In this document: in pieces, positions 1 to 64,000 of the stretch
How the letters are laid out: the number at the start of each line of letters is the position of its first letter
Position numbering within the stretch: position 1 is the first letter of the stretch
Source: Mangifera indica
Lineage: Eukaryota; Streptophyta; Magnoliopsida; Sapindales; Anacardiaceae
Assembly (NCBI RefSeq): GCF_011075055.1
Contig: NC_058155.1
Span: 8,279,537 to 8,343,536 of the forward strand
Length of the DNA stretch: 64,000 nt
Reading direction: 5' to 3'
Made by a program: the position numbers and the translations under genes
Notes under the pieces: generated by a model
What the model was told of the DNA's origin: nothing
The model's input: only the letters and a program-made list of their open reading frames with translations
Databases searched by the model: none

Positions 1-111
1 ATTAATTATAGAATTTATTTCTATGATTAATTTTATTTATTATTTTTTTATTATCTTTTATAATTAATCATTTAATTTATTTATATAATTAATTTCATTT
101 ATTATTAAAAA

Positions 112-2216
112 ATGGCAAGTAGTGGAAATTCTTCCGGTTCACGAAGATTTGGTCAATATTCACATATATCAAATGTGAATGAAAATCAATTTATAGATGA
201 TTTTCATTCACAAGAAAGTGAAAACCAATATGAAGAGGTGGAGCAACAACAACAACATCAACAACAGATGGAGATGGAACAACAATCTCAAAAAATTCCT
301 ACATCCGATATTTTCAAAATTCATTTCAAGAAAATACAAAAGGAAGATGGTAATTTTGATGTTGCTTGCAATTATTGTAGGCAAATTTACAAATTCAAAC
401 AAGGAGGTGGATACGGGACATTCAAAAGGCACTTGGAGTCAAAACATCCGGAAAAAATGAGACAAAGCCGAGGCCAAACACAAATAACCCGGTATGGTTC
501 TTCTACACACAAATCTTTATTTATGTATAGTGATAATAAAAGTGAAGAAGAATTTGCAAAAATGGTAGTAATAGATCACTTAGCATTTAGTTTTGGTGAA
601 AATTTAGGTTTTAATAATTATTGTAAAACTGCATTAAATCCTGCATATAAAACTATTCCAAGAAATACATTAAAAAGAACATTATTTAGTTTATATAAAA
701 AACAAAAAAAAGAGTTAATTCAATTTTTTACAAATTTTAATGGACGTGTATCTCTATGTAGTGATGTTTGGAGTGCCCATTGGCAAGTTCACTCTTATAT
801 GGGTATAACTTGTCATTGGATAGATGATGATTTTCTATTACAAAAAAGAATTTTATCATTTAGGGTGTTTGATGAACGACATACGGCTGATAATATTTAT
901 AGAATAATTAAAGGAATATTAGAAGAATATAAATTATTTTATAAAATTTTTTCAATTTCATTTGATAATGCACGTTCAAATACTTCCTCAATAAATAATT
1001 TAATTGATATTTGTAGACCTAATTTAAGTGGTATATTTTTTCATATTAGATGTGCATATCATGTGATAAATTTATGTGTACAAGATGATTTAGAATGTCT
1101 TAATAATTTTATTAGTCCAATAAAAATAGCAATTTCATATTTATGGACACATCCCCAAATTATGAAAGAATGGGGTAAATTTTGTAAACAACATAATAAA
1201 AGACCAAAAAGATTTCCTAAAGATGTGCCGACTCGTTGGAATTCAACATATGAATTACTCAACGAGTCATTTGATTATAAGGATTTATTATGCTCATTTA
1301 TTTCACAAAATGTGCCACAAATTATATTATATCCCCAACATTGGGATATTTGTTCAAAAATTTTAAATGTATTAAAAAATTTTAATAATGCAACATATAC
1401 TTTAAGTGGGGTTTATTATCCCACTTCTCATTTATTTTTAAATGAAGCTGTTAATATTATTGGAGCTTTACAAGAAGCCGAACAAGATATTATTTTACAA
1501 GAAGCTGTTTCTTTAATGAAAACAAAATGGTTAAATTACTATAAAATAATTCCAGAACTTTTTCTTGTTGTATGTTTTTTTGATCCTAGATTTAAATTAG
1601 ATGGTGTCACAGATTATTTGACATTATATTATGAATGTTTGAAGTTAATATTCCATTAACTATAACTAATATTATGAATTTAATTAAAGAAATTTATGCT
1701 GAATATGCATTAATTTATGGTGGTTCTTCTTCCTCTCTACCACCTATTGCCCCATCATCAACCCAAAATATGAGCTATGGGGATCGTATTATGATGCAAA
1801 GGGGCAAAAGACCAAGAGGAACATTAGGCTCCACCTCGGAGCTTGATATTTATTTAACTACTATTTTTGAGTTTGGTGACAACAATATAGGTAAAGACTT
1901 TCCAGTTTTAGAATGGTGGAGTCGACACGCATCAACTTTTCCAATATTGACAGCTATTGCTAAACAAGTTCTAGTAGCACCGGTATCAACTGTCGCAGTA
2001 GAACAAGCTTTTAGTCAAGGGGGTAATATATTGGATGAGAGACGATCAAGTTTGGCTCCCGAATCTATTGAAGCTCAAGTATGCGTGGACGATTGGACAA
2101 GAGTCGAATTACGACAACAAGAAACGAAAGTGGACATCAATGAAGAATCGCTTGATTTAACTACGGATAGTTCGATTACGACGGGAAATAATACTCAAGA
2201 TAGTGGAGGTGAATGA
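112..2216 (+). pseudogene. hAT transposase with BED zinc finger, split by a frameshift
   Basis: Transposases of this family bind and cut the ends of hAT elements in the nucleus. The first frame (112-1659, 515 aa) opens with a Gln-rich segment (about 45-60). A BED zinc finger follows, with C86, C89, H107 and H112. Next come the RNase-H-like core motifs SDVWS, a FDNA segment equivalent to the second catalytic Asp, a CAYH (CxxH) motif, and PTRWNSTYELL. The second frame (1635-2216) continues it with the C-terminal hAT dimerisation domain, including EWW, a VSTVAVEQAFS segment and RRSSL. The frame changes from +1 to +3 between about 1635 and 1659, so a one- or two-base indel broke the gene. Together the parts would be about 690 residues, normal for the family. 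The ATG at 112 is the first in frame and precedes the BED domain. Confidence 0.88.
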
Positions 2217-2402
2217 TAAGGTAAGGGGGTACTGCCAGCTATTAGATATGCAAAGGTAAGAGAACTACGTAGACTTTGATTCTTCTAAACCCCAAGAAGA
2301 TACGTAGAAAGCTTAATTGAAAAATTAAGTCCAAGTCTTTCTTTTAAATTTCAATTATTGTAATTAATAATTTAAAAATTAAATTAAGATCATGTATTAG
2401 AA

Positions 2403-2590
2403 TTGACGGTTCAATATCGGTTTCGAATCGAAACTGTCGGTTCCAAACCGGGCCATGAACCGGAACCGACGGTTTCGAATCGTAGACGAACCGTCCTGTT
2501 ACGGTTTCGGTTCAGGGTTCTTATATTTTCGAACCGTGAACCGGTGGTTTCAAACCGAAACCGACGGTTCATGAACCGTGGCCAGGTCTA
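2403..2590. repeat. hAT subterminal CGGTT/AACCG repeat array
   Basis: More than a dozen short CGGTT or AACCG units occur in both orientations within about 190 bp. Clustered subterminal motifs of this kind are the usual transposase-binding sites of Ac-like elements. They account for the chance open frame here, which I do not annotate as a gene. Confidence 0.75.
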
Positions 2591-2612
2591 CTTGGTGCCA
2601 AAAGGGTTGGCG

Positions 2613-3282
2613 TTCCTCTTTTTTTTTTTAAATTAAATTTTTTTTTTGAATAGAAGGCAACCCTTTTTATTTTTTTAATTAAATTTTTTTGTTTAAAAAA
2701 TATGAACACCTACCTTTTTAATTTTTTAAATTAAATTTTAATTTAATTCAAATTTAAATTAATGCAATAAAAAACAGAAGAAAATGATACTCTTCCAGAA
2801 GAAAATTAATTTAATTAATTTAAATATATATAATTATATATTATAATATTATATATAATATATTATAATATGTAACTATAATATTTTAATTATATATATT
2901 ATTAATATATATAATTATATATTATAATATATTATATATTATATAATATATATAATTAAAATATTATAGTTACATATTATAATATATTATATATAATATT
3001 ATAATATATAATAATATATTAATATATAATTATATATATTTAAATTAATTAAATTAATTTTCTTCTGGAAGAGTATCATTTTCTTCTGTTTTTTATTGCA
3101 TTAATTTAAAATTGGATCAAATTTCAAATTAATCCAACCAAATCAAATTAATTTAAATTTGAATTAAATAAAAATTTAATTTAAAAAATTAAAAAGGGTA
3201 GGTGTTCATATTTTTTAAACAAAAAAATTTAATTAAAAAAAAGGGTTGCGTTCTAAAAAAAAATTTAATTAAAAAAAAAGAG
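2613..3282. repeat. ~670 bp imperfect AT-rich palindrome (fold-back)
   Basis: The left half reads GGCAACCC (2656-2663), AACACCTACC, then a GCAATAAAAAACAG block (2764-2777) and ACTCTTCCAGAAG. The right half returns the same landmarks inverted: CTTCTGGAAGAGT, CTGTTTTTTATTGC (3086-3099), GGTAGGTGTT and GGGTTGCG (3243-3250). The centre lies near 2923-2953, shifting because the right arm has roughly 45 extra bases. The core is almost pure A/T and is itself symmetric. It could be a fold-back transposon or an inverted duplication. No coding content. Confidence 0.8.
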
Positions 3283-3793
3283 GGTTGGCGTTGAGAATAA
3301 AAAAAATTAATTAAAAAAACAGGATCAACGCCAACACTCTTTTTTTTTATATTATTATAATATATATATAAATATATTATAATATAATATTAATATATTA
3401 TAATATTATATTATATATTATAATATGTAGTAATATATTAATATATATTATAATATTATATATAATATATAATTTTAATATTTTAATTATATATATTAAT
3501 AATATAATATATAATATTATATATTATATATATAATATATATATAATAACCAGGGGTTGGCGATGCCACCAACCCTTAGTAATATATATTATATATAATA
3601 TAATATATTTTATATAATATATAATAATATAATATATATTATAATATATTAATATAATATTTAATATTATAATATATTAATAAAAGGGTGATCAACCCTT
3701 TATTTTATTTTATTTCATAAAATGGTACACATGTAAATCCTTGTATTATATCTTTTATAAAGAGATGGAACCCATATCAATAAAAAGGTCACA

Positions 3794-3848
<55 letters not shown>

Positions 3849-4300
3849 GGCAAAAAAGGTTGGCGTCAACGCTAACCCTCACTGTTCCCAGTTTTAAGTT
3901 TTTTTTTTTATGTTTTTTTCAGTTAAACATAAATTTTTTTTTTCAGTTCAAATCTTTAAATGCTAATTTTTTTTTCAATTAAATCCTACTAAATGGTCTT
4001 CTTCGATCATTATTTTTTTTAAGATATAAAGTGGATATAGTTGAGTTTTTATGAATTATTTTTTTTTTTATATCTTTACTTTGAAGAATTTTTAATCTAA
4101 AGAATTTAGTTTTTTTCTTCATGTTTTTGTTTATGAAGATGAGGAAGAAGAGAGAGTGATTCCTTTATCACTTTGAAAGAAGAGGAAGAAGAGAGAAAAA
4201 AGTTATAGAGAAGAAGAGAGAGAATTTGTGTATGAAAGATCAAAGAGGGGTATTTTGGGGAAGGTGAGTACTGTTGTGTTATATTTGTTAAAGTTTTAAG
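3283..4300. other. AT-rich non-coding stretch with recurring GGTTGGCG motifs
   Basis: No gene. The segment is mostly TATA-like sequence punctuated by GC-containing islands: GGGTTGGCG at 3282-3290, its inverse CGCCAAC near 3329, an imperfect hairpin at 3553-3577, and another at about 3853-3880. After about 3900 it becomes poly-T-rich, then purine-rich (GAAGAGAGAG) near 4150-4230. Confidence 0.6.
3795..3844. repeat. (TA)25 microsatellite
   Basis: Uninterrupted TA dinucleotides over 50 bp. Such tracts are mutable and prone to assembly error. Confidence 0.95.
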
Positions 4301-4359
4301 ATATGTGGTATTTTTGTATACACGGAATAAAAAAGTGGCAAAAATTTTAATATCCCGGA

Positions 4360-4620
4360 AAAAAATGCCAGCAAATTTGCTGATAAGAGGTTGGTGTTGC
4401 CCGCGATCGCAGTTGGCCTGCCATCGTATGCCACGTGGACAAGCGTGGACACGTCGGTCGAACACGTGTCTTGTTGGACATCCACATGCTGCCTCGGAGT
4501 ATCTCCAAACTTGCGGGTCCCAGATATCTGAATTCTTGCCACCTCGGATTATTGAGAAATCTTTGTCTATCGCTTTGTTGGACTGTGAAACTTGGTTTTG
4601 AGCGGTGTTCTCTTTTTTGA
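4360..4620 (-). promoter_or_regulatory. Orphan copy of the CAO upstream region with two G-boxes
   Basis: Closely matches 55857-56100, which lies directly upstream of the CAO relic C on the minus strand. It contains two CACGTG G-box cores (4432-4437 and 4463-4468), the kind of site bound by bZIP and bHLH factors in light- and ABA-responsive promoters. No CAO exon lies beside it here; the side where exon 1 should be is occupied by the AT-rich insertion. Open frames across it on both strands are short and do not resemble proteins I know, so I treat it as regulatory or 5' flanking DNA. Confidence 0.6.
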
Positions 4621-6823
4621 TTTATGGAAAAAAATCTTATCCACCACTTAATTTTTTATGAAATTGATGATTCTGATGGTAGATTGATGGCTTAAATTGC
4701 TTAGATATTCTTATATGGTAAAAATATAAGTAAAGACGTGAATTATTTGTGTTTCTATTTAATTCGTGTTTAAATATGTTATTCTAAATTTTTAAATTTA
4801 AAACATATTAAATACGTATTTTATATGTTTTTCATATTAAATATATATTTTTGTTATTTTATAAGTTTTTATTTTTATATAAAATTTTAAATTATCAAAA
4901 TATTTTTTATATTTTCAATTAATTATTATAATATCATAACTATATAAAATAAAAAAAATTAAATTTTTATCATTCAAACCTCTATTATATATTTTACATT
5001 TTTATTGGCACTATAAAAGTATTTTATGGATATCTCATACATGTTTTATTTTTTTAGCTCAAACATTAACAAATCGTAATATTTTAATAATAATTTGATA
5101 AAAAATTTATAAACTAATAATTTAAAGTTTGTTTAATAGTCAATTAAATATTTTATATTTGATAAAAATTTATGAAATGATATATTTATTGTGATAAAAG
5201 AATCTTAATTATATATTATATTTTTTTTTTTAATAATCAATTATATATTTTACATTTAAATTATTATATTAATTTTAATAAGAAAATCTATAAAAAATAT
5301 TAAAATTATAATTAATATTATCATACTTTGAAAAATATATTATTGATGATATGTCATATTAAATCTGTATATATACATTTAATATTAAATTTGTACAACT
5401 ATTTTTTTATAAACATATTTTTAATTATTTATTATATTATATTATATTTATATAATTTTTATATCTTTTTTATATCTTTTTTTATTCTCGTATTTATAAA
5501 AATTATCAGTTTTAACACAATTATATGAACATAAATTTGAAAAATTTTGGGCTGCTATAAAAAGAAGTCATAGGCCAATTCATGTCAAAGAATGGTCATC
5601 CTGTCAAGTGAGTGGATTAGAGGAGACATGCGTCAGCCCAAGACTTGGCTCATGGTGAGTGAGACTAGCGTGGCCCGTTATTGTAACACTTCAAAAAAAA
5701 ATCTTAAAAAAAAAAATTTAAATTTGGTGTAGTAGTTCTACACCCAAACGGCTACCGTCTGATGTGCCAGTAGCCATAGGGCTAGCATCCCAACGGCCTC
5801 TAGCCCTTTTTTTTTTTAATTTAAACATTCCCTATATCTACTTCAATTTCTTTTCATTTGCTTCTATATTTTCTCAATTATTATATTTATTTTATTCATA
5901 TAAAAATAAATCTGAAATTATATGAGTTTAATTATTGAAATGATGTTTAATACAAATTTGAAAAATTTATCATTTTCTAAAGGAAAAATATGATAAATAA
6001 TTGAAACGAATACATTTATGTATGCGCAATGAAAAAAAAAAAAAGACTCAGTATAAATATGATAAAAGAAACCATATAAAAACAAGCGAGAGTAAAGTCA
6101 AAACTCTCATTCTCATATTCCATTACAAAAATTTCATGATTTAAAAAATTTAAGTAGAGTAATAGATTAAGCAAAAGTGAAAAGTGACATTATTCTCTTT
6201 TGCTTTATTTGGTATTTCATTTAGATTTATTAAACTAAGACATCTTAGAAATGATATATGAGAATGAAAGGTTTAATTTTACTATTACTTATTTATATGA
6301 AGTCTCTTTTACAATGTTTATAGTGACTCATTTTCTTCTCACTTGACCCTATAAAAATAAATTCATTTCAATTATTTGACTTTTTTAATTTAAAATATAA
6401 TGAAATTGATAAAAAATGTGATGTTGAAAATGGATAAAAAAGTATCATAGATTGATATTTTAATACTTTAAAATTTTATGATTAATATTATATATTATAT
6501 TTGATTTGTACCATTTTTGTATCATGTAATAATGATATATACAATTTATGTATATAAATTATATGTCACCATATAATTAAATAATTTTGAATTAAAAATA
6601 AAATAATACTCAATCACATAATGATATATTATTTGTATATATAACTTTTATATAAAAAATATATACACATAATATTGTTTTTATCTCTATCATAAGTGAA
6701 GTTTTTTCAATAAAATTCTAGAGTTTCATTTAATTCGAATAAGAACATAAGTAATAAAACTATATAAATAATTTTACATATTTTGAAAATAGAAAATTTT
6801 ATTTTGTGAACGAGAAGATATTA
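4621..6823. repeat. Non-coding flank duplicated at 56.1-58.3 kb and partly at 25.2-26.8 kb
   Basis: No gene. Landmarks recur in the same order in the other copies: a GGTGTAGTAGTTCTACACC hairpin (about 5734, 25260 and 57215), GGGCTAGCATCCCAACGG, AACATTTCCTATATCTA, and an ATTTTGAAAATAGAAAATTTTA block (about 6780, 26795 and 58257). This is segmental duplication of intergenic DNA. Confidence 0.75.
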
Positions 6824-7255
6824 AGATCGGAAAGCTTAAGAATTGAAAAGAGAAACACAGAAAATTAAGATCTAGGAAGAAATAGAAATTATTTTATTTT
6901 CTTGCCCACTATTGCCAATTCCATACTAAGGTTTTTAAGGTGTAAATAGATTACATCAAATAGATAAAATTTTGATTTTAATAATCAATCCTACAATTAT
7001 TTTTAAATCAAGACTTTAATTTTAAAATATTATAGAATTTAAATATTTACTCTCGTCTACTTGAAATCCAATCTTTTTGGATGAAATTAATTGCATTTTG
7101 ACAGCTGAAGGTGGAGAAGTGTAAATATTAAATACACGGGCATTTATTAAATTATTATTATTTAATTTTTACCAGAAGTTTAAAAAATTTAGAATTAGCA
7201 AAAGTTACCTGGCAATGACAACGGGTAGAGTCGGTGGCCAGCGAAATAGGGGCCT
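6824..7255. repeat. NLR 5'-flank block R, copy 1
   Basis: A roughly 430 bp block starting AGATTAAGATCGGAAAGC and ending near TTACCTGGCAATGACAACGG. Related copies lie at 10738-11167, 27850-28640, 51725-52345, 59024-59468 and 61735-62072. It normally precedes an NLR leader, so it is probably ancient NLR upstream sequence. No open frame. Confidence 0.7.
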
Positions 7256-7329
7256 TTTTATAAGAAAAAATACTATGATAAATAATTATTATAGTCTCTG
7301 CATATACGAACCTACATTGCAATATATGA

Positions 7330-8215
7330 GGCCAAAAGAATTAATCCCACTAAAGTTATAGTAAAAATCTAAAGACTTACTTTCAATCTTGAAAAAATTC
7401 AAATACCTATCTATAAAATAATTTTAGTTAAAAATTTTAATTAGGATTAAAGGTAAAACTATTATTTAACAAATTTTTTAAAAACTAAACTTTTATAATA
7501 TTTTTTCCCAAATTAAAGATCTCACAATTCTTCCTTCCAAATTTTTTTTAAAAGTTTGAAAAGTGACAATTTTTTCCTTGGATTTTTCTCTTTTCTCTAG
7601 TGACGATCCGCCGTCTCTAACAGTCAGTTATCCTCCCTTTTGACCTCTCTCCTTCTTCTCTCTGGCCATAAATCGATGAAAATCATCTAGAAATCTAGAT
7701 GATTTCTATATGAAAATCTAGACAATTTTCATTTGGATGATAATGTCCAGATGAATCGTCTAGATGCATTATTGCCCAGATGAAAAGTCACTTGCTGATG
7801 CATGTCATCCAGACTAAGCTTAATTTGAATGACGAAGGCATCTCTAGATGAGTTCAAATGATGTTGTGGCTTAGGTAGAGATGGTCAAACTTTTGTCTAC
7901 AGATTAAGGTTGAAAGTATCATCGTCGGTGGTTGAAGTAGGAAGGAAAAAAACCCTAAGTTTGGTGGGGGGGATGCTACTTTTCACAGTTTAAAAATTTT
8001 AGGTAAGAGTGAAGTTATTAGTTTTTAAAACTTATAAGGGAAAATATAATGAATTTTATGTTTTAAAATTTTTTGTTAAATAACGTTTTTACCCTTAACT
8101 TTAACTAAGTTTTTTAACTGAATTTTCTTTATAAATGGGTATTTGAGTTTTTAAAAATTAGAGATGATCATCTTAGGATTTCAATATACCTTAGATGGGA
8201 ACAAGTTTTTTGGCC
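7330..8215. mobile_element. Mutator-like MITE with long terminal inverted repeats, copy 1
   Basis: Begins GGCCAAAAGAATTAATCCCAC; the right end, read in reverse complement, begins GGCCAAAAAACTTGTTCCCA. Similarity between the two ends continues inward for about 200 bp. Flanking 9-mers (AATATATGA and AATAGATAA) agree at 7 of 9 positions and match the empty sites AATGCATAA (11219) and AATGTATAA (62146) in paralogous copies. Nine-base duplications and long inverted repeats fit Mutator-like elements. The interior has no transposase, only CTAGATG-type short repeats. Confidence 0.75.
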
Positions 8216-8841
8216 AATAGATAAATATTATTTTATTGATAAATATTGTTAAAAAATTTGGTTTCATTTTTTAACCTTTTAACTTGTTCTTTGCACAGAT
8301 ATTATCAGAGTCTGCTAAGATTCAAAATCAATGTTAACTTTAGTTTAATTTATAGGAGACTCAAAATTGTTGAAACATGATTGAGTTTAGTGGGGAATAC
8401 ACGCTTTCTTTGCATTATTGAGCTCAGTGAGGAATACACGCTTTTTTTCTCGTTTGCAGTCAAATACTTTAATAATTTTTCAACAGTCTGAACATTTTTT
8501 TCATATAAAATACGAAGAAATTGATAGAGAATGTGATATCGAAGATAACTAAAAAAAGAAAATCAACCGTTGATATTTTGATACTTTAAAATTTCATAAT
8601 TAATGTTTTATATTATGTTTGATTTATGTTTTTTTATATAATATAACAATGGCGTAGATAATTTATATACACAAATTATACATTATCATATAATTGAATG
8701 ATTTTAAATTAAAAATAAAATATGTATATTATGATATATTATTTGTGTATCTATTTTGTATATCTATTTTGTGTACTAAAATATGTATATAGGATTGGTC
8801 TTATCTCAATCATAAGTGAGGTTTTTTAAATAAAATTTTTG
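8216..8841. repeat. Relic of the NLR leader plus duplicated flank
   Basis: Positions 8370-8480 resemble the NLR leaders: a TTAGTGGGGAATACACGC repeat, then CTCGTTTGCAGTCAAA. No NLR gene follows. From about 8500 the sequence matches 60620-60960 and, more weakly, 6400-6700. It is non-coding, a truncated duplicate of an NLR promoter that has lost its gene. Confidence 0.6.
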
Positions 8842-9133
8842 TACTACAAAAAAAATTAGTGAGAGTACCAATAACAAAAGGATAATATCCTATTATTATG
8901 AGTAACTTTTTTTATGATCTTAGAAACCAATTATTTATTTACTCATTAAAACTAAAGAAATTTATGATTTTAATGATAAGAAAATAGTCGTGAAAAGTAT
9001 ATTTTTTGTTATTAAAAGTACATTTCTCATCGTTAAATGTAATGAAAAAAACCTTATTATCAACTGTTGTTAAATGTATTAATGACAGGAATAGAAAAAA
9101 TTTTCTCTTATTAAAAATTCTTTTTTTGTAATA
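8842..9133. mobile_element. CACTA-like MITE, copy 1
   Basis: A 292 bp segment beginning TACTACAAAAAAAA and ending TTTTTTTGTAATA, a degenerate form of the CACTACAAAAA...TTTTTGTAGTG ends of CACTA elements. The same insert lies at 60966-61258. It is absent from the otherwise matching flanks near 6715, 26725 and 58195, where the host sequence runs straight through. No coding content. Confidence 0.65.
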
Positions 9134-10737
9134 TAAAGTTTTGTTTAATTCGAATACGAATATAAGTAATAGAAATATACAATTAATTTTACATATTTTG
9201 AAAATAGAAAATTTTATTTTGTGAACTGCCCACCAAAAGCATTGAGACCGACTTGTCAAGGGTTTGACACAATATGGTCCAATTACTGTTGAGCCATGTT
9301 ATGAGCCTTCATTTGGTAGCAGGTTGGCCCGATCTACTAAAGCTACATTGTAGCGGGCTAAGCATGATTTGTTGACACCTCTAGGAACAATTGTAATAGT
9401 TTTGTACAAAATCACAAATTAGTGAAAATATCGTAGTTTTAGGCATCTTACATTACAAACGTCTTCCAATAAAGATGTTAACAACACATAAGTGAAAATA
9501 TAGTTAATATATGTATAAACAATCCATTTAAATTCAAAACCACTGTTTAATTTTGAAGAGAGGAAGAACTGGGAAAAAAAGTGCACAAGAAGAGAAAGAA
9601 CCATTGTATTATTTTTGTGCAAAACAACAAACTAGTGTGAACATTTCAATATAGACATTCTAATTATCCAACCAAACAAAGGAAAAAAATATTTGTCTCA
9701 ATATTTCTTCTTGACTCTATTTACACATATAAACTTCTCTAAGAATTTCCAAACACCCGTAATAGGCTTATTCGACTTTTTTCAAGCTCTAATCGTTGCT
9801 ATCGTAGTCTATTTTATGCAATATTCTAAATGGTGTACATTGGTTGGTGGTGAGAAATCGCATCAACATGTATTACATTTAATTTATCAATAAAATTATA
9901 TATATAAATAATGTATATAACTTTATACACAAACAATGATATATCATTATATGATTGAGTGTTACTTTACCTTTAATTTAAAACTATTAAATCATATAAT
10001 AACATGTCATTATTTATATATAAAATTATACACATTTTTTATACATGTAACACTACTTTTAATTTATATATGTAGTGATTTACTTAAAAACTTTTTCCCA
10101 CTATTAAATACATAAATCACAACCAAAAACATAATCTCATTTAAAAATAAATCATAATATTTTATTAAAATGTTAAATTATTATATTACAATAATTATTT
10201 TATTTCTCAAAATTAATATATCGCTCAAAATTAATAAAATTCTAATATAGTTCTTTACTTATTAAATTTGTCACTTTTACTCCTTTTTTCTTCTTTCACT
10301 TTCATTCTTTTTTTCCTTACAAATGGTTTTGATGGGTTTGGATTTGGATGAATGATGCTTCCGATGAGTTTGGACTTGTGTTGAAAGAGTTTTAAGGTTA
10401 TGAGTTTGGATGGGAGGGTTCTGGAAATAAGGGTTTAACTAATTAAAATTTTTTTTAATATTTTATCCTTGAATTTTTTTTTTTTAAATGAAGTTTTCAC
10501 ACAAAAGCAACTGAAACTGAAAAAATGCAACAATTTTGCATCAAACTATAAGAATCCAGAAGAACAACTTAAACAAAAGCATGAACCAAGATTTATCAGA
10601 ATGCAAAAAGAAATTAACACCCATAAAAAGATTGAACCAAGAACAACTTTTTTTTTCTATTTTTTTCCAGAAAAAATAATAAAAAATCTGCAAAAATAGT
10701 CATTCACGGAGGGAGTACACTGCCTGTGAAGGCGAAG
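9134..10737. other. AT-rich intergenic region, partly duplicated at 61.3-61.7 kb
   Basis: No convincing gene. Open frames of 66-106 codons are low-complexity (Phe, Asn, Lys, Ile) and have no recognisable motif. The section around 9230-9560 matches 61350-61690, and 10600-10740 resembles 58890-59030. Confidence 0.6.
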
Positions 10738-11167
10738 GGTTAAGATCAAAAGCTTAAGAAGTGTAAACAGAAACAGAAAAACTATATAGGAAGAAACAGA
10801 ATTTGTTTTATTGCCCTGGCCACCATTGCTAATTCCATAGTCAGGTTTTTAAGAGGCAAATTGACTATATCGAACAGATAAAATTATGATTTCAATAATC
10901 AACCCACAATCATTGTCTCATTTAAACCATGACTTCAATTTTGAAATATTATAAGCTTCGAATACTCCTTTTTTATACTTGAAATCTATTTTTTTTAGTG
11001 GAAGTTAATTGCATTTTGACAGATAAAGGTGTGGGAGTGTAAATATTAAACATAAATTTATTAAATTATTATTATTTTATTTTTAATAAAAATAAAAAAA
11101 ATAAAATTAGCAAAAGCTACCAGGCAATGACAAGGGGTGGAGACGGTGGACAGCAAAATAGGGGGCT
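10738..11167. repeat. NLR 5'-flank block R, copy 2 (next to NLR-1)
   Basis: Matches 6824-7255 and the other R copies; ends at the ACCAGGCAATGACAAGGGG segment just before the NLR-1 leader. Non-coding. Confidence 0.7.
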
Positions 11168-12159
11168 TACTATGATAAATTATTATTATAGTCTCTGCAT
11201 GTACCAACGTACATTGCAATGCATAAATATTGTTTTATTGATGCATTGTGAACGTAAAGTATTTTGAATATCAATTTGGTCTCATTCTTTAACTCTTTAA
11301 TTTGTTCTATGCACAGATATCGCATTATTAAGGACGAAAGCATGATTGAGCTTAGTGGGGAATATAGATTTTCTTTGCTTAGTGGGGAATATAGGCTTTC
11401 TTTTCTTAGCGGAGAACGCACGCTTTCTTTCTCGTTTGCAGTCAAACACTTTAATAATTGTTGGGCCAATCTTCCTCAAGCAGAAGAAAAGCCATTACAG
11501 CTCTCTGCTTCTCCAAAACAAGTCTCAGAAAGATAGCGATTCAGGTTCACTTGTTCTAAGCCTTCCATAACCACTTCCTATTGTTTTCATTTTCAGTCTC
11601 TTAATTTTCTGCTGTTTCAATATAATTAATTTTCTGATATTTTATTAGCTTTGCTTTGATTTTTATTCCTCCTATTTCTATCTTTTATCTGTTTGCAAGA
11701 CGCTAGATTTTTTATCGTTCAGCTTTTTCTCTTTTATATTTGCTCAGCTAGAGTTACTTCTTTAAACCACCCCACCCACACAAAAAAAAAAAAAAAAAAC
11801 ACCTTTTTTCCCCCTTATTTTAATTATCCAAAGATTAGTCTCCTGCAGTTCTTTGTTGTCTGTGTTTTTCCTTTTTCTTCTCCGTTTCCTTAAAGCTCTC
11901 TCTTGTATATTCAGCTTTTAGACAATAAAAAAAAAAAAAAAAACACTTTTTTCACCTTATTGTTAAAAAAAAAAAAAGAGTTCTCCTAAATTGTGTTTTG
12001 ATCTTATTGTTTCTCATATTTCTAGTTTTAATTATCCAAGAATTACTCCTGTAGTTCTCTGGTCGCTAGATTTTGTTCTTTGAGAGTTTGTCAGTGGCTT
12101 TACTTCTTTAAACCAAAAAGAAGGAACAGATAAAAAAGGTAAATTGCAAGAAATACGTA
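11168..12159 (+). promoter_or_regulatory. Promoter and leader region of NLR-1
   Basis: Strongly similar to the regions before NLR-2 (31480-32268) and NLR-3 (62090-63070). It contains three 27-bp direct repeats, CTTAGTGGGGAATATAG-type, starting at 11351, 11378 and 11405. A conserved section follows, with CTCGTTTGCAGTCAAACAC, AAGCAGAAGAAAAGCC and a candidate splice acceptor context GCGATTCAG. Poly-A and poly-T tracts and short upstream ATGs follow. The transcription start and any 5'-UTR intron cannot be fixed from sequence. The NLR ATG has G at -3 and G at +4, a good initiation context shared by all three genes. Confidence 0.6.
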
Positions 12160-15100
12160 ATGGCTGAACTGGCTACTGCTACTGCTACTGCTGTTGTTTC
12201 CAAAGCAGCAGAGACAGTTACAGAGACAGTGTGCGAATTCGGTTGTCGGCAGATTAACTATGTGTTTAAGTACCGGAGCTACATGAAAAAGCTGAAGGAG
12301 CAAGCTGAGAAGCTCAAAAGTAGAAGAAAAGTTATGGAAGTACAAGTAAAATTAGCTGAAAGACAAGGTGAAGAGATTATTGATGAAGTTACTAAGTGGT
12401 TGAAGAGTGTGGAAGAGTTCATGGAACGGGTAGCAAAGCTCGTTGATGATGAAGATAAAGCAAAGAAGCGCTGTTTCAAAGGGTTGTGTCCTGATTTGAT
12501 TAAACGTTACAGGCTCAGCAAAGAAGCAGAGGAGGTCGAGGAGGCAGGTGCCAATGCCTTGGAAAAAGGAGATTTCAGTAGAATTTCACACCCACCCCTT
12601 CTACGGAGGACGGAATCCATATTCGTCGGTAAGGACTACGAACACTTTGACTCAAGAGAGTCAAATTTCCAGGAAATTATGGATGCATTGAAAGATTCTA
12701 CTGTTAATATGATTGGAGTGCACGGGATGGGTGGTGTGGGTAAAACCACACTGGTCAAAAAAGTTGCTTGGAAGGCCAAGGAAGATAAGTTATTTGATGA
12801 GGTGGTGATTGCTGAGGTAACACAAACTCCGGATCTTAAAAAAATTCAAGCCGACATTGCTGGTCAATTGGGCATGGTATTTAGGGACCAGGAGAGTCCG
12901 TTTGGAAGAGCTGATCAATTACGTCAGCGGTTGAAGAAGTCCAAGAGAATCCTTGTAATAGTAGATAATATCTGGAAGAAGCTTGACCTGAAGGATGTTG
13001 GAATTCCTTTAAGCTATGATAATAAAGGTAGCATGACGGAACACAGGAACGAAAGCAATGATGAGCAAGAGCGGTGCGCAATATTGTTAACAGCTAGAAT
13101 GTTAGCTGTCTTAAATCAAATGAAAACTCAAAAGAATATATCTGTCGAGCCTTTAGCTACTAATGATGCAAGGAGTTTTTTTTGGAAAATCGTTGGTGAT
13201 TTATCAGAGAAATGCAGTATAGCAGCGGAAGTAGTAGAAAAATGTGCGGGGTCACCACTTGCAATTACAACAATTGCAAATGCTTTGAAAGGTAAAGGTG
13301 ATCATGTCTGGAAGGATGCCCTACTTCAGTTAAAAAATTATAATCATAGATGCGTTCCAGAAATGGATAACACTTTACACTCAACTATTGTACTGAGTTA
13401 CAAATTGTTGAACAGTGAAGAAGCCCAATCACTACTTCTACTTTGTGCTCTATTTGATGGTGGACATATCTCTTGGCTCTTGATCCGTGCTATGGGTTTG
13501 GGTTTGTTTGAACATGTTAACTCAATTAATGATGGAAGGAATAGAATAAAGTCGTTGATTGATTATCTCCAAGATTCGTGTTTGTTGTTGAAAGGTATCG
13601 ATAAGGAGACAGTCAAAATGCATGATGTCATTCATACTGTTATTGTATCAATTGCCAGAGAGAAATGTATGTTTGCTATTCGAGATTTCAAGGGCATTAA
13701 AGAGATCTTGATGGAGAGAAGATCTTCGTACAAAGATTCGATTGCAATTTCTGTGTCTTCTGGAGACATTCATGAGCTTCCTGAGAGGCTAGAGTTTCCA
13801 AAACTAAAGTCATTTATTTATAATAATATAAAAGATCTTCGTTCAAAAATTCCAGACCTCTTTTTTGAAGAAGTGAAAGAACTCAAAGTACTAGAATTGA
13901 AAGGAGTTCATTTATTACCACCACCACCATCATTTGTTTGCCTAACAAACCTTAATGCGTTGTGTCTCATGAATTGCTCTTTGGGAGACATAACAATGAT
14001 AGGAGAGCTAAGGAATTTAGTGTTTCTTGGCTTATTATATTGTGATCTTGAGAAGGTGCCTGCAAGTTTTAAACAATTGATGGGACTAAAGGTATTAGTA
14101 TTGAACGATTGTCCAAAGCTTAAAGTAATCCCACCAAATGTCATAGCCAGCTTGTCTCAATTGGAAGAGCTATATATATATAATAGCTTTGATCGATGGG
14201 AAGTTGAAGGACAAAATAACGCTAGTCTTGCAGAGTTGAATGCATTGCCTGAATTGAATACTTTAAGGATACATATCCCGAATGTGCAGATGATACAGCA
14301 AGACTTTATTCCAGTGAAGTTAGAAAAGTATGATGTACATATTGGAGATGTATGGGACTGGTCTTATGCATATGAACCCTCGAGAACATTGAAACTGAAG
14401 TTCAATGGAAGGCCTCATATGAGGCATGGGATCGAAATTTTGATGGAGAAAGCAAAATACCTCTATCTAGATCAGCTGGATGGTGTCAAGGATATGCCTT
14501 GGGAACTTGACAGAGAAGGTTTCCCAGAATTAAAGCATCTCTCGGTACAAAATAGTTCTGAAATTTTGTATGTTGTCAACTCAATGGAGTACACTCATCC
14601 TAGTGATGCCTTTCCAATCTTAGAGTCAATTTTTCTTACTAATCTAAGTGATATGGAGAAGATATGTTGCCGCCTAGATAATGCAAAGTCTTTCAGCCAA
14701 TTAAGAATAATAAAAGTAGCTGATTGTGACAAGTTGAGGTATCTCTTCTCATCCTCGATGGCCAAAAACATACTGCTGCTTGAAGAAATTAATGTAACTA
14801 ATTGCAAGACGCTAAAGGAGATTTTTGGTGAAGAAAGCGAAGACCATGCTGATGAAAACAAAAAGGTTTGTAAGATTGGGTTTAAACAATTGCACTCCGT
14901 AGTACTACAAGGCCTACCGCAGCTCATAAGATTTGGCTTGGAGGTCTGTATCTCTTTGCTTTTTTTTTTTTCTTTTTTCAACTATTTTCTTTTAATATAT
15001 AAGTTGTTTATGAAGGAATAATATTTGTGTCTACAGGTTGCGTTACCAAGATTGGAGAACTTGAAACTGTCCTCAATTAAGATTGAGAACATATGGGTTG

Positions 15101-17386
15101 ATCTACTCCAACCAACGTCTTCCTACATTCAGTGCTTAAAAAGCTTAACAGTGGAAGAGTGTAACGGTTTGAAGTTTCTGTTTTCATCTTCTATGGTCAA
15201 AAGTTTTTTGCAACTCCAAAAGCTTGTGATATGCAACTGCAAGTCAATGGAGGCAGTGATATTTGAGTCAGAAGAATTAGAAGGAGCAGATAAGATAATT
15301 CAAATGAATTTTCCTAAACTATTCTACTTGAAGCTACAAGGGCTTCCAAAACTCACAAGATTTGGTATTGGAAATCTAGTTCAATTCCCTGCCTTGAATG
15401 AACTTCACATTGAGAGTTGCTCTAGTTTAAAGACATTCTTCCCCAATTCTTCTAGTGTAGAAGTGAGCTTGGAGAACATTCTTACTACTAATATAGAGCC
15501 CCTGTTTGATGACAAGGTGAACTAATTTCTTATTGAAATTTTCGTGGCCTGTCAATTTCAAACTTTTAACATTCTTTATAGCTATTAGTGTGACCATTAT
15601 ATGCATTTAATTACCAATAATTGTCTTAAAACTATAATTGTAATTATCATTATCAGTATAATTATTATTAGATTCCTTGCTTTTTTTGTAGGTTGATTTG
15701 TCAGGCTTGGAGAAGCTGATACTCTTACACTTGGATAACTTGCAGCTGATCTGGCACAATCAACTCCGTGGAGATTCCTTTTGCAAATTAAAAGAAGTGA
15801 GAGTTGAATTCTGTGAAAATTTGGTGACTATTGTTCCATCTAATAGTACTCAAGGATTTCTTACCTTTCAGAATCTAGAAATATTAACTGTTGGTAACTG
15901 TTGGAATATAAAAAGTCTCTTTCCAGTTTCCATAGCTATTGGTCTTTTGCAACTCAAAACACTTGAGCTAATCTCCTGTGGTCTGGAGATAATTGTTGGT
16001 GAGCAGGAAGTAGATGGGACTCCAGAATTTTTGTTTCCTCAATTAACGAGGCTCTATCTTGACAATTTACCAGAGCTCAAACATTTCTACATGGGGTCCT
16101 ATACAGCAGAGTGGCCAATGCTTAAGGAATTGCTTGTGTACAAATGTGGGAAGATAAAAGTATATGCTTTAGATGGAGAGAGCCAACTTGCCCCATTTTC
16201 GTTTGAAAAGGTATGACTTCTTCGATTGACACAAAAAACTGCAGCATAGTCATTACGTTTAATTTGTTTAAGTTTTTTATTTCTCTTTAAATCAGTCCGA
16301 TGGAAATTTGTCATGTCTCAATGAAAAATAATTTTTGTTAATTAATAACGGAGTTGTAATTTGTCATATTTACAGTCAGATTGCAAAATTACATTTATTA
16401 AAAGGCATATATATAATTAATTGGAAAAAGATAAATGGTTAAAAGTGTCACCTTTCTTCTTTAAAAGTAGATAGGATATTATGCCCTATATTTTTAAATT
16501 TCATAGCATTTCAAATTGTTAATTTCAACCGCTTATGATTTCATATAAAGTAACTAATGAAACAGACTACTGCTTGTTGGTCACTTGTATTTACTTGTTC
16601 ATCCATTTTCAGGTCGTACCCAATTTGGAAAACTTGGGTTTAAATGCCGATAGCATAACATCTTCATGTCTTGACCATATTCCCGCTAGGAGGTTTGGGA
16701 AACTTAAATTTCTTAGACTGGAAAGCTTTGATGATTATTCGGTTGGATTTCAGTTTAATCTCCTTAAAAAATTGCAAAATTTGGAATCACTCATTCTATT
16801 TGATTGTACATTCCAAGAACTACTCCCATATGAAGGATGTACAAGGAAAGAAAATTCTCAGATGAAAACGTTTCTCCAAAATCTTGAAGCTTTGATTATA
16901 GACAGATGTCATTGTTTAACATCTTTGATGTCATCCTCATACATTTACTTCAAAAACATAAAGCATTTGGAAGTCAACCGTTGTAATGGATTGGCAAATA
17001 TACTAGCATGCTCAGCAGCAAAAACTCTTGCCCAAATCACAACAATCAGAATCAGAGAATGTGAGTTGGTAACAGAGGTGATAGCAACTGAGTCTGAGAT
17101 AGAGACAATAGAAGAGGAGATTGTTTTCAACCAATTGGAAATGTTGGAGCTTCATTGTTTAAATAGTCTCACATGCTTTTGCTCTGCCAATTACGCTTTT
17201 CGATTCCCATGCTTAGAACAAGTGATTGTGAGTCAATGTCCCAATTTGAAGATTTTTTCTAATGGAGGTTTAAGCACACCAAAATTGGAGAAGGTACAAC
17301 TAACAGAGATTATTGATGCAAAATATATTTGGAAGGGTGACCTTAATTCCATTATCCAACACATGTGCGGGATTTGTATGTCTTAA
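12160..17386 (+). CDS. NLR-1: CC-NB-ARC-LRR disease-resistance protein (At4g27220/RPS2-RPS5-like), intact, 4 exons
   Basis: An intracellular immune receptor whose NB-ARC domain switches between ADP and ATP states when pathogen effectors are sensed. Exons, all phase 0: 12160-14943, 15037-15516, 15692-16210 and 16613-17386 (1518 aa). Introns of 93, 175 and 402 bp have GT-AG ends, although intron 1 has GTCTGT where NLR-2 has GTATGT. Residues 1-150 form the coiled-coil N-terminus. The P-loop GMGGVGKTT is at 189-197, kinase-2 VDNIW at 268-272, RNBS-B ILLTAR at 308-313 and MHD at 487-489. The GLPL motif reads GSPL (364-367), whereas NLR-2 has GLPL. A charged stretch (about 291-305) lengthens the kinase-2 to RNBS-B loop. 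From about 530 on, leucine-rich repeats carry many LxxLxVxxC units. The frame is uninterrupted, so it is probably functional. The exon structure is inferred from homology with NLR-2 and frame continuity, not transcripts. Confidence 0.9.
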
Positions 17387-19366
17387 ACTTTTACTTGAAG
17401 GGCATAATCGCAATTCATTAAAATAGGGTTGATATTTCATTTCTTGGTGGGGTCAAAATAGTCATTTGGTGGCTTAGATATTTTTCTAACCTTGAGTATT
17501 AAAAAACCAAAGTTGTTTGAGTAGGTGGATTTTGATATGTTAAGTGTATTGTTTGAGACATTTTGAGGGTAAATGAGTCCTTTTGACTTTAATGGCGGTC
17601 TTGTAATATTGTGAATAAGTCATTGACATTCTCGATTATGATATTTTTAACCAAGTATATAAAAGTAATGTTTTACCTTAGGTATTTTGCTTTTTGTGCA
17701 TTCAATAAGATCTTCTCTTTTGAGTTTAGTCATCTCTCAAGCTGTTGTTAGAGTTTTGTTTGGTTTTTCGGTTTGTTGATTTTGGTTTGTTTGATGAGAA
17801 ATTTCTGACTTCTCTTTACTAGTTCCTTCTATATGAGGGTTAATGGCTTATTAATCTTGTTGATTTGGATAAACTAATGTATAAAACTTTATACTTAGAC
17901 ATTATATTGGAGGCTTGACAAGAGAAATATCTCTACCTTGGATATAGGATTTCATTTGTGAAATCTAAACCAAATAAATATTGTTGTGTTCTGATTTGTG
18001 TTATTATCTTATTAAAGTTGTTTGATTCACCAAATCTTGCACTAAAATTTCAATAAGATAAAATTCTAACCAATTGTTTACTTATTAGAAAATTTTATGT
18101 TTACTTATACTATAAATTTCAATAACATTGACTAGGGCTTGTTGTGTTATCAGAAAATTTTATGTTTTCTTATACTATAAATTATATTATTTTGTTTTTT
18201 TTTGTAGATTCAATTAGAAGATCTCCTATGTCTTGGATGTAGGACTTTGTTTAAAAATTTTGAACTAACTAAATATCCTTTGTGCAATATTTCTTTATGA
18301 TTTAAATAAATTTTTGCATGATGTAATTGCTAGAATATGAAATTATTGATCTTTAAAGAAACCAACAAATGGTACCATAATAATTTCGGATATTTTCTTT
18401 TTTTGTTATTATGTCATTTCTTGTTTTCTTTGTTATCTTGGTTTCTTTGCTTTTAGAAAAGAATTTATATATTATTATGATTGAAACAATGGGTCAAACA
18501 AGGATTTATATTGAAAGATTTGATGGGAAATGTGACTTTAATATGTGAGGTAAAATTCTTACTAACTTAGTTCACCAAGAATAAGTTAGGGCTTTGAATG
18601 GTTAAGAGGTTCTTTCAGATGACATATTTTCTTCTGAAAGGATTGTGAGACTTGAAATTGTCCACTTAATATTTTCACACGCATGTGATCTTTTATATTA
18701 ATTATTAAATTAATTTAAAATAAAACATGATGAGTAATTTGACATAAATATATCTATAAAGATACAGAAATAAATTTAATTAAAAAATAAATAAAATCAG
18801 ACACTCATATTTGTGAAGAATTTTACAGCTGCCTGAATAAGTAAACACATGCAAGAGGAATTGAAGGTCAAGCAAGAAGAAATGGAGAGTTCGCCTGTGA
18901 TCTTATGTAACCCCACCACCTCTCTACACCAACTTCCTCATCAAAGGAAGTAGGACTTTTTTTTCTTTTTTATAGATTAAGGGTTAGATTGGTTTGAAAA
19001 ATCTTTTATCATAAAAAATAGGCCATAAAGACTTATCCTCGCAAGGTTTGATGTATTAACAAAATTTTATTTGTTAAATTTTAAAAATTCAAATACCTAT
19101 CCGTGTAAAATCAATAATTTATACAATAATAAAAATATAATTTTTAATGTATATTATTATAATACAAATCTCATTACCTTTCAAAATTTAAAATTTAAAA
19201 TTTTTATTTCTGAATCAAAATAAAATCTCCCACCAACTTTCGTACCACATCCAAAGCCCTTTCAAATTCCCTTCCAAATCAAAATCAATTCTGCTGCATC
19301 AAAACACAACACTTCCCATAGTTTGGTTTTGTTGTGATAAGTACATATATAATGTTTTAATTTATA
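17387..19366. repeat. 3' flank of NLR-1, duplicated behind NLR-2
   Basis: No gene. Matches 42458-44755 in order, including AGGGCATAATCGCAATTC, a GAACTTAGTTCACC-type block and CAGACACTCATATTTGTG. The first few hundred bases probably serve as 3' UTR. A solitary end of the Mutator-like MITE family (GGCCATAAAGACTTATC) lies at about 19021, matched at 44348. Confidence 0.65.
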
Positions 19367-19425
19367 GATTATGCACAGAAGCATTTACATGCTACTGTTG
19401 TGTTCTTGTTAGCTTATTTCGTCTG
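19367..19425 (+). pseudogene. PP2C phosphatase remnant, copy A
   Basis: Only the end of a PP2C-like exon is left, encoding YAQKHLHATVV. Copy B (44757-45110) keeps the preceding YDGH motif, so a 51-bp deletion, apparently between two AGAT repeats, removed it here. Too short to function. Identification rests on copy B. Confidence 0.5.
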
Positions 19426-21500
19426 GTGTTCTGCTCACTTGATTTCAGCTATCACTTGGGATAATGAATTTAAGAAAATAACACAATGTTGAGTCCCTTT
19501 CTATAATTTGGACGTTACATTATTAATGGTAAATCAGTAATTTACATTCAATTACTAAATTAAATAGTTGAAATTAATACTTTTAACTAAATTAATTAAT
19601 GATGGTATTTTTAGTTATTACACTAAGAAAGGGTAAATCAGTCATTTAAACCCTAGCTAACAATAATAGCTCAGGGTGGATATTTGGGTCAAAATTTAGC
19701 ATGTAAAACTTTGTCAATATATAAAAAGTAAAATATTATCATAAAAATAGGTTATTTAAAATATTATTGAATATAAATTATTATTATATTTGATATAAAT
19801 AATTATTGTGTTTTGTTTGACTTAATAAAAAATACAAAATTATTATTTTTCTTAAATATTTTTGAGTATAATTATTCAAAAATATTTTTCATAGTTATTG
19901 TTATATTAAGTGAGAATTAAAGTACTTTTATCCTAAAAATTAATAAATTTGGATAAAATTATAATAAAATAAGATTATTCATTATAGTAACCCTCACATT
20001 ATTTTTATTATCTAATAAATCAACAAAAGTAATATCAATAATAAAAGATAGAATATTAAAAAAAATTTTGAGTACTTGAACCAAACGTCTCTAAAAAGTT
20101 CATAAAAAAGGGTTTAACAAAATACCTATAATATTTGAAGAAATGATCTTGAAAGAAGTGGAAATCCAAGAAATTGTAAAGGAAAGTGTGTGGCATAATT
20201 AGAAAAGATAACATATATTGGAAAAGAAAAATGTTCTAGTTTTCTTTTTCAATTCGAAGAAACACACTTCAAAATTTTATATATTTTTGAAAACAAGCCC
20301 AACATGTTTTGTACAAGTGTTGGTGCGTTTCGTTTCTGAAATCTTTCAAAAACCTGAAAACCATCTTCTACTAATGTTTTCGTGCTTTTTAGTTGATAAC
20401 AATCTTAAATACTCAAAATTTTTATTTTGGTGTTGGAGTATAAGAGCTTGTCATGAGGAATATTAATTAAATGTGTTTCAACAACCCTTGGATTATTTAA
20501 CTTAGGTTAATTGATTTAAGGTAAAAACCAAAACTAAAATTTGAGTACTAAATGATTTCAATTCATTTACGATATGTTGTTCACCTAAAGTTTTTATTCT
20601 ATTTCATTTTGTAAAAATTTGTAATACTTATTCACATTATTTTTATTTTCCAATACAATTAAAACAACCAAAAATCTCATAAAAAACTAAGATATTAAAA
20701 ACATAAAATATAAAAAATATATGTCAATATTTTTACAACCGGATCGGGTATGGCTTTGGTGAAGAAGACAATCTGGTCTAATCTATGATTGGATCAGTTA
20801 ATCGGTGATTAGATTGGTTAACTATTTAAAAATAATATTAAAAAATTATATAACTTATAATTAATTATATAATTTAATTTATTTAACATTAAAATATGTT
20901 TAGTTTGATCATACATATATTCAAATATGATAAATAAAGTTTTGGTTCAAATTTTTATAATGAATTTTTGAAAAAGATAATTAATTTTTAATATTGACTG
21001 AATCAAACCTTATTTTATATATGCTCTAATCAATTAACAATTAACACTTCAATTGATTAGATCGATTAATCTAATCTAATTTTTAAAACTATGAAATTTA
21101 TATATTATGATTGTCATTATTTTCAAATAATAATAAACACATTTTTTACTGTTATTATTTTCAAATATTGTTTTTCGAAAACGGAAAACATTAAACATAA
21201 ATTTTATCTTTGAGCCCCTTTGAGCTGCAAGAAAAGAATAAACAAATATTATCTTTTGAGTTATGCTTTTCTTCAGAAATATAATTTTTCTCCGGATCAA
21301 AACGGATTCTGATACATTCGGTTCGGATCCATCATAATTCACGGGTGGGTATAACTTTACGGGCGACCAACAGACCAGAGTTCAAAATAAGGAAAAATAA
21401 ATCTATCCTGCCAACGCTCGTCTTCTCACTATAACTCCCATCCCTTCCCAACAGATTCGAATAAAAGCCACCATTAACTATCAGGTGTTCCCTTTCTTAA
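19426..21500. other. AT-rich intergenic region, duplicated at 45.1-47.2 kb
   Basis: No gene seen. The open frames (for example 82 codons at 20218) are low-complexity. The whole stretch aligns by landmarks to 45111-47230. The last 150 bases (CGGATCCATCATAATTCACGG onward) are probably the former promoter of the TLC-like fragment. Confidence 0.6.
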
Positions 21501-21527
21501 TTTTGGTTAGATTGGAGAGGTTTTTCA

Positions 21528-21959
21528 ATGGCAAGAACGAGCTACAATCAAAGTCATAACAACAAGGCTGGTGTCTTCTTTTTGGCCACTCTGCTTCTGT
21601 GGATGGTCTCCATTTTGTTCGAAATAGTGTTCAACAAGCGCAAAGAGCTGCTGTGGACCGTTTATGGTGCTTGCTTTTTCCAATTGTCCAACTGGGTCGT
21701 CCGATTTGCGGTCTCTCGGAACCCTCTCTTTGTTAATACCGCTGTCTCTCTTCTTCCCCCTACCTGTCACTTCCGTTTCCAGAACCGATTAGTGTTTTTC
21801 TTCAATGTGTGTGTGTGTGTGTGTATGTATATATATATATTCATTCTTGAGATGGCTTTGTTGATAATTAATGATTTTAGCCTTAGATCCTCATTCAACA
21901 CCTGTTTTTACGTACATATCAAGAAATTAGTCAATCACTATCCAAATACATGTGGGTGA
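21528..21959 (+). pseudogene. 5' exon fragment of a TLC-domain-like membrane protein
   Basis: The first ~76 codons encode a hydrophobic N-terminus with two likely membrane segments (about residues 13-33 and 42-60) and the stretch NPLFVNTAVSLL. This resembles, from memory, plant TRAM/LAG1/CLN8 (TLC) family proteins. After about 21755 the frame degenerates into low-complexity sequence with a GT/AT repeat and stops at 21959. Nothing resembling the rest of a TLC domain follows; instead CAO relic A begins on the opposite strand. The fragment is absent from the second duplicate, where about 735 bp are missing at 47241. The family assignment is tentative. Confidence 0.5.
21806..21840. repeat. (TG)n/(TA)n microsatellite
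   Basis: About ten TG units followed by about seven TA units, inside the decayed end of the TLC-like fragment. Confidence 0.85.
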
Positions 21960-22027
21960 GTTTTATTCTTGTTAAACCATCCCAAAACCCCGGGCGACAG
22001 GATAGGCCACAAAAGGAAAGTTTTTAC

Positions 22028-25000
22028 CTGTTCTGCGAAATGCATCCACAAGTATTGCAGTAAGGGGATGTGCTTTAAAACAGAAGCGAAGTCCAGTGAC
22101 ATTCTATATAACAACCTAGTTTTCTTCGTTGATGAAGGTAAGCAGACGTGAAGATGATGAAAAAGTGTTGAACACTATCTGTTACTCCGTCCTTCCAATT
22201 TTCCAGGTTTTGATATCCCAATGGTTGATAGCACCATACATGGAGGTCGAAATTCCGTATCTATTTGGGTAAGGGTCCCAGTATCCTTGGAGGCCAGATG
22301 CAGGTGTTAAAAACTTCACCAAGCTGAAAATGCATCCAATGCCATGGATGACATAAAAGCAAGAGAGTAAGTTCAGAAATTTGGGCATATATCTCCAAAT
22401 GAATAAACTTTTTTATAACAATTTTAAAATCAAATTGAAGATCATTTAATTTAAATTTAAAAGAACTAACCTGGGAACACTCCAACCCTTGGCAAAGGTA
22501 GAAGTGTGGGTAAATGGAGCATGTGCTAGATCTAAAAGGTTATCCAGAAGTAGCCCGTATTCAATTGGAAGTTCCATAACAATCTGTCATTCAAGGACAT
22601 GAGAGATAACAGAAGATACAAACTGTTATAAGAGATCATGCAAGCATGATTGATGTAAATCTTGTAACCACAACATATGAAACAATTTCAATTCCATTAA
22701 AGCATACCTCGCATGAATTTCAAATCCTGAAAGAGGTAATAAAGAATTAAGGTTGGCTGTTGGAGCATCATCACCTGGCCAAATCCATACCATTCCCTCT
22801 TTTTCGAAACATGGCATTGATTTTATCTTCAAATTAAGCAATCTTGTAGATGGCATTTTCTCACATTTTCCATCTGTCGTGTATTTCCACCCTGATAATT
22901 ACTAGCAAAACATTTTTTCAAGAGTCAGCAATATTCATTTTCTAGCTGTATCAGTCACTATAGACACATAAAGTCCATAATAAAAACTGTGCATAATATT
23001 CAAGTATCTTTAATAGTTCTAACTAACCATGGTTTGGACATTGAACGCGACCCTCATTTAGTGAACCAAGGTGATGAGGGCATACTCTATGTGCACATGT
23101 ATCCTGGACACAACCAGGTTTCCCATCTTTGCCGCAAAAGATAACCCATGGTTCCTCAAAACATTCAATTGGAATCTGAAACAGAGATGGTAAGATACAT
23201 GTCAAAATATCCGCAGGTAAAAGTTTTGGACATTACATCACAACCACCCTGCCTGCATTCAAAAGCATCAAGTATGAAATTTGTTAAAGCACATCAATAT
23301 ATTGGATACCAGATGTTTTTCAATTGGGGATGATATGATTGAACTGGACCGGAGACATTCAAGCTTTTCTGGGGCAACTTAGCTTTAATGGTATCCAGCG
23401 ATTACATAGAAGTACAAGCAGACAGCAACATTGATCAGAGTCTGAGGTGTTACTATCTTGTAACAGCCTATCATTAACCAATGCTTCCATGTGAACTTGT
23501 TTATCCAAAGCAGTGGCAGCCCTTGCTTCAGATATATGAACCTGTTTTTGTTCATGGAATATCGGCTATGAGATGGCAGTTATAAGTTCCACATATATTG
23601 GGTGTATTTTAGCCTTTAATTGTTTCATCTAGGTCATGATTAATGAAATGAAAGAATTTCAGTCTGCCCAAATCACAGAATTTAGATTAATAGAGTATAT
23701 TTAAGTCACATGATATATCAGCAATTGCTAACTTTCAAGACCTGATTATGAGCCAGAGATAGTTCTTCTTGCAACTCAGCAAGCTCTTTCCTCATTGTGC
23801 CAATGGACTTGTAATCACGTGCTGAAGGATTTAGAACTTCAACAACCTACATCATTGTCAATAAAAGTGCATATCATCCTAAGGAAGCAATCAGAACTCC
23901 CAAATGTTCATTACAATGCCAGGACAAAATCAGCCCAGCTATCACTGTTATTCTAGTTCTGAAAATATGCTGCTTTTGTTTGTCTAGATCATTCAGATGT
24001 AATGCTAATATCCATAATTTACGATGATGAAGAAATATAATGCCCTCACAATTTTAAGAATCAAACAGAAATAGAAAAACTCTAATTAGTCAAGAAAGGC
24101 CAGGAATAGCAGAGACTTTCTCATGGAGAAGCATAATTGTGAGCACATCTTGTCGAGCCTTCCAATCACAGTACTGAATATTTTACCTAGCAACTTCAAG
24201 CACTTGATTCACATGCAAAAACTTCCTTTACATTGAGGGACTTTACACCTTGGATCCTCCACATCGAAGAGTGTGCTCCATCCATTCTTCTTATCTACTA
24301 AGCCACTGTCCTCCCCAATTACAGCTAATACCCTGAATCCTCCTTGAACGCACTATAAACCCGCACCAATTTTAATATAAGAAAACAAAAAATGTTATTT
24401 CCAAGTAACCGCATAAGAACTCTATCAGCAAACATAGAGATTTTCTCTTATTATGGTAAAATTTAAGCTAATAAAATTATGAAAGCTCCTTTCTCTTTTT
24501 GATAAATGCATGATTTGCTCAAAAACATAAGCAGGGCATTTTTCTTGAGGCCTCGCAATAATGCATATAACTTAATAGGACAAAAGCAAGAGCAAAAGGA
24601 GGGATTCATACGTTTCCAATGTTGTGCCACTTCTAAGCCACAACTGCAACAACTATTCAATAAGCTTAACCTTGGTCCAGATTCAACAAATGGCCAAATA
24701 AAAACCAGCAAGTAAACCTATCAAGACTGCATTATACTATGATCTAGTTACATTCCAACAAATCTAGCAGCAACCTAGACAAACCTATCATATAAACAAA
24801 TCAAATTCGAATCTTTCGACTTTCAACAACAAAAAGCAAGAAGCGAATTCAACTATCATATTGGCCGCCCAAACTAAGTTCCTCTCCAAACTACCCAGAT
24901 TACAAAGAAAATTACCAGAAAGCCACAAACAAATAAAAACAAACATACATCTTTTTAACGTTGAACACCTCAAACAAGCAGCGAATTCAACTTACAAATT

Positions 25001-25157
25001 AACCGCCAAAACTACGTTCTTCTCCAAGAATAAAAACTACCCATGTAAACAAACCAATCAAAAAAGACAGAGTAAAAACCTTTTTAGTGTTAATCCTGGA
25101 TGGTCTACACAGCGAGATTGGAAGAGACAGAACAGCGGCAGTAGCAATAGCGCTCAT
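22028..25157 (-). pseudogene. CAO: Chlorophyllide a oxygenase relic A, 8 exons, several disabling changes
   Basis: CAO is the plastid Rieske mono-oxygenase that converts chlorophyllide a to b. Exons on the minus strand: 25157-25080 (start MSAIATAAVLSLP, a plastid-targeting N-terminus), 24352-24117, 23846-23742, 23541-about 23304, 23175-23028, 22891-22708, 22583-22471 and 22323-22028. The Rieske ligand pattern survives as CAHR...CPNH in exon 5. Exon 6 has WIWPGDD, exon 7 the [14 protein letters not shown] iron-site region, exon 8 LQGYWDPYP. Defects: a one-base deletion in exon 2 (236 nt), a one-base deletion in exon 4, loss of the end of exon 4 with its donor, a one-base insertion after WDPYP, and an in-frame stop before the HHLHVCLPSS segment. 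The last exon is missing. It cannot make an active enzyme. Confidence 0.88.
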
Positions 25158-26181
25158 GGCTTTTGAACAGTGCGCACTGTGAATAGTGAAGAGTCAGATT
25201 AGCATGGTTTGTTAATGTAACAGTTCAAAAGAAAAAATCTAAAAAAATAATATTAAATTGGGTGTAGTAGTTCTACACCCAGCAGCTACCGTCTAATCTG
25301 CCAATAGACGTAGGGCTAGCATCTCAACGGCCACAAGCCCTCCTTTTTTTTTTAATTAAACATTTCCTATATCTATTTCAATTTATTTTCATTTGCTTAT
25401 ATAATTTTTCAATTATTATATTTGTTTCATTCATATCAAAATAAATCTTAAATCAAATGAGTCTAATCATTTTGATTGTTTTTTGAGATGATTTTAATAT
25501 AAATTTGAAAATTTTGTTATTTTCTAAGAAAAAAATATGATAAATAATTTAGATGAATTCATTTATATATGGGCAATGAAAAAAAATGACTTAGTATAAA
25601 CACAATAAGAGAACCCCTGTAAGAACAAACAAGAGTTAAGTTAAAACTCTCATTCTCATATATTATTATAAAGATGTCATAGATTAAAAATTCATATAGA
25701 ATAACAGATTTAAAATAGAAAGTGGCATTATTAGCTACTTCATTTAAATTTTTCGAACCTAGATATCTTAGAAATGATATATGAGAATAAAAAGTCTAAT
25801 TTTACCATTACTTATTCCTATAAAGTCTCTTTTATAATGTTTATAGTGAGTCATTTTCTTCTCAATTGAACCTATAAAAATAAATTCATTTCAACTATTT
25901 GAGTTTTTTTAATTTAAAATATAATGAAATTGATAAAGAATGTGATGTTGAAAATGACTAAAAAAGTATCACAAATTGATATTTTAAAATTTTATAATTA
26001 ATATTATATGTTATATTTGATTTATGATATTTTTCTATCATGTAACAATAGTGTACATAATTTATATACACAGATGATATATCATCATATAATTAGATAA
26101 TTTTGAATTAAAAATAAAATAACACTTAATCACATGATGATACATTATTTGTATATCTAACTTTTATATGAAAAGTATATA
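25158..26181. repeat. Duplicated intergenic flank (copies at 5.65-6.68 and 57.1-58.15 kb)
   Basis: No gene. Starts directly upstream of CAO relic A. About 1.3 kb of CAO upstream sequence, present at 4.4-5.6 and 55.85-57.15 kb, is missing here. Contains the GTAGTAGTTCTACACCC hairpin. Confidence 0.65.
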
Positions 26182-26186
26182 CATAT

Positions 26187-26680
26187 TGTAACATCTCTGG
26201 TCCAATAATCCGACCCACTGTCAAGATATTGTCCACTTTGAATACATAGTCTATCATGGGTTTGCTTCTAGGCTTTGCAACCCATGATGGACTGTATATC
26301 TAAAGTGGACAATATCTTGACAGTGAGTCGGGTTATTGGACCAGGGATGTTACAAATGGTATCAGAGCAGCTCCGCGTATCCTCTTGAACGATGGTGGGA
26401 CAAACCTTAGCGAGGACGCTGAGTCCCGTAAGGGGGGGTGTATGTGATACTCTTAGGTGAATCCCACATCGACAAAGCATGAGAGAGATGTTGAGTCTGT
26501 CTATATATCCCACATTGGTTAGTGGTAGGAGAATTTGACTGGTTAAATAGCCTATGAGCTCCTTAACTGTTAAAACGCGTTTTGGGTTGTAAAGTCCAGA
26601 AGCAAACCCATGATAGACTGTATGTCCAAAGTGGACAATATCTTGACAGTAGACCGAGTTATTGGATCAGGGATGTTACA
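26187..26680 (+). mobile_element. 494 bp TRIM-like LTR retrotransposon with rearranged 5' LTR
   Basis: Begins TGTAACATC, ends GATGTTACA, and is flanked by the 5-bp duplication CATAT (26182-26186 and 26681-26685). Matching sites at about 6670 and 58150 are empty. A primer-binding site TGGTATCAGAGC (26357-26368), complementary to initiator tRNA-Met, lies two bases after the 5' LTR end. A purine tract AAGGGGGGG lies near 26431, and the 3' LTR probably starts at TGTGATACTC (about 26443). There is no coding capacity. The 5' LTR (26187-26354) is not a copy of the 3' LTR: its left half is an inverted copy of its right half, forming a long hairpin. Confidence 0.8.
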
Positions 26681-26685
26681 CATAT

Positions 26686-28640
26686 AGTATTGCTCTTATC
26701 TCTACCATAAGTGAAGTTTTTTCAATAAAATTCTAGAGTTTCATTTAATTTAAATAAGAATGTAAGTAATAAAACTATATGATTAATTTGACATATTTTG
26801 AAAATAGAAAATTTTATTTTGTGAACTAGCTAGCCGAAAGCATTGAGGTCGGCCTATCAAGAGCTCAATACAACACAATCCAATTGGCGTTGAGCCATGT
26901 GTGAGCCTTCATTTGCTAGTGGTTCAGCCCACATTGTTAGACTGCACTATAGTAAGCCTAGAGATACAACATAGAAGGGTTAAAATTGAATATAAGTAAA
27001 TATATAAATGATTAATTAAGAAATTATAAAATCTAAAAAAGGACAGTGTGAAATTTTAAAGATTATTTTGATATTTTAATTATATTATACTAGTCAATTT
27101 TTAAGACTAAACAAGGTATACTTTTTTTTTCATACAAAGGGGTTAATTTAAAATTTTTAAATCCAAGTTTGGATCTGTCTCTATTGATATTCAAATTTAT
27201 ACTTACTATAATTATATATACCATTACCCTTAAATAATATATATTATACCATTAATATCAATTACATTCTAACATATAAACAAATTATATATCCTTCACT
27301 CAAGAATTAATCACTTAGATATTTATTTTTAATTAAAAAATTTTATATAATCAAAACAATATTGATTAAATACAATCTCAATTTGATTGTACTTGAAATG
27401 GTTTGAGTTAACTTGAATTGCATTTTGATCGAATTTCGCCATATCATGTGTTGTTTGCCCAGTTCTCACCATATGATAACAAAAAATAAAAAATTGATGT
27501 GGCATGTTAATAATGGACAGAGTAAAAAAGATAAGAATATTTTAAAACAATATACATAAGGCTTGCGATCCGACCTTGTATATGTAGAACCAAGCCTTTT
27601 TTGTTAATTTTTTTAAAAAATATTTTTTATATTATAATTATTATTTTATTTATTTATTTATTTTTAAATAAATTATGTACATTATCAAGTTGGGTTAGAC
27701 TAAACTAAAATTTTGTGATTCGGTCAAGCTGCAGGACGACTTGACTTATTTGACATGTGTACATAAAATAAATAAAATCTATTTAAATTCAAAATCATGA
27801 TAAAACCTAAGATAGAGAATTGGTTTTGGGGGAGGTCTTTTCCTCCAAAAATTTATATATAAAATAAAGAAGGAGATAAACAGAGAAACTATTTAGAAAG
27901 AAATAGAAATTGTTTTACCTGCTTGGCCAGTATTACCAATTCGTTAGTCGGCCTTTAAGAGGACTTGTTCTTGTGGCTGGAAGGTGGCTTCCCAGAAGCT
28001 CCTCATATTTCTAACTAGGTTTACTTACCAGCCCTTCAAAAACCTATTGATTATCCATTAGTGCTTCCCCTGGTTTCCACAGGCCCCTGAGGAGTAGGTA
28101 AGTCCATGGGATTTTTAGTTACCCACAATCCAAACAAACTTTATTTATTTATTTGTTTAAGGAGGAAATTTTATTTGAGTAAATCACTTTTCAAAGCAGA
28201 CTAATTATACTAAACAAGTGATATCTCAATTCCAGTGATTAATGTCACAATCATGATATTATATAAATCAAGAGTTTACTTTTAAAATACTCTCAAACGG
28301 AATTTGAATTTTTGCTCGAATCCATTCCTTGGAAGAAATTAATTGCACTTGACGGATAAACGTGGAGCTTATCACCTATGTGCCCCAGGCCCAAGAAGCA
28401 TAGATAATGCTGAAACACCAAAACAGATATGAACCATAATTCTAAAAAATATAGAAAACGTAAATGTAAAAAAGTGTAAATATTAATTATACGGGAATAT
28501 ATTAAATTATTATTATTTAATTTTAATAAGTTTATTTTAAAAAATTAGAATTAGCCAAAGTTACCTGGCAATGGCTGTCCATTATATTTTCCATGTCCCG
28601 AACAAGGATTAACAGCAGAATAGTGGACTTTTTGCAAAAA
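26686..28640. repeat. Duplicated intergenic flank including block R (copy at 50.2-52.35 kb)
   Basis: No gene. Up to about 26950 it continues the 6.7 and 58.2 kb copies. From 26960 to 28640 it runs parallel to 50820-52345, with landmarks AACAATATACATAAGGCTTG, GGCTGGAAGGTGGCTTCC, TCTGGTTTCCACAG-type sequence and TTACCTGGCAATGG. The last 700 bp is a divergent R block. Confidence 0.65.
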
Positions 28641-30059
28641 AAAAAAAAACAATTTATTTGGTTGAAAAATATATTTCCACTTGCCAAAGTTTGATAAAAC
28701 TATTTCCCACTTTTGGCAAAACTATATTTTGGCAGTTTGAATAATTTTGGTACTAATAATAATATATTATCATATAACTAAATATTATTTTTTTTAATAA
28801 TTTAAAATTATCTAATAACTTAATAATTCTTTATCATTGATATTCATTATGATACCATTGGCGATCAACAGATATGTTGCTAGACTATCATTGTCCTTAG
28901 ACAACTCCATCTTGTGTGTTCATCGTTGGGCCACCATTTGTCAAAGAAAATAGTTAGATTTTAGGTTTGGTATCTTATAGGGGAAAAGTAAATTTTTTAA
29001 AACTTAATTCATATAAAAATTATTAGTCTTCCAAACTAAAAAAGAAAAATAAAATATAATTTTAATTATTTTAATATTACTAATAAATAATGATTTTATC
29101 CCTTAATCCTAACAGAAATTTTATGAATGTATCTTAATAGATTAAAACTATGATGGGTATTTAAAATTTTTATCTGTTATTAGTATATATTTATCATTTC
29201 ATCAAAACTTGGATGAAAAATAATCATTTGGCCAATTATCATAATAGGTTTCTCGCTTTGAAGAAATCAATTGAGGCAGTGGGAATACTAGATAAATAGG
29301 CCTCCCACCCCACACATTTTACATAACCTTTTGTATAAGGTTGGAAGATTTTTTTGTGGTGTTTTGAGTTTTGTGAGAAAAGTGATTTCCGTCGCCTCAA
29401 TTTATTATATTTCCATGTTTCATATTTCAAATCTTCTTGAGTTTCTTGTATTATATACATATCATGTTATTAGTATGACCTGCTTAAATATATTTCAATA
29501 CTATTAATGTTTAAATATATTGTTATTATATTTGTTAAATGCAAATCGTGAATGTTTAAATTATGTTATTGTTCTGTTTGTAAAATATAAAGATGAATAT
29601 TTCAATCATATTATTATCTTCTTATAAATTACAAATGAAAAGGTAAATATTTTATATTCTAAAAGAAAAGGAATAGTTTAAACATAAATAAAAGAAGAAA
29701 TACATTCAAGCGGCCGGTTCCCCACTTTTCATTTATAAAATGGAAAGTTAAACGAAAATGGGGGACAAAAAACTATTGAATACGTTTTTATTATATATTT
29801 TCTTAATCACTTATTATTCAAAGTTGTAATTTAAAAGTAATTAATAAATTAATTTGAAAATGATTATATTAAAATTAATAATTTATTTTATAAAACGATC
29901 ACAAAAAGTAAAGTTCTATATTATTTTATTACAACTTGGCTATAAAAGGTATTATTAGCCACCTAATGCGGTATTATTATTTTAATACAATTTGGTTTGG
30001 AAAACTGGGGGACTGATATTCCCACTTGCCATCAGGATAATATTTTATCAAAATTTGAA
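28641..30059. other. AT-rich intergenic region
   Basis: No gene. The segment 28658-29236 may be a diverged Mutator-like MITE: CCACTTGCCAAAGTTTGAT at the left, and an inverted counterpart ending in TTGGCC at about 29235. The left end recurs at 52353. Otherwise no recognisable content. Confidence 0.5.
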
Positions 30060-30542
30060 GGGTGCGTTTGGTTAAAGGTTTTTAAGATTACCTTGGTAAT
30101 CTATCTTTTATTCCCTTGTTTGGTTTGTCAGTAATAAAATATTACAGTAATCTTCTATTACCAATACTGACGTGACAGGTAATATATGTGGTAATCTGAT
30201 TATCACCTTTACCTTAGGTATTTAAAGATTACTGGGATAATCTTGAGTTTATTATAGAAAAATTATTATTTATTAATTTTTTTGAGATAAAAATAAATTT
30301 ATTTTTAATTAATATGACAAATAATATAAAAAATATTTCAAAATAATTATATTTAAAGGGATTTAAATAAAATATTTTACTAGTAATCTTTTATTACTTT
30401 TAACCAAACACAATAATTATTTATATCTATCAAATTTTATCAAACATAGTAATCATTTATATTCAGTAATCTTCTAAGTAATCTATCTTCAAGGTAATCT
30501 TTCTATTTTAATAATCAAACATTACCCAAACCAAACGCCCCC
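30060..30542. mobile_element. 483 bp MITE with GGGNGCGTTTGGTT terminal inverted repeats
   Basis: The left end GGGTGCGTTTGGTTAAAGG and the inverted right end GGGGGCGTTTGGTTTGGG match over about 14 bases. Both are flanked by GAA, a possible 3-bp duplication. Internally, copies of GGTAATCT and AGATTACC in both orientations extend the symmetry. The terminus and 3-bp duplication suggest the PIF/Harbinger group, but GAA departs from the usual TWA target, so the superfamily is uncertain. Confidence 0.7.
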
Positions 30543-31479
30543 GAAAAGTATGTTATGCTGCTGCGAGATTCCCTGGCCTGCCCCCTGAATATATATATTT
30601 GTTTAAACTAAAAGCATCTCTGCCGATTATCCAAGTCACCAAGATCCGCCATTCAAAATTGCTAAGGTTTTAATTATGGGATCGGTATCTCGTTAGATCA
30701 TGGTTTGATTGATTTAATCAATAAAATTAATTTAATATTAAATTATTATAAATTTTTAAAATAATATTAATTATTTAATATATTTTTTAAACATAAATCA
30801 TATAGAATTTATTAAAAGTAATTTTGTATAATTATTAATAACAATCAAGTATATCAGTTTCTTTGAAAATAAATTTAAATTTAGTAAAATAAAAAAACTT
30901 AAAAAAAGATTAAAAACAACTCATAGTCCAATACATAGGCAAAAACATTAATTATACATTTTATTGTTAATTTAATTAAAATTTTAATAGAGACTCCAAT
31001 CGCCCTTCATCTTTATTATGGTCATCAAATATTATTATTTTATCATTTTCATTACCTTTAAAAATATAATATAATTATAATTTAACATAAATTTTAATCA
31101 CTGTAAAGACGGGTGAGTTGTGCAAGGACAAAGATTGTACTTTATTATGATTTCCGCAACTTCTTTCATGATAGAATAGAATTGAAACAGTGAAAGCCAT
31201 TCAGGTATTAAGTTTTATATTTTAAACTGATATTTTAAGTTAGTAATATTATATATACAAATAACAAATCTAAATTTATTTATAAATAATATTATAGTAT
31301 TATATGATTAAATATTATTTTATTATTAATTAAATATTATTTAAAAATAGTAGATACATTAATATATAAAAAATAATTATTATCTAATATTGTTGGAACG
31401 TGGAAAAACTAAAAATATGTAAAAGTTGGTCAAATTCAGTTCATTTAGAAATATTATTATATCGATGCATGGAGCTAAC
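30543..31479. other. AT-rich intergenic region
   Basis: No gene or recognisable repeat seen; a few low-complexity open frames only. Confidence 0.5.
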
Positions 31480-32268
31480 TCAAATTAAAGATTTTTTTTT
31501 CTCATTCTGTGACCGTGGGAACGCACTCTTTCTTTCTCGCTTGCAGTCAAACACTTTAATAATTGTTGGTTCAATCTTCCTCAAGCAGAAGAAAAGCCAT
31601 TACAGCTCTCTGGTTCTCCAAAACAAGTCTCAGAAACATAGCGATTCAGGTGCACTTGTTTTAAGCCTTCCATAATCACTTCCTGTTGTTTTCTTGTTCA
31701 CTCTCTTAATCTTCTGGTATTTAATTAGCTTTGCTTTAATTATTATTCCTCCTATTTTATCATTTACCTTTTTGCTTGAAGCTAGATTTTTTATCATTCA
31801 GCTTTTTCTCTTTTTATATTTGCCTAGCAAGAGTTACTTCTTTTAAACCACCACCACAACGCAAAAAATTAAAAAAAAAAAAACATAAAAAGCCTTTTTC
31901 CCTTGTCTTAATTATCCAAAAATTACTCTCCTGCAGTTCTTTGTTGTCTGTATTTTTCCTTTTTCTTCTCCGTTTGCTTAGAGCTTTTTCTCTTATATAT
32001 TCAGCTTTAAACCCAACCAAAAAAAAAAAAAAAATCCAAAATACAAAAAAAAAACCATTTTTTATCTTATTGCCAAAAAAAAAAAACAGCCTTCTCCTAA
32101 ATTACGTTTTGATCTTATTGTTTCTCATATTCCTAGTTTTAATTATCCAACAATTACTCCTGTAGTTCTCTGGTCGCTAGATTTTGTTCATTGAGAGTTT
32201 GTCAGTGTCTTTACTTCTTCAAACCAAAAAGAAGGAAAAGATAAAAAGTAAATTGCAAGAAATACGTA
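31480..32268 (+). promoter_or_regulatory. Promoter and leader region of NLR-2
   Basis: Matches the NLR-1 leader from GCACTCTTTCTTTCTCGCTTGC onward, through AAGCAGAAGAAAAGCC, AGCGATTCAG and the pyrimidine- and A-rich tracts to the ATG context TACGTAATGG. The 27-bp repeats and R block seen next to NLR-1 are missing directly upstream, so the copy is 5'-truncated and may be regulated differently. Confidence 0.6.
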
Positions 32269-35200
32269 ATGGCTGAACTGGCTACTGCTGCTGCTTTGGA
32301 AACAGCAGCAGAGAGAGTTACAGAGACAGTGTGTGAATTTGGTTGTCGGCAGATTAACTATATGTTTAAGTACCGGAGCTACATGAAGAAGCTGAAGGAG
32401 CAAGTTAAGGAGCTTGAAATTAGAAGAGAAGATGTGAAAGAAGATGTAGAAATGGCTAAAAGACAAGGTGAACAGATTTATAATGAAGTTACCGAGTGGC
32501 TGAAGAGTGTGGAAGAGTTCATGGAACGGGTAGCAAAGCTCGTTGATGATGAAGATAAAGCAAAGAAGCGCTGTTTCAAAGGGTTTTGTCCTGATTTGAT
32601 TAAACGTTACAGGCTCAGCAAAGAAGCAGAGGAGGTCGCGGAGGCAGGTGCCAGGGTCTTGGAAAAAGTAAAATTCAGTAGAATTTCGCACCCACCCCTT
32701 CTACGGAGGACGGAATCCATATTCGTCGGTAAGGAGTACGAACACTTTGACTCAAGAGAGTCAAATTTCCAGGAAATTATGGATGCATTGAAAGATTCTA
32801 CTGTTAATATGATTGGAGTGCACGGGATGGGTGGTGTGGGTAAAACCACACTGGTCAAAAAAGTTGCTTGGAAGGCTAAGGAAGATAAGTTATTTGATGA
32901 GGTGGTGATTACTGAGGTAACACAAACTCCCGATCTTAAAAAAATTCAAGCCGACATTGCTGGTCAATTGGGCATGATATTTAGGGACCAGGACAGTCCA
33001 TTTGGAAGAGCTGATCAATTACGTCAGGGGTTGAAGAAGTCCAAGAGAATCCTTGTAATAGTAGATAATATCTGGAAGAAGCTTGACCTGATGGATGTTG
33101 GAATTCCTTTAAGCTATGATAATAAAGGTAGCATGACGGAACACAGGAAAGAAAGCAATGATGAGCAAGAGCGGTGCGCAATATTGTTAACAGCTAGAAC
33201 GTTAGCTGTCTTAAATCAAATGAAAACTCAAAAGAATATATCGGTTGAGCCTTTAGCTACTAATGATGCAAGGAGTTTGTTTGGGAAAATTGTTGGTGAT
33301 TTATCAGAAAAACACAGTATAGCAGCGGAAATAGTAGAAAAATGTGCAGGGTTACCACTTGCGATTACAACAATTGCAAATGCTTTGAAAGGAAAAAGTG
33401 ATTATGTCTGGAAGGATGCCCTGCATCAGTTAAAAAGTTGTAATCATAGATGCGTTCCAGAAATGGATAACACTTTATACTCAACTATTGAATTGAGTTA
33501 CAAATTGTTGAACAGTGAAGAAGCCAAACGGATACTTCTACTTTGTGCTCTATATAATGATACCCATGTCGCTCACTTCTTGTTAAGAGGTATGGGGTTG
33601 GGTTTGTTTGAAAATGTTTACTCAGTTAATGATGGAAGGAATAGAATAAAGTCATTGATTGATTATCTCCGAGATTCGTGTTTGTTGTTGAAAGGTAACG
33701 ATAATGAGATGGTCAAAATGCATGATGTCGTTCATACTGTTGTTGTATCAATTGCCAAAGAGAAATATATGTTTGATATTCGAGATGTCGAGGGCATTAA
33801 AGAGGTGTTGATGAACAGAATGTACAAAGATTCGATTGCAATTTCTCTGTCTAATAGAGACATTCATGAGCTTCCTGAAAGGGTAGAGTGTCCAAAACTT
33901 AAGTTATTTACTTACCATATTAAAAAAGATCTTGTTTACGAATCCTAGACCACTTTTTCGAAGGAATGAAAGAACTCAAAGTACTAGAATTGGGAGGAGT
34001 TCATTTATTACTGCCACCACCATCATTTGTTTGCCTAACAAACCTTAAAAGATTGTGCCTAGAGAGTTGCTCTTTAGGAGATATAACAATGTTGGGCGAG
34101 CTAAGGAAATTAGAGACTCTTGAATTTCTAAGTTGTGATTTTGAACAGTTGCCAGAAAGATTTAAACAACTGACGGGACTTAAGTTATTACAATTGTGCA
34201 ATTGTCCAAAGCTTAAAGTAATCTCACCAAATGTCATAGCCAGCTTGTATCGATTAGAAGAGCTATATATAATTAATAGCTTTGATCGATGGGAAGTTGA
34301 AGGACAAAATAATGCCAGTCTTGCAGAGTTGAAGGAATTGCCTCAATTGAACACTTTATGCATACATATTCCGACTGTGCAGATGATACAACAAGACTTT
34401 ATTCCAGTGAACTTAGAAAAGTATAAAGTACATATTGGAGATGTATGGGACTGGTCTTATGAATATGAAACCTCGAGAACTTTGAGGCTAAAGTTCAATG
34501 GAAGCAGTCATATGAGGTATGGGATCGAAATTTTGATGGAGAAAGCAAAATATCTCTATCTAGATCAGCTGGATGGTGTTAAGGATATACTTTGGGAACT
34601 TGACAGAGAAGGTTTCCCAGAATTAAAGCATCTCTCTGTACGAAATGGTTCTGAAATTTTGTATATTGTCAACTCGATGGAGTGCATTCATTCTGATGAT
34701 GCCTTTCCAATCTTAGAATCAATGTTTCTTATTAATCTAGGTCATATGGAGAAGATATGTTGCGGCCTAGGTAGTGAAAAATCTTTCAGCCAATTAAGAA
34801 TATTAAAAGTAGCTGATTGTGACAATTTGAGGTATCTCTTCTCATCCTCCATGGCCAAAAACATACTGCTGCTTGAAGAAATCGATGTAACTAATTGCAA
34901 GATGCTAAAGGAGATTTTTGGTGAAGACAGTGAACACCATGCTGATGAAAACAAAAAGGTTTGTAAGATTGAGTTTAAACAATTGCACTCAGTGGTACTA
35001 CAAGGCCTACCGCAGCTCATAAGATTTGGCTTGGAGGTATGTATCTCTTTGCTTTTTTTTTTTTTTTCCATTTATTTTCTTTTAATATATAAGTTGTTTA
35101 TGGAGGAATAATATTTGTGTCTACAGGTTGTGTTACCAAGATTGGAGAACTTGAAACTGTCCTCCATTAAGATTGAGAACATATGGGTTAATCTACTCCA

Positions 35201-35987
35201 AGCAACGTCTTCCTATATTCAGTGCTTAAAAAGCTTAACAGTGGAAGAGTGTAACGGTTTGAAGTTTCTGTTTTCATCTTCTATGGTCAAAAGTTTTGTG
35301 CAACTCCAAAGGCTTGTGATATGCAACTGCAAGTCAATGGAAGCAGTGATATTTGAGTCAGGAGAATTAGAAGGAGCAGATAAGATGATTCAATTGAATT
35401 TTCCTAAACTATTCTACTTGAAGCTACAAGGGCTTCCAAAACTCACAAGATTTGGCATTGAAAATCTAGTTCAATTCCCTACCTTGACTGAACTTCACAT
35501 GGAGGGTTGCTCTAGTTTAAAGGCATTCTTCCCCAATTCTTCTAGTGTAGAAGTAAGCTTGGAGAACATTCTTACTACTAATATAGAGCCCCTATTTGAT
35601 GACAAGGTGAATTAATTTCCTATTGAAATTTTCGTGGCCTTTCAATGTCAAACTTTTAACATTCTTTATAGCTATTATTGTGACCATTATATGCATTTAA
35701 TTACCATTACTTGTCTTAAAACTATAATTATAATTATCATTATCAATATAATTATTATTAGATTCGTTGCCCTTTTTGTAGGCTGATTTGCCAGGCTTGG
35801 AGAAGCTGATACTCTTACACATGGATAACTTACAGTTGATCTGGCACAATCAACTCCGTGGAGACTCCTTTTGCAAATTAAAAGAAGTGAGAGTTGAACT
35901 CTGTAAAAATTTGGTGACTATTGTTCCATCTAGTAGTACTCAAGGACTTCTTACCTTTCAGAATCTAGAAACCTTAACTGTTGAAAA

Positions 35988-38476
35988 CTGTTGGAATATA
36001 AAAAGTGTGTTTCCAGTTTCCATAGCTACTAGTCTTTTGCAACTCAAACAACTCACGCTATGCTTTTGCGGTTTGGAGGAAATTGTTGGCAAACAGGAAG
36101 TAGATGGGACTCCAAGATTTTTGTTTCCTCAATTAACGCGGCTTAAACTTTCTGGGTTACCAGAGCTCAAATATTTTTACATGGGGTCCTATACAGCAGA
36201 GTGGCCAATGCTTAAGGAATTGCTTGTGTACGGTTGTAAGAAGATAAATGTATATGCTTTAGAGGGAAAGAACCAACCTGCCCTATTTTGGTTTGAAAAG
36301 GTACGACTTATCCTGTTGTCCCTAAAAACTGTAACGTAGTCATTTAAGTTTAATTTGTTTAAGTGTTTTCTTTCCTCTTTAAATCAGTTCAGTGGAAATT
36401 TGTCATGTTTGATTGAAAAATAATTTATCTTTGTTAATTATTAATAGAGTGGCAATTTGTCATGTTTACAGTCAAACTGCAAATTATATTTGTTTAAAAC
36501 ATATATATAATTAATTGAAAATGGATAAATGGGCAGAAGTGTCACCTTTCCTCTTTAAAAGTAGATAGGATCTTTTGCCTCATATTTTTTCATTTCTTAG
36601 CTTTTCAAATTGTTAATTTCATATGCATATGATTTCATTTAAAGTAACTAATGAAACAGACTGCTGCTTGTTGGTCACTTGTATTTACTTGTTCATCCAT
36701 TTTCAGGTCGTACCCAATTTGGAAATATTGGGTTTAAATGCCGATAACGAAACATCCTCATGTCTTGACCGTATTCCAGCTAGGAGCTTTGGGAAACTTA
36801 AATCTCTTGGGCTGCAAAGCTTGGATGATTATTCAGGAGGATTTCAGTTTAGTCTACTTCAAAAATTGCACAATTTGGAAACACTCTGTCTATATGACTG
36901 TACATTCCAAGAACTACCCCCATATGCAGGATGTACAAGGCAACAAAATTCTCAGAAAAAAACGTTTCTCCAAAATCTTCGAACTTTGATAGTACACGAA
37001 TGTCATTGTTTAACATCTTTGATGTCATCCTCATACATTTGCTTCAAAAACATAAAGCATTTGGAAGTTGAACGTTGTAACGGATTGACAAATATACTAG
37101 CATGCTCAGTAGCGAGAACTCTTGTCCAAATCACAACCGTCAAAATCAAAGAATGTGAGTTGGTAACAGAGGTTATAGCAACTGAGTCTGGGATAGAGAC
37201 AACAAAAGAGGAGATTGTTTTCAATCAACTGGAAACGTTGGTGCTTCATTGTTTGAAAAGCCTCACATCCTTTTGCTCTGCCAATTACGTTTTTCGATTC
37301 CCATGCTTAGAACAAGTGATTGTGAGTCAATGCCCCAATATGAAGACTTTTTCTCAAGGAGGTTTAAGCACACCAAAATTAAAGAAGGTGCAACTAACAG
37401 AGACAATCAATGCAGAACCTTTTTGGAAAGATGACCTTAATTCCACTATCCAACACATGTTTACAAATATGGTATTTATTCACAAATTCTTTTTACAGTT
37501 GTTCGAAATCTCAGGAACCTTAATATTAATTCATATCTTTAAGCTTAAAATATTTTTTTTCTTTTACACTTATGGTATCTTTTAGCACATGCTAACTCAT
37601 TATTTTGTGTTTGGTAGCTGGGTTTCAGCAATGTAGAGAATCTAAAACTCTCTGAATTCCCCAAATTAGAAGAAAACATTTGGAAATCTAAAGTTTCGGA
37701 CGGCTTATTCTATAACTTAAAGTCACTGGTATTGGACGCATTTTTGGAATCATCAAGTGCAATTCCATCTTGTGTGTTAAGCGGCTTAAAAAATCTTGAA
37801 ATACTTGAAGTAAGAAGTCATGATTCGTTGACACGGCTGTTTGATACAGAAAGCTCGCTAAATGTTGATGGACATGGTTCAAAGAGAAGTCATCGAGATG
37901 TTTTAAACTTGAAGAATTTGAAGTCTCTTAAAGTGCACAATTGTAATGGATTGAGATATATATTTACACTGTCCGTCATCCTAGGCCTTGTTCAACTCCA
38001 AGATATAGAAGTTAAAAATTGTGCTTTGATGGAAGAAATCATCAGGAAAGAAGGAGAAAATGATGCAGAGATTGATAAAATTTTTATCCCACAACTCAAC
38101 TCCATTAGTCTTGAGTCATTGCCGAACTTGACAAGATTCTGTTCAGGAATTAATAGTTTGGCTTGTCCATCCTTGAAACGTATTAGAGTAGCCGGATGTC
38201 CAGAGATTGAGACATTCGTTTTTGCTGATATGAAGCACCAATCAGACCATATTGCACCTCTCTTCTGCGAAAAGGTTTGATTAATTGAAACTCGTTCCCA
38301 GAATAACTTTTTTCGCATTTTATTATCCATTGTAATTATTATATTATTTCTGTTATCTACGCTAATTAGAAATTCACTTGTTATGTATGCATAGTTGAAA
38401 GTGATATGTTTTTTATTCTAATTTATGTTAATTTGCAGGTTGCTTTTCCAAGGTTGGAGGAGATTCTGCTTGATAA
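35988..38476 (+). repeat. LRR module 1 of NLR-2 (2489 bp)
   Basis: Runs from the CTGTTGGAATATAAAAAGTG site in exon 3 through exons 4 and 5 to the same site in exon 6. The repeat boundary falls inside an exon, so exon 6 is a hybrid: its start (VAFPRLEEILLDN) is new, and its remainder copies the end of exon 3. Confidence 0.9.
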
Positions 38477-40964
38477 CTGTTGGAATATAAAAAGTGTGTT
38501 TCCAGTTTCCATAGCTACTAGTCTTTTGCAACTCAAACAACTCACGCTATGCTTTTGCGGTTTGGAGGAAATTGTTGGCAAGCAGGAAGTAGATGGGACT
38601 CCAAGATTTTTGTTTCCTCAATTAACGCGGCTTAAACTTTCTGGGTTACCAGAGCTCAAATATTTTTACATGGGGTCCTATACAGCAGAGTGGCCAATGC
38701 TTAAGGAATGGATTGTGTACGATTGTAAGAAGATAAATGTATATGCTTTAGAGGGAAAGAACCAACCTGCCCTATTTTGGTTTGAAAAGGTACGACTTAT
38801 CCTGTTGTCCCTAAAAACTGTAACGTAGTCATTTAAGTTTAATTTGTTTAAGTGTTTTCTTTCCTCTTTAAATCAGTCCAGTGGAAATTTGTCATATTTG
38901 ATTGAAAAATAATTTATCTTTGTTAATTATTAATAGAGTGGCAATTTGTCATGTTTACAGTCAAACTGCAAATTATATTTGTTTAAAACATATATATAAT
39001 TAATTGAAAAAAGATAAATGGGTAGAAGTGTCACCTTTCCTCTTTAAAAGTAGATAGGATCTTTTGCCTCATATTTTTTCATTTCTTAGCTTTTCAAATT
39101 GTTAATTTCATACGCATATGATTTCATTTAAAGTAACTAATGAAACAGACTGCTGCTTGTTGGTCACTTGTATTTACTTGTTCATCCATTTTCAGGTCGT
39201 ACCCAATTTGGAAATATTGGGTTTACATGCCGATAACGAAACATCCTCATGTCTTGACCGTATTCCAGCTAGGAGCTTTGGGAAACTTAAATCTCTTGGG
39301 CTGCAAAGCTTGGATGATTATTCAGGAGGATTTCAGTTTAGTCTACTTCAAAAATTGCACAATTTGGAAACGCTCTATCTATATGATTGTACATTCCAAG
39401 AACTACCCCCATATGAAGGATGTACAAGGAAACAAAATTCTCAGATGAAAACATTTCTCCAAAACCTTCGAAGTTTATGGATAGACAAATGTCATCGTTT
39501 AACATCTTTGATGTCATCCTCATACATTTGCTTCAAAAACATAAAGCATTTGGAAGTTGAACGTTGTAACGGATTGGCAAATATATTAGCATGTTCAGTA
39601 GCGAGAACTCTTGTCCAAATCACAACAGTCAAAATCAGAGAATGTGAGTTGGTAACAGAGGTTATAGCAACTGAGTCTGGGATAGAGACAACAAAAGAGG
39701 AGATTGTTTTCAACCAACTGGAAACGTTGGTGCTTCATTGTTTGAAAAGCCTTACATCCTTTTGCTCTGCCAATTACGTTTTTCGATTCTCATGCTTAGA
39801 ACAAGTGATTGTGAGTCAATGCCCCAATATGAAGACTTTTTCTCAAGGAGGTTTAAGCACACCAAAATTAAAGAAGGTGCAACTAACAGAGACAATCAAT
39901 GCAGAACCTTTTTGGAAAGATGACCTTAATTCCACTATCCAACATATGTTTACAAATATGGTATTTATTCACAAATTCTTTTCACAGTTGTTCGAAATCT
40001 CAGGAACCTTAATAGTAATTCATATCTTTAAGCTTAAAATTTTCTTTTTCTTTTACACTTTGGTATCTTTTAGCACATGCTAACTCATTATTTTGTGTTT
40101 GGTAGCTCGGTTTCAGCAATGTAGAGAATCTAAAACTCTCTGATTTCCCCGAATTAGAAGAAAACATTTGGAAATCTAAAGTTCGGGACGGCTTATTCTA
40201 TAACTTAAAGTCACTGGTATTGGACGCATTTTTGGAATCATCAAGTGCAATTCCATCTCGTGTGTTAAGCGGCTTAAAAAATCTTGAAATACTTGAAGTA
40301 AGAAGTCATGATTCGTTGACACGGCTGTTTGATACAGAAAGCCCGCTAAATGTTGATGGACATGGTTCAAAGAGAAGTCATCGAGATGTTTTAAACTTGA
40401 AGAATTTGAAGTCTCTTAAAGTGCACGATTGTAATGGATTGAGATATATATTTACACTGTCCGTCATCCTAGGCCTTGTTCAACTCCTAGATATAGAAGT
40501 TAAAAATTGTGCTTTGATGGAAGAAATCATCAGGAAAGAAGGAGAAAATGATGCAGAGATTGATAAAAGTTTTATCCCACAACTCAACTCCATTAGTCTT
40601 GAGTCATTGCCGAACTTGACAAGATTCTGTTCAGGAATTATTAGTTTGGCTTGTCCATCCTTGAAAAGTATTAGAGTAGCCAGATGTCCAGAGATTGAGA
40701 CATTCGTTTTTGCTGATATGAAGCACCAATCAGACCATATTGCACCTCTCTTCTGCGAAAAGGTTTGATTAATTGAAACTTGTTCCCAGAATAACTTTTT
40801 TCGCATTTTATTATCCATTGTAATTATTATATTATTTCTGTTATCTACACTAATTAGAAATTCACTTGTTATGTATGCATAGTTGAAAGTGATATGTTTT
40901 TTATTCTAATTTATGTTAATTTGTAGGTTGCTTTTCCAAGGTTGGAGGAGATTCTGCTTGATAA
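38477..40964 (+). repeat. LRR module 2 of NLR-2 (2488 bp)
   Basis: Near-identical to module 1, introns included. In the 182-residue stretch shared by exons 5 and 8 I count 8 amino-acid differences. Introns 4/7, 5/8 and 6/9 differ in length by at most 1 bp from their counterparts. Confidence 0.9.
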
Positions 40965-42457
40965 CTGTCGGAATATAAAAAGTGTGTTTCCAGTTTCCAT
41001 AGCTACTGGTCTTTTGCAACTCAAACAACTCACGCTACGCTATTGCGGTTTGGAGGAAATTGTTGGCAAGCAGGAAGTAGATAGGACTCCAAGATTTTTG
41101 TTTCCTCAATTAACGCGGCTTAAACTTTCTGGGTTACCAGAGCTCAAATATTTTTACATGGGGTCCTATACAGCAGAGTGGCCAATGCTTAAGGAATTGT
41201 TTGTGTACGGTTGTAAGAAGATAAAAGTATATGCTTTAGGGGGAGAGAGCCAACCTGCCCTATTTTGGTTTGAAAAGGTACGACTTATCCCGTTGCCCCT
41301 AAAAACTGTAACGTGGTCATTTAAGTTTGATTTGTTTAAGTGTTTTCTTTCCTCTTTAAATCAGTCCAGTGGAAATTTGTTATGTTTGATTGAAAATTAA
41401 TTTATCTTTGTTAATTATTAATAGAGTGGCAATTTGTCATGTTTACGGTCAAATTGTAAATTATATTTATTTAAAACATATATATAGTTAATTGAAAAAA
41501 AATAAATGGGTAGAAGTATCACATTTCCTCTTCAAAAGTAGATAGGATCTTTTGCCTCGTATTTTTTCATTTCATAGTTTTTCACATTGTTAATTTCATA
41601 CGCTTTTGATTTCATTTAAAGTAACTAATGAAACAGACTACTGCTTGTTGGTTACTTTTATTTACTTGTTCATCCATTTTCAGGTCGTACCCAATTTGGA
41701 AAAATTGGGTTTAAATGCCGATAACGAAACATCCTCATGTCTTGACCGTATTCTAGCGAGGAGCTTTGGGAAACTTAAATTTCTTGGACTGCAAAGCTTG
41801 GATGATTATTCAGTAGGATTTCAGTTTGGTCTCCTTCAAAAATTGCACAATTTGGAAACACTCTATCTATATGATTGTGCATTCCAAGAACTACTCCCAT
41901 ATGAAGGATGTACAAGGAAACAAAATTCTCAGATGAAAACATTTCTCCAAAATCTTCAAAGTTTGTGGATAGATAGATGTCATCGTTTAACATCTTTGAT
42001 GTCATCCTCATACATTTGCTTCAAAAACATAAAGCATTTGAAAGTTGTACGTTGTAACGGATTGACAAATATACTAGCATGCTCAGTAGCGAGAACTCTT
42101 GTCCAAATTACAACCGTCAAAATTAGAGAATGTGAGTTGGTAACAGAGGTTATAACAACTGAGTCTGGGATAGAGACAACAAAAGAGGAGATTGTTTTCA
42201 ACCAATTGGAAAAGTTAGAGCTTCATTGTTTGAAAAGCCTCACATCCTTTTGCTCTGCGAATTATGCTTTTCGATTCCCATGCTTAGAACAAGTGATTGT
42301 GAGTCAATGCCCCAATTTGAAGATTTTTTCTCATGGAGGTTTAAGCACACCAAACCTAAAGAAGGTACAACTAACAGAGATTATTGATGCAGAATATATC
42401 TGGAAGGGTGACCTTAATTCCACCATCCAACAAATGTGTAGGATTTGTAGGTCTTAA
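40965..42457 (+). repeat. LRR module 3 of NLR-2 (partial, terminal)
   Basis: Repeats the first part of the module (rest of exon 9, intron, exon 10) but ends with the terminal exon type (CRICRS stop) seen in NLR-1 (CGICMS stop), instead of the TNM splice-donor form of exons 4 and 7. Confidence 0.85.
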
Positions 42458-43666
42458 ACTTTTATTTGAAGGGCATGATCGTAATTCAATAAAGCAATGC
42501 TGATATTTCATTTCCTTGTAGGGTCAAAAATAGTCATTTGGTGGCTTAGATATTTTTCTAACCTTAGGTATTAAAAAATCAAAGTTGTTTGAGTAAGTGG
42601 ATTTTGATATGTTAAGTGTATTGTTTAAAACATTTTGAGGGTAAATGAATCCTTTTGGCTTTAATGACAGTCTTGTAATATTGTGAATAAATCATGGGCA
42701 TTCTCGATTATGACATTTTTAACCAGGCATATAAAAGTAACGTTTATTTTATGTATTTTGCTTTTTGTGCATTCGATAAATTCTTCTCTTTTGAATTAAG
42801 TCATCTCTCTAGGTGTTGTTAGGGTTTTGTTTGATTTTTTTTGTTTGTTGATGCTGATTTGTCTGGTGAGAAATATCTTACTTCTCTTTACCAATTCCTT
42901 CTTTACTTGAGTTAATGGTTTATTAATCTTATCAGTTTGGATAAACTATTGTATAAAACTTTGTACTTAGACATTATATTAGTAGATTGACTAAAGAAAT
43001 ATCTCTACCTTGGATGTAAGATTTTATTTATAAAATCTAAACCAAATAAATATTGTCATGTTATTATCTTATTAAAGTTGTTTGATTCAACAAATCTTGC
43101 ACTAAAATTTCAATAAGATAGAATTCTACCAATTATTTACTTATTTTTCTCTACTAGGGTTTGTTGTATTACAAGAAAATTTTATGTTTTTTTATATCAT
43201 AAATTGTAATATTTCTTTATGATTTAAATAATTTTTTGCATGATGTAATTACTAGAAAATGAATTTATTGATCTTTAAAGAAACCAACAAACCATTTTGG
43301 ATATTTTCTTTTTATGGTATTATGTCATTTCTTATTTTCTTTTGCTTTAAGAAAAGAACTTATATATTATTATGATTGAAACAATAGGTCAAACAAGGAT
43401 TTATATTGAAAGATTTGATGGGGAATGTGACTTTAATATGTGAGGTAAAATTCATGCTAACTTAGTTCACCAAGAATAAGTTAGGGCTCTAAGTGGTAAA
43501 GAGACTCTTTCAAATGACATGTTTTCTTTTGAAAGGATTGGGAGACTTGAAATTGTCCGCTTAATATTTTCACACGCATGTAATCTTTTATATTAATTAT
43601 TAAATTAATTTAAAATAAAACATGATGAGTAATTTGACATAAATATATCCACAAAGATACAAAAAT
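42458..43666. repeat. 3' flank of NLR-2, duplicate of the NLR-1 flank
   Basis: No gene. Collinear with 17387-18770, with small deletions such as loss of part of the 18100-18230 stretch. Probably includes the 3' UTR. Confidence 0.65.
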
Positions 43667-44082
43667 TGTCAAAAATATAAATTAGGTTTACAAGTGTGAA
43701 GATTGAAACTCATATTACACAAAACCAATTGGCTTGTGTTAAGGTCAATCCACACACTTATATACCACTTTCTTATGTTCTATTTATTAGATGTGAGACT
43801 CTCTCTCTTTATTCTTTATTTGAGTCTTCGACACCCTCATTGAATACATTGTCACTTGTATCCAAGAAACACTTAGACTGTTAATCCCCCCGTTTGACTC
43901 GTACTCTGATACCGTATCAGAAATATAAATTAAGTTTACAAGTGTGAAGATTGAAACTCATATTACACAAAATCAATTGGCTTGTGTTAAAGTCTAATCT
44001 ACACACTTATATACTACTTTCTTATGTTCTATTTATTAGATGTGAGACTATTTTTCTTTATTCTTTATTTGAGTCTCCAACA
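43667..44082 (-). mobile_element. 416 bp TRIM (miniature LTR retrotransposon)
   Basis: Two direct repeats of about 167 bp (43667-43833 and 43915-44082) flank an 81 bp interior. On the minus strand the primer-binding site GGTATCAGAG (43904-43913) follows the 5' LTR, as in tRNA-Met-primed elements. The 5-bp duplication AAAAT lies at 43662-43666 and 44083-44087. The matching site behind NLR-1 (about 18770) is empty, so the insertion postdates the duplication. No coding capacity. Confidence 0.85.
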
Positions 44083-44087
44083 AAAAT

Positions 44088-44756
44088 AAACTTAAGTATA
44101 AAAATTTAATTAAAAAATAAATAAAATCAGACACTCATATTTGTGAAGAATTTTACAGCTGTCTGAATATGTAAACACATGCAAGAGGAATTGAAGGTCA
44201 AGCAAGAAGAAATGGAGAGTTCGCCTGTTATCTTATGTTACCCACACCACCTTTCTACACCAACTTCCTGATCAAAGAAAGTAGGATTTTTTTTTTCTTT
44301 TTTATAGATTAAGGGTGAGGTTGAAAAATCTTTTATCATAAAAAATAGGCCATAAAGACTTATTCCCACACAAGGTTTGACGAATTGGCAAAATTTCATT
44401 TTCAAAATTTTAAAAACTCAAATATTCATTTATAAATTGATATTGTTAATAATTTTTATTAGGAGTAAGAGTAAAATAGATAATTTGTGCAATAATAAAA
44501 ATCTAATTTTCAATGTATATTATTATAATACAAATCTCATTACCTTTCAAAATTTTAAATTTTTATTTCTGAATCAAAATCAAATCTCCCACCAACTTTC
44601 TTACCAAATCCAAAGGCCTATTCTAACTCTCGTCCATATTAAAATCAATTCCGCTGCGTTAAAACACCACATTTCCCATCATCTCCGTTTGTTTCAAGAG
44701 AAAATAATAAATCTCGCATACACCTTTTCTTTCATTGAACGAAACACTATTCCAGA
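44088..44756. repeat. Duplicated flank (copy of 18.77-19.29 kb)
   Basis: No gene. Contains CAGACACTCATATTTGTG, GAAATGGAGAGTTCGCC, and a solitary end of the Mutator-like MITE family at about 44348. Confidence 0.6.
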
Positions 44757-45110
44757 ATGAGTGAAAGCCAGAGCCAGCAGCACAAGCGCAAATGTAACTT
44801 CGACTTCAATCTGAAAAGTTGAAAAATCAGGATCGTTTATTGAAATAGAAGTTGATGCAGTCGAAGATAGAGGGTCGAGTCCCACTATGGAGGACGCTTC
44901 ATAGCAGATGCCTACACCGATTTTTTTTTTTTTTTCATTATACTGCATATAGTTTGGTTTTGTTGTGATAAGTAAATATATAATGTTTAAATTTGTAGAT
45001 GTGCGCATTTTGCAATATATGATGGACATGAAGGTCGTTTAGCAGCAGATTATGCACAGAAGCATTTACATGCTACTGTTGTGTTCTTGTTAGCTTGTTT
45101 CACCTGTTGT
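44757..45110 (+). pseudogene. PP2C-type protein phosphatase remnant, copy B
   Basis: PP2C enzymes are Mg/Mn-dependent Ser/Thr phosphatases. An ATG at 44757 opens a short Gln-rich start that stops after about 21 codons. Further on, a frame reads EDRGSSPTMEDAS followed by a stop, close to the conserved RxxMED segment. A second exon from 44999 encodes CAHFAIYDGHEGRLAADYA, the family's metal-binding YDGHGG motif with Glu in place of the first Gly. Nothing of the remaining phosphatase domain follows. It is a decayed 5' fragment on the same strand as NLR-2. From memory it is closest to At1g18030-like PP2Cs, but that is tentative. Confidence 0.6.
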
Positions 45111-47241
45111 TCTGCTCACTTGATTTGAAAAATCACTTGGGATAATGAATTTAAGAAAATAACAGAATGCTGAGTCCCTTTATATAATTTGGACATTACA
45201 TTATTAAGGGTAAATCAGTAATTTAAATTCAGTTACTAAATTAAATAGTTGAAATCAATACTTTTAACTAAATTAATTGATAAGGGTATTTTATTTAATA
45301 CCAAAAAGGATAAATCAGTTATTTAAACTCTAAACTAATAGTAAGTAGATATTTGGGTCAAAATTTAGCAAGTGGAATTTTGTTAATACATCAAATAAAA
45401 CTAAATTACTTAAAATATTATTGAGTATAAATTATTACTATATTTGATAAAAATATATGTAAAAAATTATTGTGTTTTGTTTGACTTAATAAAATAATAC
45501 TAAATTATTTTTTACTTAAATATCTTTAAGTATGATTATTCTAAAATATTCTTCATGTTTATTGTTATATTAAGTGAAAATTAAAGTATTTTTATTCTAA
45601 AAATTAATAAATTCGGATAGAATTATAATAAAATAAGATTAACCTAGTAATTTTTTAATACCATATAAAGATGGTAATCAAATGATTCCTGATATTAACC
45701 GTCACATCATTTTTATTATTTAGTAAATCAAACAAAAGTAATATCAATAATAAAAAAATAAAGTATTAAAGAAATTTTTGAGTACTTGAATCAAACGTTA
45801 CTAAAAAAATTGGTAAAAAGCAGTTTAACAAGATACTTGTGAAATTCAAAGAAAATATCTTGAAAGAAGTGGTAATCCAAGAAATTGTAAAAGAAAATGT
45901 GTGGCATAATTAGAAAAAATAACATATATTGGAGAAGAAAAATACTCTAGTTTTCTTTTTTAATTTGAAGAAACGTGTTTCTCAAACAAAAACACACTTC
46001 AAAATTTTACATATTTTTTAGAAACATTGCCAACATGTATTGATTGTACAAGTGTTGGAGTGTTTCCATATCTGAAATCTTTCAAAAACCTGGAAGCCAT
46101 CCCCTACTAATGATTTCATGCTTCTTAGTTGACAACAATCTTAAGCACTCAAAATTTCTATTTTGGAGTTGGAGTACAAGACTTTGTTAACGAGGAATAT
46201 TAATTGAATGTTTTTCAATAACCCCTGGATAATTTACCACAACCCTAGGTTAATTGGTTTCAAATAAAAACCAAAACTAAAATTTGAATATTAAATGATT
46301 TCAATTCCTTCGCGATTTGTTGATCACCCAAAGTTTTTATTCTATTTCATCCTGTAAAAATATGTAATACTTATTCACATTATTTTTATTTTTTAATACA
46401 ATTAAAACAGCCAAAAATCTCATAACTAAGTTATTAAAAACATAAAATATAAAAAAAATTTATAAATGTTTTTAGACCCAGATCAAATATTGATCCAATG
46501 AAAAAGATAGTCCGGTTCAATCCATGATTGGATCAATTAATCAATGATTAGATCGGTTAACTATTTAAAAATAATATTAAAAAAATTTTGTACAATTTAT
46601 AACTAATTATATAATTTGATTTACTTAACGTTAAATAAGTTTAGTTTGATGGTGTATATATTCAAATATAATAAATAAAAATTTTGGTTCAAGTTTTTGT
46701 AATGAATTCTTAAAAAAGAAATTCAATTTTTAATATTGACCGAGTCACACTTAATTTGATATATTTTTCAATCAGTTTGAATAGTAATTAACAATTTAAC
46801 TGATTGGATCGATTGATCCAATCCAATTTTTTAAAACTATAAAATTTATATATTATGATTGTCTATTATACCACAATATTTTATATTTATTATAAAAAAT
46901 AATATTAAACGCATGTTTACTGTTATTATTTTCAAATACTGTTTTTCGAAAACGGAAAACATAAAACATAAATTTTATCTCTGAGCCTCTTTTCGCTGCA
47001 AAAAAAGAATAAACAAATATTATCTTTTGAGTTATGCTTTTCTTAAGAAATATAATTTTGATCGGGATCAAAACGGATACTCATGCATTCGGGTCGGATC
47101 CATCATAATTCACGGGTGGGTATAACTTTACGGGTGACTAACAGACCAAAGGTCGAAATCAGAAAAAAAAAATCCATCTGCCAACGCTAGTCTTCTCACC
47201 ATAACTACCACCCCATCCCAACAGATTCGAATAAAAGCCAC
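45111..47241. repeat. Duplicated intergenic region (copy of 19.43-21.47 kb)
   Basis: No gene. Ends at GATTCGAATAAAAGCCAC, where the copy behind NLR-1 continues into the TLC-like fragment but this copy jumps straight into CAO exon 8. Confidence 0.65.
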
Positions 47242-47934
47242 GGTTTTGATATCCCAACGGTTGATAGCACTATACATGGAGGTCGACAATCTTGGTAGTT
47301 TTAGGACATGAAATTTGCAGATCAAGTATTTCTTTCACTTAAAATCATAATTGTGAAGGATTTACCGTAGTATCATCCTTGAGATTGGAGGAGAAAGCAA
47401 CAGGATACCAGAAGTTTTTCAATTGGGGACGATAAGATTGAACTGGACCGAAGACATTCAAGCTTTTCCGAGGCAACTTTGCTTTAATGGTATCCAGCGA
47501 TTGCGTAGAAGTATAAGGAGAAGAGCAACTTTGATCAGATTCTGAGGTGTTTCTATCTTGTAACAGCCTATCATTAACCAATGTTTCCATGTGAGTTAGT
47601 TTATCCAAAGCAGTGGCAACCCTTGCTTCAGATATATGAACCTGTTTTTCTTCACGGAAAATTGGCTATGAGATGGCAGTTATAAATTCCAAATATATTG
47701 GGTGTCTTTTTAACCTTTAATTGTCACATGTGGGTTTGATTAATAAAACGGAAAGAATTTCAATCTACCCAAGTCACAGAATTCAGATTAATAGAAATTG
47801 TTAAAGTACATTTAAGTCACATGATATATCAGCAATTGTTGACTTTCCAGACCTTATTATGAGCCAGAGATAGTTCTTCTTGCAACTCAGCAAGCTCTTT
47901 CCTCATTGTGCCAATGGATATGTAATCATGTGTC
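47242..47934 (-). pseudogene. CAO: Chlorophyllide a oxygenase relic B, fragments of exons 8, 4 and 3
   Basis: Minus-strand pieces: part of exon 8 (47285-47242), joined directly to intron-4 sequence; a complete and open exon 4 (47641-47366, 92 codons, including LVNDRLLQD, KSLNVFGPV and KNFWYPVAF); and a truncated exon 3 (47934-47853) ending in an aberrant join. Exons 5-7 (Rieske and iron sites) and the N-terminal exons are missing. Exon 4 lacks the frameshifts of relics A and C, so it is the best-kept copy of that exon in the window. Non-functional. Confidence 0.8.
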
Positions 47935-48295
47935 AGAAGTGTGTATCATCTTAAGGAAGCAGGGGTTGGCGCCAAACCCCCGCATTGTTTTTTCTCCTTC
48001 CATCTCACTCAATTTCCCGTTATTTTTAATATTGTTATTTCATATTATTTTAATTATTTTATATTTAATATATTAATGATTATAAAATACAAAAATTTAA
48101 ATTTAAAAAGTTTTCAAAAGTTATTATTCTTTTTCGAAAGTTACTGTTTATCAATAGTTACTGCCATAGTATATAAATATTTATAACAAAATATATATAT
48201 TTATTTAAATAAAAATTAAATAAAGTCAAAATAAAAAATTTATTTAAATAAAAAATAAAGGGGTTGGCGAAAAAGCTGTGCCAACCCCTTCAATT
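47935..48295. repeat. AT-rich insert bounded by GGGGTTGGCG motifs
   Basis: CAO relic B stops at AAGCAG, and the sequence continues with GGGGTTGGCGCCAAACCCCC. About 300 bp of A/T-rich DNA follow, then a second motif hairpin, GGGGTTGGCG...GCCAACCCC (48259-48291). The same motif marks the 2.6-3.9 kb insertion. A further CGCCAACC lies at about 48521. Confidence 0.6.
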
Positions 48296-48884
48296 TGTAG
48301 TATCTCTCCTCTGCAAGTTAAGTTATTCCCTGCAAGCTTTTGAAAATTTTAAAATTATTCCTTGCAAGCCCACGTGAATATTCAATTTATTTTTATTTTG
48401 ATTCTTGGAATATATATATTGATGTATTCTTTGTATATTCAATATCAAGTACTTCAGTGCATGCTCTTCATGGATGGTTTTTTGGATTATCTTTTCATGT
48501 GCTGCTTTAATATGAGATTGACGCCAACCAAAATTTTGGTAGATAAGATCAATTGAATTTACAATTTTTATACATTTAATCTAAAAAAATTTAAACTCAA
48601 CAATTTTAAATTCACTTGATCTTATCTAACACATATATATAAATCTTGTTTCAAATACTGATACTAAATATCTATATATGTTTTCTCTCTCTATAGTGCA
48701 TTAAAAGCAAGAAATACTGTAAACTTTATTTTAGTTTCTCAAAGTTAAAGATAAGGATAATTTAGACATCCTATCATATAAAATAATAAAAATGTTTGGA
48801 ATGTAAAAAGTGTGGTATCAATGTATACGTAGGACCAAATAAGGGTAAAAATTTTAATTTTTCAAAAAAAGAATATAAGCAAAT
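48296..48884. other. AT-rich intergenic region
   Basis: No gene; short low-complexity open frames only. Confidence 0.5.
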
Positions 48885-49140
48885 TTGCTTATGAGAGGAT
48901 GGTGTAGCCCGCGATCACAGTTGGCCTGCCATCGTATACCACATGGACAAGCATGGACACTTCGGTGGCACAAGTGTCTTGTTGGACATCCACATAAGCC
49001 CTCGGTCGGGGAGGGAGTACCACCAAACTTGCGGGTCCTAGATATCTGAATTCTTGCCGCCTCAGTTTATTGAGATATCTTCTTCCATCGCTTTGTAGGA
49101 CTTTGAAAGAAGTTTTTGAGCAGTTTTTTTTTTTTAATTT
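48885..49140 (-). promoter_or_regulatory. Decayed orphan copy of the CAO upstream region
   Basis: Same layout as 4360-4620 and 55857-56100 (CGATCACAGTTGGCCTGCC, TTGTTGGACATCCACAT, AACTTGCGGGTCC). Both G-box cores are mutated, to CACATG and CAAGTG. No CAO exon is attached. Confidence 0.6.
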
Positions 49141-50200
49141 AGATGGAAAAAGTCTTATCCGTCACTTAATTTTTGATCAAATTGTTGACTTTGATGGTGA
49201 GTGGGATTGATGGCTTAAATTGCAACAGGTTAGATATGAATTGGAATATGCTAACAAACTTATGGGTGGCTGGGCACAAATTTGGGAATCTCGGCTTCTA
49301 AAAATATAAAAAAAGTCATTGGTCGAACCGTATGTCACAATAATTATCCGGTAACTATGTTAATCATTACATAACATAAATTTAAATAAGTCTGAAGTTG
49401 AAGACCCTAGATAGGGACCGAGAGAGGAGTAATATATAATTGATAAGGAGGCAAACTGAAATTTTTAAAATTTGGAGGTGTGATGAATGAAAAAAAGATG
49501 AAAACACTAAATTAAAAAAAAAAGTAACATTTTAAAACAAGATAAGATAAAATTATTACATTTTTAAATCTAAAAAAAATATATGATAAATTTTTTGTTT
49601 TTTTTATATTTTTAGCTAAATAATATATTTTTTCTTTAATCTTAATAGTAAAATTTAACAAATATAAGAATATTTTAGTTTTTAAAAGATAAATAGTAGA
49701 AACTTGAGAAAAGTGTAATAGTTAGGTGGGAATAAGTTCTTTAGCTAAAAAAAAAAAAAACAAAAAGAAAATAATAAATTAGTAAATAGACTATGAATAC
49801 AGATATCTTATGTCATCCAATAAAGACGTAAATAAAAAATTTACCCTTGAAATAATATTATAATCTATCTTATGCAATCTCTAAATTGTGTAAACTAATT
49901 GGTTATGATGATTGCATCAATATATATTGCATTTAATTTGTATATGTAATCATTTACTTAAAAACTTTTTCCCACCATTAAATTCATAAGTCATATTCTA
50001 TCATTCAAAACATAAACTCAGTTATAAAAAATCACAACAATGCGTTAAAAAGTTAAGTTTTGGTATTATTTATAATTATTTTATTTTTTAAAATTATCGT
50101 ATCACTACTAATTAGCAAAATTTTAAAATAGCTTTTTGCATATTAAATTCACCACTTTCACCCTCTTTCTTCCTCTATCACTTTCATCTTTTTCTTCCTT
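49141..50200. other. AT-rich intergenic region
   Basis: No gene. The part around 49850-50200 resembles 9800-10320 (CATTTACTTAAAAACTTTTTCCC-type sequence). Confidence 0.5.
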
Positions 50201-52560
50201 CCAAGAATGAGAGCACTACCTGTGAAAGCAAAGAGATGAGGATCGAAAAACTCAAGAAGTGAAAAGAGAAATAGAGAAACTATTTAGAGAGAAATAGAAA
50301 TTATTTTATTGGCTTGGACTACAGCCGATGAAGACTGCTGGTTCCTCTGGTTTCCACAGCCCCCGAGGGCTAAGTCGATTGGATTTTTGGTTACCAACGC
50401 TCCAAATAAACTTGAGCATTTTTTTATTATTTTTTAACGATAAAATTTACTTGAATTGGATCCTCTTTTAAAGTGATCGATCTCATCAAATAATTAAAAT
50501 TTTATTTCTAATGGCCAATTTTAGAATTATTATATTAAAAATAAAAAATTTAATATTAAAATATTATTAACGGAGATTTAACATTTACACTTTTATGTTT
50601 GGAATCCACTTCTTGGATACAGATATTTACACTTGGCTGATAACAAGCATAGACAATACAAAAATATGAAATAGACATAAGTAATATTATGTGTATCTAT
50701 AATATATATTAATTTTAGTATTAATAATAATATATCATTATATAATTGAGTTCTTTTTTCTTATAATCTAAAATTATCTAATAACTTAATGATTTATTAT
50801 CGTTGATATTCAATGATAGACTTAGAGATATAATACAGAAGGGTCAAAATTGAATAAAAGTAAATATATAAATGATTAATTAAGAAATGGTAAAATTTAA
50901 GAAAGGGCAGTGTGAAATTTTAATAATTCTTTTGGTACTTTAATTATATTATACTAATCATTTTTCAAAACTAAATGAATAATACTCACTTTTTATACAA
51001 AGAGGGTAATTTAAAATTTTCAAATCCAAATTTGGATCCGTCTCTATTAATATCTAAATTTATACTTATTTTAATTACATATAACAGTACTCTTAAAAAA
51101 TATATATGATACAATTAATATCAATTACATTCTAACACATAAAGAAATCATATATCCTTCCCTTAGGAATTAATTAAAAAAATTGATATAATCAAAACAA
51201 TATTGATTAGATATAATCTCGATTAAATTGTACTTGAAATGGTTCGATTTAACTTGAATAACATCTAAATTGCAAAAAATTGGCTTGTATTGCATTTTGA
51301 TCGAATTTCACCATATCATATGTGTTGTTTGCCCAGCATGTGGCATATTAATAATGGATAGAGTAAAAAAGATAAGAGTATTTCAAAACAATATACATAA
51401 CGCTTGCAATCCGGCCTTATATACTTAGGACCAAGCCTTTTTTGTTAATTTTTTGATATATTATAATTATTATTATTTATTTTTTATTTTTTCAATAAAT
51501 TGTACACAATATCAGGTTGGGTTGGACTAGGCTAAAATTTGGTGATTCTGTCAGATTGTAAGTTGACCTGACCCATTTGACATGTGTACATAAAATAAAT
51601 AAATCCATTTAAATTCAAAATCATAAATAAAACCTAACATAGAGGATTGGGGGAGGTCTTTTCCCCCAAAAATTTATATATAAAATAAAGAAAGAGAGGA
51701 AGAAAAAGGAAAAACAAGGAGAAGATGACAAATTAGTAAACAGAGAAACTAATTAGAAAGAAATAGAAGTTGTTTTATCTGCTTGGCCACTATTATTACC
51801 AATTCGTTAGTCGGCCTTTAAGAGGATTTGTTCTTGTAGCTGGAAGGTGGCTTCCTAGAAGCTGCTTATATTTCTAACCATGTTTACTTACCAGCTCTTC
51901 AGAAACCTATTGATTATACATTAGTACTTCCTCTGGTTTCCACAGTTAACCACACTCCAACTGTTTTTCTTTTTTTGTTTAAAGAGGAAATTTTATTTGA
52001 GTATAACCTTTTTTTTAGAACAAACTGAGTATACAAAATTGATTAAATCTCCATTTCAATGATTAATCTCATACTCATAATATTAGATAAATCGAGAGTT
52101 TACTCTTGAAATACTCTCTGATGGAATTTGAACTTTTGCTCGAATTTATATTTCTAAAAAATATAGAAAATGTAAATGTAAAAAAGTGTAAATATTAATT
52201 ATACGGGAATTTATTAAATTATTATTATTTAATTTTAATAAGTTTATTTTAAAAAATTAGAATTAGCCAAAGTTACCTGGCAATGACTGTCCATTATATT
52301 TTCCATGTGCTGAACAAGGATTAACAGTAGAATAGGGGACTTTTTGAAAAAAAAACAATTTAGTTGGTTGAAAAATATATTTCCACTTGCCAAAGTTTTA
52401 TAAAAACTATTTCCCACTTTGGCAAAACTATATTTTGGCAGTTTGGATAATTTTGGTATTAATAATAATATGTTATCATATAATTAAATTTTATTTTTTT
52501 TATAATTCAAAATCACCTTATAACTTGGTGATTTTTCATCATTGATATTTATTATAATTG
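50201..52560. repeat. Duplicated intergenic flank with block R (copy of 26.9-28.76 kb)
   Basis: No gene. A partial R block (50225-50345) is followed by 50820-52345, collinear with 26960-28640. This copy leads to CAO relic C, not to an NLR. Confidence 0.65.
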
Positions 52561-53363
52561 CATATAAAATTACTTTTACAAAATATATATTATACAGTCA
52601 ATAATAATTTCATCCCAAGATACAAACAAATCAATTTCCTTCACCAACTTAGGAATTAGCCACTTAGATTTTTTTCTTTAATTGAAAAAAAAAAAACAAA
52701 GCAATATTGATTAGGTACGATCTTAACTAGATTGCATTTGAAATGTTATGATTTAACCTGAATAGTATCTAAGATGGTGAAAATTGGCTTGAAATGCAGC
52801 ATCCTATTTGCCCAATTCTCACCCTCTGATAACAAAAAAATAAAATAAAAAATTAACATGTCATATTAATAATGGACAAAGTAAAAGAGATAACAATGGA
52901 ACTACAATGTCATATGATATGGATTAATAAAAGAACAATGTTATGTATATATACTTTTGAGAATATAAATAGATATATATATATTATGTTATTATTTGAT
53001 TGAATATTATTTTATCTTTAATTCAAAATAATATATCATATATCTCATATATATATATATGTCCATTTACATTCACAAAAGTGTGTATCTATACGAACAA
53101 CTAGTCAATAACTGTATATGGATAATGATATAATTAATCACAATATTTTAATATAACAGCCTAGAAGAAGACTCACTCTGAGTCGACGCCCAAGTCTTTT
53201 TATACAAATAATACCACATTACTAGCCACCTTAAACAGGATTGATTTAGTGCAATTTGATTTGTAAAAGAGGATAACAGAAGCTGATATGATTGTATTTC
53301 TTCTTGGATGGTTTCTTCTTGTTCTTTCAGAATATAAAATGTTTTAACATATATATATATATT
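52561..53363. other. AT-rich intergenic region next to the CAO-C truncation
   Basis: No gene. A short TA tract at about 53350-53362 lies at the breakpoint where CAO relic C ends. Confidence 0.5.
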
Positions 53364-55818
53364 CAAGAGTCAGCAATATTCATTTTCTAGCAGTATCAGT
53401 CACTATAGACACATAAAGTCCATAATAATAACCGTGCATAATATTCAAGTATCTTGAATAGTTCTAACTAACCATGGTATGGACATTGAATGCGACCCTC
53501 ATTTAGTGAACCAAGGTGAAGAGGGCATGCTCTATGTGCACATGAATCCTGGACACAACCAGGTTTCTTATCTTTGCCACGAAAGATAACCCACGGTTCC
53601 CCAAAACATTCAGTTGGAATCTGAAACAGAGATGGTAAGATATATGTCAAAATATCCGCAGGTAAAAGTTTTGGACAATACATCACAACCACTCTGCCCC
53701 CATTCAAAAGCATCAAGTATGAAATTTGTTAAAGCACATCAATTTATTTGATATTGAAGTAACACAGCTGCTGTAACAATTAAAATTTTAATGAAATAAA
53801 ACAAAGACAGTAGAACCCCAGTTATTCAACTTGCTTCAGTTCACTAGAAGACAATCTTGGTAATTTTAGGATATGAAAATTGTAGATCAAGTATTTAATT
53901 CCCTTAAAATCATAATTTTGAAGGACTTACCATGGTATCATCCTTGAGATTGGAGGAGAAACAACTTGATACCAGAAGTTTTTCAATTGGGGATGATATG
54001 ATTGAACTAGACCGGAGACATTCAAGCTTTTTTAGGGCAACTTTGCTGTAATGGTATCCAGCGATTGCGTAGAAGTACAAGCAGATGAGCAACTTTGATC
54101 AGAGTCTAAGGTGTTACTATCTTGAAACAGCCTATCATTAACCAATGCTTCCATGTGAACTAGTTTATCGAAAGCAGTGGCAGCCCTTGCTTCAGATATA
54201 TGAACCTGTTTTTGTTCATGGAATATTGGCTATGAGATGGCAGTTATTAATTCCATATATATTGGGTGTATTATAGCCTTTAATTGTTTCATCTAGGTCT
54301 TGATTAATAAATTGCAAGAATTTCAACCTGCCCAAATCACAGAATTTAGATTAATAGAGAGTATATTTAAGTCACATGGTATATCAACAACTGCTAACTT
54401 TCAAGACCTGATTATGAGCCAGAGATAGTTCTTCTTGCAACTCAGCAAGCTCTTTCTTCATTGTGCCAATGGACTTGTAATCACATGCTAAAGGATTTAG
54501 AACTTTAACAACCTACATCATTTTCAATAAAAGTGCATGTCATCTCAAGGAAGCAATCAGATCTCCCAAATGTTCATTATAGTGCCAGGACAAAATCAGC
54601 CCAGCTATCACTGTTATTCTCGTTCTGAAAATATACTACTTTTGTTTCTCTAGATCATTCAGATGTAATGCTCATATCCATAATTTTCGATGATAAAGAA
54701 ATATAATGCCCGCACAATGTTAAGAATCAAACAGAAATAGAAAACTGTAATTAGTCAAGAAAGGCCAGGAATAGCAGAGACCTGCTCATGGAGAAGCATA
54801 ATTGTGGGCACATCTTGTCGAGCCTTCCAATCGCAGTACTGAATACCGTACCTAGCAACTTCAAGTGCTTGGTTCACATGCAAAACTTTCCTTTACATTG
54901 AGGGACTTTGGACCTTGGATCCTCCGCATCCAAGAGTGTGCTCCATCCATTCTTCTTATCCACTAAGCCACTGTCCTCCCCAATTACAGCTAATACCCTG
55001 AATTCTCCTTGAACGCACTATAAACCCGCACCAATTTCAATATAAGCAAACAAAAAATGTTATTACCAGTAACCGCATAGGAACTCTATCAGCAAACATA
55101 GAGATTTCTCTTATTATGGTATACTTTAAGCTAATAAAATTATGAAAGCTCCTTTCTCTTTTTGATAAATGCATGATTTGCTCAAAAACATAAGCAGGGC
55201 ATTGTTCTTTAGGTCTCGCAATAATGCATATAACTCAATAGAACAAAAGCAAGAGCAAAAAGAGGGATTCATACGTTTCCAATGTTGTGCTACTTCAAAG
55301 CCACAACTGAAACAACTATTCAATAAGCTTAACCTTGGTCCAGATTCAACAAATGGCCAAATAAAAACCAGCTAGTAAACCTATCAAGACTCCATTATAC
55401 TATGATCTAGTTACATTCCAACAAATCTACCAGGAACCTAGATAAACCTATCATATAAACAAATCAAATTCGAACCTTTTGACTTTCAACACCAAAAAGC
55501 AAGCAGCGAATTCAACTATCATATTGGCCGCCCAAACTAAGTTCCTCTCCAAACTACCCAGATTAAAAAAAATTACCAAAAAGCCACAAACAAATAAAAA
55601 TAAACATACATCTTTTTAACGTTGAACACCTCAAACAAGCAGCGAATTCAACTAACAAATTAACCACCAAAACTACGTTCTTCTCCAAGAATAAAAACTA
55701 CCCATGTAAACAAACCAATCAAAAAAGACAAAGTAAAAGCCTTTTTAGTGTTAATCTTGGATGGTCTACACAGCGAGATTGGAAGAGACAGAACAGCAGC
55801 AGTAGCAACAGTGCTCAT
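53364..55818 (-). pseudogene. CAO: Chlorophyllide a oxygenase relic C, exons 1-5
   Basis: Minus-strand exons: 55818-55741 (start MSTVATAAVLSLP), 55017-54782, 54512-54408, 54205-53931 and 53620-53473. Exon 5 keeps the Rieske ligands (CAHRACP...CPYHG) and is closer to functional CAO than relic A. Defects: exon 2 is 236 nt and lacks one base, exon 4 lacks one base in the WYPVAF region and has a stop before KSLNV, and the exon 1 donor is GC instead of GT. Exons 6 onward are gone, cut off in intron 5 at a TA tract. Exon 2's one-base loss is at the same place as in relic A, so that lesion probably predates the duplication. Confidence 0.87.
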
Positions 55819-55856
55819 GGCTTTTGAACAGTGCGAGGAAGAACGAATAAATGCAA

Positions 55857-56100
55857 GCAAATTTGCTGATGGGAGGTTGGTGGGTGTTGCCCGCGATCGC
55901 AGTTGGCCTGCCATCGTTGCCACGTGGACAAGCTTGGACACGTCGTCGAACACGTGTCTTGTTGGACATCCACATGCTCCCTCGGAGTATCTCCAAACTT
56001 GCGGGTCCCCGATATCTGAATTCTTGCCACCTCGGATTATTGAGAAATCTTTGCCCATCGTTTTGTTGGACTTTGAAACTGGGTTTTGAGCGGTGTTCTC
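55857..56100 (-). promoter_or_regulatory. Upstream region of CAO relic C, two G-boxes
   Basis: Lies directly 5' of the CAO-C start on the minus strand. CACGTG cores are at 55921-55926 and 55951-55956, within a GC-richer stretch that contrasts with its surroundings. Copies at 4360 and 48885 have lost their gene. Such G-boxes suit a light-regulated chlorophyll-synthesis gene, but no function is shown. Confidence 0.6.
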
Positions 56101-58300
56101 TTTTTTTTATTTATGGAAAAAAATCTTATCCGCCACTTAATTTTTGATGAAATTGAAGATTCTGATGGTGAATGTGATTGATGGCTTAAATTGCAATTGG
56201 TTGGGTATGAATTGGAATCTGCTTAGATGCTTTTATGTGGTAAAAATATAACTAAAGGCATGAATTATTAGTGTTTCTGTTTAATTCGCATTTAAATATG
56301 TTATTTTGAATTTTTAAATTTATAACATACCAAATGCATATTTTATATGTTTTTCATATTAAATATATATTTTTGTTATTTTAAAAGTTTTTATTTTTTT
56401 ATAAATTTGTAAACTATGATAATATTTTTATATTTTCAATTAATTACTATAATACCACAATTATATAAAATAAAAAATTCAAATTTTTATTATCTAAATC
56501 TGTATTGTATATTTTACATTTTTAATGACACTATGAAGATATTTTATGGATCTTTCATACATGTTTAATTTTTTTAACTCAAATATTAACAAATCATAAT
56601 ATTTTAATAATAATTTGACAAAAAATTTATAAAATGATAATTTAAAGTTTGTTTACTAGTTAATTACATATTTTATATTTGATAAAAAATTCATAAAACG
56701 ATATATTTATTGTGATGAAAGAATTTTAATTATATATTATATTATATTTGATTTAATAATCAATTATATATTTTATATTTAAATTATTATATTGATTTTA
56801 CTAAAGAGATCTATTTTTAGAATTATGATTAATATTATCATATTTTTATAAATGTATTATTGACGATATATCATACTAAACTCGTATATATATTTAATAT
56901 TAAAATTTTATAATTATTTTTTTATAAACATATTTTTAATTATTTATTATATTATATTTATATAATTTTTATGTCATTTTTTCATTCTCGTATTTGTAAA
57001 AATTATCAGTTCCAACACAATTATACGAACACAAATTTGAAAAATTTTGGGCTGCTATAAAAACAAGTCATAGGCCAATTCATATGTCACTGAATGGTCA
57101 TCCTATCAAGTGAGAGAATTACAGGAGGCATGCGTGGGCCTAAGACTTGGCTCATGGTGAGTCAGACTAACATGGCCCGTTACTTTAACACTTCAAAAAA
57201 AAAAATTTAAATTGGGTGTAGTGGTTCTACACCCAAACGGCTACTGGCTAGCATCCCAACAGCCACTGGCTTTTTTTTTTTTTAATTAAACATTTCCTAT
57301 ATCTATTTCAAATTCTTTTCATTTGTTTCTATATTTTCCCAGTTATTATATTTATTTCATTCATAAAAAAAAATTGAAATCAAATAAGTTTAATTATTTT
57401 GATTAATTTTTGAAATGATGTTTAATATGAATTTAAAAAATTTATCGTTTTTTAAAGGAAAAATATAATTAATAATTAAAATGAATTCATTTATATATGT
57501 TCAATAGAAAAAAAATGACTCAATGTAAACATGATAAGAGAAATCTTATAAGAACAAACAAGAGTGAATTCAAAACTCTCATTTTCATATACTATTACAA
57601 AGATTTCATGATTTAAAAAATTCAAATAGAGTAACAGATTAAATAAAAGTGGACAATGACATTATTCTCTTTTGTTTTATTTGCTATTTTATATAGATTT
57701 TTTAAACCAAGACATTTTATAAATGATATATGAGAACGAAAGGTCTAATTTTACTATTACTTATTCATATAAGGTCTCTTTTACAATATTTATAGTGAGA
57801 TATTTTCATTTATTTTTGACCCTACAAAAATAAATTCATTTCAATTATTTGACTTTTTTTTTAATTTAAAATATAATGAAATTGATAAAAAAAAATGTGA
57901 TGTTGAAAATGACTAAAAAAGTATCACAGTTGATATTTTAATACTTTAAAATTTTATGATTAATATTATATATTATATTTGATTTATGCTATTTTTGTAT
58001 CATGTAACAATGATATATATAATTTATGTATACAAATGCTATGTCATTATATAATTAGATAATTTTGAATTAAAAATAAAATAACACTCAATTACATGAT
58101 AATACATCATTTATATATCTAAATTTTATACAAAAAATGTATATACATAGTATTGTTCTTATCTCTACCATAAGTAAAGTTTTTTCAATAAAATTTTAGA
58201 GTTTTATTTAATTTGAATAAGAATGTAGGTAATAAAACTATATAAATAATTTTACATATTTTGAAAATAGAAAATTTTATTTTGTGAACAAGCTCGCCAA
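56101..58300. repeat. Duplicated intergenic flank (copy of 4.6-6.8 kb)
   Basis: No gene. Collinear with 4621-6823, including the TGGGCTGCTATAAAAA segment, the GTAGTGGTTCTACACCC hairpin (about 57217) and the ATTTTGAAAATAGAAAATTTTA block. Confidence 0.7.
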
Positions 58301-59023
58301 AAGCATTGAGATTGGCTTGTCAAGGGCTTGATACAATACAATTCAATTAGCGTTGAGTCATGTGTGAACCTTCATCTGCTAGTGGTTTGACTCACCTTGT
58401 TAGGACTGCACTATAGCAAGCTTAGACATCACCTATTGACACCTCTACGAACAACTATATATTTTTGTATAAAATCACAAATTAGTGAGAACACAATTGA
58501 TATAGATATCTTATGCACAAAAGTCACCCAATAAAGACGCTAACAACGTATAAGTGTAAATATCAGTAATACGTGTAAATATCATTAATATATATATATA
58601 TAAATAAACATTTCCTATATCTATTTCAATTTCTTTTCATTTGCTTTTATATTTTTACAATTATTGTATTTATTTCATTCATACTAAAATAAATTTGAAA
58701 TTAAATGAGTTTAATAATTTTGATTATTTTTTGAGATAATATTTAATATGAATTTGAAAATTTTATCATTTTCTAAAGAAAAAATATGATAAATAATTGA
58801 AACAAATTCATTTTTATATATTCAATAGAAAAAAATAACTCACTATAAATACGGTAAGAGAAACCTTGTAAGTGTGCAAAAGGAATTTAACACCCAGAAA
58901 TGAAGTAACAAGATTGAACCAAAAACAACTTTTTCTTTTTTTCTATTATTTTCAGAAAAAAAGAAAATCCACAAAAAAAAAAATCATTCATGGGGTGAGT
59001 ACACTCTCCACGAACGCGAAGAG
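58301..59023. repeat. Locally duplicated AT-rich flank
   Basis: No gene. The stretch 58600-58870 repeats 57285-57555 (AAACATTTCCTATATCTATT onward). The stretch 58890-59020 resembles 10600-10735. Confidence 0.6.
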
Positions 59024-59468
59024 ATTAAGATCGGAAAGCTTAAGAACCGAAAAGAGAAATAGAGAAAATTAATATATAGGAAGAAATAGAAATTGTTTTA
59101 TTTTCCTGTCCACTATTGCCAATTCCATAGCCGGATTTTTAAGGGGTAAATAGATCACATTAAATAGATAAAACTTCAATTATAATAATCAATCCCATAA
59201 TTATTATATAATTTAAATTAAGACTTTAATTTTGAAATATTATAGAATTTTAAATATTTACACTTATGTACTTGAAATCCAATCTTCTTGGATGAAATTA
59301 ATTGCATTTTGACAGATGAAGGTGGAGAAGTGTAAATATTAAATATACGGGAATTTATTAAATTATTATTATTTAATTTTTAATAAAAGTTTTTTAAAAA
59401 AATAGAATTAGCAAAAGTTACCTGGCAATGACAACGGGTGGAGTCGATGGTCTGCGAAATAGGGGGCC
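59024..59468. repeat. NLR 5'-flank block R, copy in the third unit
   Basis: Matches 6824-7255, with GGAAAGCTTAAGAACCG at the left and ACCTGGCAATGACAACGGG at the right. Non-coding. Confidence 0.7.
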
Positions 59469-59520
59469 TTTTATAAGAAAAAATACTATGATAAATTATT
59501 ATTATAGTCTCCGCATATAA

Positions 59521-60340
59521 GGCCAAAGGACTTATTCCCACCCAACGTTTAGTTAAAAATAGAGTCTTACTACAAACTTTAAAAAATTCAAATACTCATT
59601 GATGAGATAATTTTAATTATAAATCTCATCTGGGATTAGAGATCAAACCATTATTTAATTAAAAAAATTTAAAAACTAAACTTTTATCACATTTTTCCTC
59701 TCAAATTGAAAATCTAATAATTTCTTACTAAGATTTTTCTTAAAAGTTTGAAAAGTGATAATTTTTCTCTTGAGTTTTTTTCTCTTTTCTCCAGCGATAA
59801 TCTGCCCTCTTTGACAGTTAGTTGTCTTCCCTCCCAGCCTTCCTCCCTCTCCTCCCAAGGCATAGATTGAAGAAAATAGTCTAAAAATCTAGACGACTTC
59901 CATCAGAAAATTCGGATAATTTTCATTTGAATAACGACATCCAAATGAAGAGTCACTCGACGACGTTTCATCTAGAATCCAAACAATGTCATGGCTTAGG
60001 CAGGGATAGTCAAACTTTTCTCTACAAATTAAGGTTGAAAGCATTGGTTAGAGTGAAAAGGAAGAAAACCCTAAGTTTGGGGGAGAGGGGAGGAATGCTA
60101 CTTTTCACAGTTTAAAAACTTTAAATAGGGATGCAGTTATTAATTTTTAACACTTAGGAGAGAAAATCTGATGAATTTTATGTTTAAAATTTTTTTTAAT
60201 TAAATAACCGTTTTTATTCTTAACTTTAACAGAGTTTTTTAATAGAATTTTTTTTATAGGTGGGTATTTAAGTTTTAAAAAATTAGAGACCATCATCTTA
60301 AAATTTCACTATACCTAGGATGAAAACAAGTTTTTTGGTC
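59521..60340. mobile_element. Mutator-like MITE, copy 2
   Basis: Starts GGCCAAAGGACTTATTCCCAC and ends in the inverted form (GGTC at 60337-60340), followed by AATATATAA, which agrees with the target site of copy 1. It is 820 bp against 886 bp and orthologous in position to 7330-8215, so this insertion is older than the duplication that made the two units. No transposase. Confidence 0.72.
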
Positions 60341-60965
60341 AATATATAAATATTATTTTATTGATAAATATTGTTAAAAAAATTGATCTCATTCTTTAAC
60401 TCTTTAACTTGCTTTTTGCACAGATATTACACATCAATGTTACTTTAGTTTAATTTATAGGAGACTCAAAATTGCCTACGTCATTTGGTGATGAAAAGTT
60501 GCATTATTGAAACATGATTGAGTTTAGTGGGGAATACGCGCTTTCTTTGCATTATTGAGCTCAGCGGGGAATACACGCTTTTTTTCTCGCTTGCAGTCAA
60601 ACACTTTGACAATTGTTTCAATAGTTTGAACATTTTTTTCATATAAAATACGAGGAAATTGATAAAGAATGTGATATTGAAGATAACTTAAAAAAGAAAA
60701 TCAAACGTTGATATTTTGATACTTTAAAATTTCATAATTAATGTTTTCTATTATGTTTGATTTATGTTTTTTTATATAATATAACAATGGCATAAATAAT
60801 TTATGTATACAAAATATATATTATTATATAATTGAATTATTTTAAATTAAAGATAAAATGTATATATTATAACATATTTTTGTGTATCTAATTTGTGTAC
60901 CAAAGTGTGTATATAATATTGCTCTTATCTCAATTATAAGTGAGATATTTTTAGTAAAATTCTAG
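60341..60965. repeat. NLR-leader relic plus flank, third unit
   Basis: Positions 60490-60620 repeat the gene-less leader relic of 8370-8480 (AGTGGGGAATACGCGCTTTC, CTCGCTTGCAGTCAAACAC). The rest matches 8500-8841. Non-coding. Confidence 0.6.
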
Positions 60966-61258
60966 TACTACAAAAAATATTAGTGAGAGTATCAATAACA
61001 AAAGGATAATATCCTATTATTATAAGTAATTCTTTTTTATGATTTTAGTAACCAATTATTTATTTACTCGTTAAAATCAAAGAAATTCATGACTTTAATG
61101 ATAAGAAAATAGTCGTTAAAAGTATATTTTCTATTATTAAAAGTATATTTCTCATCGTTAAATATAACGAGAAATACCTTATCATTGACTATCATTAAAT
61201 GTATTAACGATAGGAATATAAAAAAATTTCTTTTGTTAAAACCTTTTTTTTTGTAACA
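60966..61258. mobile_element. CACTA-like MITE, copy 2
   Basis: Starts TACTACAAAAAATATTAG and ends TTTTTTTTTGTAACA. It is orthologous in position to 8842-9133 and nearly equal in length (293 bp). Confidence 0.65.
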
Positions 61259-62089
61259 TAAAGTTTTGTTAGTTTGAATAGGAATGCAAGTAATAAAAAT
61301 GTACAATTAATTTTACATATTTTGAAAATAGAAAATTTTATTTTGTGAATTGCCTACCAAATGCATTAAGACCAACTTGTCAAGGGTTTGACACAATACG
61401 GTCCAATTAGTGTTGAGTCATGTTATGAGCCTTCATCTATTAATAGGTTAGCCCGATCTACTAAGGTTGCACTGTAGTGGGTCTAGGCATGACTTGCTGA
61501 TACCTCTAGGAACAATTGTAATATTTTTACACAAAATTACAAATTAATGAGAATATCATAGTTGTAGGTATCTTACTCCACAAAGGTCTTCCAATAAAGA
61601 TGTTAACAACACATCAGTGGAAATATAGTTAATATATGTATAAACAATCCATTTAAATTCAAAACCAAGGTTTAATTTTGAAGACGGGAAGAATTGGGGG
61701 GAGGCCTAATAGGCTTATTTAACTCTTTTCAAGCTCTAATCATTATTATCATAGTCTAATTTTTAAGAGGTAAATTAACTATATCGAATAAATAAAATTC
61801 TGATTTCAATAATCAACCCACGATCATTGTCTCATTTAAATCAAAACTTTAATTTTAAAATATTATAAGCTTTGAATATATTTTTTTTTTATACTTGAAA
61901 TCTATTTTTTTTTAGTCGAAGTTGATTGCATTTTGACAGATAAAGGTGTGGAAGTGTAAATATTAAACATAAATTTATTAAATTATCATTATTTTATTTT
62001 TAATAAAAAAAAAAATAGAATTAGCAAAAGTTACCAGGCAATGACGAGGGGTGGAGTCGGTGGACAGCAAAATAGGGGGCTTTTTATAA
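61259..62089. repeat. Intergenic flank and block R before NLR-3
   Basis: No gene. Positions 61259-61690 match 9134-9560. A deletion then brings the R block (61735-62072) close, compared with about 1.1 kb more sequence in the first unit. Confidence 0.6.
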
Positions 62090-63070
62090 GAGAAATACTA
62101 TGATTAATTATTATTATAGTCTCTGCACGTACCAACGTATGTTGCAATGTATAAATACTGTTTTATTGATAGATTGTGAACGAAGAGTTAGTATTTTGAA
62201 TATCAATTTGGTCTCATTCTTTAACTCTTTAATTTGTTCCATGCACAGATATCGCATTATTGAGAGCGTAAACATGATTGACCTTAGTGGGGATCACACG
62301 CTTTCTCTGCATTATTGAGGGCGACAACGATTGAGCTTAGTGGGGACCACGCGCTTTCTTTCTCGTTTGCAGTCAAACACTTTAATAATTGTTGGGTCAA
62401 TCTTCCTCAAGCAGAAGAAAAGCCATTACAGCTCTCCGGTTCTCCAAAACAAGTGTCAGAAAGATAGCGATTCAGGTGCACTTGTTCTAAGCCTTCCATA
62501 ATCACTTCCTCCTATTGTTTTCGTTTTCACTCTCTTAATTTTCTGGTATTTTATTAGCTTTGCTTTGATTTTTATTCCTCCTATTTCTATCAATTATCTG
62601 TCTGCTTGAAGCTAGATTTTTTATCATTCAGCCTTTTCTCTTTTATACTTGCTTAGCTAGAGTTACTTCTTTAAACCCCCCACCCAAAATAAATAAATAA
62701 ATAAAAAGCCTTTTTGACCCTTATTTTAATTATCCAAAAATTACTCTCCTGCAGTTCTTTGCTATCTGTGTTTTTCCTTTTTCTTCTCTGTTTCCTTAAA
62801 GCTTTCTCTCTTGTATATTCAGCTTTAAACCAAAAAAATTAAAAAAAAAAAAAAAACACTTTGTTCATCTTATTGTTTTAAAAAAAAAAAAGAGTTCTCC
62901 TAAATTATGTTTTGATCTTATTGTTTCTCATATTTCTAGTTTTAATTATCCAAGAATTACTCCTGAAGTTCTCTGGTCGCTAGATTTTGTTCATTGAGAG
63001 TTTGTCAGTGGCTTTACTTCTTCAACCAAAAAGAAGGAAAAGATAAAAAGTAAATTGCAAGAGATACGTA
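62090..63070 (+). promoter_or_regulatory. Promoter and leader region of NLR-3
   Basis: Collinear with 11168-12159. It contains an intact target site for the Mutator-like MITE (AATGTATAA, 62146-62154), the repeat CTTAGTGGGGA (twice), AAGCAGAAGAAAAGCC and the ATG context TACGTAATGG. Confidence 0.6.
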
Positions 63071-64000
63071 ATGGCCGAACTGGCTACTGCTGCTGCTTCC
63101 AAAGCTGCGGAGAGAGTCACAGAGACAGTGTGTGAATTCGGTTGTCGGCATATTAACTATGTGTTTAAGTACCGGAGCTACATGAAGAAGCTGAAGGAGC
63201 AAGTTAAGGAGCTTGAAATTAGAAGAGAAGATGTGAAAGAAGATGTAGAAATGGCTGAAAGGCAAGGTGAACAGATTTATAATGAAGTTACCGAGTGGCT
63301 GAAGAGTGTGGAAGAGTTCATGGAACGGGTAGCAAAGCTCGTTGATGATGAAGATAAAGCAAAGAAGCGCTGTTTCAAAGGGTTGTGTCCTGATTTGATT
63401 AAACGTTTCAGGCTCAGCAAAGAAGCAGGGGAGGTCGCGGAGGCAGGTGCCAAGGTCTTGGAAAAAGGAAACTTCAATAGAATTTCACACCCACCCCTTC
63501 TGCGGAGGACGGAATCCATATTCGTCGGTATGGAGTACGAACACTTTGACTCAAGAGAGTCAAACTTCCAGGATCTTATGGATGCATTGAAAGATTCTAC
63601 TGTTAATATGATTGGCGTGCAAGGGATGGGTGGTGTGGGTAAAACCACACTGGTGAAAAAAGTTGCTTGGAAGGCCAAGGAAGATAAGTTATTTGATGAG
63701 GTGGTGATTGCTGAGGTAACACAAACTCCAGATCTTAAACAAATTCAAGCCGAGATTGCTGGTCAATTGGGCATGGTATTTAAGGACCAGGAAACGCTAT
63801 CTTTAAGAGCTGATAAATTACGCCACAGGTTAAAGATTTCCAAGAGAATCCTTGTAATAGTAGATAATATCTGGAAGAAGCTTGACCTGAAGGAAGTTGG
63901 AATTCCTTTAAGCTATGATAATAAAGGTAGCATGATGGAACACAGGAAAGAAAGCAATGATGAGCAAGAGCGGTGCGCAATATTGTTAACAGCTAGAACG
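63071..64000 (+). CDS. NLR-3: CC-NB-ARC protein, 5' part, runs off the window
   Basis: The third CNL paralogue, open for 310 codons to the window edge. It opens MAELATAAASKAAERV and has the same coiled-coil start as NLR-1 and NLR-2. The P-loop GMGGVGKTT is at residues 185-193, followed by VDNIW and ILLTAR. Between residues about 195 and 275 it differs most from the other two (for example KDQETLSLRADKL), so it is not just a recent copy. Its initiation codon, leader and missing intron in this part agree with NLR-1. The remaining ARC and LRR parts, and whether it is intact, cannot be judged here. Confidence 0.9.
   Translation, partial: MAELATAAASKAAERVTETVCEFGCRHINYVFKYRSYMKKLKEQVKELEIRREDVKEDVEMAERQGEQIYNEVTEWLKSVEEFMERVAKLVDDEDKAKKRCFKGLCPDLIKRFRLSKEAGEVAEAGAKVLEKGNFNRISHPPLLRRTESIFVGMEYEHFDSRESNFQDLMDALKDSTVNMIGVQGMGGVGKTTLVKKVAWKAKEDKLFDEVVIAEVTQTPDLKQIQAEIAGQLGMVFKDQETLSLRADKLRHRLKISKRILVIVDNIWKKLDLKEVGIPLSYDNKGSMMEHRKESNDEQERCAILLTART

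Follow-up and report, generated by a model that had tools for sequence, protein, structure and literature searches.

The gene referred to here as NLR-2 lies on the forward strand of the window (the whole 64,000-nucleotide stretch of mango DNA that was analysed), within a cluster of mango NLR genes. Judged from its sequence, it is most likely a gene for an NB-ARC-LRR receptor of At4g27190/At4g27220-like (LRR_RPS2) type. Exon 1 (32269-35036) encodes the N-terminus, an NB-ARC domain matched by profile (PF00931, E 1.8e-35) and the first LRRs; a profile search gave no match for an N-terminal coiled coil at E 0.001. It is followed by the LRR exon E2 (35127-35606), by E3 (35782-36300), E4 (36707-37471), E5 (37618-38274), E6 (38439-38789), E7 (39196-39960), E8 (40106-40762) and E9 (40927-41277), and by the terminal exon E10 (41684-42457) with the stop codon, all on the forward strand. 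RPS2-type LRR blocks (PF23247) were found in all eight LRR segments scanned, a count that leaves out E7 and E8 (E 2.5e-11 to 3.3e-29). All nine exons from E2 to E10 have lengths divisible by 3, no internal stops and GT...AG flanks, and the NCBI model LOC123202894 matches each of them exactly; we infer the splicing and the function of the protein. The window also contains NLR-1 (12160-17386, forward strand; exons 12160-14943, 15037-15516, 15692-16210 and 16613-17386; 100% match to P0007), which has no E5 exon, and the start of NLR-3 (63071-64000, forward strand; P0002, locus L029), a one-E5 neighbour with a full-length E6 that is cut by the window end.

Two module copies, c1 (35978-38465) and c2 (38466-40953), and a partial third, c3 (40954-42437), follow one another on the forward strand of NLR-2, as identified by self-BLAST and, for c1 and c2, also by exon comparison. 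The repeated unit, a 2.49-kb cassette, spans two exons in full, parts of another one and three introns. The E6-type part of E3 opens c1, which includes E4 and E5; E7 and E8 are the E4 and E5 of c2, E9 is the second copy of the shortened E6, and E10 is the terminal E4t exon (partial c3). The sequence-only reading had reported a recurring site, and indeed CTGTTGGAATATAAAAAGTG has exact copies at 35988 and 38477 and, by eye, a third site with one mismatch at 40965, so that the spacing is 2489 and then 2488. Self-BLAST at the module offset gives 96.25% identity over 3974 bp, and the first copy matches the partial third at 93.2%, far above chance. Self-BLAST and exon structure thus bear out the proposed in-gene duplication of a multi-exon module, with near-identical in-frame units and one boundary inside an exon. 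Position 35978 was rejected as a duplication breakpoint as such; it marks where the alignment of the shortened E6 with the full E3 begins.

Identity between c1 and c2 is 97.2-98.5% in five segments and 96.3% in E4; with such differences, it is unlikely that one sequence was simply assembled twice. Tandem repeats pose problems for assemblers and one assembly is the sole source here, but we regard an assembly duplication or haplotype mix as highly improbable, because c1 and c2 differ by 1.5-3.7% in six of the compared segments, and because L026 and L031, elsewhere in this genome, each carry two E5 exons with sequences of their own.

The exon at 38439-38789 had been described as a hybrid created by the module boundary. 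Its coordinates are exact, but in it an E6 start runs directly into an E6-type end, two LRRs having dropped out. It has 117 codons versus 173 in the E6 of P0002, P0003 and P0006, and since LRRs start at residues 6 and 62 of E3, the 56-codon gap equals two LRRs; the register is kept across the junction. A scan of the 391-Mb assembly for the 26-base junction pattern gave two sites, both of them within NLR-2, and the control gave 0 matches. The true hybrids of first- and second-position sequence are 35782-36300 (first-position E3 start and E6-type end), 36707-37471 (terminal-type, or E4t, 5′ part and E4-type 3′ end) and 39196-39960. In a protein tree of E3/E6 exons both shortened NLR-2 exons sit on a long branch, so that only the wider clade of the shortened exons is meaningful. 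A structure prediction for the hybrid exon (alignment A1, four rows) reached a mean pLDDT of 62.4 in the best of five models and 26-32 in the others, and because of these low values it was not used as evidence.

Regarding NLR-1, the single exon (16613-17386) noted earlier at the position of NLR-2 E4-E10 is present; its states are mostly E4-type at first and, after a switch, mostly E4t-type. NLR-1 appears to be a recombinant that has contracted, and exon lengths, E5 counts and mosaic sites led us to reject it as the ancestral state. Unit number differs between homologues: in the 14 genes whose architecture could be read, E5 is single in seven, missing from four (NLR-1 included) and present twice in three, these counts being lower bounds (40 of 235 candidates scored) with architecture taken from best BLAST classes and several genes having mixed or partial exons. 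The partial or fragmentary L025, L030 and L035 are outside this set. The claim that the LRR region was more than doubled overstates the gain, as NLR-1 looks contracted: NLR-2 has 1612 aa after E2 and NLR-1 430 aa, but the one-E5 NLR-3 has 1077 aa. If translated, the NLR-2 product would have an LRR about 2.2 times as long as that of NLR-1 (estimated by counting from about residue 560), and its lateral surface would be altered.

The mosaic structure was read from 90 fixed DNA differences that set first-position exons apart from second-position ones. Up to 35967, c1 carries the first-position state at 11/11 sites; between 35998 and 37318 the second-position state prevails (55 of 62 sites, with four first-position and three neither); and from 37333 the first-position state returns at 16/16 sites. 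The switches therefore fall between 35967 and 35998 in E3 and between 37318 and 37333 in E4. The no-E5 genes L027 and L034 have their left switch at the same place as NLR-2 (11/11, then second-position at 71/78 and 73/78), and that of L028 is just to the left (9/10, then second-position at 71/80).

Segment trees, like the mosaic sites, place recombination breakpoints within homologous units. In the E1-E2 tree L028 is the sister of NLR-2 (100/100), and in the 3′ end tree of 11 genes (L024, L026 and L031 left out) NLR-2 groups with L028, L034 and NLR-1 (100/100), apart from the one-E5 genes L021, L022, L023 and L029. The inserted part clusters with L021, L022 and L029 at 92/93, which is below the starred level of the tool. 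The half-modules of c1, c2 and c3 form a single clade (100/100; tree without L026). A simple story of an array arising within one gene was rejected, the segments of NLR-2 having different nearest relatives. The E1-E2 tree pairs L034 with the two-E5 gene L026 and puts L027 in a group that also holds NLR-1 and the one-E5 genes L029 and L033; in the 3′ tree L027 pairs with the one-E5 gene L032. Because of these placements, a single contraction is not proven despite the common left switch, and the shared edge could come from a recombination hotspot or conversion instead.

The history that we somewhat favour starts from a contracted, L028-like gene, which took E4end-E5-E6start back in from a paralogue with a single E5, after which the resulting module was duplicated; the first module is best read as a mosaic of contracted backbone and regained segment. 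Exchange between homologous exons would alter how many copies of the multi-exon cassette make up the LRR region. The backbone would be a contracted gene (E1-E2-E3/E6 hybrid-E4t) like its sister L028, and E4end-E5-E6start of the one-E5 paralogue may have entered it close to the 3′ end of E4t, by an exchange that was unequal or non-reciprocal. The return join would have been made two LRRs downstream in the homologous exon without loss of register, leaving the recipient's half-module on both sides of the new segment, and unequal crossing-over between these flanking half-modules could have produced the second full module. The order of events and the donor group are what we infer. Alternatively, the module was never lost, and the gene's own E6-intron-E4t tract overwrote E3-intron-E4, with a separate loss of 168 nt from E6 before the duplication. 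The common clade of the c1 and c3 half-modules within NLR-2 agrees with this, as do conversion-like patches (15 of the 27 sites where c2 equals c3 lie within 36888-37007) and the fact that no-E5 genes are not one group in the E1-E2 tree. We nevertheless consider such retention with conversion rather unlikely: it requires a tract whose left edge happens to match the edge in L027 and L034, and almost the one in L028, it requires an extra deletion, and it does not explain why NLR-2 is close to L028 at both ends of the gene.

The copies had also been called fresh. They are recent but not brand new, with noncoding differences at 13/715 positions between c1 and c2 and at 29/406 in intron 3 between c1 and c3. 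Over the whole module the c1-c2 dN/dS is 0.63, indistinguishable from neutral (P 0.15); in E4 it is 0.35 (P 0.009), per-exon values elsewhere being too noisy, as in E5, where 12 differences are nonsynonymous and 1 is synonymous (P 0.32). Of the 28 residues that differ between c1 and c2, 14 lie at predicted exposed-strand positions (95/575), an odds ratio of 5.75 obtained with a motif list hand-picked after a first test and with the first two E3b residues dropped; that first test, using an automatic motif search, gave 5.29. Without the conversion patch the count is 9/18 (P 0.0008), and the other pairs gave odds ratios of 3.35 (c1-c3, P 0.0010) and 2.76 (c2-c3, P 0.0115). This concentration at predicted solvent-exposed LRR positions suggests that the array was probably translated after the duplication, and it lends indirect support to the earlier idea of a new recognition surface.

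As assembled, the NLR-2 frame from the ATG stops at codon 560, upstream of every module, and we therefore do not claim a functional receptor. The break is at about 33.93-33.95 kb, the LRR resumes in another frame from about 33924, and no single ORF runs through NB-ARC and LRR. The sequence-only reading had overlooked it. Phase 0 is found throughout E2-E10, as had been stated, but the claim that each module keeps the frame is limited to this downstream part, since the modules sit behind the break. LOC123202894 avoids the break by a predicted intron of 266 nt (33883-34148, forward strand; P0001 mapped to the window), losing about 89 codons of early LRR. As it stands, the break would block translation of the array from the main start codon. 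The whole first exon is open in eight of nine genes checked (L023, L026, L031, L032 and L033 left out). A stop check of later exons at 10 loci, without L032, L033 and the terminal exon of L031, found one stop, which lies within the E3 span of L022; a broken exon is thus not peculiar to NLR-2 in this set.

The break could be a base-level assembly error in an intact NLR-2, a serious possibility though somewhat short of an even chance: it adjoins a short homopolymer run, present in 6 of 8 aligned relatives, and the remainder of the gene is open, but the NCBI model retained the sequence and predicted an intron there. That the break is real and the array now a relic in a dead gene is a reading that we consider somewhat unlikely. 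Apart from the stop itself, at a place where eight of nine checked genes are open, the private exon 1 codon changes after the break are 6 nonsynonymous to 2 synonymous in NLR-2, more skewed than in L028 (1:3), L034 (3:5), L027 (2:6) and NLR-3 (3:6). However, L021 (19:7) and L022 (5:2) show a similar skew, and the private changes of NLR-2 are few (7 upstream of the break and 8 downstream, with 13 given as nonsynonymous or synonymous). Moreover, the nine downstream exons have no stop and change length only in multiples of 3, and the c1-c2 changes track LRR exposure. A recent break would be compatible with the open exons, the few private changes and the exposure pattern alike. Both the assembly error and the pseudogene can hold with either history.

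More broadly, we think it about equally likely as unlikely that the locus works as an accordion, in which NLRs of the cluster lose and rebuild the sensing arm again and again through exchange of one multi-exon cassette at E3/E6 and E4/E4t. NLR-2 would then be a gene that has collapsed, has regrown with sequence from another paralogue and has since undergone a further duplication. As every cassette boundary is in phase 0, recombination, and perhaps splicing, could change the cassette number freely. The duplicated block would lengthen the pathogen-sensing arm of NLR-2; in this assembly the upstream break would end the protein first. If the overall reading is right, the cluster is a natural receptor series with zero, one or two copies of one recognition cassette and with the exchange sites recorded, and cassette number could be tested directly against what a plant receptor detects. 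LOC123202894 also cautions that an automatic gene model can mask a frame break as a predicted intron.

Among known systems, the flax rust resistance gene M is reportedly a TNL with its repeat inside the coding sequence and, unlike NLR-2, no exon cassette. At the protein level, repeated alternating E4-like and E5-like blocks also occur in two LRR_RPS2-type sequences (P0135, P0128), the soybean Rpp4 candidate R10 and a relative of 4.2 kaa, with roughly 22-44% identity per block. In flax M, as cited in other papers, loss of an LRR-coding repeat unit was accompanied by loss of resistance, and unequal exchange between intragenic units alters LRR length as in NLR-2 (PMC8012345, PMC4945094, PMC12405883). 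Brown-algal ROCO genes belong to an unrelated GTPase family but are described as working similarly: same-phase LRR exons (72 bp, one per LRR, phase 2, with alternative splicing reported) are duplicated and shuffled, varying a putative recognition array (PMC11378527). A term search in the available text of a lettuce NLR paper (PMC4683639) gave no match for LRR duplication. Prunus Ma/RMja shares with NLR-2 whole-exon duplication and loss in an NLR of a woody perennial, with a huge C-terminal region in Ma/RMja, but it is a TNL with a single-exon unit, of which five duplicated exons encode a post-LRR region whose function is given as unknown in those papers (PMC6141779, PMC4851768). In the melon Vat cluster, near-perfect R65aa repeats in the LRR region number from one to seven per gene, unequal crossover or conversion has been proposed, and some copies have premature stops (PMC8012345). 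Vat and NLR-2 are thus alike in being NLR clusters with near-perfect LRR-region repeats of varying number and broken copies alongside, but the Vat unit is 65 aa within exon 2, whereas that of NLR-2 is a 2.49-kb multi-exon cassette (PMC8012345). Copy change of LRR units in plant NLRs is already known from melon Vat, Prunus Ma and flax M, and NLR-2 is a well-resolved new member of this group.

Comparison of the window with itself recovered a direct repeat inside NLR-2, an NB-ARC-LRR receptor gene of the mango cluster, with spacings of 2489 and 2488 bp, which confirms the tandem exon-intron module proposed in the sequence-only reading. The copies c1 (35978-38465) and c2 (38466-40953) are accompanied by a partial copy, c3, whose last base is 42437. 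The 20-base site given in that reading occurs without mismatch at 35988 and 38477, and a by-eye reading shows one mismatch at 40965. With GT-AG boundaries, each of the nine exons from E2 to E10 is a multiple of 3 in length and free of internal stops, so the claimed phase 0 of the LRR exons and the exon at 38439-38789 are both correct. The window corresponds to 8279537-8343536 of contig C19 (13,093,066 bp) in the 391-Mb assembly, and exact translations of E2-E10 (9/9) lie inside P0001, the NCBI uncharacterized protein LOC123202894 of mango. The M. indica protein P0007 is 100% identical to spliced NLR-1 across 1518 aa. The neighbour P0002, here called NLR-3, has its start at 63071 of the window, and all of its exon pieces match locus L029 at 100%.

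The exon at 38439-38789 (E6) and its copy E9 (40927-41277) contain 117 codons versus 173 in E6 of P0002, P0003 and P0006. LRRs start at residues 6 and 62 of E3, so the missing 56 codons equal two LRRs, and the join keeps the repeat register. By eye, the DNA to the left of the junction corresponds to E6 starts of the paralogues and that to the right to their third LRR, while about 5-6 bases fit neither. With up to 3 mismatches permitted, the junction 26-mer has two sites in the assembly (C19:8317990 and 8320478), both within NLR-2, and control patterns in this search gave no matches. The 21-mer core matched 3/35 loci, all three overlapping NLR-2.

Mapping the P0002 exon classes onto relatives gave the order E2-E3-E4-E5-E6-E4t (E4t being a terminal E4-type exon) in P0002, P0003, P0006 and P0009. 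Among 14 genes with readable architecture, four have no E5 (NLR-1, L027, L028, L034), seven have one (L021-L024, L029, L032, L033) and three have two (NLR-2, L026, L031); the architecture of NLR-1 is not the common one. The E5-bearing pairs are mutual closest relatives within NLR-2 (100/99), L026 (100/100) and L031 (100/100), as are the E5 copies within the Pistacia protein P0011 (100/99), reflecting either a separate duplication in each gene or likeness kept up by gene conversion. Relatives with repeated block classes can be as long as 4,009 aa (P0122, mango) or 4,223 aa (P0128, soybean). P0122 and P0123, NCBI isoforms of mango LOC123210160, a longer module array, differ by 446 aa, which hints at module-level alternative splicing or annotation uncertainty.

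At 90 DNA sites, L021, L022 and L029 share one base at the first position (E3-intron-E4) and another at the second (E6-intron-E4t). Copy c1 is first-position at 11/11 sites up to 35967, with one site undecided at 35985, then mostly second-position over 35998-37318 (55/62; 4/62 first-position, 3/62 other), and first-position again from 37333 (16/16). The right-hand switch is the same in c2 (16/16 first-position), and sliding identity against NLR-3 and L021 is consistent with this mosaic of c1. Intron 3 of c1 has 406 nt, as does the second-position intron of NLR-3, the first-position intron of NLR-3 having 318 nt. L027 and L034 are first-position to 35967 (11/11 each), then second-position (71/78 and 73/78, respectively); L028 is first-position to 35868 (9/10), then second-position (71/80). 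NLR-1 is first-position to 36871 (44/49) and second-position from 36933 (35/39). Judged by these switch sites, the no-E5 genes appear to have arisen by contraction, with two or more distinct exchange zones. The common switch edges could also mark a recombination hotspot. The no-E5 genes do not form one group: the E1-E2 tree pairs L034 with the two-E5 gene L026 and places L027 among NLR-1, L029 and L033, and the 3' end tree pairs L027 with L032.

The sister of NLR-2 in the E1-E2 tree of 14 genes is the no-E5 gene L028 (100/100). A tree of 11 genes, built on the 3' end together with its flank, groups NLR-2 with L028, L034 and NLR-1 (100/100), separate from the one-E5 genes L021, L022, L023 and L029. 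The middle piece of NLR-2 (E4end-E5-E6start) falls with L021, L022 and L029 at 92/93, below the tool's starred level. The half-modules (E6-type end, intron, E4t-type start) of c1, c2 and c3 form a single clade (100/100), c1 and c2 being nearest (100/99). The simplest reading of these segments is that the NLR-2 backbone would be a contracted gene that then regained the middle piece, its own half-module being duplicated on either side. The scatter of the no-E5 genes in the trees speaks against it. Alternatively, the module may never have been lost, with conversion acting inside the gene. The sequence-only reading probably has the direction of evolution reversed: NLR-1 probably contracted and NLR-2 re-expanded.

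Between c1 and c2, introns 3, 4 and 5 carry 6/406, 4/145 and 3/164 differences, and between c1 and c3 intron 3 carries 29/406. At 27 sites c2 equals c3 and not c1; 15 of them fall in 36888-37007, where they form a patch that resembles conversion and covers one LRR. Half of the 28 c1-c2 residue differences fall on the 95/575 predicted exposed LxxLxLxx positions (odds ratio 5.75, with a printed P of 0.0000), as do 9/18 without the patch (odds ratio 5.62, P 0.0008). For c1-c2, pN is 0.068 and pS 0.063 at exposed positions, and 0.014 and 0.033 at others. These patterns suggest that protein-level selection acted on the modules after duplication, in which case the array would have been translated for much of that time. 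Over the whole module, dN/dS is 0.63, indistinguishable from neutral (P 0.15). That the array would form a new recognition surface is plausible.

NLR-2 as assembled is broken upstream of the array, and c1, c2 and c3 all lie downstream of the break. The frame from the ATG at 32269 meets a stop at codon 560 (~33.95 kb), and the LRR resumes in a different frame from ~33924; the first exon is open in 8/9 genes checked. The NCBI model bypasses the break with a predicted 266-nt intron (33883-34148) at a loss of ~89 codons, and this intron may be genuine. The first exon of L034 has the same GT that serves as donor in this model, yet is open. The break may instead be an assembly error; it adjoins a short homopolymer run, which is present in 6/8 relatives. 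NLR-2 may also be a dead gene. Its private codon changes in exon 1 have nonsynonymous:synonymous ratios of 5:2 before and 6:2 after the break, the latter more skewed than in L028 (1:3), L034, L027 and NLR-3. L021 and L022 are similar to NLR-2, so the skew fits both lost and kept constraint. Another cluster gene, L022, has one stop codon within its E3 span (positions 4156-4665 of L022).

Elsewhere in the window, a hAT-type transposase occupies 109-2216 (+) as two overlapping ORFs in different frames, the first (109-1659, +) with an RNase-H-like part and a BED zinc finger, the second (1635-2216, +) with the hAT dimerisation domain. An inverted pair with 76% identity (30197-30485 and 45402-45680) flanks NLR-2 and, with a related piece at 19792-19948, perhaps represents small transposon copies. 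Immediately downstream of NLR-2 lies a tandem duplication (43669-44082; spacing 248-249 bp, 92-95% identity).

Neither this locus number nor 'intragenic' was found in the main text of the mango CNL pan-genome paper (PMC10642748), nor 'unequal' or 'tandem' in the Anacardiaceae gene-expansion paper (PMC12307512), and among the matches listed from open-licence literature no title concerned this locus. Passages of the published work treat LRR-unit copy change inside NLR genes as established: R65aa repeats vary in copy in melon Vat (PMC8012345, which also cites LRR-unit copy change in flax M), and post-LRR exons change in copy in Prunus Ma (PMC6141779, PMC4851768). Same-phase LRR exons are described as shuffled in brown-algal ROCO genes (PMC11378527). 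As far as these passages describe them, Vat, flax M and Prunus Ma resemble the NLR-2 array in that the copy number of a unit changes within an NLR gene.
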